From assembly GCA_006384855.1 (NCBI GenBank), contig VCJN01001306.1, positions 1-64,000 on the forward strand: DNA of 64,000 nt. The letters run 5' to 3'. A program made the position numbers and the translations under genes. This DNA is from Tetraselmis striata (Eukaryota; Chlorophyta; Chlorodendrophyceae; Chlorodendrales; Chlorodendraceae). How positions within the stretch are numbered: position 1 is the first letter of the stretch; each line of letters begins with the position of its first letter. Shown here piece after piece: positions 1 to 64,000 of this stretch. Under the pieces are notes generated by a model. It was not told the DNA's origin and ran no database searches. It saw only the letters and a program-made list of their open reading frames with translations.

Positions 1-926
1 TGGCATGCCGTTGTTGCCCCGAGCGCAAATACCTATCAGTCCATAACCACGCCTACCTCGCGTCGCCAGCCTTCGGCTTGGGTAGCTGACACCATGTCGG
101 TATCCACTAGGCACACCGTGAAGGGGGAGGTGAAGTGGGACGGCAGGGAGTTTTCGGGTTTTCCGATAAGCCCGTGATCTACCCCCTAGAGCAGGATTGG
201 CTAGAGGCCCGTACCGTGCGCAGCAAGCTATAGAGTATGCGGTGAACGGCCTGCAGTGAATGGACCCTAGCCTATCCTTTGAGCTCGTTGAACACATGGT
301 AGTGGTCGTCGTGGAGTATGAGATGTTCAGCTCGCCATCCTCGGGCAATAAGAGGCGGCATGTGACCGGCGAGTCCGGTGGCAGCCGCATGCTTTAAGAC
401 AACCTAACGACCCGTGGGATGCGATGGAAGAGGTGCCCACTTGGTCCCACTAACTTCGATTTACCATGCATGGTGGGCACACGCAAGAGGGGGGAGGGGC
501 AGCCATAGAACACTACTGCTGTATAATCGTGTGCTTTGTGCTCTCAATGTTGCCCTCATGCATTGATATGCACACCTACGTGTGTGGCAGTTGCCCCCTA
601 CTCAATATATGGACAATTGCAGCACCTTTCCAATGGACACTGATGTTGATAGTACTTTACACATTACATCAGCCAGCCACAAAACTTATGGAGGGGCCGG
701 TCAGATTAGAGGGGGGGGGGGGGGGGGGGGGGGGGGGGCTACCTAAAACACACTAACAATTCTGACTGGCCTTATTGAAATTGTGCATGTTTTCAATCTT
801 ACATCCTGTGCAGGTACCTGCAGTAGGTAGGTACCCGACTGCCAGCCTTATGTCGGCTACGCGCGTACCCGTAGTCGACGAGTACCAGTACCCGTGTCAT
901 GTGTCGATGAATAATGCGAGTACAGT
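1..926. other. No recognisable gene
   Basis: I see no coding region that can be supported here. Short open frames (for example 466-756) are low-complexity and end in the G-run. The stretch at about 810-930 is rich in GTACC/GTACCCG words that recur elsewhere in the window (about 5740, 33130-33290, 60810-60850). Confidence 0.5.
711..738. repeat. Poly(G) run, 28 nt
   Basis: Uninterrupted run of 28 G. It is one of about 19 long G or C homopolymers in the window, most of which lie between 46 and 64 kb. Confidence 0.95.
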
Positions 927-936
927 ACCAGCTACC
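927..936. repeat. Candidate target-site duplication, left copy
   Basis: ACCAGCTACC occurs here and again at 5268-5277, bracketing the non-LTR element. It fits a 10-bp target-site duplication, but the right copy overlaps the last bases shared with the second copy of the element, so part of the match may be microhomology. Confidence 0.5.
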
Positions 937-2375
937 CGAGAGAGGGAGAGAGAGAGGGAGCGTCGCCCGCGGCAACACCGTCCACCGGCAGTGCACCCGA
1001 CGCCACCCAGCCAAGGCCGAGCCCGCCCGCGACTGACGCCCCGCCGGCTCCCACGTACGCCCAGGCGGTGAGCCGGTCGTCGAGTCCCGAGTCCGCGACG
1101 GGCGCGGCAGGTACGACCGGCGCGCGCGCTGCCTCGCCTGTGTCGTCGCCTCGCCGCAGTACTTTCAGCAGTATTTCGGGGCCCGGCGCGTCACAGCGCG
1201 ATCACGGTGGCGCTCCGACCGGCCAGGAAGTCTCCGAGCGGCCCTAGCCGCGGCCGCGCGGCGGCAACCGCGGCATAGCGCTCACCGGCCTCGATGCTCT
1301 CGCCCGCCTGCATTCCAGGCTACACGACAGCGGGCCGGCGCGGCGGGGCGTAGCACCGGCAGCGGCTTGGACAGTCGCCGACGCGCTTTCAGTCGTTGGC
1401 GTCGCCACGGGCGCCGCATGGGCGCCGAGGATTGACGCCGCAGCCAGGTCGCTCCAGCCCGCCCGCGTCAGGCACCACCCGGCCGATGTGTTGGCTTTCA
1501 CCGAGGTCGCCGCCGCGTGGCTAGCCAAGGCGCGCGCCGTGTTGGCCGAGCGGCACCGCCGTCGGGGGGCGCGCCGCGCCGGTGGAGTTGGACAATCGTC
1601 GGTGCTGCCGTCGCCCGCACTGCCGTCTGTCGCTGCGTTCCGGGGCGTCGCAGCGCCCCCGGTTGTTCCCCCACGCCGCCAGAGGTGGGCGCACCGGCCG
1701 GCCACCCCGGTAGCCACGCCTCACGGGCTCGGTATCCGCCCCCCCCCTACTCGCCCATCTCCAGCCGGCGACGGGGTGGGGTGGGGCGCGGTGGACCACC
1801 TCTCCGACGTGGACATGGTGCACATGCCGGCGGAGATGTCCATGGAGACGGCGGTGCCGATTGACTTTCAAGAAGCGTGGGCAGAGGCACAACGCTGCGT
1901 GAATGAGCGGGTGGTGGCGGCGATGGAGGCCGATGACCCCGTGGTGTTGGATAGGGCGCTTAAATGGAAGTACCTGTTGCCGCAATTGTTGCTTAGGGCC
2001 CCGAGCCGAGGCGGACGGCGGCGGCTACAAGCCTTGGCGTGGCGCTTCCGCGCTTTCGCGGAGAGGCGCATGACCGAACTCGTGCGCTCATGGGACGACG
2101 CGCGCACTGAGGCGTTCTACGCCGGACATGCCCGCCAGCGTCGGACGGACGCCGATCTCTTTGCGGCGCTGCTCGTGGGCACCGCGGACACCGTTGTGGC
2201 GTTGGTGGAGGACGGAGAGCTCTCCCGAGCGGCGGGCCGACTATCTTCTAAGGGTATGGGCGACTTGTCCGATCCTGCTATCCTCGCCCAGCTGCGTGAC
2301 AAGCACCCGTCCCGTAGCCACCCGATCCCAGACGCCGCGTATGACAAGTCATTCCGGTGGACGAGGCCGCCCTGA
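937..2375 (+). pseudogene. N-terminal (Gag-like) part of the non-LTR ORF
   Basis: Frame 3 is open from 915 to 2375 except for one TAG at 1245-1247. The first part is rich in Pro, Ser, Ala and Thr, as in nucleic-acid-binding N-termini of LINE proteins; no zinc knuckle is visible. The part from about 1850 is less biased and contains a helical, Arg-rich segment ending in a KHPSR motif, the usual lead-in to the finger domain of this RT class. The frame ends at 2375, overlapping the RT frame. The C-terminal residues lead into the RT frame if one base is read twice near 2354, so this and the next entry were probably one polyprotein. No convincing slippery heptamer lies at the junction, so a mutation or sequence error is more likely than programmed frameshifting. 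No good ATG is seen near the 5' end. Confidence 0.6.
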
Positions 2376-5212
2376 CGGTCGACATGCGCGTGCCGTACCA
2401 GCAACTCAAGCAGCACGTGGCGGCGGGGCCCTCAGGCATGCGCAACGAGTATCTCCGCTGCTTGGTGGGCGAATACGCCCCGGCGTCCGGGCCCGCGGCA
2501 GTCCGCGCCATGTCGGAGGTTGCCTCCATGTATCTCCAATGTCGCCTGCCCGGGTGGTTCAACCGGCTCTTCGCCTCTGCTAGGCTCGTGGCACCTGTCA
2601 AGAAGCTATGCGAGGGGAGGGCCCCGGACGTGCGGCCTGTGGCAGTCGGGGAGGCGGAGCGGCGCGCAGCGGAGCGGGCAGTGGTTGACAACATGAAGGA
2701 GGCATACGTGTCAGTGCTCGCTCCATCTCAGCTCGGCGTTGGCATTCCCGCGGGCGACTCTGTGCTCATCCACGGCGTCCGGCTCATCGCCGAGAAGCTT
2801 GGCCCACGTGCCGTCATCGTCCACACAGACCTTCGCAACGCTTACAACGAAGCATGGCGCCGCACCATCATCCAGCGCCACATCGATTGCTCTCCACTAC
2901 ACCCTGTCATCCCTGCGCTCCTAGCCTCCCTCTCCACGGACTCGTATCTGGTCGTGGACGACCGGTCCGCCCCTCTGCGGTCGGAGGACGGCGTGCAACA
3001 GGGCGCACCTTTGGCCACGACTTCCTTTTGCGTCGCGATTCACCCCGAGGTGCAGCAGTGTGATACCACGTTGGAGGTCAATGACGGGGCGGCGCGCTTC
3101 AACGCCGACGATGGAATTTTGGTGGGCCTTCCGGAGCACGTTTGGCCGGCTCTTCACGCCTTCCGCACGTCCATCAAGGCGTCCGTGGGGCTTGAGGTGC
3201 GCTTCGACAAGATGCAGGCGTACAGCGCAGACATGGAGGCGGCGCGGCGTGAGGCTCCGGCCGACATCGAGTGGCCAGAGCTAGATGGCCATCACGGCAT
3301 CGCGGTCCTCAACGTGCCGCTCGGATCGCCAGAGTATGTGCAGGCGTACATGCGCGGCAAGGCGGAGGAGCTACGAGAGGAGGTGGACGCTAGCCTGAGC
3401 AAGCTTCTGTCTGCCAAGCCCAGCCGTCGGTACACCCACGCCTTGCATCACCACGCATGGGCCCTGCTCAAGCATTGCATGCAACACAAGGCGGGGTATT
3501 GGCTCCGCAATTGTCTTCCGTCCGAGGTGGAGGCCTTTGCGGAGGCGGTGGATGCCACCATCCTCGCGGCGGTCGAACGGGTGCTAGGGGTCTCTTTTGA
3601 TCCCTCCACGTACGGCACCGACACCAATCCGGTGGTCACCGATTTCTTGGCGGAGCTTTTGCACGACCCCGACCCCATGGCAGCGGAGGTGGCTACCTTG
3701 AGCGAGGATGCAGTGGCCAGGGCGCGCAGCAGGCTTCACCTCCCCACTCGATTGAAGGGAGCTGGCATCCGCCGCATGGCTACCGTTCGTGATGCCGCCT
3801 TCATCGGCTGCATGAACGCCATCCTCCCAAGGTTCCTGACTAGGAACTCCGGCACCAACACCCCCACCCCTGGTTTCTTCGACCCACAGCTCGGGTCCGT
3901 ACTTGGCCGAGGCAGCTTCAACGCAAATTCTTCCGCCCGCCAGTATGACCACTTCCTCAACGATGCTCATGGGTCGGACAGCTACGCCGCGGAGATGCGC
4001 GAGGCGTGGGGCCGCCTCCAAGCGGCTACTGCTGGCCATCTCGGCGACGCAAATGCACGCCAGATGGAGCGGGAAGTGGAGGCTGCGTCGGGCTCGCAAA
4101 AGGAGCTGACGGCATTTCTAGACCAGGCCAACAACTCTCGGCTTCGAAATGAGGTGTGCGCTCTCCCTGCCACATGTAGGGAACGGATCTTGTTCAACCA
4201 GCTCGACGCGGCGTCAGGCATGTGGACAGTGGCCATCCCCACCGCGCGGACAGCCATGACTCCGCATGAGCTGCGGGAGGTCGCTGCCGGGTACTTCTTT
4301 CTGCCTAGCCCGTGCTTGGCCCCGGTGGTTGGGTGCCAGATTATTCTGCCCTCGACGGAGCACAACCCCGTCATTGTTGATCTATACGGCGACGCGCTCA
4401 TGAACCTCCCGGCGCCTGGAGACGCTCACTGGCGTGTACAGCACGACGCTATCGCAGATGCCTTCCGCGATCATTGTGTTCACGACCTAGGTATCGCGGT
4501 ACGGCGGGAGGTGGATGACTTGTTCCAGCAGGCAGTGCCTCTCGGCAACACCGTACCCCGGGATGAACTCAAGGACCTAGTGCCGGACGCAGAGCTCTCC
4601 CTTCCGGCGTTCAACGTCGTGACCGGGAGCTATGATCCCCGGAGCTTGAAGTCCACGCTGCTAGAGTTCAAGACTATGCGGTACGGGGTCAAGTACACTT
4701 CAGTGCCCCCGGCCACAGCTGTGGATCGGTTTGAGCGCTCCCTGTTGGGCGACATACAACGGGGGTTGGCTGCGCGGGACGCGGCGTGGCACAACACAGA
4801 GCCCGGACACAAGGGTCCTCTTCGAGACATCCTGGATATGTCGGAGTACACGGGCATGGTCTTCGGCACAGTGGGTGAGGTGAGCAAGGGGGTGCACCGC
4901 ACAGTGCGTGGTATCGCATGCTTGGCTGCGGACTGGGGTGCCCTCTCATCGCGGGGCACTCGGTGCATCACCCGGGCTCACCAGGAGGCCTTGCTCGCAA
5001 GAGATTTCCTCGGGGTCCTGAGCTTGGTAGCCGCTCGAGAGCGTGCTCGCTGCCTCATCAGACGGCGCAGATTCGTCTCCCATCCCGTTGCTGAAGCTGC
5101 ACAGCACGTCCGAGGATCACCCACACACACACGTGCTCGCGTGGCCCAGACTCTGAACCGTGTGCGCATCACTCATCCATCCCGCCTTATGCGGGATGCG
5201 GGCCGCTTTTAG
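2354..5212 (+). CDS. Reverse transcriptase - restriction-like endonuclease polyprotein
   Basis: About 950 residues. The RT palm is recognisable: motif A HTDLRNAYNEAW (2821-2856), motif B QQGAPLATTSF (from about 2997) and the active-site box FNADDGILVG (from about 3103), where the usual YADD is NADD. The N-terminal GPSGMRNEYL matches the RT finger motif. The C-terminal third holds an Arg/Glu segment, then VPDAEL with the PD at 4583-4588 and LLEFKT with the ExK at 4664-4672. This spacing fits a PD-(D/E)xK nuclease, the fold that nicks target DNA in early-branching LINEs such as R2 and CRE. Family knowledge suggests it copies its own RNA at a nicked target. Stop is TAG at 5210-5212. The start is not real: the frame is continuous with the upstream segment after one base change. 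I could not assign it to a named clade. Confidence 0.8.
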   Translation, partial: PVDEAALTVDMRVPYQQLKQHVAAGPSGMRNEYLRCLVGEYAPASGPAAVRAMSEVASMYLQCRLPGWFNRLFASARLVAPVKKLCEGRAPDVRPVAVGEAERRAAERAVVDNMKEAYVSVLAPSQLGVGIPAGDSVLIHGVRLIAEKLGPRAVIVHTDLRNAYNEAWRRTIIQRHIDCSPLHPVIPALLASLSTDSYLVVDDRSAPLRSEDGVQQGAPLATTSFCVAIHPEVQQCDTTLEVNDGAARFNADDGILVGLPEHVWPALHAFRTSIKASVGLEVRFDKMQAYSADMEAARREAPADIEWPELDGHHGIAVLNVPLGSPEYVQAYMRGKAEELREEVDASLSKLLSAKPSRRYTHALHHHAWALLKHCMQHKAGYWLRNCLPSEVEAFAEAVDATILAAVERVLGVSFDPSTYGTDTNPVVTDFLAELLHDPDPMAAEVATLSEDAVARARSRLHLPTRLKGAGIRRMATVRDAAFIGCMNAILPRFLTRNSGTNTPTPGFFDPQLGSVLGRGSFNANSSARQYDHFLNDAHGSDSYAAEMREAWGRLQAATAGHLGDANARQMEREVEAASGSQKELTAFLDQANNSRLRNEVCALPATCRERILFNQLDAASGMWTVAIPTARTAMTPHELREVAAGYFFLPSPCLAPVVGCQIILPSTEHNPVIVDLYGDALMNLPAPGDAHWRVQHDAIADAFRDHCVHDLGIAVRREVDDLFQQAVPLGNTVPRDELKDLVPDAELSLPAFNVVTGSYDPRSLKSTLLEFKTMRYGVKYTSVPPATAVDRFERSLLGDIQRGLAARDAAWHNTEPGHKGPLRDILDMSEYTGMVFGTVGEVSKGVHRTVRGIACLAADWGALSSRGTRCITRAHQEALLARDFLGVLSLVAARERARCLIRRRRFVSHPVAEAAQHVRGSPTHTRARVAQTLNRVRITHPSRLMRDAGRF

Positions 5213-5267
5213 GCGGCTTGCTGTGTTGATTTTCTAATTCTGGGGAACTGCCCTTTTTGTAATTCAC

Positions 5268-5277
5268 ACCAGCTACC
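5268..5277. repeat. Candidate target-site duplication, right copy
   Basis: ACCAGCTACC, matching 927-936. See the left copy for the overlap with the element end. Confidence 0.5.
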
Positions 5278-6707
5278 GCACTGCACGGTATCTCCACGGT
5301 ATTATGCGTGCAGGGAGATACATACCAAGTAAAAATATTTACATCTACTCACATAGGTGACCGATGGACACATCGCAACACTGGTATCCGTCCGGTACCG
5401 CGCGTACTGATGTGAATCACAAAGCCCAAAAACAAATCCACCGCCAAATAAAAGCAGCGCTAGGAGATGAAGACAAGCTGCTACTGGTACTTAAAAAAGC
5501 GTCCAGCATCCCGCACGAGGCAGACTCGTACTAGCGATTGCAAGCCGCATGAAAGCGGCTACTGGTGTTATTGATCTCCTAGAATCCTATTAGTAATCCT
5601 ACCAGTGATTGGAGTCCTATTAGTAATCCTCGCTGGTATTGGCGGCGGTGTGGATTTGCATTTGCCACGGCCATATCGTCGTCGCTACCTTTATATTCAC
5701 TTATTGTGTAATTCGCAATATATACATATCACAGCTAACTGCAGGTACCGGTATCGGCACATTAGAGCCCTCGCCGCGGCCCGTATAACTGTATGCTTAC
5801 GCGACGCGCCCGGAACAGTCAGTTAGCCATCACCACCCCGCCCACGCCCGCCGCTCGTGGGGCGACCATACTTGGTCCGGTCACTCAAGGCCCGGCACAC
5901 CGTCTCGAGGACACTAAAGCCTGCCACCACGGTGGTTGTCGCCATCATCCAGGCGGATCACGGCCGAAGCTTGTCAGGTGAGCGCGGGCGAGTCACAGTG
6001 CGCACTTGACTTTCTGCCTAACCGCGACCCTCCTCCCCTCGCTGTCAAAGTGATCCCTGGACCCGATCCGGCACCCGCCCTAGTCAAACTTCAGAATCCG
6101 GCAGTTTAGAACCATATCAAAGTTTCTGCCGGTCAGAATATGTGTCGACCCCCTGTGTGATATATGTTGCTGTGTGCAGGTGCATTATGTCTGGTTCTTG
6201 GCGATGCGTGCGTTGCGCCGCTGAGCGACTCAGCGACCTACCCCCCACGCACGGCCGATGCACGGCCTGCGACACCCCCCTAAGTGTCCGGACCGTCCTG
6301 AGCGACGAGCAGCGTGCAGAGCGGAGCTTGCCTTCGTTATTCACCGGAAGTTGAGGGCGCCGAGCGCGTTGGGAGTGACGCGCTGGACGGTGAATGCCAT
6401 CCCTCTGCAGCTTTCAGACTTGCTAGATCACGCCTCCCTCCTTGGCACTAAAGTCCGTGTAGCTGTCACCACCTTCGCGCATGCCAAACATAGATATAGC
6501 AGCATGAATGCAATTGTAAGTAATGTTGCATTGATGCCCAGCAAATTTCAAACCACAATCTGCATTACATGCAATTATCGCACCTTCCTACAAGCACACT
6601 TTACTGCAATTGTTGTGGCAATTGATGGACCAGTCATCCATCCCTTTTCCATGTGCATTCCTGCGCTCTATGATTGCCACGGTAATCACGATCACGACCA
6701 CGGTAAT
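5278..6707. other. No recognisable gene
   Basis: Nothing in this 1.4 kb can be supported as a gene. Two copies of CCTATTAGTAATCCT lie at about 5585 and 5614. The open frame at 6142-6354 has four Cys in CxxC pairs (CVRC, CTAC), like a short zinc-ribbon, but has no other support. Confidence 0.4.
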
Positions 6708-6971
6708 CTATACCTCCCCCTTCTTGTAGATCATGGTGGCATCTGCCAGGACCTGCAGTCTGATGACAAAGTCCCCGGGCAGCGCTGCCAGCGGGACCTG
6801 CTCAAGCCTTCTCCTGAGCGCTGCCTCAAAAACAGTGACCACTGCAGACATGCCATCCTCTGACTCCTCGATCTCAATCTGCATGCACCTGCTCATCTCA
6901 TGCTCCTTGACGGTTTCCTTTGCAGGCCACACAGGTATGGGAGTCTTGTATGGGCCCCGGGCTCTCTGCAC
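6708..6971 (-). CDS. Possible downstream exon of the ORF split by the Ty3 element (unknown function)
   Basis: An 87-residue minus-strand open frame with balanced composition, an acidic stretch (EIEESEDG) and a hydrophobic C-terminus. It lies downstream, in the sense direction, of the two halves of the ORF interrupted by the Ty3 insertion (13948-14244 and 7173-7249), so it may be a later exon of that gene. I do not recognise the family. The splice sites that would join it are not certain. Confidence 0.35.
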   Translation of the reverse strand: MQRARGPYKTPIPVWPAKETVKEHEMSRCMQIEIEESEDGMSAVVTVFEAALRRRLEQVPLAALPGDFVIRLQVLADATMIYKKGEV

Positions 6972-7172
6972 ATCATGACAGCAAAGGTTAACATCATATC
7001 AGAGCATGCTATAATAGACATATATTATTGCATGCATGCATGTGAATGGCACAGCAGCGGGACACATCTTCTATTTCCCTTCTTGTACGAAGTTACCTGC
7101 GTGATTCTTGATAGGTGAGACTGTTTGCTAGCGCTGCCTGTGGCTCCAGAGTAAGTCGCCTTGCTGCTTTAT

Positions 7173-7249
7173 TTATGTACGCATCTGTGCAACAACCCGA
7201 CTATGCTGCTGCCTCGCGTCGGTTGCCTCGTCCAGCAACATAGCCTTAT
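7173..7249 (-). pseudogene. Continuation of the minus-strand ORF interrupted by the Ty3 element
   Basis: Taking out the Ty3 element and one TSD copy makes the frame of the ORF at 13948-14244 run straight on across position 7249. It then stays open for 23 more codons (AMLLDEATDARQQHSRVVAQ...) to a TAA at 7173-7175, or to a splice donor before it. Residues are helical and polar. This shows that the element landed inside an open frame. The function is unknown. Confidence 0.55.
7245..7249. repeat. Target-site duplication CTTAT (left)
   Basis: CTTAT directly precedes the left LTR (TGTTAGG...) and recurs directly after the right LTR at 13948-13952. Five bases is the usual TSD length for Ty3/gypsy integrase. 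Confidence 0.95.
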
Positions 7250-7662
7250 TGTTAGGCTCTAGCTTAAGCCTGTTCTTTAGGCCCTTTAGGATGCAGCGGA
7301 AGGATTTAGAAAGTATGGCCAATCTCTTCTGGTTACATGGGTTCCTGGGTTATAGTTCTGTCTCTGAATTCTACCTAGTAGACTTGTCCGAGGCGGTATT
7401 TATACCCGCCGAGGTCATAGTCATACCTGTGCTATGTTAGCCGGGTGTCATGGCATACCCGTGCTGTGTTAGCCACGTAAGGCTTGAGTCAGAGAACTCT
7501 AGAGAATTCCAGAACAGTCTTCGGCCTTATACTACTAATATTTACGCCCGCAATACTAATATGTACAGCAACTCCGCGGATGCGTAGTCGTACTACCTTT
7601 GCGGGGAGTTATACCTGCTAGTATAGCAGAACATTATGGCTAAAGGGAAATGGAGTATAACA
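7250..7662 (-). repeat. 3' LTR of the Ty3 element
   Basis: 413 bp with ends TGTTA...TAACA, same length as the right LTR. It contains an internal near-repeat (CATACC[TC]GTGCT[AG]TGTTAGCC twice, about 7423 and 7453). It is the 3' LTR because coding is on the minus strand. Confidence 0.95.
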
Positions 7663-7675
7663 CTCTCTCCCCCTT
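7663..7675 (-). promoter_or_regulatory. Polypurine tract of the Ty3 element
   Basis: Minus strand reads AAGGGGGAGAGAG immediately before the 3' LTR, the expected position for priming of plus-strand DNA synthesis. Confidence 0.85.
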
Positions 7676-7748
7676 AAGCACAAGCGTCCTCGCTGTCCAG
7701 GTGTCACAGAACTACAGGAAACTACAGTTTTGGTCTTGACTTTGAAGT

Positions 7749-8312
7749 TCAGGCGGAAGGTACTCGGCTGGGGTAGCGATTCCGGAACCGAATGAAGTCT
7801 GGGCTCTCAGTAAACTGTCGGTATGGTTTAGACAGTAAGAACGGCCGGAAAATGTCCAGGTGCTTGACTCCGCGTAGGGGCTCCCAGGTGTCTTCGCTTG
7901 GTACGTTATACGGGAACGCCCATCGCTCTCGAAACAGTAGTCCAGTGCCATTGTTGTTGAAGGCAACATCGAGTATGTCCTGAACATGGAATCGGTTTGC
8001 GTCATCGACAATCGGTACTCGTTCAGACTTCGCCGGTTGATCAGGGTCGTCATACCACTTCTCCAACATACTCGCGTGCACCACGTCGTGGACTCGTACG
8101 CCCGCAGGTAGTTGCAATCGGAAAGCAACTGGCGAGATCTGCTCTGTAATGACGAAGGGGCCCACGTAGCGATCGCGTAGCTTCGCACAGGGTTGCTGAA
8201 TAAACTTCAGATGAGACGCCTTCAGCTTAACTCTGTCGCCGGTCTTGAATGGTACGGGTAGTCGTTTACGATAGCTGCAGTCTGCATACGAGTTTGAGCC
8301 TCCAGTACGCAA
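7749..8312 (-). CDS. Ty3 integrase C-terminus with chromodomain-like module
   Basis: About 187 residues continuing Pol after a frame change near 8230. It starts with the GPF/Y-type integrase tail (DRYVGPFVITEQISPVAFRL), which follows the catalytic core in Ty3 integrases. It ends in a segment FHVQDILDVAF... with a Trp-containing WEPLRGVKHLDIF helix, the layout of a chromodomain. In chromoviruses this domain steers integration to chromatin carrying particular histone marks; which mark is read here cannot be told. Its frame differs from the core by one base, so the copy is broken here. Confidence 0.8.
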   Translation of the reverse strand: MRTGGSNSYADCSYRKRLPVPFKTGDRVKLKASHLKFIQQPCAKLRDRYVGPFVITEQISPVAFRLQLPAGVRVHDVVHASMLEKWYDDPDQPAKSERVPIVDDANRFHVQDILDVAFNNNGTGLLFRERWAFPYNVPSEDTWEPLRGVKHLDIFRPFLLSKPYRQFTESPDFIRFRNRYPSRVPSA

Positions 8313-9988
8313 TCATGCGCGAAGCGATGAAGCTCCTGTACATACTTGACGTGTTCCGGAAGAGCTCGAGTTGGCTCGGTTGCGAGTTGAGTAGTAGCAG
8401 GTGTAGTCGGCTCGAATCCCAAAGTCGCCTTGAAAGGGGACATAGTAGTCGAAGTCGACTGAGCAGCGTTGATCGCAAACTCCACGTTGGTGAGATGGTT
8501 GACCCAATCATCGTGCAAGGGGTGCACGTAGCAGCGTAGCACTTGCTCCCAAGTTTGGTTAGTCCGTTCCGTCTGGCCATCGGTTGCTGGATGAAAAGCT
8601 GTAGAGATGTTCAGCTTAGTACCCATGGTCTTGAACATATCTTGCCAGAATTCCGACATAAATCTGGGGTCTCGGTCAGAGATGAGTTTAGCCGGTAGGC
8701 CGAAATGACGAAAAACTGAGCGATGCATAATCTCCGCCAGGCCTTCAGCAGTAACTGTCTTCGTAGTTGGCTCAACAATTACTCGCTTTGACAGTAGACA
8801 TACGAAAATCACTACTGAGTCATACCCCTGGCACTCCGGAAGATCTGTGATTAAATCCAGGGATATAACCTCAAATGGTCGTGACGGTACGTCATGGGGC
8901 TGAAGTAAGCCGTATGGCTTATGCCGGGCCGCCTTAGTACGTTGACAGGTAGGGCAGCGTCGCACGTAGTTAGTGACAGTCTGTTTCATACGGGGCCACC
9001 AGTACAGTTCCACAGTACGCGCCAGTAGTCGTCGTCCTCCTGAGTGTCCAGCAGTAGGCGCGTCATGTAGTTCGTACAGTGCTCGTTGTCGCAGGTCCGC
9101 CACATTTGGTACGTAAAGTCGTGAGCCGTAGGCGTACAGTAGACCATTACTGTGACGTACTAGCCAGGATGGTAAAGCCTTCCGCGATTTCAGGTACTCG
9201 TCGGAGTCATATGCGGTTTTGATTTCGTCGTAAAACTTGTTGTCCGCCTGTAGTCGCGACTCCATAGCAAATAAAACTGAATTTATTTCGCAGTCAGCCT
9301 CGTCTTCTGACCAGTTGTTCAGCAGATCTAGCTTCTGTAGCGCATCATTCAAGTCGGGTCGCCGAGAGAGGGCGTCCGCATGATTGGCAGCTCCTCGCTT
9401 GTAGACGATGTCCATATGTCGTTGGTAAGGCGCAAACACTTGCAGCCATCGTACTTGCCGCGTCGACAAATCGCGTTGGCGAAAGAAGTGCCGTAGTGTG
9501 TCATGGTCGGTGATGACCGTAAAGCCCGCCGCTCCATCAAGGTAGCATCGGAACTTGATGAGTGCATCACGAACCGCTAACAACTCTTGCTCATGTACCG
9601 GGTAGTGAACTTCGTGTTTGTTCATCTTGCGTGCATGGTACGCGACAGGTCGAAGTCATGAGCCTTGATCTTGCAGCAGCACAGCTCCCACTGCAAATCC
9701 AGAAGCATCTGTATACAATGTGTAACGGGCGTCCGCAGATGTGTCCGGTATGCTCAGTACATGTGCTCGTACCATTGCGTCCTTTAATGCACGAAACGCT
9801 GCATCAGCACGAGGCGTCCACACAAACTCCGGTTGATTCTTCGTCAGGTCATGTAGTGGCGCCGCAATAGCCGCAAAGTTATGGATGAACTTGCGGTAAT
9901 AGCCAGCAAGGCCGAGAAAACCTCGTACGTCCTTTACTGTCTTCGGCACGGGCCACTGTTGAACTGCTTCCACCTTCCGGGGGTCCAT
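8222..9988 (-). CDS. Ty3 RNase H and integrase core
   Basis: One minus-strand frame interrupted by a TGA near 9656. The first part has the RT connection ([12 protein letters not shown]) and the RNase [16 protein letters not shown], continuing with [11 protein letters not shown] and [10 protein letters not shown]. The integrase follows: a zinc-binding HHCC region ([10 protein letters not shown] ... CPTCQR) and the D,D35E core ([31 protein letters not shown]). The residues of both active sites are present, so inactivation comes from the stop and frame changes, not from the catalytic sites. Confidence 0.92.
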
Positions 9989-10596
9989 CTTGATCTGTCC
10001 TGCCTCGACGATATGCCCAAAAACTCCACGCTAGTACGGCCGAACGAACACTTCGACATCTTGATATGCAAGTGGTGTCGTTGCAACTCCCGTAGCACCA
10101 ATCTGATGTGCTCGAGATGCTCTTCAGCTGTCTTGCTGTAGATCAGCACGTCGTCCAGGTATACCACGCAGAATTTGCCGAGATATGGGCTCAAAACACG
10201 GTTCATCATAGTCTGGAATCCAGCTGGGGCGTTTGTCAAGCCGAAAGGTAACACACAGTACTCGTAGAGTCCATAGTGTGTCCGGAACGCTGTTTTGTGG
10301 ATGTCTTCCGGTTTAATTCGTACTTGATGGTAGCCTTTATACAGGTCCAGAGTACTGAAAATAGTCGCACCATGCAATGAGTCCAATAATTCGTCGATAC
10401 GAGGAAGCGGGGTCCGGTCTTTCTTCGTAAGGTCATTCAATTTACGGTAGTCCACACACATACGCAGAGTGCCGTCTTTCTTACGCACAAATAAAATTGG
10501 GGCGCCGTAGTTTGACTTGGACGGACGAATCCACCCTTTTGCCAACAATTCCTCCAGTTGTGACCGTACCTCTTGCAACTCCGCTGGTGACATACG
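9934..10596 (-). CDS. Ty3 reverse transcriptase
   Basis: RT finger and palm of about 219 residues: [20 protein letters not shown], the motif with [20 protein letters not shown], the [13 protein letters not shown] box and the catalytic [14 protein letters not shown] (YLDD). It is typical of Ty3/gypsy. The frame is displaced from both neighbours: one base near 10597 against the protease frame, and again near 9990-9935 against the RNase H frame. Confidence 0.92.
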
Positions 10597-12338
10597 GTAC
10601 GTTCGTTCCTTGGGGGTTCATCACTCTCCAGGTTGATCTCAAAGTCGAACTCGCGCTCCGGTGGCAGGTCAGTAGGCTCCGCGATGATGTCTGCAAACTC
10701 CATAAGGGACTCCTTGAGCTCCTCGGTCCACTCGGTCGACTGGTCCGTGCGCAGCTCAGCCACCGCATCGAACACCTCGCGTACCGCAACAGCAAACAGT
10801 TCCTCGCCGCGACTCTTCCTCAGCTCCTTCGCCATCTTAGCCGCGTCCAGATGGTAAACCGTCGTAGGTACTGTATACTGTTCCGCTGTAGCATTGTGTT
10901 GTCCAGTCTTCCGGTGTTTAATAATTTTAGCAGTCCAGTCGATGTCAGGATTAACTGTTTCCAGCCAAGGTTGTCCGAGAACAATGTCGAATTTCTCCAG
11001 GTCTGTAACTATAGCGTCCAATGTATAGTCGAAAGCTCCTACGGTAAGTACTTTGCTCCTCAGCCGTTTGGTACTGGTACTCATACTGCCGTTCGCCAGT
11101 TTTATACGGTGTTTTCCTCCGGATACTGTAGGGCACTGATGCAATTGTACCCATTCAGTACTCGCAAAATTTTCGGTTGCACCAGAGTCCACCAGTATTT
11201 TACAGTGTCGTCCTCGCAATTCGCCAGTAATAGTCAGCAGTCGGGTACCACTCGGTGAAGATACGTTGCACAAACGCGATGTGGAGTCTTCGCCAGGTAG
11301 TCGGACGTTACGGTTGACATATTCATCAATTTGTTCGCCGAAGCTTTCGTACCGTAGTGGGTAGCGTACTGTCTCCGTCTCCAGATAACCCGTACTTCGT
11401 GCCTCCAATAATTTCTTCCAGGTTGTCCATAGTGCACGGTTCAAAGGGGTCTTCGTAGGTACAGTATTACGACGAACGCGATACAGATATACAGGACACT
11501 GGTTGTCTCCCGTCCGCTGAGTGCCGAGGTACCGTAGATTGCTCTCCTGTACCCGGTACCCAGTTTGCTCGAGTAATCGTCGTACTGCTGTTGTCTCCGG
11601 CGTAGTCGCGTCCGTGTCGCCGCGCTTGCCTTCCGGAAACCAAATCAGTCCGCTGTCTTCTACAGTCAGAAGCACTCGTCTTCCATCGGTTACTAGAACC
11701 TTCGAGTGCGTCCACTCAGGCTTCGGTGGAGTTCTCAGGTGCTGCGGTAGAAACCGTACGCCGGCGCCATCGTCAGCGTAGATCTGTGTCGCCCATCGAG
11801 TGGGGCCAACATCTTGTCTCGCACCTTCTATGCCATCGTTCGTTGGACACGTAAACACAGAAGTCTCCGCTGGCAACTCATCCACCAGACGAAAATTTCT
11901 AAGTAGTCGAAACCACGGCTTACGCGACCATTTTGGAACCACAATAATTGCTCAAAGATGCGGATGCAATAACTTCTGTCGAAGGTAGTGGCCCAAAAAT
12001 GCTTCAATTCGGTCATACGGGGCATTTAGCCAAATACGCCGATATTCTCCGAGATCCTGTTCCTGAAATGGGCGCGTCGGACAGCAAAAACTACCAGAAA
12101 CTTGAGAATTCAGGCCGTCATTATCGCAAGCTCCGTCCAGGTCGCAGGGTCCGTATTTCTTCGTGTACTCGTGAAATAATTCGCGATGTACCATCCAGTC
12201 GCTGAAATCCTTGTGGAGGAAATCAGGCCTCAGTGTCGTTCGAGGATACGAGGGCTGTACTTCTGTAGTCTCGCGAGCCGTTTTAGGGGACAGTCCTTCA
12301 CCCTGTCGCGCGCCGCGCGCGGCCGACTCACGTCTTAG
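10597..12338 (-). CDS. Ty3 Pol N-terminal part: methyltransferase-like, Nudix-like and protease domains
   Basis: This frame is entered from gag by the -1 frameshift site at 12338-12344 and is open to the end except for one TGA at 11952-11954. It holds three modules: a Dam-like methyltransferase domain (about 12240-11800), a Nudix-like domain (about 11711-11418) and an aspartic protease with [13 protein letters not shown] (catalytic DSGA at 11189-11178). A linker ending in EREFDFEI leads to RT. Protease should cut the Gag-Pol polyprotein in the particle. Extra enzymes upstream of the protease are not part of the standard Ty3 layout. Confidence 0.85.
11418..11711 (-). CDS. Nudix-like domain inside Ty3 Pol
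   Basis: About 98 residues between the methyltransferase-like domain and the protease. A beta-strand pair ([20 protein letters not shown]) leads into [18 protein letters not shown] and then [15 protein letters not shown], which has the spacing and hydrophobic pattern of a Nudix box helix (canonical ...E-x7-REUxEExGU). The catalytic REUxEE is here RRLLEQ: the first Glu is Arg and the last is Gln, so metal binding is probably impaired. After it, [19 protein letters not shown] resembles the following strands. Canonical Nudix enzymes hydrolyse nucleoside diphosphates linked to another moiety. Structural prediction would be needed to confirm the fold. Confidence 0.6.
11800..12240 (-). CDS. DNA adenine-methyltransferase-like domain inside Ty3 Pol
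   Basis: The segment reads [15 protein letters not shown], then [18 protein letters not shown], then [22 protein letters not shown], then [14 protein letters not shown]. It parallels the domain of the DIRS element in this window (WGPHTVDRFAS ... CNPPWGLLDDL ... APHWPGRRWYQML) in order and spacing. The NPPF/Y/W-type catalytic motif of N6-adenine methyltransferases appears here as NAPY (12026-12015), so the second position is changed and activity is doubtful. A TGA at 11952-11954 interrupts the domain. Assignment is by motif pattern only. Confidence 0.65.
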
Positions 12339-13495
12339 TTTCCCGGCCGGGTCTTTCTGGGTCGATATTCAGAAATCTTCTTCTTCTTGCTCGGGCACGC
12401 GGACGCAACATGACCTTTCGCCCTGCAGATAAAGCAGCGTCCCTCCTTCTTAAATCTCTCAAACTCCTCCTCGGTCAATCGCCGCGCCATCAACAGGCCG
12501 TCTTCTTGTTCTGTAGCCTCACCCTCAGCACTGCTGTAGTACTGCTCGTCGTCGTCGCCTTCGTCGTCCATGATGTTTAGGCGCTCGCGACGGATCTCGC
12601 GGTGCACATCTGTCTCCCGCTCCGCAGCTTCAACAGCCAGGGCTGCCTGTACAGCTTCTGCCAGGGTCTTAGGGTTTTCCAGGGCAACTTCCTTTCGAAT
12701 ATGGGGTTTCAGTCCGCGCTGGAAGTCATGTACATTATCTTCCTCGTGACGATGGGGTAACTCCAGTAGTTGCTCGCGGAAATAATTCGCGTACTTCTGT
12801 ACTGAAGTCCGCTGTGTCGCGCGATCCAGATTGATACGAGCTTGCTTCACCGGTGTACGTCCACATAATTCGGTGATTAGTGCCGCCTCCATGTGCGTAA
12901 TACCGGTAAAACCGCCGCCAATTTCGTCGTGCGTACTCGCCACTTGCGCGTACCACCACTTGGATACAGGTCCGTGAAAATAGCCAGATTCCCAGTACAC
13001 GCTACGAGGTTCCTCCGGGTTTACATTGTGATATTTCAAGTAACCCCGTGCATGACGAAACCAGTTCCGTAGCTCGTCGATATTCGTAGTCGATAGCTTC
13101 TCGATCTTCGCTGGTTTCACATCGCTCGGCATGAGCCCATGCATGTCGCTGGTCCGCGCATAACGAAGCTGGTCTCGCATCTGCTGCTCTACAACTCGGC
13201 TCCGGTTCACTCGGTCGTCGAAATGACTGAAGCCTTGTCGCACGTACTCGTCCAAGCGGCGAATCTCCGCCGTTGCCGCCGTTGTAGCTTGCGCTACATC
13301 TTGCATCTTCGCTTGCTCCGTCGACATAGTCTCGACTCGGTCGGCTAGTCGTTGAAGCATGCTCATCATGGTTGCGAGGGTCGGTTGCGTGCCCTCTTGA
13401 CCTCCTTCGAGCGGAATCGGCTGTGCTTCGCCGGCAGTGGCCGCTACCGGAAAGCTTCCGTTGTCCTCAGGTGGCGTCTCTCCTGGTGTAGCCAT
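12335..13495 (-). CDS. Ty3 Gag with CCHC zinc knuckle
   Basis: 386 residues from ATG at 13495 to TAA at 12337-12335, intact. N-terminal acidic and polar region with predicted coiled coil (about residues 40-90), then a retrotransposon Gag capsid-like region (NWFRHARGYLKYHN ... WWYAQVAST), and near the C-terminus a zinc knuckle CFICRAKGHVASAC followed by Lys/Arg-rich residues. It forms the particle and binds genomic RNA. The stop overlaps the frameshift heptamer, so most ribosomes should make Gag and a few Gag-Pol. Confidence 0.92.
   Translation of the reverse strand: MATPGETPPEDNGSFPVAATAGEAQPIPLEGGQEGTQPTLATMMSMLQRLADRVETMSTEQAKMQDVAQATTAATAEIRRLDEYVRQGFSHFDDRVNRSRVVEQQMRDQLRYARTSDMHGLMPSDVKPAKIEKLSTTNIDELRNWFRHARGYLKYHNVNPEEPRSVYWESGYFHGPVSKWWYAQVASTHDEIGGGFTGITHMEAALITELCGRTPVKQARINLDRATQRTSVQKYANYFREQLLELPHRHEEDNVHDFQRGLKPHIRKEVALENPKTLAEAVQAALAVEAAERETDVHREIRRERLNIMDDEGDDDEQYYSSAEGEATEQEDGLLMARRLTEEEFERFKKEGRCFICRAKGHVASACPSKKKKISEYRPRKTRPGN
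12338..12344 (-). promoter_or_regulatory. -1 ribosomal frameshift heptamer G GGA AAC at the gag stop
   Basis: The minus strand reads CCG GGA AAC TAA in the gag frame. G GGA AAC fits the X XXY YYZ slippery rule and lies directly before the gag TAA. Slipping back one base puts ribosomes into CTA AGA CGT GAG..., the pol frame, which then stays open for 128 codons. A GC-rich segment just downstream (GTCG...CGAC with GCCGCGCGCGGC inside) could form the usual stimulatory hairpin. Confidence 0.85.
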
Positions 13496-13520
13496 CTTTA
13501 CGTCGCTTACCGCTGTCTAA

Positions 13521-13532
13521 GCTCCGAAACCA
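13521..13532 (-). promoter_or_regulatory. Primer-binding site of the Ty3 element
   Basis: Minus strand reads TGGTTTCGGAGC two bases inside the 5' LTR. It begins with TGG, complementary to the tRNA CCA end. The tRNA species was not identified. Confidence 0.75.
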
Positions 13533-13534
13533 AG

Positions 13535-13947
13535 TGTTAGGCTCTAGCTTAAGCCTGTTCTTTAGGCCCTTTAGGATGCAGCGGAAGGATTTAGAAAGTA
13601 TGGCCAATCTCTTCTGGTTACAGGGGTTCCTAGGTTATAGTTCTGTCTCTGAATTCTACCTAGTAGACTAGTCCGAGGCGGTATTTATACCCGCCGAGGT
13701 CATAGTCATACCTGTGCTATGTTAGCCGGGTGTCATGGGATACCCGTGCTGTGTTAGCCACGTAAGGCTTGAGTCAGAGAACTCTAGAGAATTCCAGAAC
13801 AGTCTTCGGCCTTATACTACTAATATTTACGCCCGCAACACTAATATGTACAGCGACTCCGCGGATGCGTAGTCGTACTACCTCTGCGGGGAGTTATACC
13901 TGCTAGTATAGCAGAACATTATGGCTAAAGGGAAATGGAGTATAACA
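13535..13947 (-). repeat. 5' LTR of the Ty3 element
   Basis: 413 bp, TGTTA...TAACA, seven mismatches to the left LTR by eye. It should contain the element's promoter. Confidence 0.95.
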
Positions 13948-13952
13948 CTTAT
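13948..13952. repeat. Target-site duplication CTTAT (right)
   Basis: Matches 7245-7249. Confidence 0.95.
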
Positions 13953-14244
13953 CCAGCCTCCACGCCTCCTTCGCATTCTTCAGCGTCTCACGAGAGGATC
14001 TACCAGCGTTCTGAAGGCTCGTAATGAGACTTTCATCTCGGGCAGAACGTTGGTGGGTCGCTTGCTGTGGTGGTGGTGGCGGCGGCGGCTGTACGGATGG
14101 CATGCCCGGCTGGCCCGCCGCCGCCAGTACTGACTGCTGCGCTGACGCGCCAAAGCGACCTCCCGCGCCACGACGGCCGTCGACAGCCTCCCTAAGGCGG
14201 TGCTTGCTGCCTCTTCCTATGGCTGACGCGTGCAGGGCGGCCAA
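13948..14244 (-). pseudogene. N-terminal part of an ORF split by the Ty3 insertion (unknown function)
   Basis: Open minus-strand frame beginning MAALHASAIGRGSKHRL, with an eight-Pro run (SVQPPPPPPPQQ) and a helical charged segment (RSSRETLKNAKEAWRLDK) that runs into the TSD and LTR. Without the element the frame continues at 7249. Low-complexity N-terminus plus coiled coil resembles the start of the unknown gene at 21.5-23.7 kb in style, but I see no clear homology. It may belong to another transposon or a host gene. Confidence 0.5.
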
Positions 14245-14549
14245 GAGACGAGATAGGTTGAATTGCTTTGTTACATGGTGGTGTTGAACGGGTTTCGCGG
14301 CATGTGACCTGCCCCCCGCGGCCCGCCTCCAGGATAGGCGCTGACTGGCTCAGGGACCGTACGGCCCGGCACGGAGGTGCCTTAGGTCCTAAGTTACCCC
14401 TAAGGATGATCTATGATGGCACCCTAAGCGTACGCATGCCCTGGCGGCCTGGCGTGTCAATCTTTGAAGCTTTTTGAGGCCCAGTAGTTAGCTGTGATAT
14501 TATTATACATATACATATTATACGTATATGTATAATATTATGCATATAT
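14245..14549. other. Intergenic, ending in AT-rich simple repeat
   Basis: No gene seen. Positions about 14497-14550 are TATACATATA-type simple repeat. The same repeat type resumes after the DIRS element at about 19434-19490, so that element sits inside it. Confidence 0.7.
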
Positions 14550-14727
14550 ATGGTCAGATGTAGTCATCTAGAGGTTTACAGTACATTAGCTATGTTGTAC
14601 TGCGCACGACCCCCGAGGTCGGCGCACGGACCAAGGCCTGCCGGCCCGCACCAGCACTACGACCTGAGGGATCCACCCTCGGGCACAGGCACTCTCTGCT
14701 TTGCGCTCGCCTCAACCGGCTCGCGCA
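14550..14727 (+). repeat. DIRS repeat A1
   Basis: 178 bp starting ATGGTCAGATGTAGTCATCT, matching 19135-19312 with about four substitutions. Together with B1/B2 it would allow circular-intermediate formation and recombinase-mediated insertion. Confidence 0.93.
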
Positions 14728-14756
14728 AGCAGTCTCGACTATAGCAGTCGAGCAGA

Positions 14757-15816
14757 GTGTCAGCTTACTCTATGCCGACTCGGACCCGAGCCTCAGCCTC
14801 CCGAGACGCTACACCTTCCCCACCCCGCGACAGCAGGATGCCCCCTCGCCCTGTACCGGGAGACGCCTTAGTGGACGACGCCCCGGGCGGCGCCACGGCG
14901 GCATCTGTCGCGGAATTGGAAAAACGCCTGACGGCCCAAGCGGAAGCCCTGGAGAAGCGGTTGGCCGGGCAGTTTGAGGCTGCTACGGCTGCCTTGCTCG
15001 CTCGACTCGCCCCCCCCACTAACCCGCTTCCTCCCGACGGTACCCAGCCAGCCAACCCCGCGGGCACGCCTGCGCCCGAGGGTGGTGAGTTAGGAGCGCA
15101 AGAGCCCCTTCCTGCTGAGCTAGACGCACCCGACAACGAGCTCGAGTACGTCGACTTTGCCTACTACGGCCGAGTCATCCCCCCCGGTCTGGAGCGCCCC
15201 CCGCGCGACGTCGACGAGCCCCGCTTGTGGACCCTGACCGACGACACCGCCCGCGCCCTCGCGGAGAAGCGGAGTCAGGCAGCGTACGACGAATACATGC
15301 ACCTAGGCTGCTATGCCTTCTTCAGTAGCTGCGCCAACGAGGCGATGCGCGGCGCTCTGGAGTCGCTTTCGACCGAGTCTGCTACGCCGGCAAGCAAGGC
15401 TGCGGCCCTTGCCGAGCTCCGCGCCTTCTACCGCACCCACTTGGCGACGGAGGAGGCCACCCGTTCCCGGTTGGGCTACCTCCAGCTCGCCAAGAATGGG
15501 CCAACGGCTACAGAGGCGGACCGTGTTTTCGCCGAGCTCGCCCACGCAAAGTTCTGCACCCCACGGCGCATCGCCGTGTCCGGGCAACTCGACCAACTCC
15601 GCCGAGCGTTCGACGACAAGACCCTCGAGATCAGCCTTTCCGCAGCGGGCAAGGCCCGTGCCGCGGCCGCGTTCGCCAAGGCTACCCCCGACAAGCCCCC
15701 CCCCCCCCACAGAGTCCGCCGAGAGGCGCAAGCAACGCGAGCAAGCCGCTGCGGCGCGGAAGGCCGCAGCGACATCCGCAGCGTCTGACAAGGCCAAGGC
15801 CAAGGTCACCAAGTGA
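14757..15816 (+). CDS. DIRS ORF1 (Gag-like)
   Basis: About 350 residues. A Pro/Ala-rich N-terminus with a short coiled coil (VAELEKRLTAQAEALEKRL), a central helical domain (about residues 120-280) and a basic Lys/Ala-rich tail ending KAKVTK. The frame changes by one base in the C-run at about 15697-15707: the upstream frame stops at 15788, while the tail with KRKQREQ-like basic residues continues in the next frame to 15816. No zinc knuckle is present. It should bind element RNA. Position and composition fit DIRS ORF1; sequence identity to a known family was not tested. Confidence 0.75.
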
Positions 15817-15820
15817 CGGT

Positions 15821-17405
15821 GTGACCCGCCGCGCCGACTCATGTACGCCTACCTCCCTCTACATGCGACACCGCGTGCGGAGAAGATGGCGCGACTGGGA
15901 AAGCATCGGCGCGAGCGGGCAAGTCTTGAGTTGGATCCGCCAAGGGGTCCGGATACGCTTCAAGCACGGGCGACGCCCTCGCCCCTACAACCACGGCGTC
16001 TCTATGCGCGACGCCACTCAGGCACAACTGGACTTCATGGCTACAGAACTGCCCCGCTTCGAGGCGATTGGCGCGTGGGAGCGAGGACACTGCAACAAGT
16101 GTGTATCCGGAATGTTTCTGGTCCCCAAGCCCGGCACCAACAAATGGCGCCTCATCATCGACCTACGGGAGCTCAACAAATGGTGCAAGACTTTCACGAT
16201 GTCCTGCGAAACGCTCAAGCACCTGCGGCACCTGGCGCGCGCGGGCGATTGGTTCGTGTCGATGGACCTGGCCGATGGCTACTACGCCCTTGGGATTCGG
16301 GAGGAGGACCGCGACTTCTTTACCGTGAACTACCGAGGGGAGCTGTGGCGACTTGCGTGCCTACCGATGGGTTGGACAGGCTCGTCGTACTACTGCAAGT
16401 TGACGGCGGCCTTTACAGACTACCTGCGGACGCCCCTGAAGCGGCGCGACCCAGCGTCGCCTCCCACGGCCCCGCCCGTCCAAGCCTACTCGCCGTTTCC
16501 TGCGCAACACCCGCTGGCGGGGCGAGCGGCTCCTACCCTATATGGACGACTTCCTTTTCCTCGCGGACTCCCGCGAGGCAGCCCTGGAGCTACGCGGCCG
16601 GTTAAACACCTTACTGGACCGCCTGGGCCTGCTGCGCAACCCCAACAAGGGAGTCTGGGAGCCCACCCAGGTCGGCCCTCACCTGGGCCTGATCATCGAC
16701 CTGAAGCGCGGCGAGTTCCGCGCCCCCGAGGAGAAGCTCATCGCGCTAGCCACGGCCGCCCGTTCTCTCCTTGGCCGCGCAGCCTCCAACAAGCGCTGGC
16801 TCCCAGCTCGGCAGCTGGCGTCCTTTGCGGGCAAGGCGCAGTTCCTGTACTTGGCAGTTACGCCGGCCCGTTTCTTTTTGCGGGAGCTGCACTGCGTCCT
16901 CGCAACCCGGCAGGGCTGGGGCGGGCGCGTCAAGATGACAAACCAGCTGCGCCGCGACCTGCAGTGGTGGACCCAGGTACCTGCGCAGCACAACGGTCGC
17001 TCTATGTACAAGCCTGTGGAGACCGCGTATCTGCACGCGGACTCCGGCTCGTATGGCTGGGGGGCTGTACTGAACAACAACAGCGCTTACCAGGCGCGCG
17101 GCTTCTGGTACGAGGACGACCGCTCGCATCACATCACGTGGAAGGAGCTTCGCGCGGTACGTCACGCGGTCGACTCGTTCCTGCCGCAGCTCCGAGGACG
17201 GCGCGTCTTGCTGCACGAGGACAACACGGCCGTAGTGGCAGCGCTGACCAACCTTACCTCTCGGTCGCCCGTCATGATGGAGGAGCTCCGCAAGCTGTGG
17301 CACCTCCTGGATATCCACGACATCTCCATCAGACCCCGGTACATCCAGTCTGCAGCCAACGTTTGGGCGGACCGACTCAGCAGGGAGCTGGACGACTCCG
17401 ACTGA
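15821..17405 (+). CDS. DIRS reverse transcriptase and RNase H
   Basis: RT: FLVPKPGTNKWRLIIDLREL, FVSMDLADGYYALGI, LACLPMGWTGSSYY, then after a frame change (between about 16440 and 16510) PYMDDFLFLADS with the catalytic YMDD. RNase H: LHADSGSYGWGAVLNN, LLHEDNTAVVAAL and IQSAANVWADRLSR. This is the RT/RH type of DIRS elements. The second half is one clean frame (16542-17405). The TGA at 17403-17405 lies just before the sequence QLSPRTFAYL, at a point where related proteins have Trp, so it is probably a TGG to TGA change that cuts the methyltransferase-like domain off the polyprotein. Confidence 0.88.
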
Positions 17406-17861
17406 CAGCTCAGTCCGCGGACATTCGCGTACCTGCAGCGCTTGTGGGGTCCGCACACCGTCGACAGATTTGCGTCGATGGAAAATACGCAACTTCCACG
17501 GTACAATTCCCGCTGGCGCGACCCGCATTGCGAAGCGGTGGATTCTCTCCATTTGCCGGACGAGTTCTGGCGCAGGGAACACAATTATTGCAATCCCCCG
17601 TGGGGTTTGTTGGACGATTTGGCGGACAAACTGCGACAGTCGGGCGCGGCCGCCACGGTCATCGCACCGCACTGGCCAGGACGGCGTTGGTACCAGATGC
17701 TGCAAGACCTCGCCACCGAGACGATTGTCTACCCGCCTACCCGCGACCTCTTCTTTCCTGGGCGGCGGGGAACGCGCGCGGGGGTCGGACTGCCCGGCTG
17801 GAGCGTCGTGGCCTTTCGACTGCCACGCCGGCATGGCTGCACCTCCGCCGTGGGTCGCTAG
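17406..17861 (+). CDS. DIRS methyltransferase-like domain (Dam family)
   Basis: Same frame as RNase H after the TGA at 17403-17405, about 150 residues. It contains WGPHTVDRFASMENTQLPRY, then HNYCNPPWGLLDDLADKL with an intact NPPW catalytic motif of N6-adenine methyltransferases, then ATVIAPHWPGRRWYQML. DIRS elements of several lineages carry a domain of this type between RNase H and recombinase. What it modifies is not known. It parallels the domain in the Ty3 element of this window, where the motif is NAPY. Confidence 0.8.
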   Translation, partial: QLSPRTFAYLQRLWGPHTVDRFASMENTQLPRYNSRWRDPHCEAVDSLHLPDEFWRREHNYCNPPWGLLDDLADKLRQSGAAATVIAPHWPGRRWYQMLQDLATETIVYPPTRDLFFPGRRGTRAGVGLPGWSVVAFRLPRRHGCTSAVGR

Positions 17862-17899
17862 GCCGGGCTATGGCCGTGCCGCCGTCGCTGCAGTAAAGT

Positions 17900-19078
17900 G
17901 TGCAGTACCCGGGCCGCCTGTCCCACACTCGACGCGCGCGCTACCGGCTTGCGGTGCGCTCCGACTATGAGGCGCCCTGGTCGGCATCAATGGCGGCCGA
18001 GCTCCGGTCTTTGTTGGGGACCGGAGACCTTGCTCTTTCTGCGGCGTCACTTTCAAGCGGCGCTCGGGTTGCTTGCGGGTTCGCTGGCGGCCGGCACCTA
18101 CCGCAACTACGACAGCGGCATGCGCTCTTTCGCTACTTTCTGCGAGCAGGAGGCTTACGCCCGCTGCAGGCTACTACGAGCACGATCGTCCGCTACACTG
18201 CATGGTTGGGCATGCAAGGTACCGTCGGCGCGGAGTCCCTTCAACAGTACTACTCGTCCATCAACAAGTACTTCCGCGACCATCAGCGCCAGCCTGCCGC
18301 CCTCGGCGAAATGGTGGCCGACGCGCGCCGCGGCCTGGCCATCCAGCAAGAGCGTCTTGCGGCGGAAGACGTCCGCGTCGCCCTGCCTGCGCCCATTGCG
18401 GCTGACCTCCTAAACACCGCGATTGGATTTCGGCAGACATTGGTGTGGAAACCCGCTAATATTGCGGACATCTGCGCTTTCAGAGCCGCGCTCGCGACGA
18501 TTACGGCGTACGTCTTCCTGTGCCGCGCGGAGTCCGGCGTTAGCTGCGAGACCGGTGATTTAGTGGTCGACCGGCCGTCCGGAAGCATTCTACTGTACGT
18601 CCGCAAACAGAAAGGCGACCAGCGTACGAGGGTTTCCGCTAAGCCCCTGATAAATCTGCCCATCGCCGCCGTTCCGGACTTCGCTGACCTGCTGGACTGG
18701 TACGCCGGCAGTCGCGACGCTTACTGCCGCCGTTTCTATGGCGCCAGCCCGCCGCCCAAGTTCTGGAGCATCTCCCCGCTGGAGTGTTCCGCCACTTGGT
18801 CGGTTTCAGCCACTCTTACCGAGTGGTTGCGGGAAGCCTACCTGGCGGCAGGCGCCCGACCTCCCACCGGTTTCAAGTGGACATCGCACAGTTTACGCAA
18901 GGGTGCCGCTTCCGCAGCAAGCTGCGTCGGCGTCCCCTTTCCGGCCATCAAACACATGGGTGATTGGTCGAAGAACAGCGAGGTGGTCACCGGGAAGTAC
19001 ATCGACCCGACCATGCGCCCGACTCCTGCGGCCTGGAGGTCCTTCGGTTGGCTCGTCCCCGTCCGGCCGCCGGCCTAA
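17900..19078 (+). CDS. DIRS tyrosine recombinase
   Basis: 392 residues. Catalytic signatures: an Arg in FLCRAESGVSC, the HxxR box HSLRKGAASAA, and the C-terminal HMGDWSKNSEVVTGKYID with the His/Trp and the nucleophile Tyr. The N-terminal part resembles a SAM-like DNA-binding domain (TIVRYTAWLGMQGTVGAESL). The enzyme should insert a circular DNA copy without TSD. The frame opens at a GTG at 17900, so the true start is unsure. It is the only ORF of the element without an evident break. Confidence 0.9.
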   Translation: MQYPGRLSHTRRARYRLAVRSDYEAPWSASMAAELRSLLGTGDLALSAASLSSGARVACGFAGGRHLPQLRQRHALFRYFLRAGGLRPLQATTSTIVRYTAWLGMQGTVGAESLQQYYSSINKYFRDHQRQPAALGEMVADARRGLAIQQERLAAEDVRVALPAPIAADLLNTAIGFRQTLVWKPANIADICAFRAALATITAYVFLCRAESGVSCETGDLVVDRPSGSILLYVRKQKGDQRTRVSAKPLINLPIAAVPDFADLLDWYAGSRDAYCRRFYGASPPPKFWSISPLECSATWSVSATLTEWLREAYLAAGARPPTGFKWTSHSLRKGAASAASCVGVPFPAIKHMGDWSKNSEVVTGKYIDPTMRPTPAAWRSFGWLVPVRPPA

Positions 19079-19109
19079 GCTTCCTGTGCTAGCCTTTGGC
19101 TTTCGTCTC

Positions 19110-19136
19110 TGGCAAACAGTGCATCCTTGGATAAAT
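19110..19136 (+). repeat. DIRS repeat B1
   Basis: 27 bp, TGGCAAACAGTGC.TCCTTGG, two mismatches to B2 at 19410-19436, directly joined to A2. Confidence 0.85.
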
Positions 19137-19312
19137 GGTCAGATGTAGTCATCTAAAGGTTTACAGTACATTAGCTATGTTGTACTGCACACGACCCCCG
19201 AGGTCGGCGCACGGACTAAGGCATGCCGGCCCGCACCAGCACTACGACCTGAGGGATCCACCCTCGGGCACAGGCACTCTCTGCTTTGCGCTCGCCTCAA
19301 CCGGCTCGCGCA
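19135..19312 (+). repeat. DIRS repeat A2
   Basis: 178-bp direct repeat of 14550-14727. Confidence 0.93.
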
Positions 19313-19409
19313 CCCACCCACCCTCAACCATCTTTTTGCGCTAAGTGACACCCAGGCCAAAGCCTGTGGTTCTTGTCTTAGCCTTCAATGTAAGCGAGCT
19401 GACATTCTT

Positions 19410-19436
19410 TGGCAAACAGTGCCTCCTTGGGTAAAT
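19410..19436 (+). repeat. DIRS repeat B2 (right end)
   Basis: 27 bp, match to 19110-19136. AT-rich simple repeat begins right after it. Confidence 0.85.
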
Positions 19437-21561
19437 ATTATATTATATATTTTATACATATATTATACATATATTATACATATACATATATCCTACGGGT
19501 GCCGGTACAAAATGCCTATAGTAATACATGAAAAATATGCTCGCGAGCAGTATTAAGGCTATGACAAGTTGATTTGTCGGTCCCGCTGCGTATTTCTCAC
19601 TCAGAAAGGAAGAAATGACACCAAGTGTTGACATCAAACGGCAGGTTTGCCGATTGACCGTGGAATGTGAAGCATATACTTGCACATTAGTCGGTGTCGA
19701 GTGTGATATTGTTTGTATTGCTAAGCATGATTTGGCAGCATGTGTGTGCTGGTAGAGTGCATATATATATTTGTATGGTTGTAGGGAATACATTTTTCAA
19801 AAAATCGGACGCCTCAGACGAGAACGCCGACTTCATGCGTGGCATGTATAGTCATTCGACAAGGCGCTCACCCCAGGGCCGCGGCCCGCCAGAAACATAG
19901 GATCATGGGTGTGACATGCCTAGCGGCACCACTCTGTCACCTCCATGTGGTGGGCGATGGTAGCCCCTAAGACCCGCCGTGCCCGGTTGGGTGCGGCACC
20001 GGGCTAATCGGAGTGGTCGGTTGCGGCATGTTGTCCTCGGACCCTACGACGACTGGGGAGCCCTACGGTGGGTTTTGTACTTGTACTCCCGGTAGCGCAT
20101 GTTGGCACCACCGATGGGCAGCATTCCGGCACCGGGCAGCACGGCGCACCCCGCGGATACCTAATCGGAGATAGAGCGTAGTATACATTTTCGTTGTACG
20201 TTATTTAGTACTCTAGAATAGTGTATCGTTTTTAAAGCGTATTTCTGGGTAATTTCGCTCGTGTGCTGCGTAGGAGAGCGCAAAAACGGCGTCTTGTCGG
20301 CCGCAACTGCGGACGGGCATTGCCCGTTCCGCTCACGGAAGGGGGCTATGCTCACGGCCTCATGCCCGAGCCGAACGGGCACTACCTGCCTTGGAAATAG
20401 GATAGGTCCATAGCCTATCTTATAGGGATGCTATACAAGCATTGAGCTAGAAATCAGGGCCTCCTGGCTCGGTGCCCCGCCATGTGCCCCCGATTCAAGA
20501 AACCGTCCGGTCTTGGACTCGCGTTTTCGGAAATACACGACTCCCGGCTTCAACCCCTTCCGCGGGGGCGCCTGCGGTAGCTCTCTACTTACCGATCGAA
20601 TGAGCGCTAGTAGAGGTCCATACGCAGGGCGGACGCCCGCTCGCGGAAAGTTTGCGGCCAGTCTCGGTCGATGCCGGCCCAATGGGGACGACCGACCTGG
20701 ATTATCCGCGCTCTCAACCCCCCCCCCCCCCTCCCCCGCATAAGCATCCCATGTTACCCGCAGCTTACCATTTAGCCCGCTGCAAATGCACCGTCCCATG
20801 GCCTAGCTCTTAGGGGTGCGGTAGCGCCCATGAGTGGTCCATATGCGGTGGTCGATGCGCGGTGCCCCATCTCCCCCCGTATTTTCGAGCCGAGATTAGA
20901 TAAACGGGCTGAACGGGGGGGCGGTCAACCACCACGCGTAGATGAGTCACAGCGTACGGGTACATTACCGGGTACCGATTTTTTAATGTCGCGATCCCAT
21001 ACAGGAACTCGCGGATATTACGGGTTTCGGCACTGCCGCGCCACCACTCTGCACCTCCCCACCGACACCATCCCAAGCACCAACGAGGGGCCGACCGCAG
21101 GCCATCCCCGACCACAACCTTCACTCCGCCGCGACCATATACCCCTAAGGCAGGTTTGACCGGGCGCTGACCGGCCGCGAGCGCCCCCGAGCGGTGAACT
21201 GCCCCATTCCCGCCTAGCGAGTTGCTAGATTGCTGTCGCGTCACCCACCAACCGCTGCACCATCCGCCCAGCTCCTTGCTAGAGACAAACCTGCAAGCAT
21301 CTTGACCGATGTCCGCATGTAAACGGTTCGCAAGCGTTCCATAGGGTGTTCTCCGGGTGTTATTAGGTGCGCTTGCAACGCTATCTCGTGTGCGCGTTGG
21401 CATTGCGTCGTTAATGGCGTCCCCTGATGGCGATGTGTCGTGCACTGCGCAGATATGGCGCTCATCGGCGGCTCATGGTGCCTCGAGTGCATATTTACAC
21501 AACAGCGGCTGGACCCATGCCCGGATATACACAACACCAGCATGACCCATGCCTTCTTCTT
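19437..21561. other. No recognisable gene
   Basis: AT-rich TATACATATA-type repeat to about 19490, then about 2 kb without a gene I can support. A C-run of 14 lies at 20718-20731. Open frames at 20431-20799 (minus) and 20810-21445 (minus) have biased composition and no motif. Confidence 0.45.
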
Positions 21562-23713
21562 CTAGGCGCGGTCACGATGTGCTGCACCCCTGACGGTGAG
21601 CACGCTCACATGCTGAGCGCGCTGCCTCATGGTAGTGGCCACCCACTGACCGCGCTTGTTGCTCCGGTGGCGTCCGAAGAAGTGGGCCCACTTATGCAGG
21701 GCCTCAAGCATCCTGCACCATTTCCCCGGGCTGCCATGCCGGCGGATCATCTGCCCGAGGTGGACGGCGCTCATGTGGATGTACACCGTGACGTCCTTCT
21801 GGCTCGCCACTTGGAGGAATGCGGTAAGGAACTCGTTCCCCTGAGCCTCCACCTCAGCAACGTGAGCCAGCATAGCAGCCGGATCCTTGTCATCGCATCT
21901 GTGCGTGGCAATGTAGTTGAGGCAGAAGAACACCTCCCACACCTTGATAGCGTCCTGATAGCTCCGCATGCCCCTGCCATGCCACAGAGGAATTGCCCGA
22001 CATAGGATGTGCACAAAGTTGTCTAGCAACACTTGGCAGGTATCCCCCGGCCAAAACTCTGCCGACATATCGATCTTCCTATCTAGTGCATGTCTTGGAC
22101 TGCCCGGGCTTGTTCTCGGTGAGCTTCACCTTGAGCTACTTCTCAATCCACAGGACCAAATGTTGCAGCTTGGCGGCGTCGCAATGCTTTGACACCGTGA
22201 ACTTGAAGGTCTGCGGGATGACACGCATCATGAGGTGTAGTATGCCCACCACGTAGTCTAGGATGTGGGCGAGCTTGATGTACGGGCTCCTCCCCTGCAC
22301 ATGCCCCAATGCAGCTGCTGCTGAAGCAGCCTCCTCTGGGCGCTCGCCCTTCGTGGTGAGCTCAGGCGGGCTGTCGATGTTGACATTCCTGTTTGTGCGC
22401 TCACTAGACCGGCAGCGGCTGCCCATGACGGTATGGGTGAGCTTCTCCAGCTTATCTATGTCGCGCATCCTGCTGCCGGCCTCTGTCCACTCCGACAAGG
22501 TGAGAGCTAGCCGTAGCCGTAGCTAGGCAGTAGCTAGGGTAGCCATGGTACCTGCGTGACTAGGTAGCGTAGCCGTAGCAATAGCCAAATAGTAGCACAA
22601 AAACCGTAACCAGGGGAGGCAGTGCCGTGCGGCCACTGTAACGGCACGTAGAGCCCAGTGGCGGGGTCCTTGGTGTGCGACAGCAAGATGCGCAGCCGCT
22701 TCCACGCCCGGCTGGTGCTCGCAGTGTCTGTAAATATCTTGACGGCCTTCTCCCGCCAATGCTTCATTGGCACTGCCAATGCGTTCTCCTCCAACTGCAT
22801 ATTGTGCCCCAAGTCGTCCAACATGGCCTGTAGCACGTGAGGGTACATCGCAAAGAAGAACCTAAGCACCCAGCGCGGCATGTTTGTAGTCGAGTGGTGT
22901 TCTTTGCCTGCCGGACTAACATGGTTACATGCCGGTCCGGCCTCGATACCACCGCTAGCAGCGCCGCCGCCGCTGCCGCCGCCATAATCATCGCTGCCAC
23001 CGCCCTTCGCCGCTGCCGCCGCCGCCTCTAGCTCCTCGCCCGTCCCACCCAGCTTGTAGAACTCTTGCCACTTGGTGCCAATCTGGTCCACCAGGAGTGA
23101 CTCGAGTTCCTCCCGCCGCTTCCTGATATATAAGTCGATGATGTCCTTTGTCACGTCTGCACCCTTCCGCTTGATAAGCGAAGGCCGGTAGGGCGGTTCC
23201 GCCGAGCCCGCTGCGGCTCGTCGATGTCGCTCGCCCCGCTGCTCTCGTCGCCGATTTCAGCCTCCTCCTCCTGCTCCTCGTCGTCGTCCTCCACCTCCAT
23301 CTTTCGCTTGAGGAAGTTGTACTTTGTGTGGTAGAGCTTGCTCGCCGCATCCCGTGCTTTCTCCCGGTATTGTGCAGCAGCAGCCTCGGCAGCAGCAAGC
23401 CGGGACCGCAGCTCCCGCTCTATGACCGCTCGATGCCCCTCCCCCGCATCCTTTTGCTCTGCCGCTTCCGCGATTAGCCTCCCGACCGTGTCGGTCAACG
23501 TGTCGCGCGCTCCGACGTGACAGTCGCGAGCTGTGTCGCGGTGCGCTGCCGGGTTGTGTATCCTGCTGTAGTCGCGGGCGGCTGTGGCATGCCGCCAGAC
23601 CCGAATGGCGCGAGCCCACCCGCGGCCGCCTCGTCAGCCGCCGCGGCCGTCGCTCCATAGCAGCCGTGCTTAGGGGTGGTGGAAGCTGTGTTGTGAATCG
23701 AGAAGGGCGACAC
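21562..23713 (-). pseudogene. Decayed intron-containing gene of unknown, possibly transposon-derived family
   Basis: Reading down the minus strand: a Gly/Ala/Thr-rich start (from 23713), a coiled-coil segment (LRSRLAAAEAAAAQYREKAR) ending in an acidic run, a segment starting TKDIIDLYIRKRREELESLL with a Gly-rich insert, MPRWVLRFFFAMYPHVLQAM and an Arg-rich helix, a likely GT-AG intron (about 22604-22500), a middle exon (22498-22136), then DNFVHILCRAIPLWHGRGMR and VTVYIHMSAVHLGQMIRRHG followed by LEALHKWAHFFGRHRSNKRG. The last pattern (His-rich strand, RHGS, W..F..RRSN) resembles C-termini of uncharacterised transposon-associated proteins of other eukaryotes; this is from memory, not a search. 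Frames shift at about 23497 and 23152, and stops occur near 22136, so it looks decayed. Confidence 0.4.
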
Positions 23714-25100
23714 TTCGCTTTGTTACATGTGGCATGCCGCGTGGCGGCTGTGGGTGCGCGCGCAAAATGTATGCGGGAAAACGTGATTACGCACGCAGCT
23801 GCCGGGCCGCCTAAGCCCAACCCCTTCGCCCGTCCTGCCCAAGGTACGAGAGCAGCCCTGGGGCTGCTCGAGCGTGTGTTATGAGGCGGAACGAGTGAGC
23901 ATAGGGGCGAGTGTTACATGCGCGCGCGTCCGTGCGCTTGAAAAGTACGGGTATTTGCCGATTACGTACGCTATGGTGGTCAACGCGCCACCCATCTACC
24001 TACGCCTACCGAAGGCCTTTATACCCATATCGTAGCAATATAGATAGACAAATATGGGTCGATTCGCATGCCTGTAGGTACACCGGGAGCCGAGGGAGTG
24101 ACGGGTAGCTGTGAGAATCTTTACAATTTAGCGGAAATACGGTGAATGGGCGGAAGTGAGACACGGGCTGAATCGCACGACTCTTCACCCGTCCCTCACA
24201 AAACCCCACACGACTCGGCCCAATTTCATTCCTAAATAAGGGGATTGTGTGGTGGTCTAGAAGCCCCCGATCATGTCATGTGAATTGATAGTGGCCGATT
24301 CGGGGCGGTGGGATGGAGGGTCCCTTAACATGTACATGAGACACCGTACGCGTGCTACATCGCCGATCTTATACACCGTGCGGGTGCGTCGTGGGGGCCG
24401 CTAAAATTAACCCCGTGCGACCTTGGTCTTGCGTCGGCCTGTCCGACGAGATCCGCCTGCAATTGGAAAGGGGAGTGTTTACGACTCGGACAAGGGTAGC
24501 CTACTCGCGAGGGGTGTTCCAAATAATATCGGGTTCTCGTACCTCGGTAGTACGACCCGCGACCGACCTGCAGAGTGCCCCAGCATATTGTGTTGATGCG
24601 GTGCTATCCATTGTACCCCAAACCCATAGCACTGACCGTATGTAGCATGCAGGTTTTCAGCACACAAAGTCGGATCTTGATCAAATTTCATCATCGGGGC
24701 AAACGGCAAGTGCCCATGATAGGTTGATGATGAGCGAACTTAACTTTGCGTAAAACCATTGCCAGCTGCTTGCCGGCTCCTCTGCTTTCTTGCTTTCACT
24801 AGTCTACCGGACCACCTCGTAATTAGTCTGCAATACTCTAGATGACCCACATGTAGACGGCGGGCCCTCGGGAGGGGGGGGATCCCTGGACACCGGCGCC
24901 GACCACTTTATCCAGGCAATATTGTCGTCGGCGCCTGGGGTAGGGGCTGTCACCAAGCCCATGCGTCGTGGCCTAGGGCCGTCGCTGCAACGGTCTATCC
25001 CAGGTGCGATTAATCGTCGGCGCATGGCCTTTATGGCGTGCCGGGGGACTAGGGCCCTCGGGATGCCGCTCTAGCGTCGGCACATTATGTTGCTGCACGG
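23714..25100. other. No recognisable gene
   Basis: No supported coding region. The last few hundred bases may be the 5' part of the LINE relic that follows, but no endonuclease motif could be read. Confidence 0.4.
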
Positions 25101-27350
25101 CATAGGGTCCGCACACTAGTACGTAATAACCGCCGCCGCCAGAGAGAGCGGGCCTTGTAAAAAGCGGTTCAGGATTTTAAGAAGGGTGGTGGGAGACGGG
25201 AGTTCTGTAAGCGGGTGCGCTCTCTCCGTAAGGGCAAGGGCTCATTCGAGGGGGCGAACGAACCGCCAATACGCGATCCGGTATCGGGGGTACTTCATAC
25301 CGAGCCGGTAGAAATCAATGCGTGTTGGGCGCGGCATTATCGGGAGCTGCTGCGTGACCCCCACCCCCTGGCACAACGGGTTGCGATATACCGTGCGGCG
25401 TGGGAACACCGCCACGGTACATCGCCACCCATTGCCCCCGCACTAAATGGGATTAATGGGCATATAACATGGGAGGAACTAGCCAAGGCCCGTAGGCGCT
25501 TAAAAAATATTAAGGTCTAGGGGCAGGATGGGATTACTGCGGAGGCTTTAAAATAATTGGCGATATACGCCCCAAATAGCCATTTTTGCAAGGCATTGCT
25601 GGCCTTCATTAACGGGATATGGACTAAGAACTACATCCCCCAGCAGTGGCGTAGCTCGGCCATAGTATCGGTGCCCAAGAAAGGCGACGCGCCCGTTATG
25701 GACAATTATAGGGGTATTTCGATTATGGGTGCTGCTATGAAATTTCTTATGACCAACGCTTGCAAGACGTCTGCCAAGCTTAAGGGATAATCCGCCGTTG
25801 GCAAGCGGGTTTTATGTGAAATGAGGAGGGCCCGATGCAAGTCGCCAGCTTGTTCGATAAGCGGCAGGTCTACCCACGTACGCGGATTTTATTGACTTTA
25901 GGAAGGCATATGACACCGTACCTCATGAGCTTTTATTCCTAAAACTTCAAGCCATAGGAGTCTCGGGTCATCATATGCTTACCTTCATTAAAACTTTATA
26001 AAGAGATAGTATGGTACGGGTCAAGACAGGTGTGGCCCCGGGAACACTATCAGACCCCATACCCATAGAGCGTGGCCTCCGATAGGGATGCCCCGCTTCC
26101 CCCATCCTATTTATAACATATGTATTAACGATATATTCGATGGCGGGGTAGAACATCTAGGGTGTGATGTACCAGGGTGCACCGACACATTAGCGGCAAG
26201 GCAACCACTCAGGGTGCCAGGTCAGTTATACGCGGACGACGTTGTTGGTATCACAAGCTCGTTCGATAACCTGCATGCCATGTTCGTCCACTTCTCACAG
26301 TGGGCGGAGGACCATTTAATGGGGTTTGGGGTACTTTAGTGTGGGGTGATGGCATTAGGCCGATATTACGACGAGACCGCGGTACTCGAACAAGCTGCCC
26401 TATAGCAGCTTGGGGGGGGGACGGGTACCGGTTGTACATGAATATAGGTATTTGGGTACGGTCATTAAGTCGGATTTAGGTATGCAACACATAGTGGACG
26501 ACCGGATCAAGAAGGGTAAGCGCGCCACTGAGGCGCTCGATTCGGTAATAGTCGGTGGACGGGACATAATTCTTGCTAATGTGCGTGTGTCTGTCCTTTA
26601 AGCCCATGTACTGCCGGTTTTAACTTACGGGTGTGAAGTATGGGGCATGGATAGAACTAGCGGCGCGCGAATAAATTACAAACCGTACTTAATCAGTGCT
26701 TGCGGTGCCTCATTGGGGTGGGTAAAAACTCCCTTGGGGTGGCCACTACACCGATGATGCGGGAGTTGGATATTGCGCCCATAGAGGCTACGGCCGCTGC
26801 GGCGCGGGCTCGGGCGTTCCTTAAAGCATCCGACTTGAATACATGTATAACCCATTCAGAATATCAGCCAAGTGGGGCGCGCTCTAACACGTGGACGTCG
26901 GGGATTGTGCGGTGGTTAGATCGACTAGCTAGGGCGAACGTAGGGCTAGCTGAGGGGGCGCGCCTTCCACTTGAGTGGAGGTCACTAGCTCCGCGCGATG
27001 CCGCTAAACTAGTAAAGGCATCGGTGTGGGCGCGTTACGAATTGTCGGCATCGTTAGCATATACATATAAACCTGGGGTATATATGTCTAGGCGTCTTAT
27101 CCGTCAAACTCGTTGCCACAGTACGGTGTAGGTGTCCCCGCGGGGGTTTTGGCAGGGCTGCACATTATGATACAATTACGCACCCGAGTATTTCCCACTG
27201 CCCGCCGATTGGCCCGGATTCATGCCATGCCTGAGCGGTTCCTTGAACACTGCCCTGCATGTGGCGGTGAATCTGAGACTATCCAACATATGTTGGTGGA
27301 GTGCCCGCGCGGTGGGGGTATCACCGTCATAATTTTGGGTTGTTAGTTCC
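25101..27350 (+). pseudogene. Decayed LINE-type retrotransposon (reverse transcriptase relic)
   Basis: Plus-strand RT pseudogene spread over several frames. Recognisable: the finger motif GQDGITAEALK (25521-), QQWRSSAIVSVPKKGD (about 25640), NYRGISIM, FIDFRKAYDTVPHELL (about 25885), a GCPASPILF box (about 26080) preceded by TAG where active copies have Gln, and LYADDVVGITSSF (26224-) with the YADD active site. The thumb follows (HEYRYLGTVIK, about 26430), and a C-terminal zinc knuckle-like CPACGGESETIQHMLVEC (about 27250). At least nine stops and several frame changes make it dead. The RT type is L1/Jockey-like; no endonuclease domain was found. Confidence 0.85.
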
Positions 27351-27992
27351 GGAGTTCAGGGATTTTATTAGTATTCAGGTTACTGCGTCAACAGCACTAC
27401 CCGAGGACTTAACTGCCTTTATTTTGGGCGGGGTCCCCCCTCCCTTCACGGCGCCCTGGATTTTACTGGGAATGGGAATTTTTTCTAGCTACGGCGTCGG
27501 GCCCTCCCTCACATTACCTTCTGTGTTGCACATGTATCGCACTCCCAAAACGCTTTGCTCCGTGTGTTGGGGCTTGCCCCAGTTCGCATTACTCGAATGG
27601 GCCGACGCCCAAACGGGTAGGGCGGACCTTTTGTGGTCAGTGCCGGGTATTTTCATGGCAGTGTTTTAGACAGTGATCCAATAGTGTTGGAAATTCCGTC
27701 ACTGGCCTCCAATAAGTCTTGCAGAATGCTTCGGCAATTTGCTTGATGACTATAACGGAGCGTCGCCTACCCAGGGCTTTCCGTAACTGGATTGCTGCCA
27801 AACGGCCGTCGTAGAGACGCGGCAAGGGTTCCACTGCCAATCCTGTCCCGGGGGCCAAAAAAAAACCTGTATTTAACTCGTCGTTATCTCGATGGTCTAA
27901 TGAGACTCGTGTGTAGTCATTCCGTGACATACTCGTAATAAACGCCACCAGGCGCATATCACACGTCGTCGCGACACAATATCCGCGGTAAA
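27351..27992. other. No supported gene; contains one copy of a dispersed repeat
   Basis: The tail after the LINE relic has only degenerate open frames. It contains a roughly 75-bp repeat (27720-27792) found again, inverted, in a WD40-gene intron. Confidence 0.5.
27720..27792 (+). repeat. Dispersed repeat, copy 1
   Basis: Starts GCAGAATGCTTCGGCAATTT. The same sequence with about a dozen substitutions is on the minus strand at 57241-57315. Beyond these limits the copies do not align. Confidence 0.75.
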
Positions 27993-28637
27993 CTATTTTG
28001 CTTTTGGCTCTAGAAGCCCGACAATCTCGCGTCTTGATGCTGTATATCGCTGCGCGATAATAGCGCAATGGCGGGCGGCAATGAGCGGCGAGGCGCGGCA
28101 GTGGGCGGGCGGAATCAAATATTTACATCCGGTTTCGGCCGGGAACCACGACTGGTCGTGCCACAGCGAGCATGCTGCTCGCGGGTGGTGGAAGTGGCTA
28201 CTGCCATGGCGGGCTGGCGGCTGGCCCGCGACCCAAACGGCCCTCCGCCCGACCAACACCCCGCCCCGGCCCCGGGCCGGCACTCTAGCCGCCACATTGA
28301 CGGGTTGCTTCGCCTTCTTCGATGTAGGCTCCGGGCTACTACCCTTGTAGACGTTGTCGCCAGGGACGACGAAGGCTCGCGTGGCGGCCACGTTCTTGAA
28401 TGCGTTGGTGTTGTGCTTGACGATGCCGCCCGCCTTTTTCTGATTCTGCTTCAGCACACCCACAAAACCGTGGAGCTCTAGCGACGCGGCGGTGCCCACC
28501 GGCGGCAGCAGCACGACCCGGTTCACCGCGGCCGGAAATGGCGTAGCGGACGAGCGTTGAACACTCGATACGATCGGCTTACCGCCAAGCATAGGGACTT
28601 TGCGGGGATCTGACACAACAACTGCGAAAGTCAGCAT
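27993..28637 (-). CDS. Hypothetical minus-strand ORF, 214 residues
   Basis: Open frame with an Arg/Lys-rich middle and no motif I recognise. It lies directly downstream of the ORF at 28637-29320, so the two may be exons or a broken single ORF. Composition in the middle (VPARGRGGVLVGRRAV) is low-complexity. It may be non-coding. Confidence 0.25.
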   Translation of the reverse strand: MLTFAVVVSDPRKVPMLGGKPIVSSVQRSSATPFPAAVNRVVLLPPVGTAASLELHGFVGVLKQNQKKAGGIVKHNTNAFKNVAATRAFVVPGDNVYKGSSPEPTSKKAKQPVNVAARVPARGRGGVLVGRRAVWVAGQPPARHGSSHFHHPRAACSLWHDQSWFPAETGCKYLIPPAHCRASPLIAARHCAIIAQRYTASRREIVGLLEPKAK

Positions 28638-29320
28638 TATCCGTATTGATTGCTTTGCGCGGCGGGGGCCGTGTAATCGAACAAGTGCGAAAACAAACGC
28701 GGCTCACGTGCGGCTTCCGAGTGCGGCGTCACCCCGCAGACCTCCTCCTCGTCCTTGAGCACCACGTTAAAGGGGGGGCACTTGCCATCTTGGTAGTACT
28801 TCCCGAGCTCGCCATGCTTCCATGCTCTGCAAGGTTGCGGGCGTTGATTCGCGAGTTGGTCCTCTCTCGGCAATGGTCCCTTCTTCCTACCTTGGGTGTC
28901 CTTGCCCACATCCCGGAAGTAGTGCCGAGCGACATAGCTCCTGGCGTTCCCATGCTTCGTGGGTAGCACAAGGTGCACCGTCAGCACAATCCCCAAGGAT
29001 GGTCGCAATGGGGTGGGGAGGAAGCAAGGGGAGGGGTGTACTCTAGCAGGAACGCGGCAATGACGGTCTCCTTGGCGTAGCGTGATTTTCGGCTGTGTAG
29101 GCGGCACGGAAGTTGAAGGTAGCGTAGCACATCCGCTCGGTGTACGGGGGCATCGTCTATGCGTGTCGTACACAACACGCATGGAAGAAGTCCTCGTGAA
29201 GAAGGCGTCGCACGCGCGGCAGCGGAATTTCTTGGTCACCGGTACTACCGGAATCCCCTCGGCAGCGGTCCAGCCCTCCTTGCCCTGAGAAATACGGCGC
29301 TTTGAGTTGCTACGCCCCAT
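28637..29320 (-). CDS. Hypothetical minus-strand ORF with one Cys/His cluster
   Basis: 227 residues. Near the N-terminus FRCRACDAFFTRTSSM is followed by THRRC, giving CxxC-x16-HxxC, compatible with a single zinc finger of the type found in transposases and transcription factors. The rest has no recognisable motif. It ends where the next ORF begins. The family is unknown and the start is uncertain. Confidence 0.35.
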   Translation of the reverse strand: MGRSNSKRRISQGKEGWTAAEGIPVVPVTKKFRCRACDAFFTRTSSMRVVYDTHRRCPRTPSGCATLPSTSVPPTQPKITLRQGDRHCRVPARVHPSPCFLPTPLRPSLGIVLTVHLVLPTKHGNARSYVARHYFRDVGKDTQGRKKGPLPREDQLANQRPQPCRAWKHGELGKYYQDGKCPPFNVVLKDEEEVCGVTPHSEAAREPRLFSHLFDYTAPAAQSNQYG

Positions 29321-29840
29321 GTCACACCACTACTCGGCGCCCGCGCCTCGCAGCGGCGGGGGGTGGTAGGGGCTAGTGACAGGAGCTCCATCTGCTGCAT
29401 GCGATGCATGGTAAAGTGTCCGCGCGACTGCAACTAGCCGCGCAAGCAAAGCTTTAGAAATACGGTACCGTTGGCGTTGCGTCGTCACGGAGCTTTTGAG
29501 GCGTTAGAGTACAATGTGACAAGACCCGGAGATGATACGTGAGCACACACGAGGCGCAATGTGGGTCCAATGTATTATATGGGGATGGCACAACACGGTG
29601 GGAGGTAGCATTACGGAATGCGGGCGAGCGGGGCACGTCATTGTGACTATTGAGCCTAGCAATAAAGTGGCGATTACACGGTAGACACGGGGATGATTAC
29701 GTGCCCATTCCATGGGGAAATCGCGATTACGGGCCATTACGGTGTAATTATCAGACAGTCAGGGAGGCTCGTATTTCATGTATATGAGCCACCGTTTGTT
29801 GGTGTAGTGGTCAGAGACAAGGAGAGCGTACCGTAGGACA
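29321..29840. other. No recognisable gene
   Basis: Nothing supported in this stretch. Confidence 0.45.
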
Positions 29841-31139
29841 TCAGGCGAGGACACTCGCAGTGGACTCCAAAGATAGACAGAAAATTCTGAAGTGGACCAT
29901 CATGTGGTTTAGCTGGTTGGCTGTTTTGAGGTGCCGTGCCGCACATGCCTTATGGAGTAGACAGTCATGAAAGAATTGAATGCGCATGTTACTCGGAAAA
30001 ACTAGGCATGCCAGTAGTGACACCGTGGCCATGTTGCATCTGAATAACACCCATGCGTAAGTGACCGAGTCTCTCGTGCCACTGTTCCGCCTCTGCTTTG
30101 GCTTCAAATGGCATCGTAACAGGGTCACCATTTCTTACATTATTGGTACCGGTGCTAGCTGCATTGGCATCACTAGCATCGTCACTAGTGCTGGAATCTG
30201 AGGCTTTTGTCACTGATGCAGCAACAACAACTGTCCCACTCCCTGCCTCCTGGTCGAGAAAGCGCTCCTCTCTGTTTGGTAGGGTGTAGAGACCATTGCC
30301 CGCCTTCATGCCTACTATTCATGCATCCAAAACCGCCCTACCATAATCCTTAGATCATGGACAGATGAAGTCACAGCCAAGATGGCGACGCATCCACGTA
30401 TGTTCGAGTAGTCTGCCACAGCAACTATTGGAGAATAGAGCAAGAGTGTTTTGTGTGGTAATTATTAAATAATGCCAACCTCGGCATGTGGTAAGGGGAA
30501 AGGACACTTTAACAACACCAATGCCTCCTATTGGCACATCCACCCATCTCATTGTACCCGAACCGTTTAGCTTCTTGAATGCTGGATGAACGCAGAGCAA
30601 TATCCGTTGCAGTTATCATCCATATTGCAGCCACCATCCATAATCCCCCAACGACCCGTCGTGGTGACGCAGAATAACCCAATGCCATGAGAGCGGTAGG
30701 TGGGTTGTGTTGCCACAGGTTCAGTACCACTATTGGAAAGCTGATTATCTTCCCCCACTGAATCACTACCGACAATAGTCCCATATGCACTAGGGGTTTG
30801 TACCTTGTCGAGGTCTGATCCCTCAATCAGATCGTCCTCGTTAGATGTGTGCTGGCCGAGTCCTCGGTGAGTCACGGTGGCGAGATAAGCCCTTGCGCCA
30901 CATCTGGTGCGAGATTTCGACTTGCTGTTAAGGATACGCTTTCTTTTGTTCCATGTCAATTGCTTGGCATCCGAGGCCTTGTAGTGGGGACATTGGTGGT
31001 TCTCGGAACCAAACGAGGGGCCTCTACAAGCAAAGGGACTAACAAGTTTCTGCAACTTGTTTGCCAAAAATGCATGCTTGTGGTTAAGCTTGCTCCACGG
31101 TCGGACGCAAACCCGATCGTTGTCGACCCGTATGATCAT
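29841..31139 (-). pseudogene. Ty1/copia fragment: Gag end, protease and pre-integrase region
   Basis: Minus-strand relic. The GAG-pre-integrase motif EQWHERLGHLRMGVIQMQ (about 30100-30050) is diagnostic of copia Pol. Upstream, WGIMDGGCN (about 30640) resembles the copia protease start (W-DSG-type) but with GG in place of SG, and a polar Lys-rich region precedes it. Frames change at about 30570 and 30350. Integrase core, RT and LTRs were not found, so it is a partial insertion. It shows no close similarity to the copia element at 36-45 kb. Confidence 0.6.
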
Positions 31140-33290
31140 AGCCGGAATTGTCGATCTAAAATAGCACTTGCTCTTCGACTATGCGAGACTCGAGCAAAGC
31201 CCGAACGCCATCGGGACCGGTGAGTATTTTACGTTTGCAAATGCCTAATATTGCATTATCACTCGGTAGACACCCGAGCAGTACAATCCCCAAAAAGTGA
31301 TTGGATTATACACTGCTGCCCGGGTGGTATCAAATATGCAACCGACTTGTTGACCTTGCGCCAGAGTTGGCGCTTGCCTTGGATAAAATCCCCGACGACG
31401 CTTTGACCTGCATTCGGATCGTACTAGTCGGTAAGTCGACTTCCAATGTCAATGCTGCGAGCAACCGACTAGTTGTCCAACTTGTAGTGCGGAGCTTGCC
31501 ACGTTAGAGCTCCTCGGTTAGGTTCAGTCACATCGACTAGTTTAATGGCATCCATGCCATGCTTAGACAAGCTCATGCTCAACATGAGCAGGTTGGAGAG
31601 CTAACCTTGTCTATATTACAGTACACCATCGACTACAGTACACCATTGACTTCGTGATGTCCTGACGAGAGAGTAGCGTGTAACCTAACTTCGGTGCTGC
31701 CTATATGCCGAACTATAGATGATGTCACGAGATCGCGAGTGGTGTCCAAGGAGACATCGGCAAGGTCTTTGTCAGCTCATGGAACTCCAGTTCCTCGTGA
31801 GAGAGTACTGATGTGTCACCTCAGGCTCGCCGTACCGACTCTATCTGGGCGATGTGAGTGTATGTATGACGATCGCTATCTCCGGACTCCGGAGGTCGAA
31901 TTAACTCGGCGACGAGGTGTTGCAGGTGTGTCCAGTTTGGACTCGAGCTGACCGCATTTGTCGTCGACACATGGTCGATGCCACTAAACTTCTCCTTGTG
32001 TCTAAATGGTAATCCTCGCCGATGATTATCATTCCGAGTTGAAGTTCCTTTATGCCCGTCAATACGCGATCGACTCCCCCGGGCTGCTCGTCACTGGTAG
32101 TGACAACATCACTACGGCCTCCACATCTTCCGCTATGTCCACTGCTCTTCCCACCTTATCTTCCTCCGGTGGTACTCCGGAGGCGAGGATTTAACACTAG
32201 GTGTGTGCATGGCGGGAGTAAAGACGATACCGCCCTCGATTTACCGTCGGACATGTATTGTCGTCGACAAGCAAGTACCTAGGGATAAATGATGTCACCA
32301 GTGCGAACATCACTCGTCACAAGCAGTACGCGGGATATCGTGAGCGGTGGCCTCTTGGGGACCACACCACCAGACTCTTCTCCTTGCTAGCCAATCTCTC
32401 ACGGACCCTTTTAGTACGTGGTCGATGAACAGATAGACGATATGTGTGACACCCGGCTCTGACGGAACGGTGGCCATGCGTTGAGGCGTAGTAAGTTGCG
32501 GCTGACGTGCACTACATGAATGCCCCCCCCCCCCCCCCCCCCCCAAGTGCTCACACATGCTCCCGGTGGGCACCTACAATGCGACTTGTGTGCAGCTGAT
32601 CCAAGGCGGCTGTCCAAGGGCAGATAGTAACTGGAGGTGATGGTAGAAGATGTCGACGACGAAAATAAATAGCGCTAAAAGAAATGAACGCTTCGATACT
32701 CCGAGACTCCAGCTCCTAGCTTTGTCTAACGTCGCCGTTGCACGGCGGGCTGTTGTCAACTACACTATCTCCACAGCAGGACAAACGCAACGTGTGGAAC
32801 TAGCCCATAATCTGTCATGCGCATAACCTAATGCGTCCTGCCGAGTCGCAAATGGTGGTGCAGCAGGTGCCGGAGGCTCTGCTAGGTGAGACCGAAGAAG
32901 TGATTACAAGGCTGTCAGCCCCTCATTGATGAGAGCTGAGCAGCCGGAGTTGGAGGGCTACTGCACTTGTCGAAACGGGGTTCGCCTAACCGCGCTTTAC
33001 ACGGTACTTGTACTGTATCCGTACTCAATTTTACTGTACGATTACTGTATTCCGTATCACCCGCGCCTAGCCCTCGCCTATATCCGCGTGCAGTCAGCTT
33101 ATCTCCGCCTATCCGGCGGTGGTCGCGAGTACCCGCGCCGAGCCATGACTGCCATGGCAGTACCCGTACGCTAACGGTACGTGATATGAGTCCCTTGCGC
33201 ACTTTTCGCCCCTCGAGTACCCGCTACACGGGCGCGCGAGGGCGCTCGGCGCTAGTCGGCCAAAAGCTGACGCGGCGCGAGTACCGGCTG
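31140..33290. other. No recognisable gene; one C22 run
   Basis: I see no supported gene. A poly(C) run of 22 lies at 32523-32544. GTACCCG-type words are frequent at 33000-33290. Confidence 0.45.
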
Positions 33291-33294
33291 CACG

Positions 33295-33460
33295 TACTCC
33301 CTGCACATTCATGCACATCCCTGCACATCCGCAGCACATCGTTGTGCACATCCTTGCACATCGCTGTGCACATCGCTGTGCACGTCGTTGAACATCCGCT
33401 GGACATCCGTTGCACATCCCTGCACATGCCTGCACATACATCGCTAAACATCCCCTCACA
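33295..33460. repeat. Minisatellite of about 12-bp TGCACATC units
   Basis: Degenerate tandem array of units such as CTGCACATCC, TGTGCACATCGC and TTGCACATCC, about a dozen copies. Units are too short and variable for a CRISPR array. Confidence 0.8.
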
Positions 33461-33555
33461 CGCATGAAATTAGGGGTCGCCTGACGGTCACCGCCGCTCA
33501 CCGCTGAACCAAGCGCGGACAACCGCGCACTCGCATCGCATAATGACAGCCTCGC

Positions 33556-34023
33556 ATGAACAGCAAATCGCCCTGCTCGCCCCCCACTGCCACCATGGCC
33601 TCCGCCAGCACCTTTCATAACGTTGCCGGCCCGGATGACGCCTCGTGGAAAGGCTTAATGCTGTTGAGTAGGTCGCCCGAGCCCCCGCCTGCCCCGCGCG
33701 GCCCGCCCCTGCGCTACTACCTCACGACCGCCATCGCCGACCGCTCGTCGAATGTTTCTGACGGGGTCAAGCTGAACGGCCCCTTGACCACCGCCCGCCT
33801 TCGCGAGGCCAGCAGCACCACCAACCAGGATGCGCAAGGGGTGTACGTATTCATTTCCCTAGCGGAGGCGCAAGACGAGACAGATCTGGGCTTCGATGCG
33901 GCGTACGTGTCCAGCTGCGATTTGTCACATCTAGAGGAAGCCGGGTTTTGCGTGGCCGCGTGGCCAGAACGCACCGATCCCACCCGACACGCACCCGATA
34001 TCGCTAGAGGGAGGGGAAGCTAA
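33556..34023 (+). CDS. Hypothetical plus-strand ORF, 155 residues
   Basis: Balanced composition from about residue 30 on (RYYLTTAIADRSSNVSDGVK, VYVFISLAEAQDETDLGFDA), more protein-like than the surrounding shadows. No domain recognised. It may be the first exon of a gene continuing at 34034-34537. Confidence 0.35.
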   Translation: MNSKSPCSPPTATMASASTFHNVAGPDDASWKGLMLLSRSPEPPPAPRGPPLRYYLTTAIADRSSNVSDGVKLNGPLTTARLREASSTTNQDAQGVYVFISLAEAQDETDLGFDAAYVSSCDLSHLEEAGFCVAAWPERTDPTRHAPDIARGRGS

Positions 34024-34033
34024 GGTCGTTGCC

Positions 34034-34537
34034 ATGGCGGATTTTGAGTTCCTCCGTTGTTCTCTCGCATCGTCCGTTGATGCTACAGCGAATTGGAGGC
34101 TGAAAACCCTTCGCGCCGACGCAGCGCCTCAACGGTATGGCGCGACGCAAGAACTGCGCTCGGTGCGTTCTGGCCGTTTCGGCCACCAGCCCGCCGCCTC
34201 CGAATTCCGCCGGAATTGTGGCAAGTCCACCACAGTAGACGGCCTACCAGTGGTAGGCGAGGAGGCGTTGGTCTCGGCGGTGACCGAGGCGATGTACGAC
34301 CGCATGAACGGCCACGGCAAGCACCACATGGAGCTGCCAACTGGCTACTCAGTGGGCCCAAGTGATCCAAAGGCATGGCCCTTCCTTACTGCCTTCGGTG
34401 ATCCCAAAGTATACGCAATGCGCGAGCTGCATGCGCTGTGCGAGGCGCATTTTATGCACCCGATGGACGATAGAGATGCTCTGCGCGATGTGATGGGCTG
34501 GGATTCAGCGCTCCAATTCCGCCACCGCTTCCCATAG
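34034..34537 (+). CDS. Hypothetical plus-strand ORF, 167 residues
   Basis: The second half (GYSVGPSDPKAWPFLTAFGD, then MRELHALCEAHFMHPMDDRD) is protein-like with aromatic and acidic residues. No family recognised. It follows the ORF at 33556-34023 in another frame; a joining intron could not be placed with confidence. Confidence 0.35.
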   Translation: MADFEFLRCSLASSVDATANWRLKTLRADAAPQRYGATQELRSVRSGRFGHQPAASEFRRNCGKSTTVDGLPVVGEEALVSAVTEAMYDRMNGHGKHHMELPTGYSVGPSDPKAWPFLTAFGDPKVYAMRELHALCEAHFMHPMDDRDALRDVMGWDSALQFRHRFP

Positions 34538-36388
34538 AGACGGGTGGCTATGTATTCCGGTGGGAGGCGCTGCCGAGCAAGAGCGAGGCAGACAAAGCTG
34601 GAACAGTAGGCGCTCCGAACTGTGCGCTAAGAGCGTGCGCGTGAGCTGGGTGAGCGCGCTCGGAAGCTGCGCGCTACGGAGTGGCAGGAGCGCATGGAGC
34701 GAGAGCAGTGAGCGGGTATCTCAGACAACACCAGCGAAGGCGACTATTCAGCGCCCCGCACATCGGCGCAATTCTGAAAGCTACGACAGCATTGACAGCT
34801 GGGATGCGGTAAAGTGCGGGCCATATGAAAAGAAGTACTTCATGCAGAGGAGGGCGGGGCGCGAAGCAACGATGGAGGCGGGAGGCGAGGCGTTCAACAT
34901 CGGTGAGGGGGGCTGAGGGCAGCGGTGAGCCGAGCACCTGCCGCTCATGTGACATGATTGTCTCTGGCAAATCCAGTAAGGGCGAGAAGGGGAAGGGACA
35001 CGCTCACTAGATTTAATTAATGCATTCACATCTCCCTTCGCTTCGTCGCCGCTTTCTCTGCCATCTCTGCCTTCACGGCACAAGCCTTTGCCTTGGGCAG
35101 GTGGGGCTGTGCACGATGGGCTGGTCCATGCATGTCACGGTGGTGCGCGATCAAGGTGTTGCGCATCGTGACTTGGCCAGTCCTGGAGAGCATCACCTTG
35201 CCGGACTTGAGCAGGTGTTGGGGCTGTTGGTTGCTGCCGTTGCGGAAGCCCTCCTTGATCTCCATGTTTGCAGTGCTCCATGCACTGAGCACTCAGTGCG
35301 TCAAGGTTGCCATGCAGTTCTATCCATCGGGAAATTGCCGTCATGCAACTTCATGCACGGAGTGATGTCCTTTGCTGCTGCGATGTCCATGAAGGCTGCG
35401 AAGAATACCTCCGTAGCTGCCCGTAGCTTGTAGGTCAAGGTAACTTATTTCGTTGTCGCTGAGCGCCACCTCAAAGACAGCGCGATGACTTCGCCTCCCG
35501 TTGTGTTTGCAGTTGGAGATGCGTGCTATCAACGCCTATGAGCACTGGACTGTGGGAGGGCCCGATCAACACTGTCTTCCAGCAGGACTTTGTCTTCCCG
35601 CCCAGGATTGTGCATGGCAGACTTGTCACATATACATGGACAGAGGCCATCAGCATTGCCGGCAGGGGGCGGCGGCAAAGGGCCGATGGTGACGCTGTGC
35701 CGAGGCAGATGATCAGGTGATGGGCCACCTGTGCTATATAGTATTGCTGAAGCATCTTACATGTTGTTGTTGCTTTCCTGCACTTTGCGCTGATGCTGAT
35801 AGTGCAGCCCGGCACGGGTGGTGCTCCTACTTGAAACACTCCCATGCCTACGACATCGCCGCCCTCGATGAGGATGATGGCGGTGTTGATGCCATGCAGT
35901 AGTAGCATATACGCAGCAACCGTGGCGTGTGTGAATTGAGCATATCCATATGTTGCGGGAGCAGTTGCGTAGTATGGCAGGCGCATGATACATATAGGCG
36001 TCAGTTGGGTCTGGGGTTTCCAAATGTAATGTTAAGCAATACTATCTTACGAAACATGGCCAATCTGCATTATGCTTGCACATGCCTGCTTCACTAATTT
36101 TCCTGACACACTCACAACATATTTTTTCTGATACTGACAACATGGGGTGCGTATATCACGCGCATAGTCTTGATGCAGTCCTCGTACGCGCAGTGGCTAA
36201 GCGCAGTATCATTGTAATATCGAACACACTGACAGTCATACTTTAGTTGTCGGCAATAATGGGGTGTCATTCGTCTGTTTGATGTATTCAATGCTCGCTC
36301 TCATACGGGTGTTAGCCAGCTGCCCATATTGAATGATGCTGGAAGCATGATGTAATAGTTGCAGCTTGCAATGCAGTGGGCACCAGCT
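34538..36388. other. No supported gene
   Basis: Short open frames occur on both strands (for example 35026-35292 and 35471-35986, minus) but I cannot support any. Minus-strand words around 35300-35450 weakly recall the unknown gene at 21.5-23.7 kb. Confidence 0.35.
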
Positions 36389-36393
36389 AGGTA
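36389..36393. repeat. Target-site duplication AGGTA (left, copia)
   Basis: AGGTA precedes the left LTR start and recurs at 44864-44868 after the right LTR. The length fits copia integrase. Confidence 0.7.
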
Positions 36394-36829
36394 TGCTGAA
36401 GTAACTCAGTCATGATCTGTACGAATGTACTAAAATGGCACAGTAGTCAGTGCAGAATAAATATCGGCGTGCCACTTCAGGGCAGGACCTGAACTGACAC
36501 ATAAAAAATATGTAGCAATTACATATTACACAGACATTTATGCTACAGTCAAGCAGGAAACTAATGACAATTGTTCAACAAAGGCACAAGCAGAGAATGA
36601 TACAGCCTTGTTGCAGCAAAATCCCATGAGCTTACTTGTGCTGTGATACAGCCTTAGAATCTACAACCCTCCAGCAATTGGAGCGCTGAGAGCATGACAT
36701 GCAGCAATAGCCAGTAACTAATATTGCTAAAATCACTGGCATTGCAATCACTTTTTTGTTTCCCACCAAACCTTGCAGTCTCTACTGTCACTGGGCAATC
36801 ACACCTGTTGTTAGTCTGAAACTTCATTA
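36394..36829 (+). repeat. 5' LTR of the copia element
   Basis: About 436 bp, matching 44426-44863 with some 20 differences including short indels, so older than the Ty3 insertion. Ends are imperfect inverted repeats; the exact 3' boundary (CTTCA or three bases later) is uncertain. Confidence 0.85.
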
Positions 36830-37190
36830 GGTTAGGGCCCCTCTCACTGAGTGATTCCTTCTTCAGACACCTTCTCTGCCACCTGTGATCTGCACACACA
36901 TTCATTTGCTCACCTGTGAGCTTTGTGCCACATGTATCACCAACTGCCTTCTTCAACTGTGCTCTACACGACACTCACCTGCTCGTCGACTCGACGCAGC
37001 TCTCGGCTCGACACAGCTGTCGCAGCCTTGGTCCCCTGTTGGCATGGCAACATTGCTGCCCACATCAGCTCTCCCCTTGATACCTGCTGCTGTAGTTATG
37101 CCTGCTACAGCTCCAACCAGCTACAGTTACATCTCTCCGTGCTTCAACTAGTTATTTCTATCGTTCCAGCTGCTCAACTCTCCTTTCAGC

Positions 37191-37847
37191 ATGCCTGCCG
37201 ACGAGGACTCCTCGGTGGTCCCTCTTCGCATCAAAGACTTCAAACGACTGCCTCTTCACAATGCCAAGAAGGCCACTTGCACTTTGGTCTGGTGGCTGCA
37301 AGCCAAGGCAGAAGTCAGTTCCAAGCCTGGCTTTGATGAGTTCTGGACTACTGATACCAGTCCACAATATCATGCTACCTTCGTGTCTATCCTCAACCAG
37401 ATCGTTCTGGACAAGCAAGCCAGGACCAAGCGTCTCCGCTTCACCAACAGCGCCGACCCCGTGCGTGGTCGTAAAGCGATCGACGCGCTTCCCGCCACCT
37501 TTCTACAGCCACCTCGCTTTCGTGCTCAGACCTGTAATGAGGCGCTATGCATGCGAATGAAGACAACCGAGGACCTCACGGATTACGAGAACCGTCTTAA
37601 CCTGGTGCGTATGGAGCTGGAGTGGATGGACAAGGCGCCTGATGAGTCAACGCTAATCGTCGCGTTCATCGAGGGACTTCGCGACGAGTTCCGAACCGCT
37701 GCGCAGGTGCTTTCTACGGGAGCTGTCACCGCTACCACCCTTGATGCCGCTGTCCAACATGTCAGGGACTCAATGCTTACAATGGACCCGGAGCCCGCTG
37801 ATCAGCCTACCTCAGCATTTGCAGCCGACGACTCTTCAAGCTGCTGA
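37191..37847 (+). CDS. Copia Gag (capsid part)
   Basis: 218 residues from ATG 37191 to TGA 37847. A helical capsid-like protein with the copia Gag features YENRLNLVRMELEWM, LIVAFIEGLRDEFR and a C-terminal helix. It should assemble the particle. The zinc knuckle lies in the next frame, so a frame change separates the two. Both LTR elements in the window start with a Gag of this type, but sequences differ. Confidence 0.75.
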   Translation: MPADEDSSVVPLRIKDFKRLPLHNAKKATCTLVWWLQAKAEVSSKPGFDEFWTTDTSPQYHATFVSILNQIVLDKQARTKRLRFTNSADPVRGRKAIDALPATFLQPPRFRAQTCNEALCMRMKTTEDLTDYENRLNLVRMELEWMDKAPDESTLIVAFIEGLRDEFRTAAQVLSTGAVTATTLDAAVQHVRDSMLTMDPEPADQPTSAFAADDSSSC

Positions 37848-37855
37848 GCACCAAC

Positions 37856-38521
37856 ATGGAGAGCAATGCCCCGCCACCGCCGTCACGCCCACGTGGAGAC
37901 GTGCCCATCTGCAAGTACTGTGACAAGTGTGGCCACACCATGGACAAGTGTTTCAAGAGGCAGCGCGACATCAAGCGTAGGGAGCGCCCTGGAGCAAGCG
38001 GCACTGCTGTTGTTGCTGGCACCAATTCTACTACACCTGCCCCCGAGCCCTCAGCTGGTGGCACCGTTCCATGGGCCATGTTAGCCCAGGTCGGGAAGCC
38101 ATTCAAGTCTACATACGAAGACAACAGCTTTGCCACTGCTGATACCTTCTTTGACACCTCCACCTCCGAGTCATCCGGCGAGTGCTCCGACACCAATGAC
38201 GACATCTGCGACGACATGATTGATGAGCGCCACCTAAAACCCGCCGCACCTGTGCAGCCCGCCCTTTCTCTTCACCTATCGCCACACACCAAATCTAAGC
38301 CATCCATCGCCACGGCTACTTTGGCGGTTGAGATGAACGGTGTCAATGCCATGGCCGCTCAGCTCCGCGCCGACACTGCTAGCGTCGCCCATCAACTTAC
38401 GTGTTCCGCATGGTTGCCCGAGTGCGCGCCAGGTATCGTCACTATCATGCGGACATCGTGGCTGCTCAGAAGGCCTTCGACAAGGCCGACCTTGCGTGTG
38501 ACCTTGCAGCCACTGCCGTGA
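37856..38521 (+). CDS. Copia nucleocapsid-like zinc knuckle and linker
   Basis: Contains CKYCDKCGHTMDKC, a CCHC knuckle in the retroviral spacing, followed by basic KRQRDIKRRERPG. A long polar linker rich in Ser, Thr and Asp follows. It is displaced by one frame from the capsid ORF and should bind element RNA. Confidence 0.75.
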   Translation: MESNAPPPPSRPRGDVPICKYCDKCGHTMDKCFKRQRDIKRRERPGASGTAVVAGTNSTTPAPEPSAGGTVPWAMLAQVGKPFKSTYEDNSFATADTFFDTSTSESSGECSDTNDDICDDMIDERHLKPAAPVQPALSLHLSPHTKSKPSIATATLAVEMNGVNAMAAQLRADTASVAHQLTCSAWLPECAPGIVTIMRTSWLLRRPSTRPTLRVTLQPLP

Positions 38522-39541
38522 TAGAGGCGGGTGCAGACGCACAACAAATGTGGAAGGAGGATGAGGACCTCATACGCACCTCATTCGTCGTACCTCGCCC
38601 TCTGCGATTGAGCAGGCCGAGGCACCTCTTCCTCCGTCCATGGTCTTCCTCCAGCAGCCGCTTCCCATCCAGCGTCCACTTCGTCGCCCTGCGGATCCCT
38701 TTCAGGTGTCCCCGGCACAGGCTGCCGCTCGTCAGCGCAGCTACAATGTGGAGATGGCGGCCTTCCAGCGGCAAGTTGAACTGCGGGTCCTTGCTATGCC
38801 TATCAACAATCGAGGCTCCCGTTACCGCATCCTCTATGTCGCAGACACCGCCTCGCCAGATGACAACGACACGTCCTCTAACGCTGACCTCAATGCCTAC
38901 CAACCCCGCATCGACCTGACTCACGTGGCGCTGGAGCGCAACAACACGCACGTGCCTCGTGGCACACGGCTTCGAGATTCCACATACCAGCGTCGCAACC
39001 GCCGTCGTATGCGCTCCGCTCGCCACCGCGCCGCTACTACCTGTCTACGTGATGCTGCATTCACTGCTGCAATTGCGGCTCACCTTCAGGATCTGCCGGA
39101 CTCCACCTCTACCTCCACCAACCGCTCCCCTCATCAACTGCATCTGTCGCCGGGCTGATGGCAGAATTGCATGCGGCAAGTGGCGCTGTGTTCCTGTCCA
39201 TATTCCTGCCCAGCATGAGTGGCACGTAGCCTTTCAGGCGGAGCTCAGCAACTTAGCCGCTGTTGACGACAGCCGACGCATCCCTGACCTCTCTGCGAGT
39301 CCTATTCGAGACATTCGGTTGCACTTTCAGTGGGCCACTCACTGTGATTTGCATGGTAACGCTCTTCAGAGGCGGCTTGTCACGCATGGTTTCCACAACA
39401 TACCCTGCATCCACTACAACAATGAGACTGATTTGATGCCGCTCTGTCGCACTTCTGAGCACGCTGGAACATCACAAGTCACCACAAATCCCACATCCAG
39501 TCCTTATACGGATTACGCACTCATCGCCACTGAGGACACAG
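38401..39541 (+). pseudogene. Copia insert region of unknown function, upstream of the methyltransferase
   Basis: Three overlapping open frames that look like one broken coding region: a helical segment (VAAQKAFDKADLACDLAATA), an Arg-rich segment (YQRRNRRRMRSARHRAA) and a segment ADGRIACGKWRCVPVHIPAQ. None matches a domain I know. Lying between the zinc knuckle and the methyltransferase, it may be the N-terminal part of the acquired methyltransferase or part of Gag. Confidence 0.4.
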
Positions 39542-40480
39542 CTCTACACGCCGCTGAATCTGGACCGGCACCACTCCCGTCCAGCCTTTCACCTCCACAT
39601 CCAGCCTTCCGCGTCTGCTTTTCAACACCGGCGCCAACTTGGTATCCTACTTCTTGGTTCTGGCGCTGTGCCAGGGTTCATCAGTCACATTGCAGCGGCC
39701 GGTCCGCCTATTGGCATGCTTACCTTGGTGGACTCAGACGAGACTGCACGTGACGCCATGGACATGGAGCTCCTGAAGCTGTCCTCTGCATCACCTGACA
39801 CGCTTCCACCGTCTGCAGTGCAAGCATCGCATACGTGGCTTCCTCAAGATATCATGTCCATCGCCGGCGCGCATCTCGCCCAACTTCCGTATGTCGATCT
39901 AGTCATCGCTACTCCTCCATGCAATCCCTTCTCTACTGCCGGCCTGCAACATGGACTTCATGACCCGGACGCCAAGCCCTTCTATGCTGAGTGTGACATC
40001 ATCGCCCAGCTCGCCGAACTACAACGTGGGGTAATGAACGATATCATTGAAAATGTACCTGGAGCGGCTCGATTCCCCGAACTGCGCGCTGCTCTTGGAG
40101 ATCCATTCCTTGCCCGTGCTCACGAACTCGGCTCTTCGGCTCGTCGGAATACCTTTCTATGGACCAACATCCTTGACACCTATACCCGTCAGCAACACTA
40201 TCAGTCCTCCCTTCGCTGTCCGCCACCGGTCAGTGACCTCCTCAAGCAGTATGGCTTCTCACCTGCGTGGACGGCGCCACCACATTTGCAAGACAGCATC
40301 TTCCCGAAGTTTGTCTCTCGACGCGGCAGTTATGCATACCGTATCATCCATCCTGATGGCCATGGGCGCGGCATGCTCAGACTCTGCGGGGAGTGGACTG
40401 AACCATGCTGTGATATTCGGGCTGTCGCGTTGGGTATCCCGTCAGCATGCTGCAACATCCTAACTTGTCAGAAGACACTC
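39542..40480 (+). CDS. C5-cytosine DNA methyltransferase domain in copia Pol
   Basis: About 300 residues. Motif I, the S-adenosylmethionine loop: LGILLLGSGAVPGFISHIAA (about 39639-39698). Motif II acidic TLVDSDETARDAM. Motif IV: YVDLVIATPPCNPFSTAG with catalytic Cys at 39920-39922. Motif VI: DIIENVPGAAR with the Glu at about 40049. Motif VIII-like: GSSARRNTFLWTN (about 40130). A target-recognition-like region follows (FVSRRGSYAYRI ... LCGEWTEPCCDIRAVALGIP), whose end resembles the last motif of DNMT3-type enzymes. The PPCN form and the ENV and R-x-R motifs together make this confident. It would transfer methyl groups to cytosine in DNA. The frame starts after a break near 39541 and gives way to the protease frame near 40450. 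Confidence 0.82.
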
Positions 40481-41094
40481 GGCGCCGTCTGCAGGGCGCC
40501 TGCGTGGACTCCGACGTCGGTCGATGGCTTGTGTCTGCCATTACTTCATCTGTCGTCCACTCAGCACACATCAGCATTCGGTCATTTTCAGACATGTGGG
40601 TGTTTGACACTGCCGCGACTACACACATGACCGCGCAACTTTTGGACTTGGCTGAGTACCGCACCATTCCACGCCGCTGGATCGATGGCCTCGGCGCATA
40701 CGCAGTCGGGGAAGGCAACGTTCACCTCTACCTGCAGGATAACACAGGGACACCAGTACGCATCAATCTTCCGCACGGCCTCCATGTCCCCGACCTTGCT
40801 GCCAAGACCAACAATGACATACGGCGGCTTTTCAGCAGCCGCCAAGCATGGGATGCCAATCCCGGTCTCGAGATTATCTTCACAGCTACCAACCCTCGGC
40901 TGCTATTGCCCGACATAACCGTTGTTCCCATCCTGACACACAGGCGCCTACTAACTTTTTCCTCTCACATCATCAAAAGCCCAAGCCTCGCCGCCCTATC
41001 CCCATGCCTCCATCGACTGCTCATCAACTCTGGCATGCTCGTCTCGGGCACATCAGCGGGCGTGGTATGGCATCACTTACCCGCAGCGGCGTGA
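40447..41094 (+). CDS. Copia protease
   Basis: SDMWVFDTAATTHMTAQ is the copia protease active-site region (W-x-x-D-[ST]-[GA]-A-T-x-H-M-T). The middle residue is Ala (DTAAT) where DTGAT or DSGAT is usual, which may impair activity. Downstream strands (NVHLYLQDNTGTPVRINLPH, GLHVPDLA) fit. It should process Gag-Pol. Confidence 0.8.
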   Translation: MLQHPNLSEDTRRRLQGACVDSDVGRWLVSAITSSVVHSAHISIRSFSDMWVFDTAATTHMTAQLLDLAEYRTIPRRWIDGLGAYAVGEGNVHLYLQDNTGTPVRINLPHGLHVPDLAAKTNNDIRRLFSSRQAWDANPGLEIIFTATNPRLLLPDITVVPILTHRRLLTFSSHIIKSPSLAALSPCLHRLLINSGMLVSGTSAGVVWHHLPAAA

Positions 41095-42155
41095 GCATCC
41101 TTCCTGCCGGACCCTGCTCTGCCGTTCTGCCGGACGTGCGCCCTCATCAAGTCAACTGTTGCCCCCCGTCCTAGAGGCCTGCACGCCAAGCCTGCACAGC
41201 CATTTCAACGCACTGGCTGGGATTTCTGGCAGAATCACGTCCCATCTCCACAGGGCAATGTTTACTCATGCGGAGCCATCGACTACACCACTTCAGTCGT
41301 GGCGCTCTACTTCTGCCGTTCTCGCGCGGCCTCCACTAATTGCTTCAAAGCGCACCGCACCATCGCTTAGAAACACTACGCCTTGACAACGACACCGCAT
41401 TTCGTACCGCTGAATTCACATTCGCAACGGATGAATCGTAAACCAGTCGGGAGTACGCCGCGCCCTACATTCAATTCCAGAACGGTTTGATTGAGCGCAC
41501 TTGCTATACCCTAGCTACCTGGGCCCGGTGCATGCTGGACTACGCTGGCCTTGGTGCCGAATTTCGGGAATTTGCCATGGCTACCGCTGTGCTTATACAT
41601 AATCGCACCTTCCGTCGTGGTATCAGCGACATCCCACTGCTTCGCCTCACTGGCGTTACACCATGCCTCTCCTACCTTGGGACATTTGGCTGCCCAGCCT
41701 ATGTGCACGTGCCCCGCGCTAATCGCACCAAGATTGCAGCATCCTCACGTGAAGGCATCTTCGTGGGATACTCGCCTGATTCACCAGCGTGGTCGGTATG
41801 GATGCCTGACACTCGACTAGTGGTGTCCAGTCGCAGTGTTGCCTTTAACGAGTCTGATCGACTCGGACGATTTGATTCAGAGCTGCCTGACGAGTGGCCT
41901 GTAGCCACTCAGGAGGGGCGTGACAGCTCTTCCTCAGCAACTACAGGAGATGCACCACTTTGTCGACAGAGGGAGCCAACTGAGGAGTGGCACTCACCTC
42001 AGGAGGGGCAGCCTATCCATCACTCGGACAGCGACTCTTCTGGTGATGATGACGACAACCTGCAGTGCCGATCGCCCCTCAACAACAACGACACACACCG
42101 CCACCGATGGAACCTGCTCAGCAAGCTCCCCTCCAGCCTACACCTAGTCCGATAA
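41000..42155 (+). CDS. Copia pre-integrase and integrase (damaged core)
   Basis: The pre-integrase motif HQLWHARLGHISGRGMASL starts near 41010. The integrase core between about 41160 and 41450 is badly broken. The C-terminal half is clear: NGLIERTCYTLATWARCMLD, LIHNRTFRRG, then FGCPAYVHVPRANRTKIAAS and GIFVGYSPDSPAWSVWMPD, the typical copia integrase tail. Frames change at about 41090 and 41480. Confidence 0.85.
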
Positions 42156-42360
42156 CCCCAGCTGCACCATCAGTTTTTTCTGGAGCCCCAACACTCGACA
42201 ATTGATCCCGTTGTTAGCCAGCCCATTCCGAGCCAGCCCGTTCCGACCTCAACATCCACCACCGCAGCTGACCCGAGCAGCCAGTCTGAGGCATGCGCCG
42301 GTAATGCACCCAACCAGCAGTGTGTGTCGTCACCCACCGACCAGCCTGACACACTGATCA

Positions 42361-43590
42361 GTGATACCACTAGCCAATAACAATTGGAACCAGCTCCACG
42401 ACCGCCGCAGCATCACACCAAATGTCAGAATTCCGGCTTCAGACAATGTGTTCCCCTCACACGGATATCAGCCGCCACCTGCACTGGTAGCAGGCGAATC
42501 CCCGGGTGACCCGCAGATCTGCAGGGAGGCTCTCTCGCCTCACCTCATGCTGCCGAATGGCAACTCGCTATCCAAGCCGAATATGATTCCCTCATCAGCC
42601 GCGTCACATGGGAGCTCGTCACTCTTCCTGCAGGTAGAAAGACAGTCAAATGCAAGTGGGTTTTCAAAACTAAGCACCATGCTGATGGCAGCATTGCACG
42701 GTACCAGGCGCGCCTGCGTGCACAGGGGTTTTCCCAAATTCAAGGGCTGGACTTCAGGGAGACCTACGCACCTACCGTCAAGTTCACCACTCTCCGAGTC
42801 ATCTTCAGCCTTGTTGCTCACCTTGGCCTCCATTGCGAGCAAACTGATGTTGATTGTGCTTTCCTCTATGCAAACCTTGAGGAGGATATCTATATGGATG
42901 AGCCAGATGGTTTAGTTCAGCGCGGCAAGGAAGGAACGCGCCTGGTTTGCCTTCTCAAGGAGGCAATATATGGGCTCAAGCAGGCACCCCGCAACTGGTG
43001 GATTCTACTCTTCAACTTCTTGCGCAGCCAAGGCTGTATCCAACTCAGAACCGACCCTGGCGCGTATATCGCAGCACTGATAACACTGGTTACGAGATAT
43101 TCAGCATCATTGTTGTCTATGTCGACGACACCCTGATCTGCAGCACGTCACCCACATGGATTGCCGACTTCAAACATGCTCTCGGCGCCACCTTCGACAT
43201 CGAGGATCTCGGGACTTGCAGATGGCTGCTGGGCATGGCCGTTGAACGCAACCTGACAGCACGCACCATCACCACTCATCCGAGTCAGTATATTAGGGAC
43301 TTACTTCAGCGCTACGGGATGGACAAATGCAAGCCCACCGCACTGCCAACATCCGCCAACGGCCCCTAGACATCAATATGGCTTCACACTACCGCAGTCT
43401 CGTTGGTGCATTACTCTATGCATCAGTTGCTACACGACCAGACATCACCCAGACACTAAACCGATTGTGTTGCTTTATCTGCACTCCCACTCGTGCGCAT
43501 CTAGAGGACGCCAGAACCTGCCTGCGGTACACAGGGATTTCTGGGAGTAGTAATTGCTCTCCAGCATTGGCGACATTATATGGAAGGGTG
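42361..43590 (+). CDS. Copia reverse transcriptase
   Basis: In frame from about 42547: CKWVFKTKHHADGSIARYQA, RETYAPTVKFTTLR, TDVDCAFLYANLEEDIYM, LLKEAIYGLKQAPRNW, then the catalytic IIVVYVDDTLICS (YVDD) in the neighbouring frame, LGTCRWLLGM and GALLYASVATRPDIT. Frame changes lie near 43050 and 43365. It is a typical Ty1/copia RT. Confidence 0.9.
43526..43533. repeat. 8-bp duplication GGTACACA at the RNase H insertion (left)
   Basis: Matches 43840-43847. It brackets the foreign segment inserted into the copia RNase H frame. Confidence 0.85.
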
Positions 43591-43847
43591 TAAACATTTT
43601 ACTGTCATCACTGAACATACTACTCTGCGTCATCTGCCAACCCAGGAAAAGCTCAGCAGAAAACATGCTGGCTGTTCCCACCATACATGGACAATATGGA
43701 TATCGTATATAAAAAGGGATCTCAAAATATCTCAGATGCATTGAGTAGACGATCAGATCTGAAAGATCTGAAAGCATCGTTAGATGCGTACTATATGCAG
43801 ACCTTCGAGGCGGATCTGGAGCACATCACTGAATGGCAAGGTACACA
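43534..43847 (+). mobile_element. 314-bp Ty3/gypsy RNase H fragment inserted into copia
   Basis: Translated in its own frames it reads GVVIALQHWRHYMEGCKHF, VITEHTTLRHLPTQEKLSR and MDNMDIVYKKGSQNISDALS, RNase H and linker of a Ty3/gypsy Pol. That does not belong in copia and is clearly different from the Ty3 element in this window. It is bounded by GGTACACA on both sides. Removing 314 bp rejoins the copia frames on either side in phase, which shows that it went into a coding RNase H. There are no terminal repeats of its own. Confidence 0.85.
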
Positions 43848-44436
43848 TGAGCAAGGTCTCACCTTTGGCGGAAGCACACTCAATCTTTGTGGGTTCAGTG
43901 ACGCTAACTACCCGACCACTTCAAGTAGCTGGAAAGCCACCAGCGGCTACGGCTTCTTCCTGTGCGGCGCAGCTGTCAGTTATGCCTCCAAACTGCAGCC
44001 CCTAGTAACCCTCTCCACAGCTGAGGCTGAATACCTTGCGCTCAGCTTGGCTACTCATGAGGCCAAGTTCCTGCGTCTAATGATGGGGGAGTTAGGGTTC
44101 TCGCAGACACTGCCAACTCCCATTGCAGAAGACAACCAGGCATGCATTGCTATTGCAACAACGGACAGCAAATCCAGCCGCACCAAACACCTGGATATTC
44201 GCCTGCACTTTGTGCGCGATGCCCACAGGGATGGCATCATCAAGATCTACTACGAGCCCAACAGTTCTATGCTTGCTGATATCTTCACCAAGCCGGTCAA
44301 CAATCCTCAGTTTGAGGCGCTCTTGACTAGAATTATGAATGTGGTGAAAAAGGCTCTGATCACTTTGCAATTATTACATATTTACTTCTGCATGTATCCT
44401 CATCCATGTCCTCAGTCAGGAGGGGTGTTGAAGTAA
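43840..44436 (+). CDS. Copia RNase H
   Basis: HEQGLTFGGSTLNLCGFSDA, ATSGYGFFLCGAAVSYASK, VTLSTAEAEYLALSLATHEA, DNQACIAIATT and RTKHLDIRLHFVRDA are the standard copia RNase H motifs, ending MLADIFTKPV. The frame is intact to TAA 44436 apart from the insertion just upstream. It degrades the RNA strand during reverse transcription. Confidence 0.9.
   Translation, partial: GTHEQGLTFGGSTLNLCGFSDANYPTTSSSWKATSGYGFFLCGAAVSYASKLQPLVTLSTAEAEYLALSLATHEAKFLRLMMGELGFSQTLPTPIAEDNQACIAIATTDSKSSRTKHLDIRLHFVRDAHRDGIIKIYYEPNSSMLADIFTKPVNNPQFEALLTRIMNVVKKALITLQLLHIYFCMYPHPCPQSGGVLK
44417..44425 (+). promoter_or_regulatory. Polypurine tract of the copia element
   Basis: CAGGAGGGG immediately before the TGTTGAAG start of the right LTR. 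It supports placing the LTR boundary at 44426. Confidence 0.75.
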
Positions 44437-44863
44437 CTGGGTCATGATCTGTACGAATGAGCTAAAATGGCACAGTAGTCAGTGCAGAATAAATATCGGC
44501 GTGCCCCTTCAGGGCAGGACCTGAACTGACACATAGCAAAATATATAGCAATTATATATTCCACAGACATTTATGCTACAGTCAAGCAGGAAACTAATGA
44601 CAATTGTTCAACAAAAAAGGCACAAGCGGAGAATGATACAGCCTTGTTGCAGCAAATCCATGAGCTTACTTGTGCTGTGACACAGCCTTAGAATCTACAA
44701 CCCTCCAGCAATTGGAGTGCTGAGAGCATGACATGCAGCAATAGCCAGTAACTAATATTGCTAGAATCACCGACATCGTAATCACTTTTTTGTTTCCCAC
44801 CAAACCGTGCAGTCTCTACTGTCACTGTGCAATCACACCTGTTGTTAGTCTGAAACTTCATAA
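44426..44863 (+). repeat. 3' LTR of the copia element
   Basis: About 438 bp, direct repeat of 36394-36829. The end of the copia RNase H ORF overlaps its first bases. Confidence 0.85.
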
Positions 44864-44868
44864 AGGTA
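44864..44868. repeat. Target-site duplication AGGTA (right, copia)
   Basis: Matches 36389-36393. Confidence 0.7.
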
Positions 44869-44974
44869 CTCCACCCGTATTTCCATGGGCGCACTGCAGA
44901 CCCCGGGCACGCGCAGTGGTGGAACAGGCAACACGGGAGGCAGGGTGGAGTGGGGGAAACGGGTTAGCATAGCT

Positions 44975-44979
44975 TTACA
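44975..44979 (-). terminator. TGTAA polyadenylation signal for NDUFV1
   Basis: TGTAA on the minus strand about 83 nt after the NDUFV1 stop codon. This pentamer is the usual poly(A) signal of chlorophyte green algae. Confidence 0.55.
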
Positions 44980-45061
44980 TGCCGCAGCACTCTTCTACAA
45001 AGAACGGTAGCATCAATCAATTCATCAAAGGGGGACGTGGCAGCCTGTAGTCCTCTAGTCC

Positions 45062-46595
45062 TTACGCGGCGATGCGCTCCTCCGCCGCCTGACTGATGCG
45101 GTCCTCCATGACAGGCCTCATGTGGCGGATGAGGCCCTGCACGGGCCAGGCAGCGGCATCGCCCAGAGCGCAAATAGTGTGCCCCTCGATCTGCTTCGTG
45201 ATCTCCCAGAGCATGTCGATCTCCTCCATGCGGGCGTCGCCCTTCTTCATGCGGAGCATGATGTCGTGCAGCCAGGTGGTGCCCTCGCGGCAGGGGGTGC
45301 ACTGCCCGCACGACTCGTGCTTGTAGAAGTACGACAGGCGCGCGATGGCGTCGATCGGGTCGGTGGTCTTGTCCATCACGATGACGGCGGCCGTGCCCAG
45401 GCCGGACTGCGCCTCCTTCAGGGCGTCAAAGTCCATGAGCACGTCGTCGCAGACGGACTTGGGTATCATGGGCACCGAGGAGCCGCCGGGGATGATGGCC
45501 AGCAGGTTGTCCCACCCGCCTCGCACTCCGCCGGCGTGCTTCTCAATCAGCTCCCGCAGCGGGACAGACATCTCCTCCTCCACGGTGCAGGGCGTGTTCA
45601 CGTGCCCGCTGATGCAGAACAGCTTGGTGCCGTGGTTGTTCTGGCGGCCAAAGGACGAGAACCACTCGGGGCCACGGCGCAGGATGGTGGGCGACACGGC
45701 GACGGTCTCCACGTTGGTCACGGTGGAGGGGCAGCCGTAGAGGCCCACGCCGGCGGGGAACGGCGGCTTGAGGCGCGGCTTGCCCTGCTTGCCCTCCAGG
45801 GACTCGATCAGGGCGGTCTCCTCGCCGCAGATGTAGGCGCCGGCGCCCCAGTGGACGTTGACGTCAAAGTCCTTGCCGCTGCCGCACGCATTCTTGCCCT
45901 GCAGGCAATAGAAGTCCGCATCTCAATCATGCAACTATGGCAATAACCTCAATTACGCATGTCTCCCGCGTTTGGATCTCACAGACAGAGACACGCGTAT
46001 ATGTGTATGTATGTATGTATGTATGTATGTCTGAAAGACAGAGGGATGGAGGGAGAGGGGTCGCGGCGCACCAGGAAGCCCTTCTTGTAGGCCTCGTCCA
46101 CCGCCTTCATGAGCGCGAGGCGCTCGTTCACAAACTCGCCGCGGATGTAGATGTACGCCGCGCGGGCGCGCATGGCGGTGCCGGCGATGAGGCAGCCCTC
46201 CACCAGCTTGTGGGGGTCGTGGCGCATGATCTCGCGGTCCTTGCAGGTGCCTGGCTCGGACTCGTCGGCGTTCACCACCAGGTATGAGGGCCGGCCGTCG
46301 TTCACCTGGGCGGGCAAGGGGCCGACGGGGCCTCAGAAAAGGGTTCGATAGGGTTCGGAAAGCGTTGGATCACGCAGGTATGCTGCCAACCGCTGCCGTC
46401 CGCGGCCCACCTTGGGCATGAAGCTCCACTTCAGGCCCGAGGGGAAGCCGGCGCCGCCGCGGCCGCGCAGGCCAGACTTCTTCATCTGGTCCACGATCCA
46501 GTCCGGCCCCATCTCCACCAGCTGCTTGGTGTTGTACCAGTCGCCGCGCTTCATGGCACCCTACACGCGCCACATGGCGGGCGGTACAGTCAGGA

Positions 46596-46626
<31 letters not shown>

Positions 46627-47136
46627 CCTCCTCCCTCCAGGCGCCGTTCCACGCCGCGGCCGCACTGTGTCATGCACGCGCGCGCGCACCTCGATGCCAA
46701 TGTCCGCCTGCCCGTACAGGTTGGTGAAGATGCGGTCCTCATCCGCCAGACCGCCAAAGCTGGTCTTCGCGCTGAAGCAGCGGGCGGCGCTGACGCTGGG
46801 AGCGGGCGGCCGGGGCACCGCGCACAGGGTTAGCCGTGGGCTCGAGAGGAGGGCCAGCACTAATGATGCTACAGCAGAGGGAGGGAGGAGGGCCTGTTGT
46901 GTGTGCGTGTAAGGGTAGTTGGGAAAGGGACCCCAAACAAGCTGCCATGTCCCCCAAGACAATCTGAGGTACGTCCCCCAAGACGCTGCAAGTACGCTCC
47001 GCTGCCCGCACCGAGCTCGGCAGCAGCTACGGCCACGCCCAGGGTGCCAGAGAAAGCGGCCCCGAGGGCCCGCCCAACGGAGTGGCAGCGCAGCCAACCG
47101 CAGGCGATGTGGCGGGCCCACGAGCCGCCACGCCAT
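45062..47136 (-). CDS. NDUFV1: NADH:ubiquinone oxidoreductase 51 kDa subunit (complex I flavoprotein 1)
   Basis: Nuclear gene for the FMN- and NADH-binding subunit of mitochondrial complex I, which takes electrons from NADH into FMN and a 4Fe-4S cluster. Exons on the minus strand: an N-terminal exon ending at 46690 ([18 protein letters not shown]), 46560-46411, 46305-46072 and 45898-45062 (TAA stop). All junctions are GT-AG and phase 0. Motifs: [19 protein letters not shown] (NADH site), [20 protein letters not shown] (FMN site; the usual Gly after NADE is Ser), [20 protein letters not shown], and cluster ligands [12 protein letters not shown] with GHTICALGD. Coverage is complete from near the mature N-terminus to the end. 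The start is uncertain: the Arg-rich [20 protein letters not shown] at 47136 looks like a mitochondrial presequence in the same frame, but a further intron is likely between it and the exon containing [11 protein letters not shown]. Confidence 0.95.
46005..46030. repeat. (TATG)n microsatellite in an NDUFV1 intron
   Basis: About six TATG units inside the intron 45899-46071. Confidence 0.85.
46596..46621. repeat. Poly(C) run, 26 nt, in an NDUFV1 intron
   Basis: Lies in the intron 46561-46689. In the sense strand it is a G-run about 35 nt before the acceptor. Confidence 0.95.
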
Positions 47137-48979
47137 CACCACAACCCCGCTCCCCACCCCCCCGGGGGGGCTGACCACCACGCCGAGCTCCCTCCGCGTC
47201 CCGCCGAGTGGCACCCATCTCCTGATACACAGGGATCCGCTTTTTGCCAAGCCGGCAGGCAGCCTGGCTGCCGCATCCCCAGCCAGGCGACCGTCAGGCA
47301 GATGGCACGGGGAGGGTGCGGGTTAACCCTCCTATTCAGGACGGCGTGGAATCGATAGTACTTTGCGCGATATCGCGGGCCGGTAGAACGCCACGCCACC
47401 TGCTGCCTCCAGCTTCGCGCCGCACCGCTCTCACCTGATGGCCTCGGGACGCAGGGAAGCGCCCACGCGGGAAATCGCCCTTCCGAGCATCGTGCTTCGC
47501 TTGGATCCTATGGATAATCAGGCGGGTGGAGAGGGAAACGGCCAGCCCTGCGTAGGCGTGGCCCTGCTGAGTGGTGAGATGGGCGGAGGACCTTGGCAGC
47601 CGCAGATGGGAGGCGCGCGGGGCGGGGGTGGGCGGGAGGGGGTGCGTACGAGTCAGATGGGGCGGGCGCTACACGGTATGAGATAGCAACTACAAGCGAC
47701 TACAGGTACCAGGTACTACAGGTACATCACGGCCCTGCTGCTTGACTGCTGCTGGTTTCGTCATATGTGGGATCCTCGTATACAAAGCCATTGTTTACCC
47801 GTGGTTGACGCAAGCAAGTGGTGCGCGCAATTGTTCCCACGCGTACCGCTTTGATCACGAGCTAGTCTTGTAGAGTAGTCAATGTCAGTGCTGCCCGAAC
47901 TCATAGTGATGATGGTGCCACGTAGTCTTGTGCAGTAGTCAATGTCAGTGCTGCGGGAACTCGTAGTGATGATGCCACGCGTGTAGTCGCTACCCGACCA
48001 GCAACAAAATAATGGGCCCAAAATAATAGTCGCTATGTCATAACTTTCCGGCTAACGCTAGATTGGTGTACCCGGGTTCACTAAACAGATACATGTCGTC
48101 GACCGGCCATATCACACTCAAGGTTTAATCGTTTTTCCTCGTCCTTCCAGTATGTTGATGCTAACTATTAATTACATGAGCTAGCAGCAGAAGGCGATGC
48201 TAACTCATCTCTCTAGCTGCGGTAGGGAGTACAAACCCTAACAGGGTTTCTGGACCGTCATCTGGAAACCCTAAAATCGGGATATCGGCCAGATTTCGGC
48301 GGTAATCTCAGCGAAAAACTTTATGCGCTGATTCCTCTATCACCCAGGGGGAGTGCCGCACCCAAACCACCATGATTCCCGGGCCTTTTGGTCCCTATTG
48401 GCCATGGAAGATGGGATGTTGGTACAGTGGGCGGGGTGGCGGCCATCGTCGGGGTCGACGGCGGCCGATAAATTATCGACAAAAGACAGAAAAATGCAAA
48501 AAAATACGTAAATATTTATAAAGTATATTATGTAATATTATAAAGTGCGCGCGCCCCGCCGGTTCGGATCCCGCCCGGAGGATTATCTTACCAGCAAATA
48601 TAGAACCGCCGGGCGGCTCGCCGTGCTCACGGTCAACTGTACCTGTCGTCCCCGGCCGGCTTGCCTATTCCACCTGACTCTCCACCTAGCCCCGTCCCTG
48701 TTGCCGCAGGTACGCTCCCACCCCGCTGCCCTACGCACCCATGTCGCTTGTCCGTGCGACCTGGAAATAGTGCCCGTAGTTTCGAGGTTTTCGACTAACG
48801 ACGAGTAACGCCGCTGGCCCATCGCGGCGTTGTTCGCGACTCGTTCGTCGAAACGCTTTCCCTTTCTGTTCAAGCTACCGATGCGCCACTTTGGTAGGCC
48901 AATCCTGTAGCTATGTGTTTCTGTATCTTGGCGTTGGAGTAAGTGTGGGGGGTGCGTTTCCCCAATAGTCCAATGCCGT
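47137..48979. other. No recognisable gene; 60-bp tandem duplication
   Basis: Upstream of NDUFV1 and probably including its promoter, though no box could be named. The rest has no supported gene. Confidence 0.5.
47863..47980. repeat. Tandem duplication of a 60-bp unit
   Basis: TAGTCTTGT..AGTAGTCAATG... occurs at 47863-47922 and again at 47923-47980, with a few substitutions and a 2-nt deletion in the second copy. Confidence 0.85.
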
Positions 48980-48990
48980 AGCAGTTAAGG
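48980..48990. repeat. Target-site duplication AGCAGTTAAGG (left)
   Basis: Eleven bases identical to 49314-49324, bracketing the truncated retrotransposon copy. Confidence 0.9.
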
Positions 48991-49313
48991 GCACTCGGTG
49001 CATCACCCGGGCTCACCAGGAGGCCTTGCTCGCAAGAGATTTCCTCGGGGTCCTGAGCTTGGTGGCCGCTCGAGAGCGCGCTCGCTGCCTCATCAGACGG
49101 CGCAGATTCGTCTGCCATTCCGTTGCTGAAGCTGCACAGCACGTCCGAGGATCACCCACACACACACGTGCTCGCGTGGCCCGGACTCTGAACCGTGCGC
49201 GTATCACTCATCCATCCCGCCTCATGCGGGATGCGGGCCGCTTTTAGGCGGCTTGCTGTGTTGATTTTCTAATTCTCGGGAACTGTCCTTTTTGTAATTC
49301 ACACCAGCACATG
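48991..49313 (+). mobile_element. 5'-truncated copy of the non-LTR retrotransposon
   Basis: Positions 48991-49308 match 4956-5273 without indels and with only a few substitutions. The copy contains the last 85 codons of the polyprotein and the short 3' untranslated region, followed by ACATG before the TSD. Severe 5' truncation with a TSD is the signature of target-primed reverse transcription. It retains an open frame to the TAG, but only by inheritance. Confidence 0.93.
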
Positions 49314-49324
49314 AGCAGTTAAGG
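49314..49324. repeat. Target-site duplication AGCAGTTAAGG (right)
   Basis: Matches 48980-48990. Confidence 0.9.
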
Positions 49325-50390
49325 CACGATTATTAGATACGATCCTGCGTATGCGCGGCCGAGACAAGCGCAGCGCTCTGGGGTACCGGTCGCTGCGGCA
49401 ACACGCCACTTAAATCGCATGATCAAGTAGTCTTCGGGGTCGCGACGGCAAAGCGCCTTCAAATAAGACAGCAGACGGTCGGCATGCCTGGTGCGTAACT
49501 TGCATGGGCCGAGTCTATTTATCGCAGCTTCCTGGGATAGGGGCGCGCGCGAACCTGGTGGTGTGTAAACCTGCGAGTGTGGAACGGAGTTAAGGGGTTA
49601 GGGCGATGGGCAGGGCTAGGGCGTTGAAGATTTGGGGCGTGCTTGGGGCTGCAGTGCTCTATGAAGCAGTGGGGGTGACTGGGTATGTTTAGCACCCGCA
49701 GCTCATACAATCTCCCAAGGCTGCCCATAATAGTTGAGGAGGTTGAGATGAGACCTCTAGACCAGTGCCCATATGACATGTGCAGACGCCATCCAATTTG
49801 AAACATCCCTCCATATCATGCCCCTGCACAGGCAACCACCTCGTTCACGCATAAATGAGACCCGTGTGCAACTAAAGGCGGAAGTGGTCGGTACATATAC
49901 ATACATATATATATACGAATATATATGTCTTTTTATATATATTATAATATCATGAGGGTTGCATGTGAGTGTGGTATAGTGAGGACTGTACGCATAGTTC
50001 CCACACGCAGGCAGGCGCGGCCTGGCGTTACTGCCGGGAGGCGGCCACCTTCCGACACACCCCACATCTTTTGTAGGTAGCCGATGCGCTCGCCATTCCG
50101 GCAGGCAGCACAGGCGGGACACTTTACACTGCACCGTTAAGACGTAACAGGCACTGCAACTGCCGCCCGTCTGCCTCGCCTCCCTCTCTTCCCAGTAGCT
50201 CGCCCATGATATGCCCCACGCCCCATGCTGCCATGCTCGGCATGCTCGACTGCATGCCATGCTCCTGCAGCAGTGGCGTCTGGAAAGCAACGCGTTGTCA
50301 CCCCCCTGTTCCACTGAATGTGTGTGTTGTGATGCCCCCAATCGGACAGGCGAATCCACAAAGCTTTGATTTTTGAGAACGAGCGGCACT
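49325..50390. other. No recognisable gene; AT-rich simple sequence
   Basis: No supported gene. Positions about 49890-49950 are TA-rich simple sequence. Confidence 0.45.
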
Positions 50391-52434
50391 ATGCCGGCTG
50401 CCAAGCCATTGACACTCAGCCAATATAGTGCGCTCCTGCAAGCATTGTGCGAACATGAAAGTCTCCAGAGCGCGGACAAGTCTGAGTATACGCGGGGGAT
50501 GGCGGCTGCAATTGCCGTACTTGAGGAAACCGGCTTCTATCATGACTTGTCGCAAAGCTGGCGAAGGAGACTAGACATCATGGCCGAGCTGGTTGGAGGT
50601 GGAAGGAGCGCGCACGGGTACACAGGGTGCGGTGTTGCGGGAGCGTGGCGGTGGAGCCCTCATACTTCCTCGTGAGCAGTGGGGAGATGCCGTGTCCGCG
50701 GCCTATCGACGGCGCAATGCATGCAGAGGGGCATTCTGCGTCTCCTGACATGATTTCCCAGCATGTGTGTACGGCCCTCAGCGCGATGTATTCCATGAGG
50801 TCGAAGCGCTTTGGGATTACTATCAAATTTGTAAGGCAGCAGGTGGAAAAGAAATTACAGAATGACTGCAACAGTCCGGATGCGTCACCCACAAGAATGA
50901 TCGCCAATGCAAACTGCCTGGGGCGCCAGGGCTCAAGCCTAGACGTCCATTTTTTCCTCAGTGTGAAAGAGGCGGTTTTCAAGGGTGGTGACATGACAAT
51001 GGCCCCTCAGATTGCCATTCGAGGTGAGCACCTTGTCTGCTTTATGAAATATACATATGCTGTATGAGCTCTGCCACGGGTGAAATCCTGCTGTGCTCCA
51101 TGTATGCTATTTCCGTCTCTGTAACCATGTTTTATGATTTGTTTGTGCAGGTAAATCATAACGACTTCTCGCTCCCCACTATCGCCACACTCAAGCCCAG
51201 CTGGTGAACCACGTTGACTTCATATTGCCTTACGTTTGGCTGTATGCGCCCGTCCCCTCCCCCTCCCGTCTCTAGGCGCAGAGTACCAACCAGAAATGTG
51301 CGACATGGTCCGGGATGCGATGATACCTGATCACCACTTTGGCGCTGGGTGGATCACTTTCTCCGCGATTGCAACGGGCATATTTCGCAGCACAACGTTG
51401 TGGTACAACTACCAACTCAAGGTTCAGCCAGCAGGACAGCCAGCATCGCTCCTCCACGATCATAGTCAGTTGGGGAGGAGCACCAACAAGGTCAGGTGCA
51501 CTACACACGCAGACTGCAGGTGAACGACCGGAACTTGTATGTGTGCGACGAGTTCAACGCCAAGTCTCATGAAACCTACAAGCGGATAAATGGGATGGAG
51601 CCCGGGTCAGGCAAGTACACATGCCCAATAAACTTTATTTTATAGCCGCCGTGCTTCATTTTCCAGTTTCCCGACTGCCACATCCTTGCTTTTGGTTGCC
51701 GCACGTCTACCCCCCCCCTCAGGCTTACCCCCCTCCTTTGCACGTACACAGCAGAATCCATGTCCAAAGTTGTTATTGAGAGGTGATGTGCTTACTGCGG
51801 GCGTGCAGAAAGGGTAGCACTTCATGTGTGCGGAGCGCCTGCCATGGCCAAGCGGCGTTTGATAGAGAACCTCTCACCCATCATTCAGTTGTCGGCTGCG
51901 GCTGGGGAGAGTGATGACCATACGCTCCGTTTCGGTGCCTCATCCCGTGCGGTGCCTTCACGGGCCCCCAGACCGGCGGCACGTACAAGTCATTCATGGA
52001 CGTTGGCTTCTCTGTCGTCAAATCACCAGAAACTTCTCCTAGATAACAAAACGACGCTGTGCCGCACACCGATACACACGGAGAGCCAGTATCATGTGCT
52101 CTTGAGATGGCACTGCTTTCGGGGTCCAGCATGGCGGGTCGATGCCAGCCGCCGGCAAAGGCTACTCCAGCACGTCCCGCCTGGATGTGCCCCGCCCCGG
52201 CGGTCAGTGGGCAAAAATGTTGGGTGTCGCCACTGTGTGTCCGTTCGCTATCCAGACAACTACATACCTACACACTGCCCTGTGACTGGAGCGAAGCTCA
52301 CCGGGGAATGGTTGAACAACCTGAAGATTGAGCACCTGGAACCTTCGGAGCATGCCCCGGTGAAAGTGACGGTGTATCACGACCACTCAGGGCACACGCC
52401 CGGGGACGAGTACGAGTACTCGAATTCCGCGTAG
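50391..52434 (+). CDS. Unidentified plus-strand gene candidate, several exons
   Basis: A chain of protein-like open frames separated by plausible GT-AG introns: a helical first exon (ATG 50391, MPAAKPLTLSQYSALLQALC), a segment ITIKFVRQQVEKKLQNDC ... KEAVFKGGDMTMAPQIAIRG ending at a GTGAGC donor near 51024, VNHNDFSLPTIATLKPSW after a TTTGTGCAG acceptor near 51150, MVRDAMIPDHHFGAGWITFS (about 51310-51365), RLQVNDRNLYVCDEFNAKSH (about 51515-51575), and a last segment YPDNYIPTHCPVTGAKLTGE ... VKVTVYHDHSGHTPGDEYEY to a TAG at 52434. I do not recognise the family. A small Cys pair (CRHC...HCP) is the only motif. Frames between exons 1 and 2 do not join cleanly, so it may be decayed or mis-modelled. 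Confidence 0.4.
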
Positions 52435-54274
52435 TACAGATACGTAGTGTGCGAGGGCCCGTTCTCTGTACGAGGTACCTTTGTCGTAAAGCGGGAGTGA
52501 TTTGGATACACCACGTGTACCCTTTGTGCTCGCAGAAGTAGCAGTTTCAGAACGGCGAGCAAGACTGCTGGGCCGCGTGGGGCCGGACCGCTGCGATGTA
52601 AGAGAGATCTAGGTGTTCGGAGGATTCCTAGCTTGCAATGACAGTCTCTGGGATCAGAATGTTGTAATTACAAATGATGAGAAATGTCCTCGTATATTCT
52701 CATCTGCAGGATGCCCTTACTAGGGGCATGCTCCATCTGCACATCTGTCCATTTCTCATGCGTCTTGATCTGGTTCCAGTATCTAAGAGGCTATTCAGGT
52801 TCAGTGGGACACCTGTCAGAAATCTGGGGTGTGTTTGATCAAGTGTTCACATGCCTCACGCTCTGCCGCAAGTCCAGTACATGTCACTAGATACTTTGAT
52901 AGTACTAGTACATTCTATCATTTCTGGAGTAGCCATATATAAATTTAGACTGCACTATTACGGATGTTGTCATCAGACTTGTTTGCCTATAAGCCAGATG
53001 GGCACATTTACACTTCAGTGGACTATCGTTGACCAGTGGATCAGCTGCTTGGACCAGTGTGCTCGCCAACAAGAGACCTGTCACAGCGCTGACTGAAATC
53101 ATTTTGGGCCGGGGGCTCTCTGGCCGCCCTCCTCACGGCAGTGCTGAGGGTTCAGAGCCATTATTTATTAGATGATAGCTGCAACATAGTAAAAAACCAG
53201 ATGTGTATAATACAGGCAGGCAGGCGTCAGTCAAGCTCTGCCTGGTGTGATTGGATTTGCGTCGTCCTTTCGTGGATAGGTATATTCCCGGAGTAGTTTC
53301 CTCAGTAGCCGCCTCGCGGCGGACCTCCGCCTCATCGCGCAACAGGTACACGTGGGGAGATTCCATGCGAGCGGGCCAAGCCCGTGGTGCGGCGGTCGAG
53401 CAGCTTCCCAGCCGCAGCCCTATGCAATGGACAGGAGGGCACCGGCCGCGAAATGCTGCCGGTGCAGGAGCCACCAAGAGAGGGGGCGGGCGGGCCGCCG
53501 CTCACACAGGGCGAGTCCGGCAATGCGGCTGGGGCGCGCGGGCGACTTGGATAGCCACGCGCACGGTGGACAGTGTGTGGGAACCAGCACTGCGAGCTAT
53601 CCGGCTACTTTCGGACTGCCTTCGGGACATCCACACATGATGCCTCACACATGTGTATGACCAGTGTCAATCCGCACGGTTGATTCTGGGTCGGGATGGG
53701 TGGAAGCTTCCGGGTATGCAAGAAGGCTATAATGACGGAACCGTCTAGTATGATGAAGTAATTACTAGTCGCACCTCGCCTTCAGAGGGCTGCATGCTAG
53801 CGGCTACGACCGATCTTTGCGGGTTCATGCAACCGGGCCTTAAGACAGCTGGCCTGTGTTGGTGGAAGACTGGCAGGGATGAAGTTGTGACAAATGTCAA
53901 CTTTCGAATTTACTAGCCGCTCACGACTACTCATCCTTATTCGTACGGGTGTCGACGCACCTAAAAGACAGACACGAGTTAAGACTCTGGGGTCGGTGAC
54001 CGCACTTTCTTAAATTTCTTAGGATATTCGCTATGACATTCCAATGAGCCAGGAAAAGCCACCACTTTCCTTATGTGGCGCGCGTGGTTTCTCGTAGCCG
54101 CGTCGGCACCCGTTATTGCTACGATATGGTGAAAATTGCCATGCGCCATTTTCCGATTCCCTCCCCACCACTTGTCGCCGCTAGCGCAAGCACGGTGCAG
54201 TCGCCGCGGAACCAGAGGGTACCCACTGCCGAGTCTATCAACCCCGCGGCACTCGATTGTAGAGAAACGCGTGG
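52435..54274. other. No recognisable gene
   Basis: No gene supported. The minus-strand frame 53133-53477 contains a short charged protein-like stretch (MESPHVYLLRDEAEVRREAA) without known motif. Confidence 0.45.
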
Positions 54275-54279
54275 TTACA
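54275..54279 (-). terminator. TGTAA box downstream of the WD40 gene
   Basis: TGTAA on the minus strand about 205 nt past the stop codon of the WD40 gene. A possible polyadenylation signal. Confidence 0.35.
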
Positions 54280-54483
54280 TCACGGACGGGCTCGCGAAAT
54301 GCAGGCCCTGGCCTCCGTGTTGCCGCACAGCGCTACCCCGGTCCACTCGCAGCAGACGCGGGTGCGCCCGGTGGCGGAGAGCGGGCGACGATGCGCAGCC
54401 ACGCTGGCGGCTTCCCGGGCGAGTAGGGTGGGGGCGTGCTCCCGGAGCACACCCGCCCCGTGCCCGGCCCGGCGGCGCGAACC

Positions 54484-57400
54484 TCAGTTCTGACTGTACA
54501 CCGACAGCCGGCCGTTCTCCATGCTGATGTAGAGCTCCATGGTGTTGGTGTTCCAGGCGAAGCGCGTCGGGGCGCCGCCCGGGAGGAACGTGCCGGGCGG
54601 GGCGATGCACTCCACGTGCCCGCAGCGCTCGCCCACGTCGACCGAGTACAGCCCCTTGGCGGTCGCGACCGCGCAGAAGCTGCCAAAGGGGCTCTGCGAC
54701 ATGGCCACGATGGGTGTGCCGTCGGGCACCACGGACGCCACGGGCGGTCCGTTGTAGCGCAGGTCCCACACGCGCAGCGCGCCGTCCGCCGCGGCCGTCA
54801 CCAGCTGCTGCTCCGAGGTCGCGCAGATGTCCGCGATGCGGTGCTGCAGCCCCCACTTCCGGATGGGCGCGCTGGGCTTCACCTTGAGGTCCCACCTGCG
54901 CGCCGCACGGACATCACAGCAGAGGGGGGGGGGGGGGGGGGGTTCAGGGTTTCTAGGGTTTGGGCATGCACACCCTTACGGCCTCACTTGATGCATGCAG
55001 GAGCGGCCCCGTCATGGTTTGCTTGGGAGTACCGGGGTCAATACACTAGGGCTTCATCCTTCTAGCCTAATCACATGCCTAGGGCTCATCACCCCGTTGA
55101 CCTACTGAAGCCCTGTTGGGGGTGTATCTGGGTGCGAACAGCATTTGGTGAGCACTCAATCGGTTCTCGCAATTCCTGCTGTGGTACCCCCCCCTCCCCC
55201 CCCCCCCAAACGTCTTTTCCAAATCCCTCGAGAGGGAAAAGGTGTGACATAGTTGAAAGGGATCGGATCACGCCCACAATGGAACACGGAATCATTGGCA
55301 TGATGCGGCGAAAATACACATTGTTTTGGGGGACCGCCAACTCTTGTACATGGTGCAGCATTCACCGCAGTATCCCTAGTAGCCCCTTGTTACTTAGTGT
55401 GGTACTGTGGATCCGGAGGGTGTGTGTCAGGGCGGAAGGAGGGGGAGGGGGGGGGGGGGGGGGCGCACATGTGGATGGATCCGTCCATCGCCCCGCTAAA
55501 CAGCGCTATGCTGAACCGCGAGCGGTGCAGCGCCGTGATCTGGCTCCCGTGGGCGCGCCACTCGGCCTTGGGCCGCGCGGGCAGGGCGCCCTTGGGCGAG
55601 GCGGGCAGGTTGTACACCAGGATGTTGCCCCCCAGGCTCGCGGCGCAGCAGTGGCTCAGCGGGCCGCCAAAGAGGTTCAGTGACACCACCTGCAGCGCAG
55701 CGCGACAGTGGCATCAGCCGCGTCAATGGGGGCGCCGGGAGGGTTCTGCCGGTGCTGCTCCGGGATGTGGGGCACCACTGTGTGAAACAGGGGGTACCAC
55801 GAGGGGCGGTATTGGACCCCCCCCCCCCCCCCCCCCCCCTTCCCCCCCCCCCCCCCCCAAAGGAGGCAAAAAGTAGGAAAAGGACGAAATCCTCGGACTG
55901 CGCCACAACTTCAGCACGGAACCCTCGACGCAGACAGTACACAGTTTTTACCCGGTGGTGACACGTTGGACTACTCGTGTGGGTGCGGCTCAAGTGCTGC
56001 ACGCGTGTTCAACCTTAACACATGAACGGACCGATGGCTGTTTAGCGTTTGCGATTTTATGGTTTTAACCATAAACCCTAAATAGCCTAAAATCCGTTGT
56101 CTTGGCGTCACACATGTGAAAGGAGTACCCAATTTGAGCGCAATTTTTTGGAGTGCGACCAAGTGACAGAAGCGGGTCGCTACGCTGTGTGTGTGTGTGT
56201 GTGTTTGCTTGTGTGTGCATTATGGCGGGCGGAAGCGAAAACATTATGACCAAAGTAGACGCGAAACGTGCACGAGCTGATTCCTGGCCTGTAGAGGTAC
56301 CGATAGCTGCGCCACTCGTGAATCAGGGCCGGTGAGGCAGATGATGGAGGGGCGGGCCACATATGTTTAATTGGGCCGCCAGGCGCGCACCCGCTGCATG
56401 CTGCCGCCGCCCACGTGGTTGCCGGTCACGGGCAGCCGGGCCTTGTATGCGAGGAAGCCCGAGTCGGGGCTGAGCGTGTGCAGCGAGACGCAGTCGGTGC
56501 CGGCGTTGACGTCCACGCTGGAGGCCATCAGCAGCTCCACGTCGGGGTCCATGGAGAGGTCGTTGGAGCGGAAGTCCGTCACCTGGGAGTGCATCAGCTG
56601 CGGCGGGGGGCGTGACGGCGCCCCAGACAGTCAGCACACCGGCGGCGGCGTTCCGATCAAAGGTGTTGGGGCAGTATGGTTTCGGAGCTTTACAGTGTTC
56701 TTGCTGCGATTAAGCGCAATGCCAGAAGGAATATGGAAGGAAATGGGAGGAGAGGAGAGGAGGACGGAGAAGGGGGGCACCTCGAACTCCGATATCAGAC
56801 AACAGGTTAGTCCACTGTTCATCGTGGCCATGCGGGTATTGCACGGCTGACAGCTGAAAGGCGATTGATCATTTTCTGGGCCCACGGCCCCGAGGCAATG
56901 GTACAGGGAGTCGCACACCGCATGCATGATCTTTAAGGCCCGGTATTGCTGAACATGCGGTGTGTGTCCTGAATGGTGCTGCCGCATGTGGTTTGGGGTA
57001 TAGGGTATATCATTAAGGATATTATTAAACCCTGAAATATAACCTATGATGTGGGAGCACAAAAACCTAGAACCTACAGAAACCTAACCCAAAAACTCCG
57101 CGGAGAATTGTACAGCCAGAGGTTGAGCGGGGCCGTCAGCCCCCAGCGTCTTGGGGGCGTAAAACAAGACTGGGCTTTCCCGAGTTCAACCCTCGCAGAG
57201 TCCCTGCGACGGACTTTCAGCGGCGAATCGCTTCGGAAGCGATCCAGGTACGGACAGCCTCGGGCAGGCCACGCTCCGTTGTAGTCGTCAAGCAAACTGC
57301 CGAAGCATTCCGCAATACTGATTGCCACCAGCGCTAGCAGTGATCACAGCGGGGTGTGCGGCGGGGAGGGGGGGGGGGGGTACCATGAGCGAGGGCTGGG

Positions 57401-59826
57401 TGGAGCCCAGACGCCCGTTACCGGCGCACTCCCACAGGTTGAGCAAGCACCTCGAGGACGACACCAGCCAGCCTGGGCGTGCGGTCAAGAGGGGGGGGGG
57501 GGGGGGGGGGGGGGGTTCAGGCTCCGCTGGGCGGCCCATGCCACGGGAAGCCTCGCCTAGGAAAGGGCAAACTTAGCAGGGGCAGGGGCATGATACATCC
57601 TGATTCTGCAGCGCTACAGGAAACCGTGTCATATTCAAATTTGGTTCGCGCTGAGCTGAGCACAAACCCCCGCACAAAGCGCGCCACGTAATCGGGACCG
57701 CGGGTCGAAAGAGCGGTGACTTTCTTTTGCGGCATCGAGTCGGAGAGTCCGTGCATTGCATTGGATCGAAAATAGACACAGCCTCTTCTCCCTTCGTCGC
57801 TCAGCGCGCGTAAAAAACAGTGGTTTCATGATGTAACAACAGCCCAGAGTGCTGGTAGCGGTAGGCAATCGGGTCCCGGCGGTGTTTAGTGGATGCTCCG
57901 TGGCTGTGTGGGGTCACTTTAGTTGGCGAATAGGGGCAGCAGCAGAAGGAGGGCACAAAGGGGGGGGGGGGGGGGGGCAAACCTGCGTGGCCCTCCTCGC
58001 GGGGCAGCCCCTTGAAAGTGGGCGAGTACAGCAGCGCCGAGACCGGCTTCCCGCTGTGGTCCTCCGCCTCCGTGGTCCAGCAGTGCCGCCAGGTGGGCTG
58101 CGAGTGGGCCAGGCGATCAGGGAAGGCGGTCGGGACGTATCGCTCCTCCCGTCAAGCCCCCCCCCCCCCCCCCCCCAAACCGGAAATCCCCATCCACGCT
58201 GACCATCACGCCGCGCTCACCTGGGGGACCGTGCCCTCCGGGAACACCGGCATCGGGGCGCCGAGGCCGGGGTCCACCTGCGCTCTGCGTGGCGACAAAC
58301 ACAGGTGTCCCCCGCATGGAGGCGTCAGCCGTGCGGCGACAATCGCGGTGCGAAAAGGCTGTGCACCATGTCAGGAAGGGGGGCGGGGAGAGGGCAGCGA
58401 GGAGCGGGGTCGAGTGAACATGCGCCCTACACTGCGAGGCCGCCATCCATATCCCCGCCACCCCCACCGTGTCCTGACCGTCACGTACAACATCGCACAG
58501 ACACCCAGTCCCCACTGATGACGCGGTGACACGCGATGCGTGTCAACCTGTCACCCCCCTCCCCCCCCCCCCCCCCCCCCGCTCCCCCGGGGCCCCACAT
58601 ACTCCAGGCTCCCTTAGCGGCATCCAACGCCAGAAAATGCACCACAGCATCCCCGCAAATGACGGCATGATGCGGGCCCTGCACCCCGCGCCGGCTCGCA
58701 CCACCACGCCAAACGGCCGCGCACCATCTGCGCCCGGTGCGGCGCCCCTCAAAAGGGAGGGGGGTCCCACCACATGAAGGCGACGAGAGGGGGGCGAGGA
58801 GGGGATGTTCCGTCTCATGATTTCGGCAACATCACCACCACGTGCATATTAGGACACAGACCGCAGCGAGCACCGCCGATGATGCAGTGCTGCCCCGGTG
58901 CATGCTCGACGCGACTGTCCATCGAGAGCGATACCTCTCTTACCAAGTACATGTACCAGGGTACTGGCGCAAGGTGAAGTCTAGGAACCGACAGGGGTGG
59001 CGCGGCAGGGGGGGGGGGGGGGGGGGGGGTCGCACCCGGGGGCCTTGCGCGCCGGCGGCTGCTGCGGGGGCTTGACTGCCACGGGCTGCCTGGCAGGCGG
59101 CGCCGGCGCGGCCCCCGCGCGGACCTGCATCGGCGCGCGCGCCCACTGCTGGCTGGGTGTGACGGGCGGGCCGCCCATGCTGGAGGGCGCCCCACCAGTG
59201 CGCATGCCCGCCAGCATGGGCGGCGGCGGCGGCGGCGCGTGCAGCATGTCGGGCGCGCCCATCATGGGCGGCGGCCCCATCGGGAAGCCCAGCCCCGGGC
59301 CCATGTCGGTGCCGAGCCCGGGACGGCCGCTCAGGGACAGCCCCTGCATCGGGTTGAACAGGCTGCCGACCATGCCACCGCCCGCCGGCTGCTGCTGCTG
59401 CTGCTGCTGCCAGGGGTTCCCGCCCAGCCCGCCGGGAGCAGCGCCGCCGATGGGAGCAGCGCCGCCGCCGATGGAGTGTCCGCCTGGCGCGCCCGGTGGC
59501 GCGTGGAACGAGTTCGGCATGCCCTGGAAGATGGGGTCCTTCCCGGGCGGGGCAGGCGGGGCGGCAAACCCCGTGCTCCCGCTGCCGGGCGGGCCCACCG
59601 GCCGCATCGGTGGCGGCGGCGCCCCCCAGGAGCCCAGTGGTCCCGGCGGACCCGCCAGCTGCAGGCTCGCGCGGCTGACCTCGTTCAGGCTGCTCCCCGC
59701 CTGCAGCTGGCTCAGCGCCAGGCTCAGCCGCTCCAGCACCGCCTCCGCCTCCGGGCGGCTCAGCTCAAGCGAGCCGCTGTACGCGCCGCCGCCAGAGGGC
59801 GGAGCAGGCAGGTTCACCACCCCCAT
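54484..59826 (-). CDS. WD40-repeat protein with Pro/Gly-rich N-terminal region
   Basis: Minus-strand gene of eight or more exons. Exon 1 (ATG 59826 to about 59036) encodes a Pro/Gly/Ala-rich region with a Gln run and a short helix ([20 protein letters not shown]). Later exons carry beta-propeller blades: [19 protein letters not shown] (about 58713-58610), [19 protein letters not shown] (58290-58234), a segment to 57983, 57472-57384 ([15 protein letters not shown]), 56582-56391 ([18 protein letters not shown]), 55689-55469 and 54895-54484. The last two join as [13 protein letters not shown], and WD dipeptides recur in [19 protein letters not shown]. Junction phases agree where I could check them. 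WD40 propellers act as scaffolds for protein complexes. I could not assign a named family. The second intron junction and exon 4 start are tentative; exon 1 may begin further upstream. Confidence 0.8.
54924..54942. repeat. Poly(G) run, 19 nt (sense poly(C))
   Basis: In the sense strand this is C19 about 28 nt before the acceptor at 54896, in the position of a polypyrimidine tract. Confidence 0.95.
55447..55463. repeat. Poly(G) run, 17 nt, at a splice donor
   Basis: Sense strand reads GTGCG followed by C17, directly after the exon ending at 55469. Confidence 0.95.
55817..55858. repeat. Double poly(C) run (23 + 17 nt)
   Basis: C23, TT, C17 within the intron 55690-56390. It is poly(G) in the sense strand. 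Confidence 0.95.
57241..57315 (-). repeat. Dispersed repeat, copy 2
   Basis: Inverted relative to 27720-27792, in the WD40-gene intron between 57383 and 56583. Minus-strand reading starts GGAATGCTTCGGCAGTTTGC. Confidence 0.75.
57368..57380. repeat. Poly(G) run, 13 nt, at a splice donor
   Basis: Sense strand reads GTA followed by C13 directly after the exon ending at 57384. Confidence 0.95.
57491..57515. repeat. Poly(G) run, 25 nt, before a splice acceptor
   Basis: Sense strand C25 ending about 18 nt before the acceptor at 57473. Confidence 0.95.
57960..57977. repeat. Poly(G) run, 18 nt, at a splice donor
   Basis: Sense strand reads GTTTG followed by C18 after the exon ending at 57983. The same intron has C25 at its other end. 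Confidence 0.95.
58157..58176. repeat. Poly(C) run, 20 nt
   Basis: Sense poly(G) close before the presumed exon start near 58160 of the WD40 gene. Confidence 0.95.
58561..58580. repeat. Poly(C) run, 20 nt
   Basis: Sense poly(G), about 25 nt after a GTATGT donor candidate near 58606. Confidence 0.95.
59008..59029. repeat. Poly(G) run, 22 nt, at a splice donor
   Basis: Sense strand reads GTGCGA followed by C22 after exon 1 of the WD40 gene (donor at 59035). Confidence 0.95.
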
Positions 59827-60028
59827 CCGTTGTTGCTGCGGTCTCCGTCGCCTCGTGCACAAACAGCCCACTGTGCGCAGACAGGAGAGTCGGCCGCCGC
59901 GGAGCGTCAGATGCTATTCACAAACCGCTCCTGCAGAAGGGTCATCACATGAGGATTGGATTGTGTGTATTTTGTTTTTGATGCTCGTATGTATGTATTT
60001 TAAAGAGGCGCATTGGATAAGCCACCGC

Positions 60029-60053
60029 GGGGGGGGGGGGGGGGGGGGGGGGG
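60029..60053. repeat. Poly(G) run, 25 nt
   Basis: Intergenic, upstream of the WD40 gene. Confidence 0.95.
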
Positions 60054-61681
60054 CAAGGGGGGCATGGCTCCCCTCACAGCTTAGCCGCCGCCGGTGAGCG
60101 AGTCTCGCTCGCGTGCCGGGCCAGCGAAATGCGCCAAGCAGAACGCACGCGACGCCGGCAGGGGATTTGCTGGAGGCGCGCGGCGGTTTGTGACTGCGCG
60201 GCGAGTATCCTCTCCGGTGCTGTTGAGTACACAACCCGACGAATGAGGCCGGGCGGCGCGAACTAGCGGCTAGCAGAAGCACTAGCGATATTTCGACGGC
60301 CGCGACGGCTGTGTCCCTGTCGAAGCTGGTAGCCCGACCGGCGAGAGGGCCCATTACGCGGCTAGGAGCGTGACATGAGAGGCGCGTTGCGCGGTCGCGG
60401 GCGGGTGCGGGAAGCAGGGACTAGACTGCTGCTGGCGTGGACGAGCCGCCCGGCGGCGGGCGTTGCGCGAAGCCAGCCGGATCATGTCCGTGCGAGTCGG
60501 CCTGATGATGGCGCCGCCTGGCGGGGTGCGCAGGAAGCAACGCCCTGCCCCGGCCGAATCCTGGAAGCCGGATCCAAAATTACCGTCCGGATCCTCACCT
60601 GACTGCCGTAGCTCCACAAATTTCCTTTTAGCAACTGCGGGCAGCCTGTCTGGGCGGAGGAGTGGTTAGATCTGCCACATCTGCTGGCCTGCGGCGGGCG
60701 CATAAGGATGCTCCAGGTCTCGAGCGACTTTACGCGCAACTAAACCCTTCTCATGCTTCAGGCGAGGGCGGCGGTGCGGTGCAAGGTGGTAGTAGTTACA
60801 ACAGTACCAAGGTACCGGCACGGGTGCGTGTACTCGTAGTCGGAGTTCGCCGCGCGATTGTTGTGTTGGTTTATAGCGGGTATATATATATTTCCCCTAT
60901 CAATTCTTTGTTTTATTCAACATCGATTGATACTCGTACCCATTGTAGATATTGGCATTATCGTCGGTAGTCCTTCAGTGTAGTACCGCGCATATACCCG
61001 ACTGTTCGTACACTGGACACTGGCGCACGGCCGACGGCCAGGGGGGGTGGGAGGGGGTTGGGGGGGTGATATCAATACAATGTAGCCCCCACAGCGGCGG
61101 ATGGATATTGCCAATAGCTACATACATCCATTGGTGATTCTCGACATGAAACAATAACAGTGATGTGAGCCAATGAATATCATACCCTTCGCGCTAAGGA
61201 TCATATATCCTGGAGTTTCATCACTAGGACAACAGCCGGAAGGATTTCTTTGTCTGCAGTAGCAATACCGGTTGCGTTATATTTTCTTAAAGGAATGTTT
61301 CATGAAACTCCGGAAAATTGTGTTGTCATGGCATTCACTGGCGGCACTGTTGCATCACACACAGCTACATGATCCCGTGGGGAGGGAAACGCTGCCAGGG
61401 TGGCGACCTTGCATTTCCCTCTCTGCACGCGCTGGCAGGGAGCCGTCTGACACTCTGACTCTGTCTGACATGCACTACAGACACAACCTGTGTAGATGTG
61501 AATTCATGCGCGCAATTTCTGTGAATTCATGTTTGTACTGTACACATTTGTGGAGCTGGAAACGTGGCAGTGAAGCACTCCAACTGTTCCTGCTGCTGTG
61601 GCCATCTGCATGCATGGGGGTGAAATGTACATATCGCGCAATCCGCCTGTGCGCACAGGGTCGCTGACAAAAAGTTTCACA

Positions 61682-61696
61682 GGGGGGGGGGGGGGG
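61682..61696. repeat. Poly(G) run, 15 nt
   Basis: Just past the 3' end of the glutamine-synthetase-family gene. Confidence 0.95.
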
Positions 61697-61783
61697 CACA
61701 ACTACTTTGGAGAGCTCAGCAGCCCAGGAGGTGGGTTATTCAAGCTGGCGTCCATGAACACGTGCCGGGAGATCCCGGCGACC

Positions 61784-63775
61784 TCAGAGGAAACGAAGCA
61801 GCGCCTTCTTCTCCGCCTCAAGCCCACCGAGCGCCTGATCACCCTGTTGCAGCGCGTCGATGGCCTTCATCTCCGCCTCCTTGAAGATGCGGAACCACTT
61901 GACAAACTGCTCCCCCAGCGCCGCCACCATGTACTTGTCGTTCTCCAGCGCGTCCAGCGCCTCCGGCAGCGACTTGGGCAGCTCCCGGCAGCCGTCAATG
62001 GTGTCTGGCAGCGGCGGCTCGAGCTTGTTCTCTATGCCGTCCAGGCCAGCCGCGACGGTGGCCGCAAGCACAAGGTATGGGTTCGAGGATCCGCAGCCAA
62101 GGCGATTCTCAAAGTAACAGCCTTCCTCCCCGTCCCGCTTAAGCCTCACCTGCAGGGTGGCACACAGGCAACCGTTACTGGCCACGATTGATACCACAGT
62201 GGGGTTGGTTAGCCCGGGGAAGAGGGGGGGGGGGGGGGGGGGGGGGAGGGGGTGCACGCGCGTAGGGGCGGGATAGCGTGCGGCCGAGGCTGTGAACTGT
62301 CGGTAGAAGTGCGGCGCACCATCATGTTCCGGTTCTCCAAGCCCCAGGAGGCATGAGAGGGCGCCCATGCGCCATGCAGCCGGCGGTAGCAGTTGGGCGT
62401 CGGCGCATACAGAGCGGCGAGTGCGGGAGCGTGCTTGGTCAGCCCGCCCATCCAGTGGCGCGCCAGGGCGTTGAGCTGCCAGTCCACGTACTTGAACTCG
62501 GTGTCCGCGTCCTCTGCCAGCTTGCCGTCGCTGAACAGGCCGCCCGCCTCTGTCAGCGGCTGCAGGCTATGGTTGAAGTGGCAGCTGCTGCTGGCCTCGT
62601 CAAGCACCGGCTTTGTCATGAAAGAAGCGATCAGCCCCTTCTGCTGGAACATCTCCTTCACACCGCTCTTGAAGCGAAACGCGGCATCTGCCGCGTCCAG
62701 CCCCGTGGACGGCTCCAGCGTGAGCTCAAACTGCGCGCTGCCGGCCTCGCTCTGCAGCGTTTCCACATTCACGCCCTGCATCCGCAGGTTCGCCTCCACT
62801 TCGAACAGCTCCTCCTCGTACTGAGCCACCACCAGCGTGTTGAAGATGTTGTTGCCGCGGATGACTGGCTCCAGGGTTTTGCCATCAAACACTGCCACGA
62901 TGGCACACACAGGGCGTGTAGTCAGCCCCAGCACCTATGCATCGCCAACGGCAGCTGTGGCCATATCCAATGCTTGCTGCGGATGTGGATGCCGCACGGC
63001 GTGGCATGATAGGAGTACATGCGCTGGGGAGGCGCTCACATCTGAACTCGTACTCATGGGCGGACTTGAGTGTGAAGCCCAGCCGGCACAGCTTCTCCAG
63101 CTGTGCCCGGGCAATGGCGCGCGGGTTGGCGGCCTGCCACGCCTCGTCCCCCGCGGCTGCAGCTGCCATCGCGGGCGGAGTGCCGGCCTTCCACATGGTG
63201 TCGCAGATGACGGACACCACGCGGTGCTTGCCGCCACCGGCCCACGGCACCGGGGCGACAGCCGGCAGGGCGCCGCTCACGCCGCGCAGCGCTTCGCGCG
63301 GCATTTGCCAGGCAATCGCAGTGGCCGGCTTCCACCACCTCCGGCATCAGCACGATGTTGCTGTATGCGCCAAACGCCAGCACTCCGCCGTAGAGGCCGA
63401 CACCACCCTGCGTGTTGCTGGCCACCGCGGCTTTGGTCATTGTCTTGCCCTTCGATACACCGTTAAGGTCCGGAACCTGTGGGCGGAGTTGAAGACGCGG
63501 TTATCACCACGCAGGTGCCAGTGGATGAGCAATGCGTCTGCTCGACGGGGCTTGTAGCAGCAAACATGGCGAAGGAGCTGTGGGAAGGGGGAATGAGAGG
63601 GTCCGCTTCATTTCTTAGGGGTATGCACTGCAGCGAGAAAATCAAAACACGGCATCGCCGGCTTTTACGAGCAGTGTAGGGAGAGACTTTACCATTGGAT
63701 GTGGCGGATAAGTCTGTCATTACTTAAGTGATTTATGGTCATCTGCCATCACGAGCTCTATAACACGAAGCCCCC

Positions 63776-63818
<43 letters not shown>

Positions 63819-64000
63819 CGCGCTTTAAAATCATACAGAGGCACACAAATTATATAACAACAAGCCATGACTTCGTGCACACCGCGACCAAATATATGCC
63901 GCAAATACCTCGGCGCCCAGGTGCTCGTCTTTGCAGAGGGTGCGCACCTCCCATCGCACGTAGTCTGCGTCCTCCAGGCGCCGAATTTCCTCCGCACCGA
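61784..64000 (-). CDS. Glutamine-synthetase-family protein (5' end outside the window)
   Basis: Exons on the minus strand: 64000-63948 (partial; RRLEDADYVRWE), 63476-63040, 62891-62320, 62149-61784 (TGA stop). Junctions are GT-AG. N-terminal beta-grasp: VPDLNGVSKGKTM and GGVLAFGAYSNIVLMPEV. Catalytic part: LKSAHEYEFR (metal-binding Glu region), SAQFELTLEPSTGLDAADAA, SSCHFNHSLQPL (His of the ATP site), PTPNCYRRLHGA, ENRNMMVRLKRD, and CYFENRLGCGSSNPYLVLAA with the C-terminal GLDGIENKLEPP. This set is that of the GS catalytic domain; the HFNHSL form recalls lengsin/FluG-type relatives rather than a housekeeping plastid or cytosolic GS, so a ligase role other than glutamine synthesis is possible. 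Exon 63476-63040 carries one extra base: the frame changes near 63330, after MPEVVE, and the exon length is off by one. It could be a sequence error or a real lesion. Confidence 0.85.
62224..62246. repeat. Poly(G) run, 23 nt
   Basis: Inside the intron 62150-62319 of the glutamine-synthetase-family gene; sense poly(C). Confidence 0.95.
63777..63817. repeat. Poly(C) run, 41 nt
   Basis: Longest homopolymer in the window, inside the intron 63477-63947; sense poly(G). Confidence 0.95.

Follow-up and report, generated by a model that had tools for sequence, protein, structure and literature searches.

Retrotransposons bearing DNMT domains are already known among LINE, DIRS and gypsy elements, namely SymbioLINE, SymbioDIRS and KnitGypsy, according to the open-access text of the study that described them (de Mendoza 2018, PMC5890265). 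The same text reports de novo CG methylation in yeast by the SymbioDIRS enzymes and states that Copia elements occur in Symbiodinium without any DNMT domain, and it proposes host-gene capture as the origin of the Symbiodinium and Klebsormidium carriers. One clause of a 2025 paper (PMC12344493) mentions some DNMT3 members in LTR Copia and DIRS elements and credits them to the 2018 paper, and a 2023 survey, as far as its accessible text goes, did not find DNMT3 in the green algae of MMETSP. Beyond that single clause, we found no description of a copia element with a DNMT in green algae in the literature covered, which was mostly open-access text without supplements and included PMC5890265, PMC12344493, PMC9998398, PMC12477816 and PMC9033089.

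The window analysed here is a stretch of 64,000 nucleotides from the chlorophyte Tetraselmis striata, in which a sequence-only reading had recognised a Ty1/copia retrotransposon carrying a C5-cytosine methyltransferase (MTase). It had also mentioned earlier carriers from Klebsormidium and Symbiodinium; in the text of the 2018 study (PMC5890265), the Klebsormidium carrier is a gypsy element and those of Symbiodinium are LINE and DIRS elements.

The window element and its methyltransferase

The element occupies positions 36394-44863 on the plus strand, between two direct LTRs (36394..36829 and 44426..44863, delimited by LTR comparison) and a 5-bp duplication AGGTA on either side (36389..36393 and 44864..44868); visual inspection showed 5-bp flank duplications in several sister copies as well. 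An alignment of the two LTRs, which overran their ends by some ten columns, shows differences at 26 of 443 columns. A putative primer-binding-site-like stretch, GGTTAGGG (36830..36845), adjoins the 5' LTR, and a polypurine tract, AGGAGGGG (44418..44425), precedes the 3' LTR. The gag reading frame (37191..37844) matches PF14223 (E=0.0053) and PF03732 (E=0.012), each under the Pfam cut-off, and is followed in another frame by a zinc knuckle CX2CX4HX4C (37910..37951). Downstream of the MTase come a degenerate copia protease motif, DTAATTHM (40594..40629), which reads D[ST]GA[ST] in intact sisters, a Pol_BBD region (40597-40800, E=4.1e-5, slightly under the cut-off), GAG-pre-integrase and integrase motifs located by eye over two frames (41031..41537), an SH3-like retroviral polymerase domain (41652..41858, PF25597, E=5.8e-23) and a copia-type reverse transcriptase, RVT_2, over two frames (42648..43354; PF07727 at 43106-43354, E=6.7e-12, the first part by eye). 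An RNase H-like region with the end motif LADIFTK (43888..44292) was judged by motif only, by eye, and gave no match in the Pfam scan. The order Gag-PR-INT-RT, with the integrase ahead of the reverse transcriptase, is thus preserved in pieces. Since gag, the MTase tail, protease, integrase and reverse transcriptase all change frame, this copy is dead.

The sequence-only reading had placed the MTase at 39542-40480 and suggested a profile search of that region, which gave a significant match to PF00145 (E=3.8e-6, 27 bits for a Pfam cut-off of 22). With its LTRs and RVT_2, the element is what the reading took it to be, a chlorophyte Ty1/copia element with a C5 MTase, and the siting that it gave, between the copia zinc knuckle and the protease, holds in the window as in the intact sisters. 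The extent needs correction: the MTase does lie there, and its real span is 39647..40542, the first ~105 bases (39542-39646) being linker. Against a profile of its relatives, the domain is split over two frames, one matching profile positions 4-275 (312.8 bits) and the other 262-301 (27.4 bits), which puts motif X just past the end first given, in another frame. The motifs, under the names that we presume to apply to these positions, occur in order: a motif I-like stretch (39647-39703), motif IV PPCNPFSTAG with the catalytic Cys (39914..39943), motif VI with ENV (40043..40078), a motif VIII-like stretch with its Arg (40118-40168) and the motif X-like stretch (40447-40542). Structure prediction gives the domain the fold of a DNMT. 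A chance motif match is ruled out by this predicted fold, by the PF00145 match over the cut-off and by the 130 genome rows described below.

Other features of the window are a Ty3/gypsy element in pieces on the minus strand (8225-13495; capsid, aspartyl protease, RNase H and integrase), weak RVT_1 matches within long frames on the plus strand (2357-5209 and 15821-17893), perhaps remains of non-LTR retrotransposons, and, shortly downstream of the copia element on the minus strand, a gene part with NADH_4Fe-4S and SLBB domains (45065-45748), which we take to be complex I 51-kDa/NuoF-like.

Sister copies in the Tetraselmis striata genome

In a search of the 224-Mb genome, at least 130 rows match the window domain at E<=0.001; this is a lower bound, 127 of 452 candidates having been scored, and a few places yield several rows. 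By our own count, at least 25 matched rows sit in open frames no shorter than 1900 aa. We examined 19 loci of about 10 kb, selected chiefly because they contain long frames, together with 10 loci of roughly 4 kb. The copia MTases fall into clades A (which includes the window subfamily and P0005), B and C, and the longest single frame reaches 2483 aa in A1, 2299 in A2, 2147 in A3, 2164 in B and 2162 in C. Similarity between the paired LTRs is 98.4-100% in all but one of the 19 loci (for L015, over a partial LTR); the exception is L011, from the window's own subfamily, at 83.4%. Five intact polyproteins (L009, L012, L017, L023 and L027) contain, in one frame, the Gag knuckle, then the MTase, then protease-integrase-RT, and P0005, a 2514-aa polyprotein on an ENA contig, has the same order. 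A Pfam scan of these six found gag_pre-integrase, SH3 and RVT_2 in all (PF07727, 7e-44 to 1e-68), Pol_BBD and rve in five each and zf-CCHC in three, while a pattern search located the zinc knuckle and the D[ST]GA[ST] protease motif in all five polyproteins of the T. striata genome. PF00145 scores 27-44 bits in five of the six and 18.5 bits, under the cut-off of 22, in L017 (clade A3). Two EukProt gene models of Tetraselmis striata (Tetstr1) closely match L012: P0003 at 98.3% identity over 1171 residues and P0004 at 98.8% over 1169. The MTase-bearing copia set is large and recently active.

The same genome holds copia elements that lack the MTase. The one copy examined, L056 (G000 C2281:7200-13600), has an intact 1561-aa frame, in which knuckle and protease are 192 residues apart, compared with 634-889 in MTase elements. 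Copia elements with such a frame are abundant, often several per contig (C1776, C805 and C440 among others), a clustering that might mark centromeres; their abundance implies that the enzyme is dispensable for copia success in this genome. A short clade-C derivative, retaining gag and half of the MTase, accounts for 41 of 127 rows in a separate search, all 41 ending at residue 200-202 with 58-72% identity. Two of its copies, L057 (G000 C427:321500-328500) and L058 (C1912:278000-285000), are single frames of 1235 and 1237 aa, with LTR pairs 99.8% and 98.0% alike; they have Leu in the catalytic position and QNC for ENV. As they also lack the protease motif and, with an eroded RT, YVDD, they probably depend on others, and the derivative is probably mobilised by its full-length relatives.

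Phylogeny and other carriers

The main tree comprised 45 rows hand-picked from 81, without L001-L008 (mostly re-read copies or broken), P0003, frames under 25 bits and the short pieces P0009, P0013, P0024, P0030, P0035 and P0037-P0039. In this tree, which like the other MTase trees contains neither DNMT2, native algal DNMT3 genes nor the retrotransposon sequences of 2018, all transposon MTase rows form a single clade (100/100) that excludes 12 bacterial-type enzymes and one lone 325-aa T. striata MTase. The copia rows form one clade within it (99/96), and the LINE MTase branches beside gypsy I and copia (96/91). A quick tree of 79 rows also recovered copia (SH-aLRT 91), with the fragment L033_m_804 misplaced. 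A reverse transcriptase tree of 26 rows gave the same three copia clades and joined the MTase-lacking L056 to A against B+C (100/98); whether the MTase was gained before or after the L056 split hinges on the root of that tree, set by midpoint only.

The lone 325-aa C5 MTase frames occur with like scores at six places (C776, C1647, C2337, C355, C1455 and L060), of which L060 (G000 C1993:450-1500) was examined, and three 341-aa frames lie on C1230. Two genome pieces that match HhaI and, weakly, other cytosine MTases and DNMT1 are candidates for native host enzymes.

Outside copia, the homologue search returned 32 proteins: T. striata fragments, the ordinary MTases P0040-P0043, four in number, and many whose sequence contains WECQDLS, the motif of gypsy II, which is found in 21 rows of the tree set, P0008 among them. 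Two gypsy Pol proteins, P0007 and P0008, combine RNase H, an MTase (called by Pfam in P0007 and recognised by homology in P0008), an integrase and a PHD finger, which precedes the integrase in P0007 and follows it in P0008; their MTase lies between RNase H and integrase, whereas that of copia lies before the protease. Gypsy RNase H or integrase parts accompany related transposon MTases in P0015 and P0020 (precomputed Pfam) and, by sequence inspection, in P0017 and in P0028 of Dunaliella salina, partial proteins in which one side of the MTase is visible. On T. striata C2687, a 3505-aa frame, examined in two pieces (L059 and L064, G000 C2687:15300-23300), holds RVT_1, a PCIF1_WW match, the MTase and RNase H, a layout that appears to be LINE-type; PCIF1 is a cap adenosine methyltransferase. 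The LINE-type MTase is present at four places in the genome.

Two outside sources were considered and rejected. An IMG/VR scan with profile A1 yielded 7 viral loci with short matches, five of which (L039-L042 and L045) entered the quick tree and fell with bacterial enzymes outside the transposon clade, L043 and L044 having scored too low. Ten bacterial loci matched at 31-47% over short stretches; nine entered the 79-row tree, eight of these the 45-row tree and L053 neither, and every entrant lay outside the transposon clade.

As judged from the aligned sequences, the MTases of copia, gypsy-type and LINE-type elements belong to one lineage, which on that account behaves as a reusable retrotransposon module, and the tree suggests that the copia MTase may derive from gypsy, although one clade made up of gypsy I and II was not rejected (p-AU 0.07). 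The strongest competing account is that the element classes captured related host DNMT3 genes independently, with no transfer between classes. Host-gene capture has been proposed for the Symbiodinium and Klebsormidium carriers in the text of the 2018 study (PMC5890265); gypsy I and II as a single clade were not rejected (p-AU 0.07); and in a tree with DNMT3A, again one without native algal DNMT3 genes, the transposon rows exclude DNMT3A at 83/53 only. On the other hand, the copia rows hold together as above, a grouping of LINE, gypsy I and copia leaves out both DNMT3A and gypsy II (98/90), and the absence of DNMT3 reported for the green algae of MMETSP, in the part of the survey available, leaves no obvious recent donor. 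We regard independent capture as a serious contender, although on balance a doubtful one.

Constraint on the methyltransferase

The three divergent copia clades retain the MTase at about 33% identity between clades, and the catalytic Cys, ENV and the motif VIII Arg are invariant across them in alignment A1. Of the 35 copia rows of T. striata, 34 have the catalytic Cys, the 35th being a tail fragment, and 29 have a literal ENV; motif I is weak, clade B has PCC instead of PPC, and P0031, a copia-like fragment, has lost the catalytic Cys. Pooled within-clade dN/dS of the MTase, computed from non-independent pairs with small counts, is 0.29 in A2, 0.55 in A3, 0.46 in B and 0.16 in C, A1 being uninformative; the corresponding ranges are 0.57-0.97 for the linker and 0.08-0.47 for the integrase. 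Frame-shifted copies probably inflate the high gag values found in A3 and C, as well as the RT value of C. Between clades, where synonymous sites are saturated, MTase dN is 0.42-0.83 (six pairs), near that of the integrase and below those of gag and linker where measured. As in the carriers of 2018, a DNMT domain inside a retrotransposon frame is found here in many copies and under moderate within-clade constraint.

These data bear on the possibility that the MTase, acquired in a single capture, is no more than a passenger or spacer, whose frame stays open because that of the polyprotein must, and which has little or no enzymatic role. The moderate dN/dS of A3 and B, near the linker's 0.93 and 0.70 on few substitutions, would fit such a passenger, as would the success of copia elements without an MTase and the short clade-C copies L057 and L058, which have lost the catalytic Cys and Glu and whose LTR pairs are nearly identical. 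Yet the catalytic residues are invariant across clades as divergent as these, the linker between knuckle and MTase is much less constrained between clades, and the enzyme-dead copies, themselves without protease and YVDD motifs, probably rely on others. We consider a passenger unlikely.

The sequence-only reading had suggested that such an element might silence itself or rivals, or mark its own copies. CpG statistics gave no support for self-methylation: the observed/expected ratio of MTase elements, 0.75-0.96 across seven copies and 0.79 for the window element, is not reduced and fails to separate them from the MTase-lacking copia frame (0.80). An excess of transitions at CpG, sought by comparing paired LTRs, was too weak to use, such changes making up 4 of 26 differences for the window element and 3 of 67 for L011.

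Enzyme class and proposed role

By the profile of its gypsy-borne relatives, the tree and its predicted fold, the copia MTase is nearest to DNMT3. Its motif IV is not of the SPCN type, reading PPCxPF, PPCQPW, PCCEPW or PDCQPF in copia rows and WECQDLS in gypsy II, and for this reason we class the enzyme as DNMT3-like, not as a strict DNMT3 member. DNMT2 came out as nearest kin only with the single-sequence window query and was set aside. That result nonetheless raises the question of a DNMT2-like enzyme that methylates RNA, either the element's own genomic RNA or tRNA, in place of DNA. With the window query alone, the best PDB match is DNMT2 (E=0.015), motif IV PPCxPF resembles DNMT2 and bacterial enzymes, and the enzyme would be in one particle with RNA. 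Against this, the profile of gypsy-borne relatives, the tree (built without DNMT2) and the predicted structure favour DNMT3, and although profile A1 ties DNMT3A (8e-7) with DNMT2 (9e-7), the DNMT3A match reaches motif VIII. An RNA substrate thus seems improbable, more so than a passenger. Lastly, the insertion of an MTase fragment into one single copia copy, which the sequence-only reading had proposed to check by a search for sister copies, is refuted beyond reasonable doubt by the at least 130 genome rows and by the recurrence of the Gag-MTase-protease order in P0005 and in intact members of three clades, with nothing found in its favour.

The explanation that we favour, with some reserve, is that the copia Gag-Pol frame includes a DNMT3-type MTase, a reusable module that is made in the polyprotein, packaged, and methylates cDNA. 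Beyond the documented position, frame, conservation, fold class and recent activity of the MTase elements, we infer from sequence that the enzyme most likely serves to methylate the element's own cDNA. If the copia life cycle runs as usual, the MTase, made within the Gag-Pol polyprotein, would be released by the adjacent protease and enter the virus-like particle together with reverse transcriptase; indeed, it sits where the polyprotein would deliver an enzyme into the cDNA-making particle. Its substrate would be the new double-stranded cDNA, already methylated on entering the nucleus, which could delay or tune the host response, mark the element's DNA or protect it from nuclease.

More tentatively, the DNMT3-type MTase may be a stock module of green-algal retrotransposons, hopping between classes (copia, gypsy, LINE) and methylating their own cDNA before integration, in algae where free-standing DNMT3 is reported missing; this broader proposal is, in our view, possible but short of probable. 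If it is true, de novo 5mC activity of DNMT3 type would reside mainly in the parasites and not in the host. Cytosine methylation normally silences transposons, and one that bears the enzyme reverses the usual arms race. Recent open-frame copies, MTase-lacking copia and an enzyme-dead derivative in one genome provide natural controls for what the enzyme does for the element and for whether green-algal methylation depends on parasites.

Comparison with known systems

Compared with the catalytic domain of mammalian DNMT3A/DNMT3B, the copia MTase shares about 16% identity and has PPCxPF or PCCEPW in place of SPCNDLS; unlike in these enzymes, no ADD or PWWP was reported by Pfam in the polyproteins scanned. 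SymbioDIRS-Dnmt3 and SymbioLINE-Dnmt are likewise retrotransposon-borne DNMTs, but in DIRS and LINE elements of dinoflagellates, and SymbioLINE-Dnmt is described in an upstream ORF (PMC5890265), whereas the T. striata LINE has its MTase between RT and RNase H. The 'LTR Copia' mention of 2025 (PMC12344493) gives, in its one clause, neither a chlorophyte carrier nor an architecture, and the accessible text of the 2018 paper gives gypsy for the streptophyte.

A further close system, compared here by its published description and not by sequence, is KnitGypsy-Dnmt3 of Klebsormidium nitens (PMC5890265). Both are LTR retrotransposons with a DNMT3-related domain in the polyprotein, conserved catalytic residues and several copies. 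KnitGypsy-Dnmt3 is a Ty3/gypsy element of a charophyte with the domain in Pol; the present one is a Ty1/copia element of a chlorophyte, with the domain between the Gag knuckle and the protease. New with respect to the literature covered are the placement of the MTase before the protease, the chlorophyte host, the recent activity of the elements, and a single MTase lineage common to copia, gypsy and LINE.
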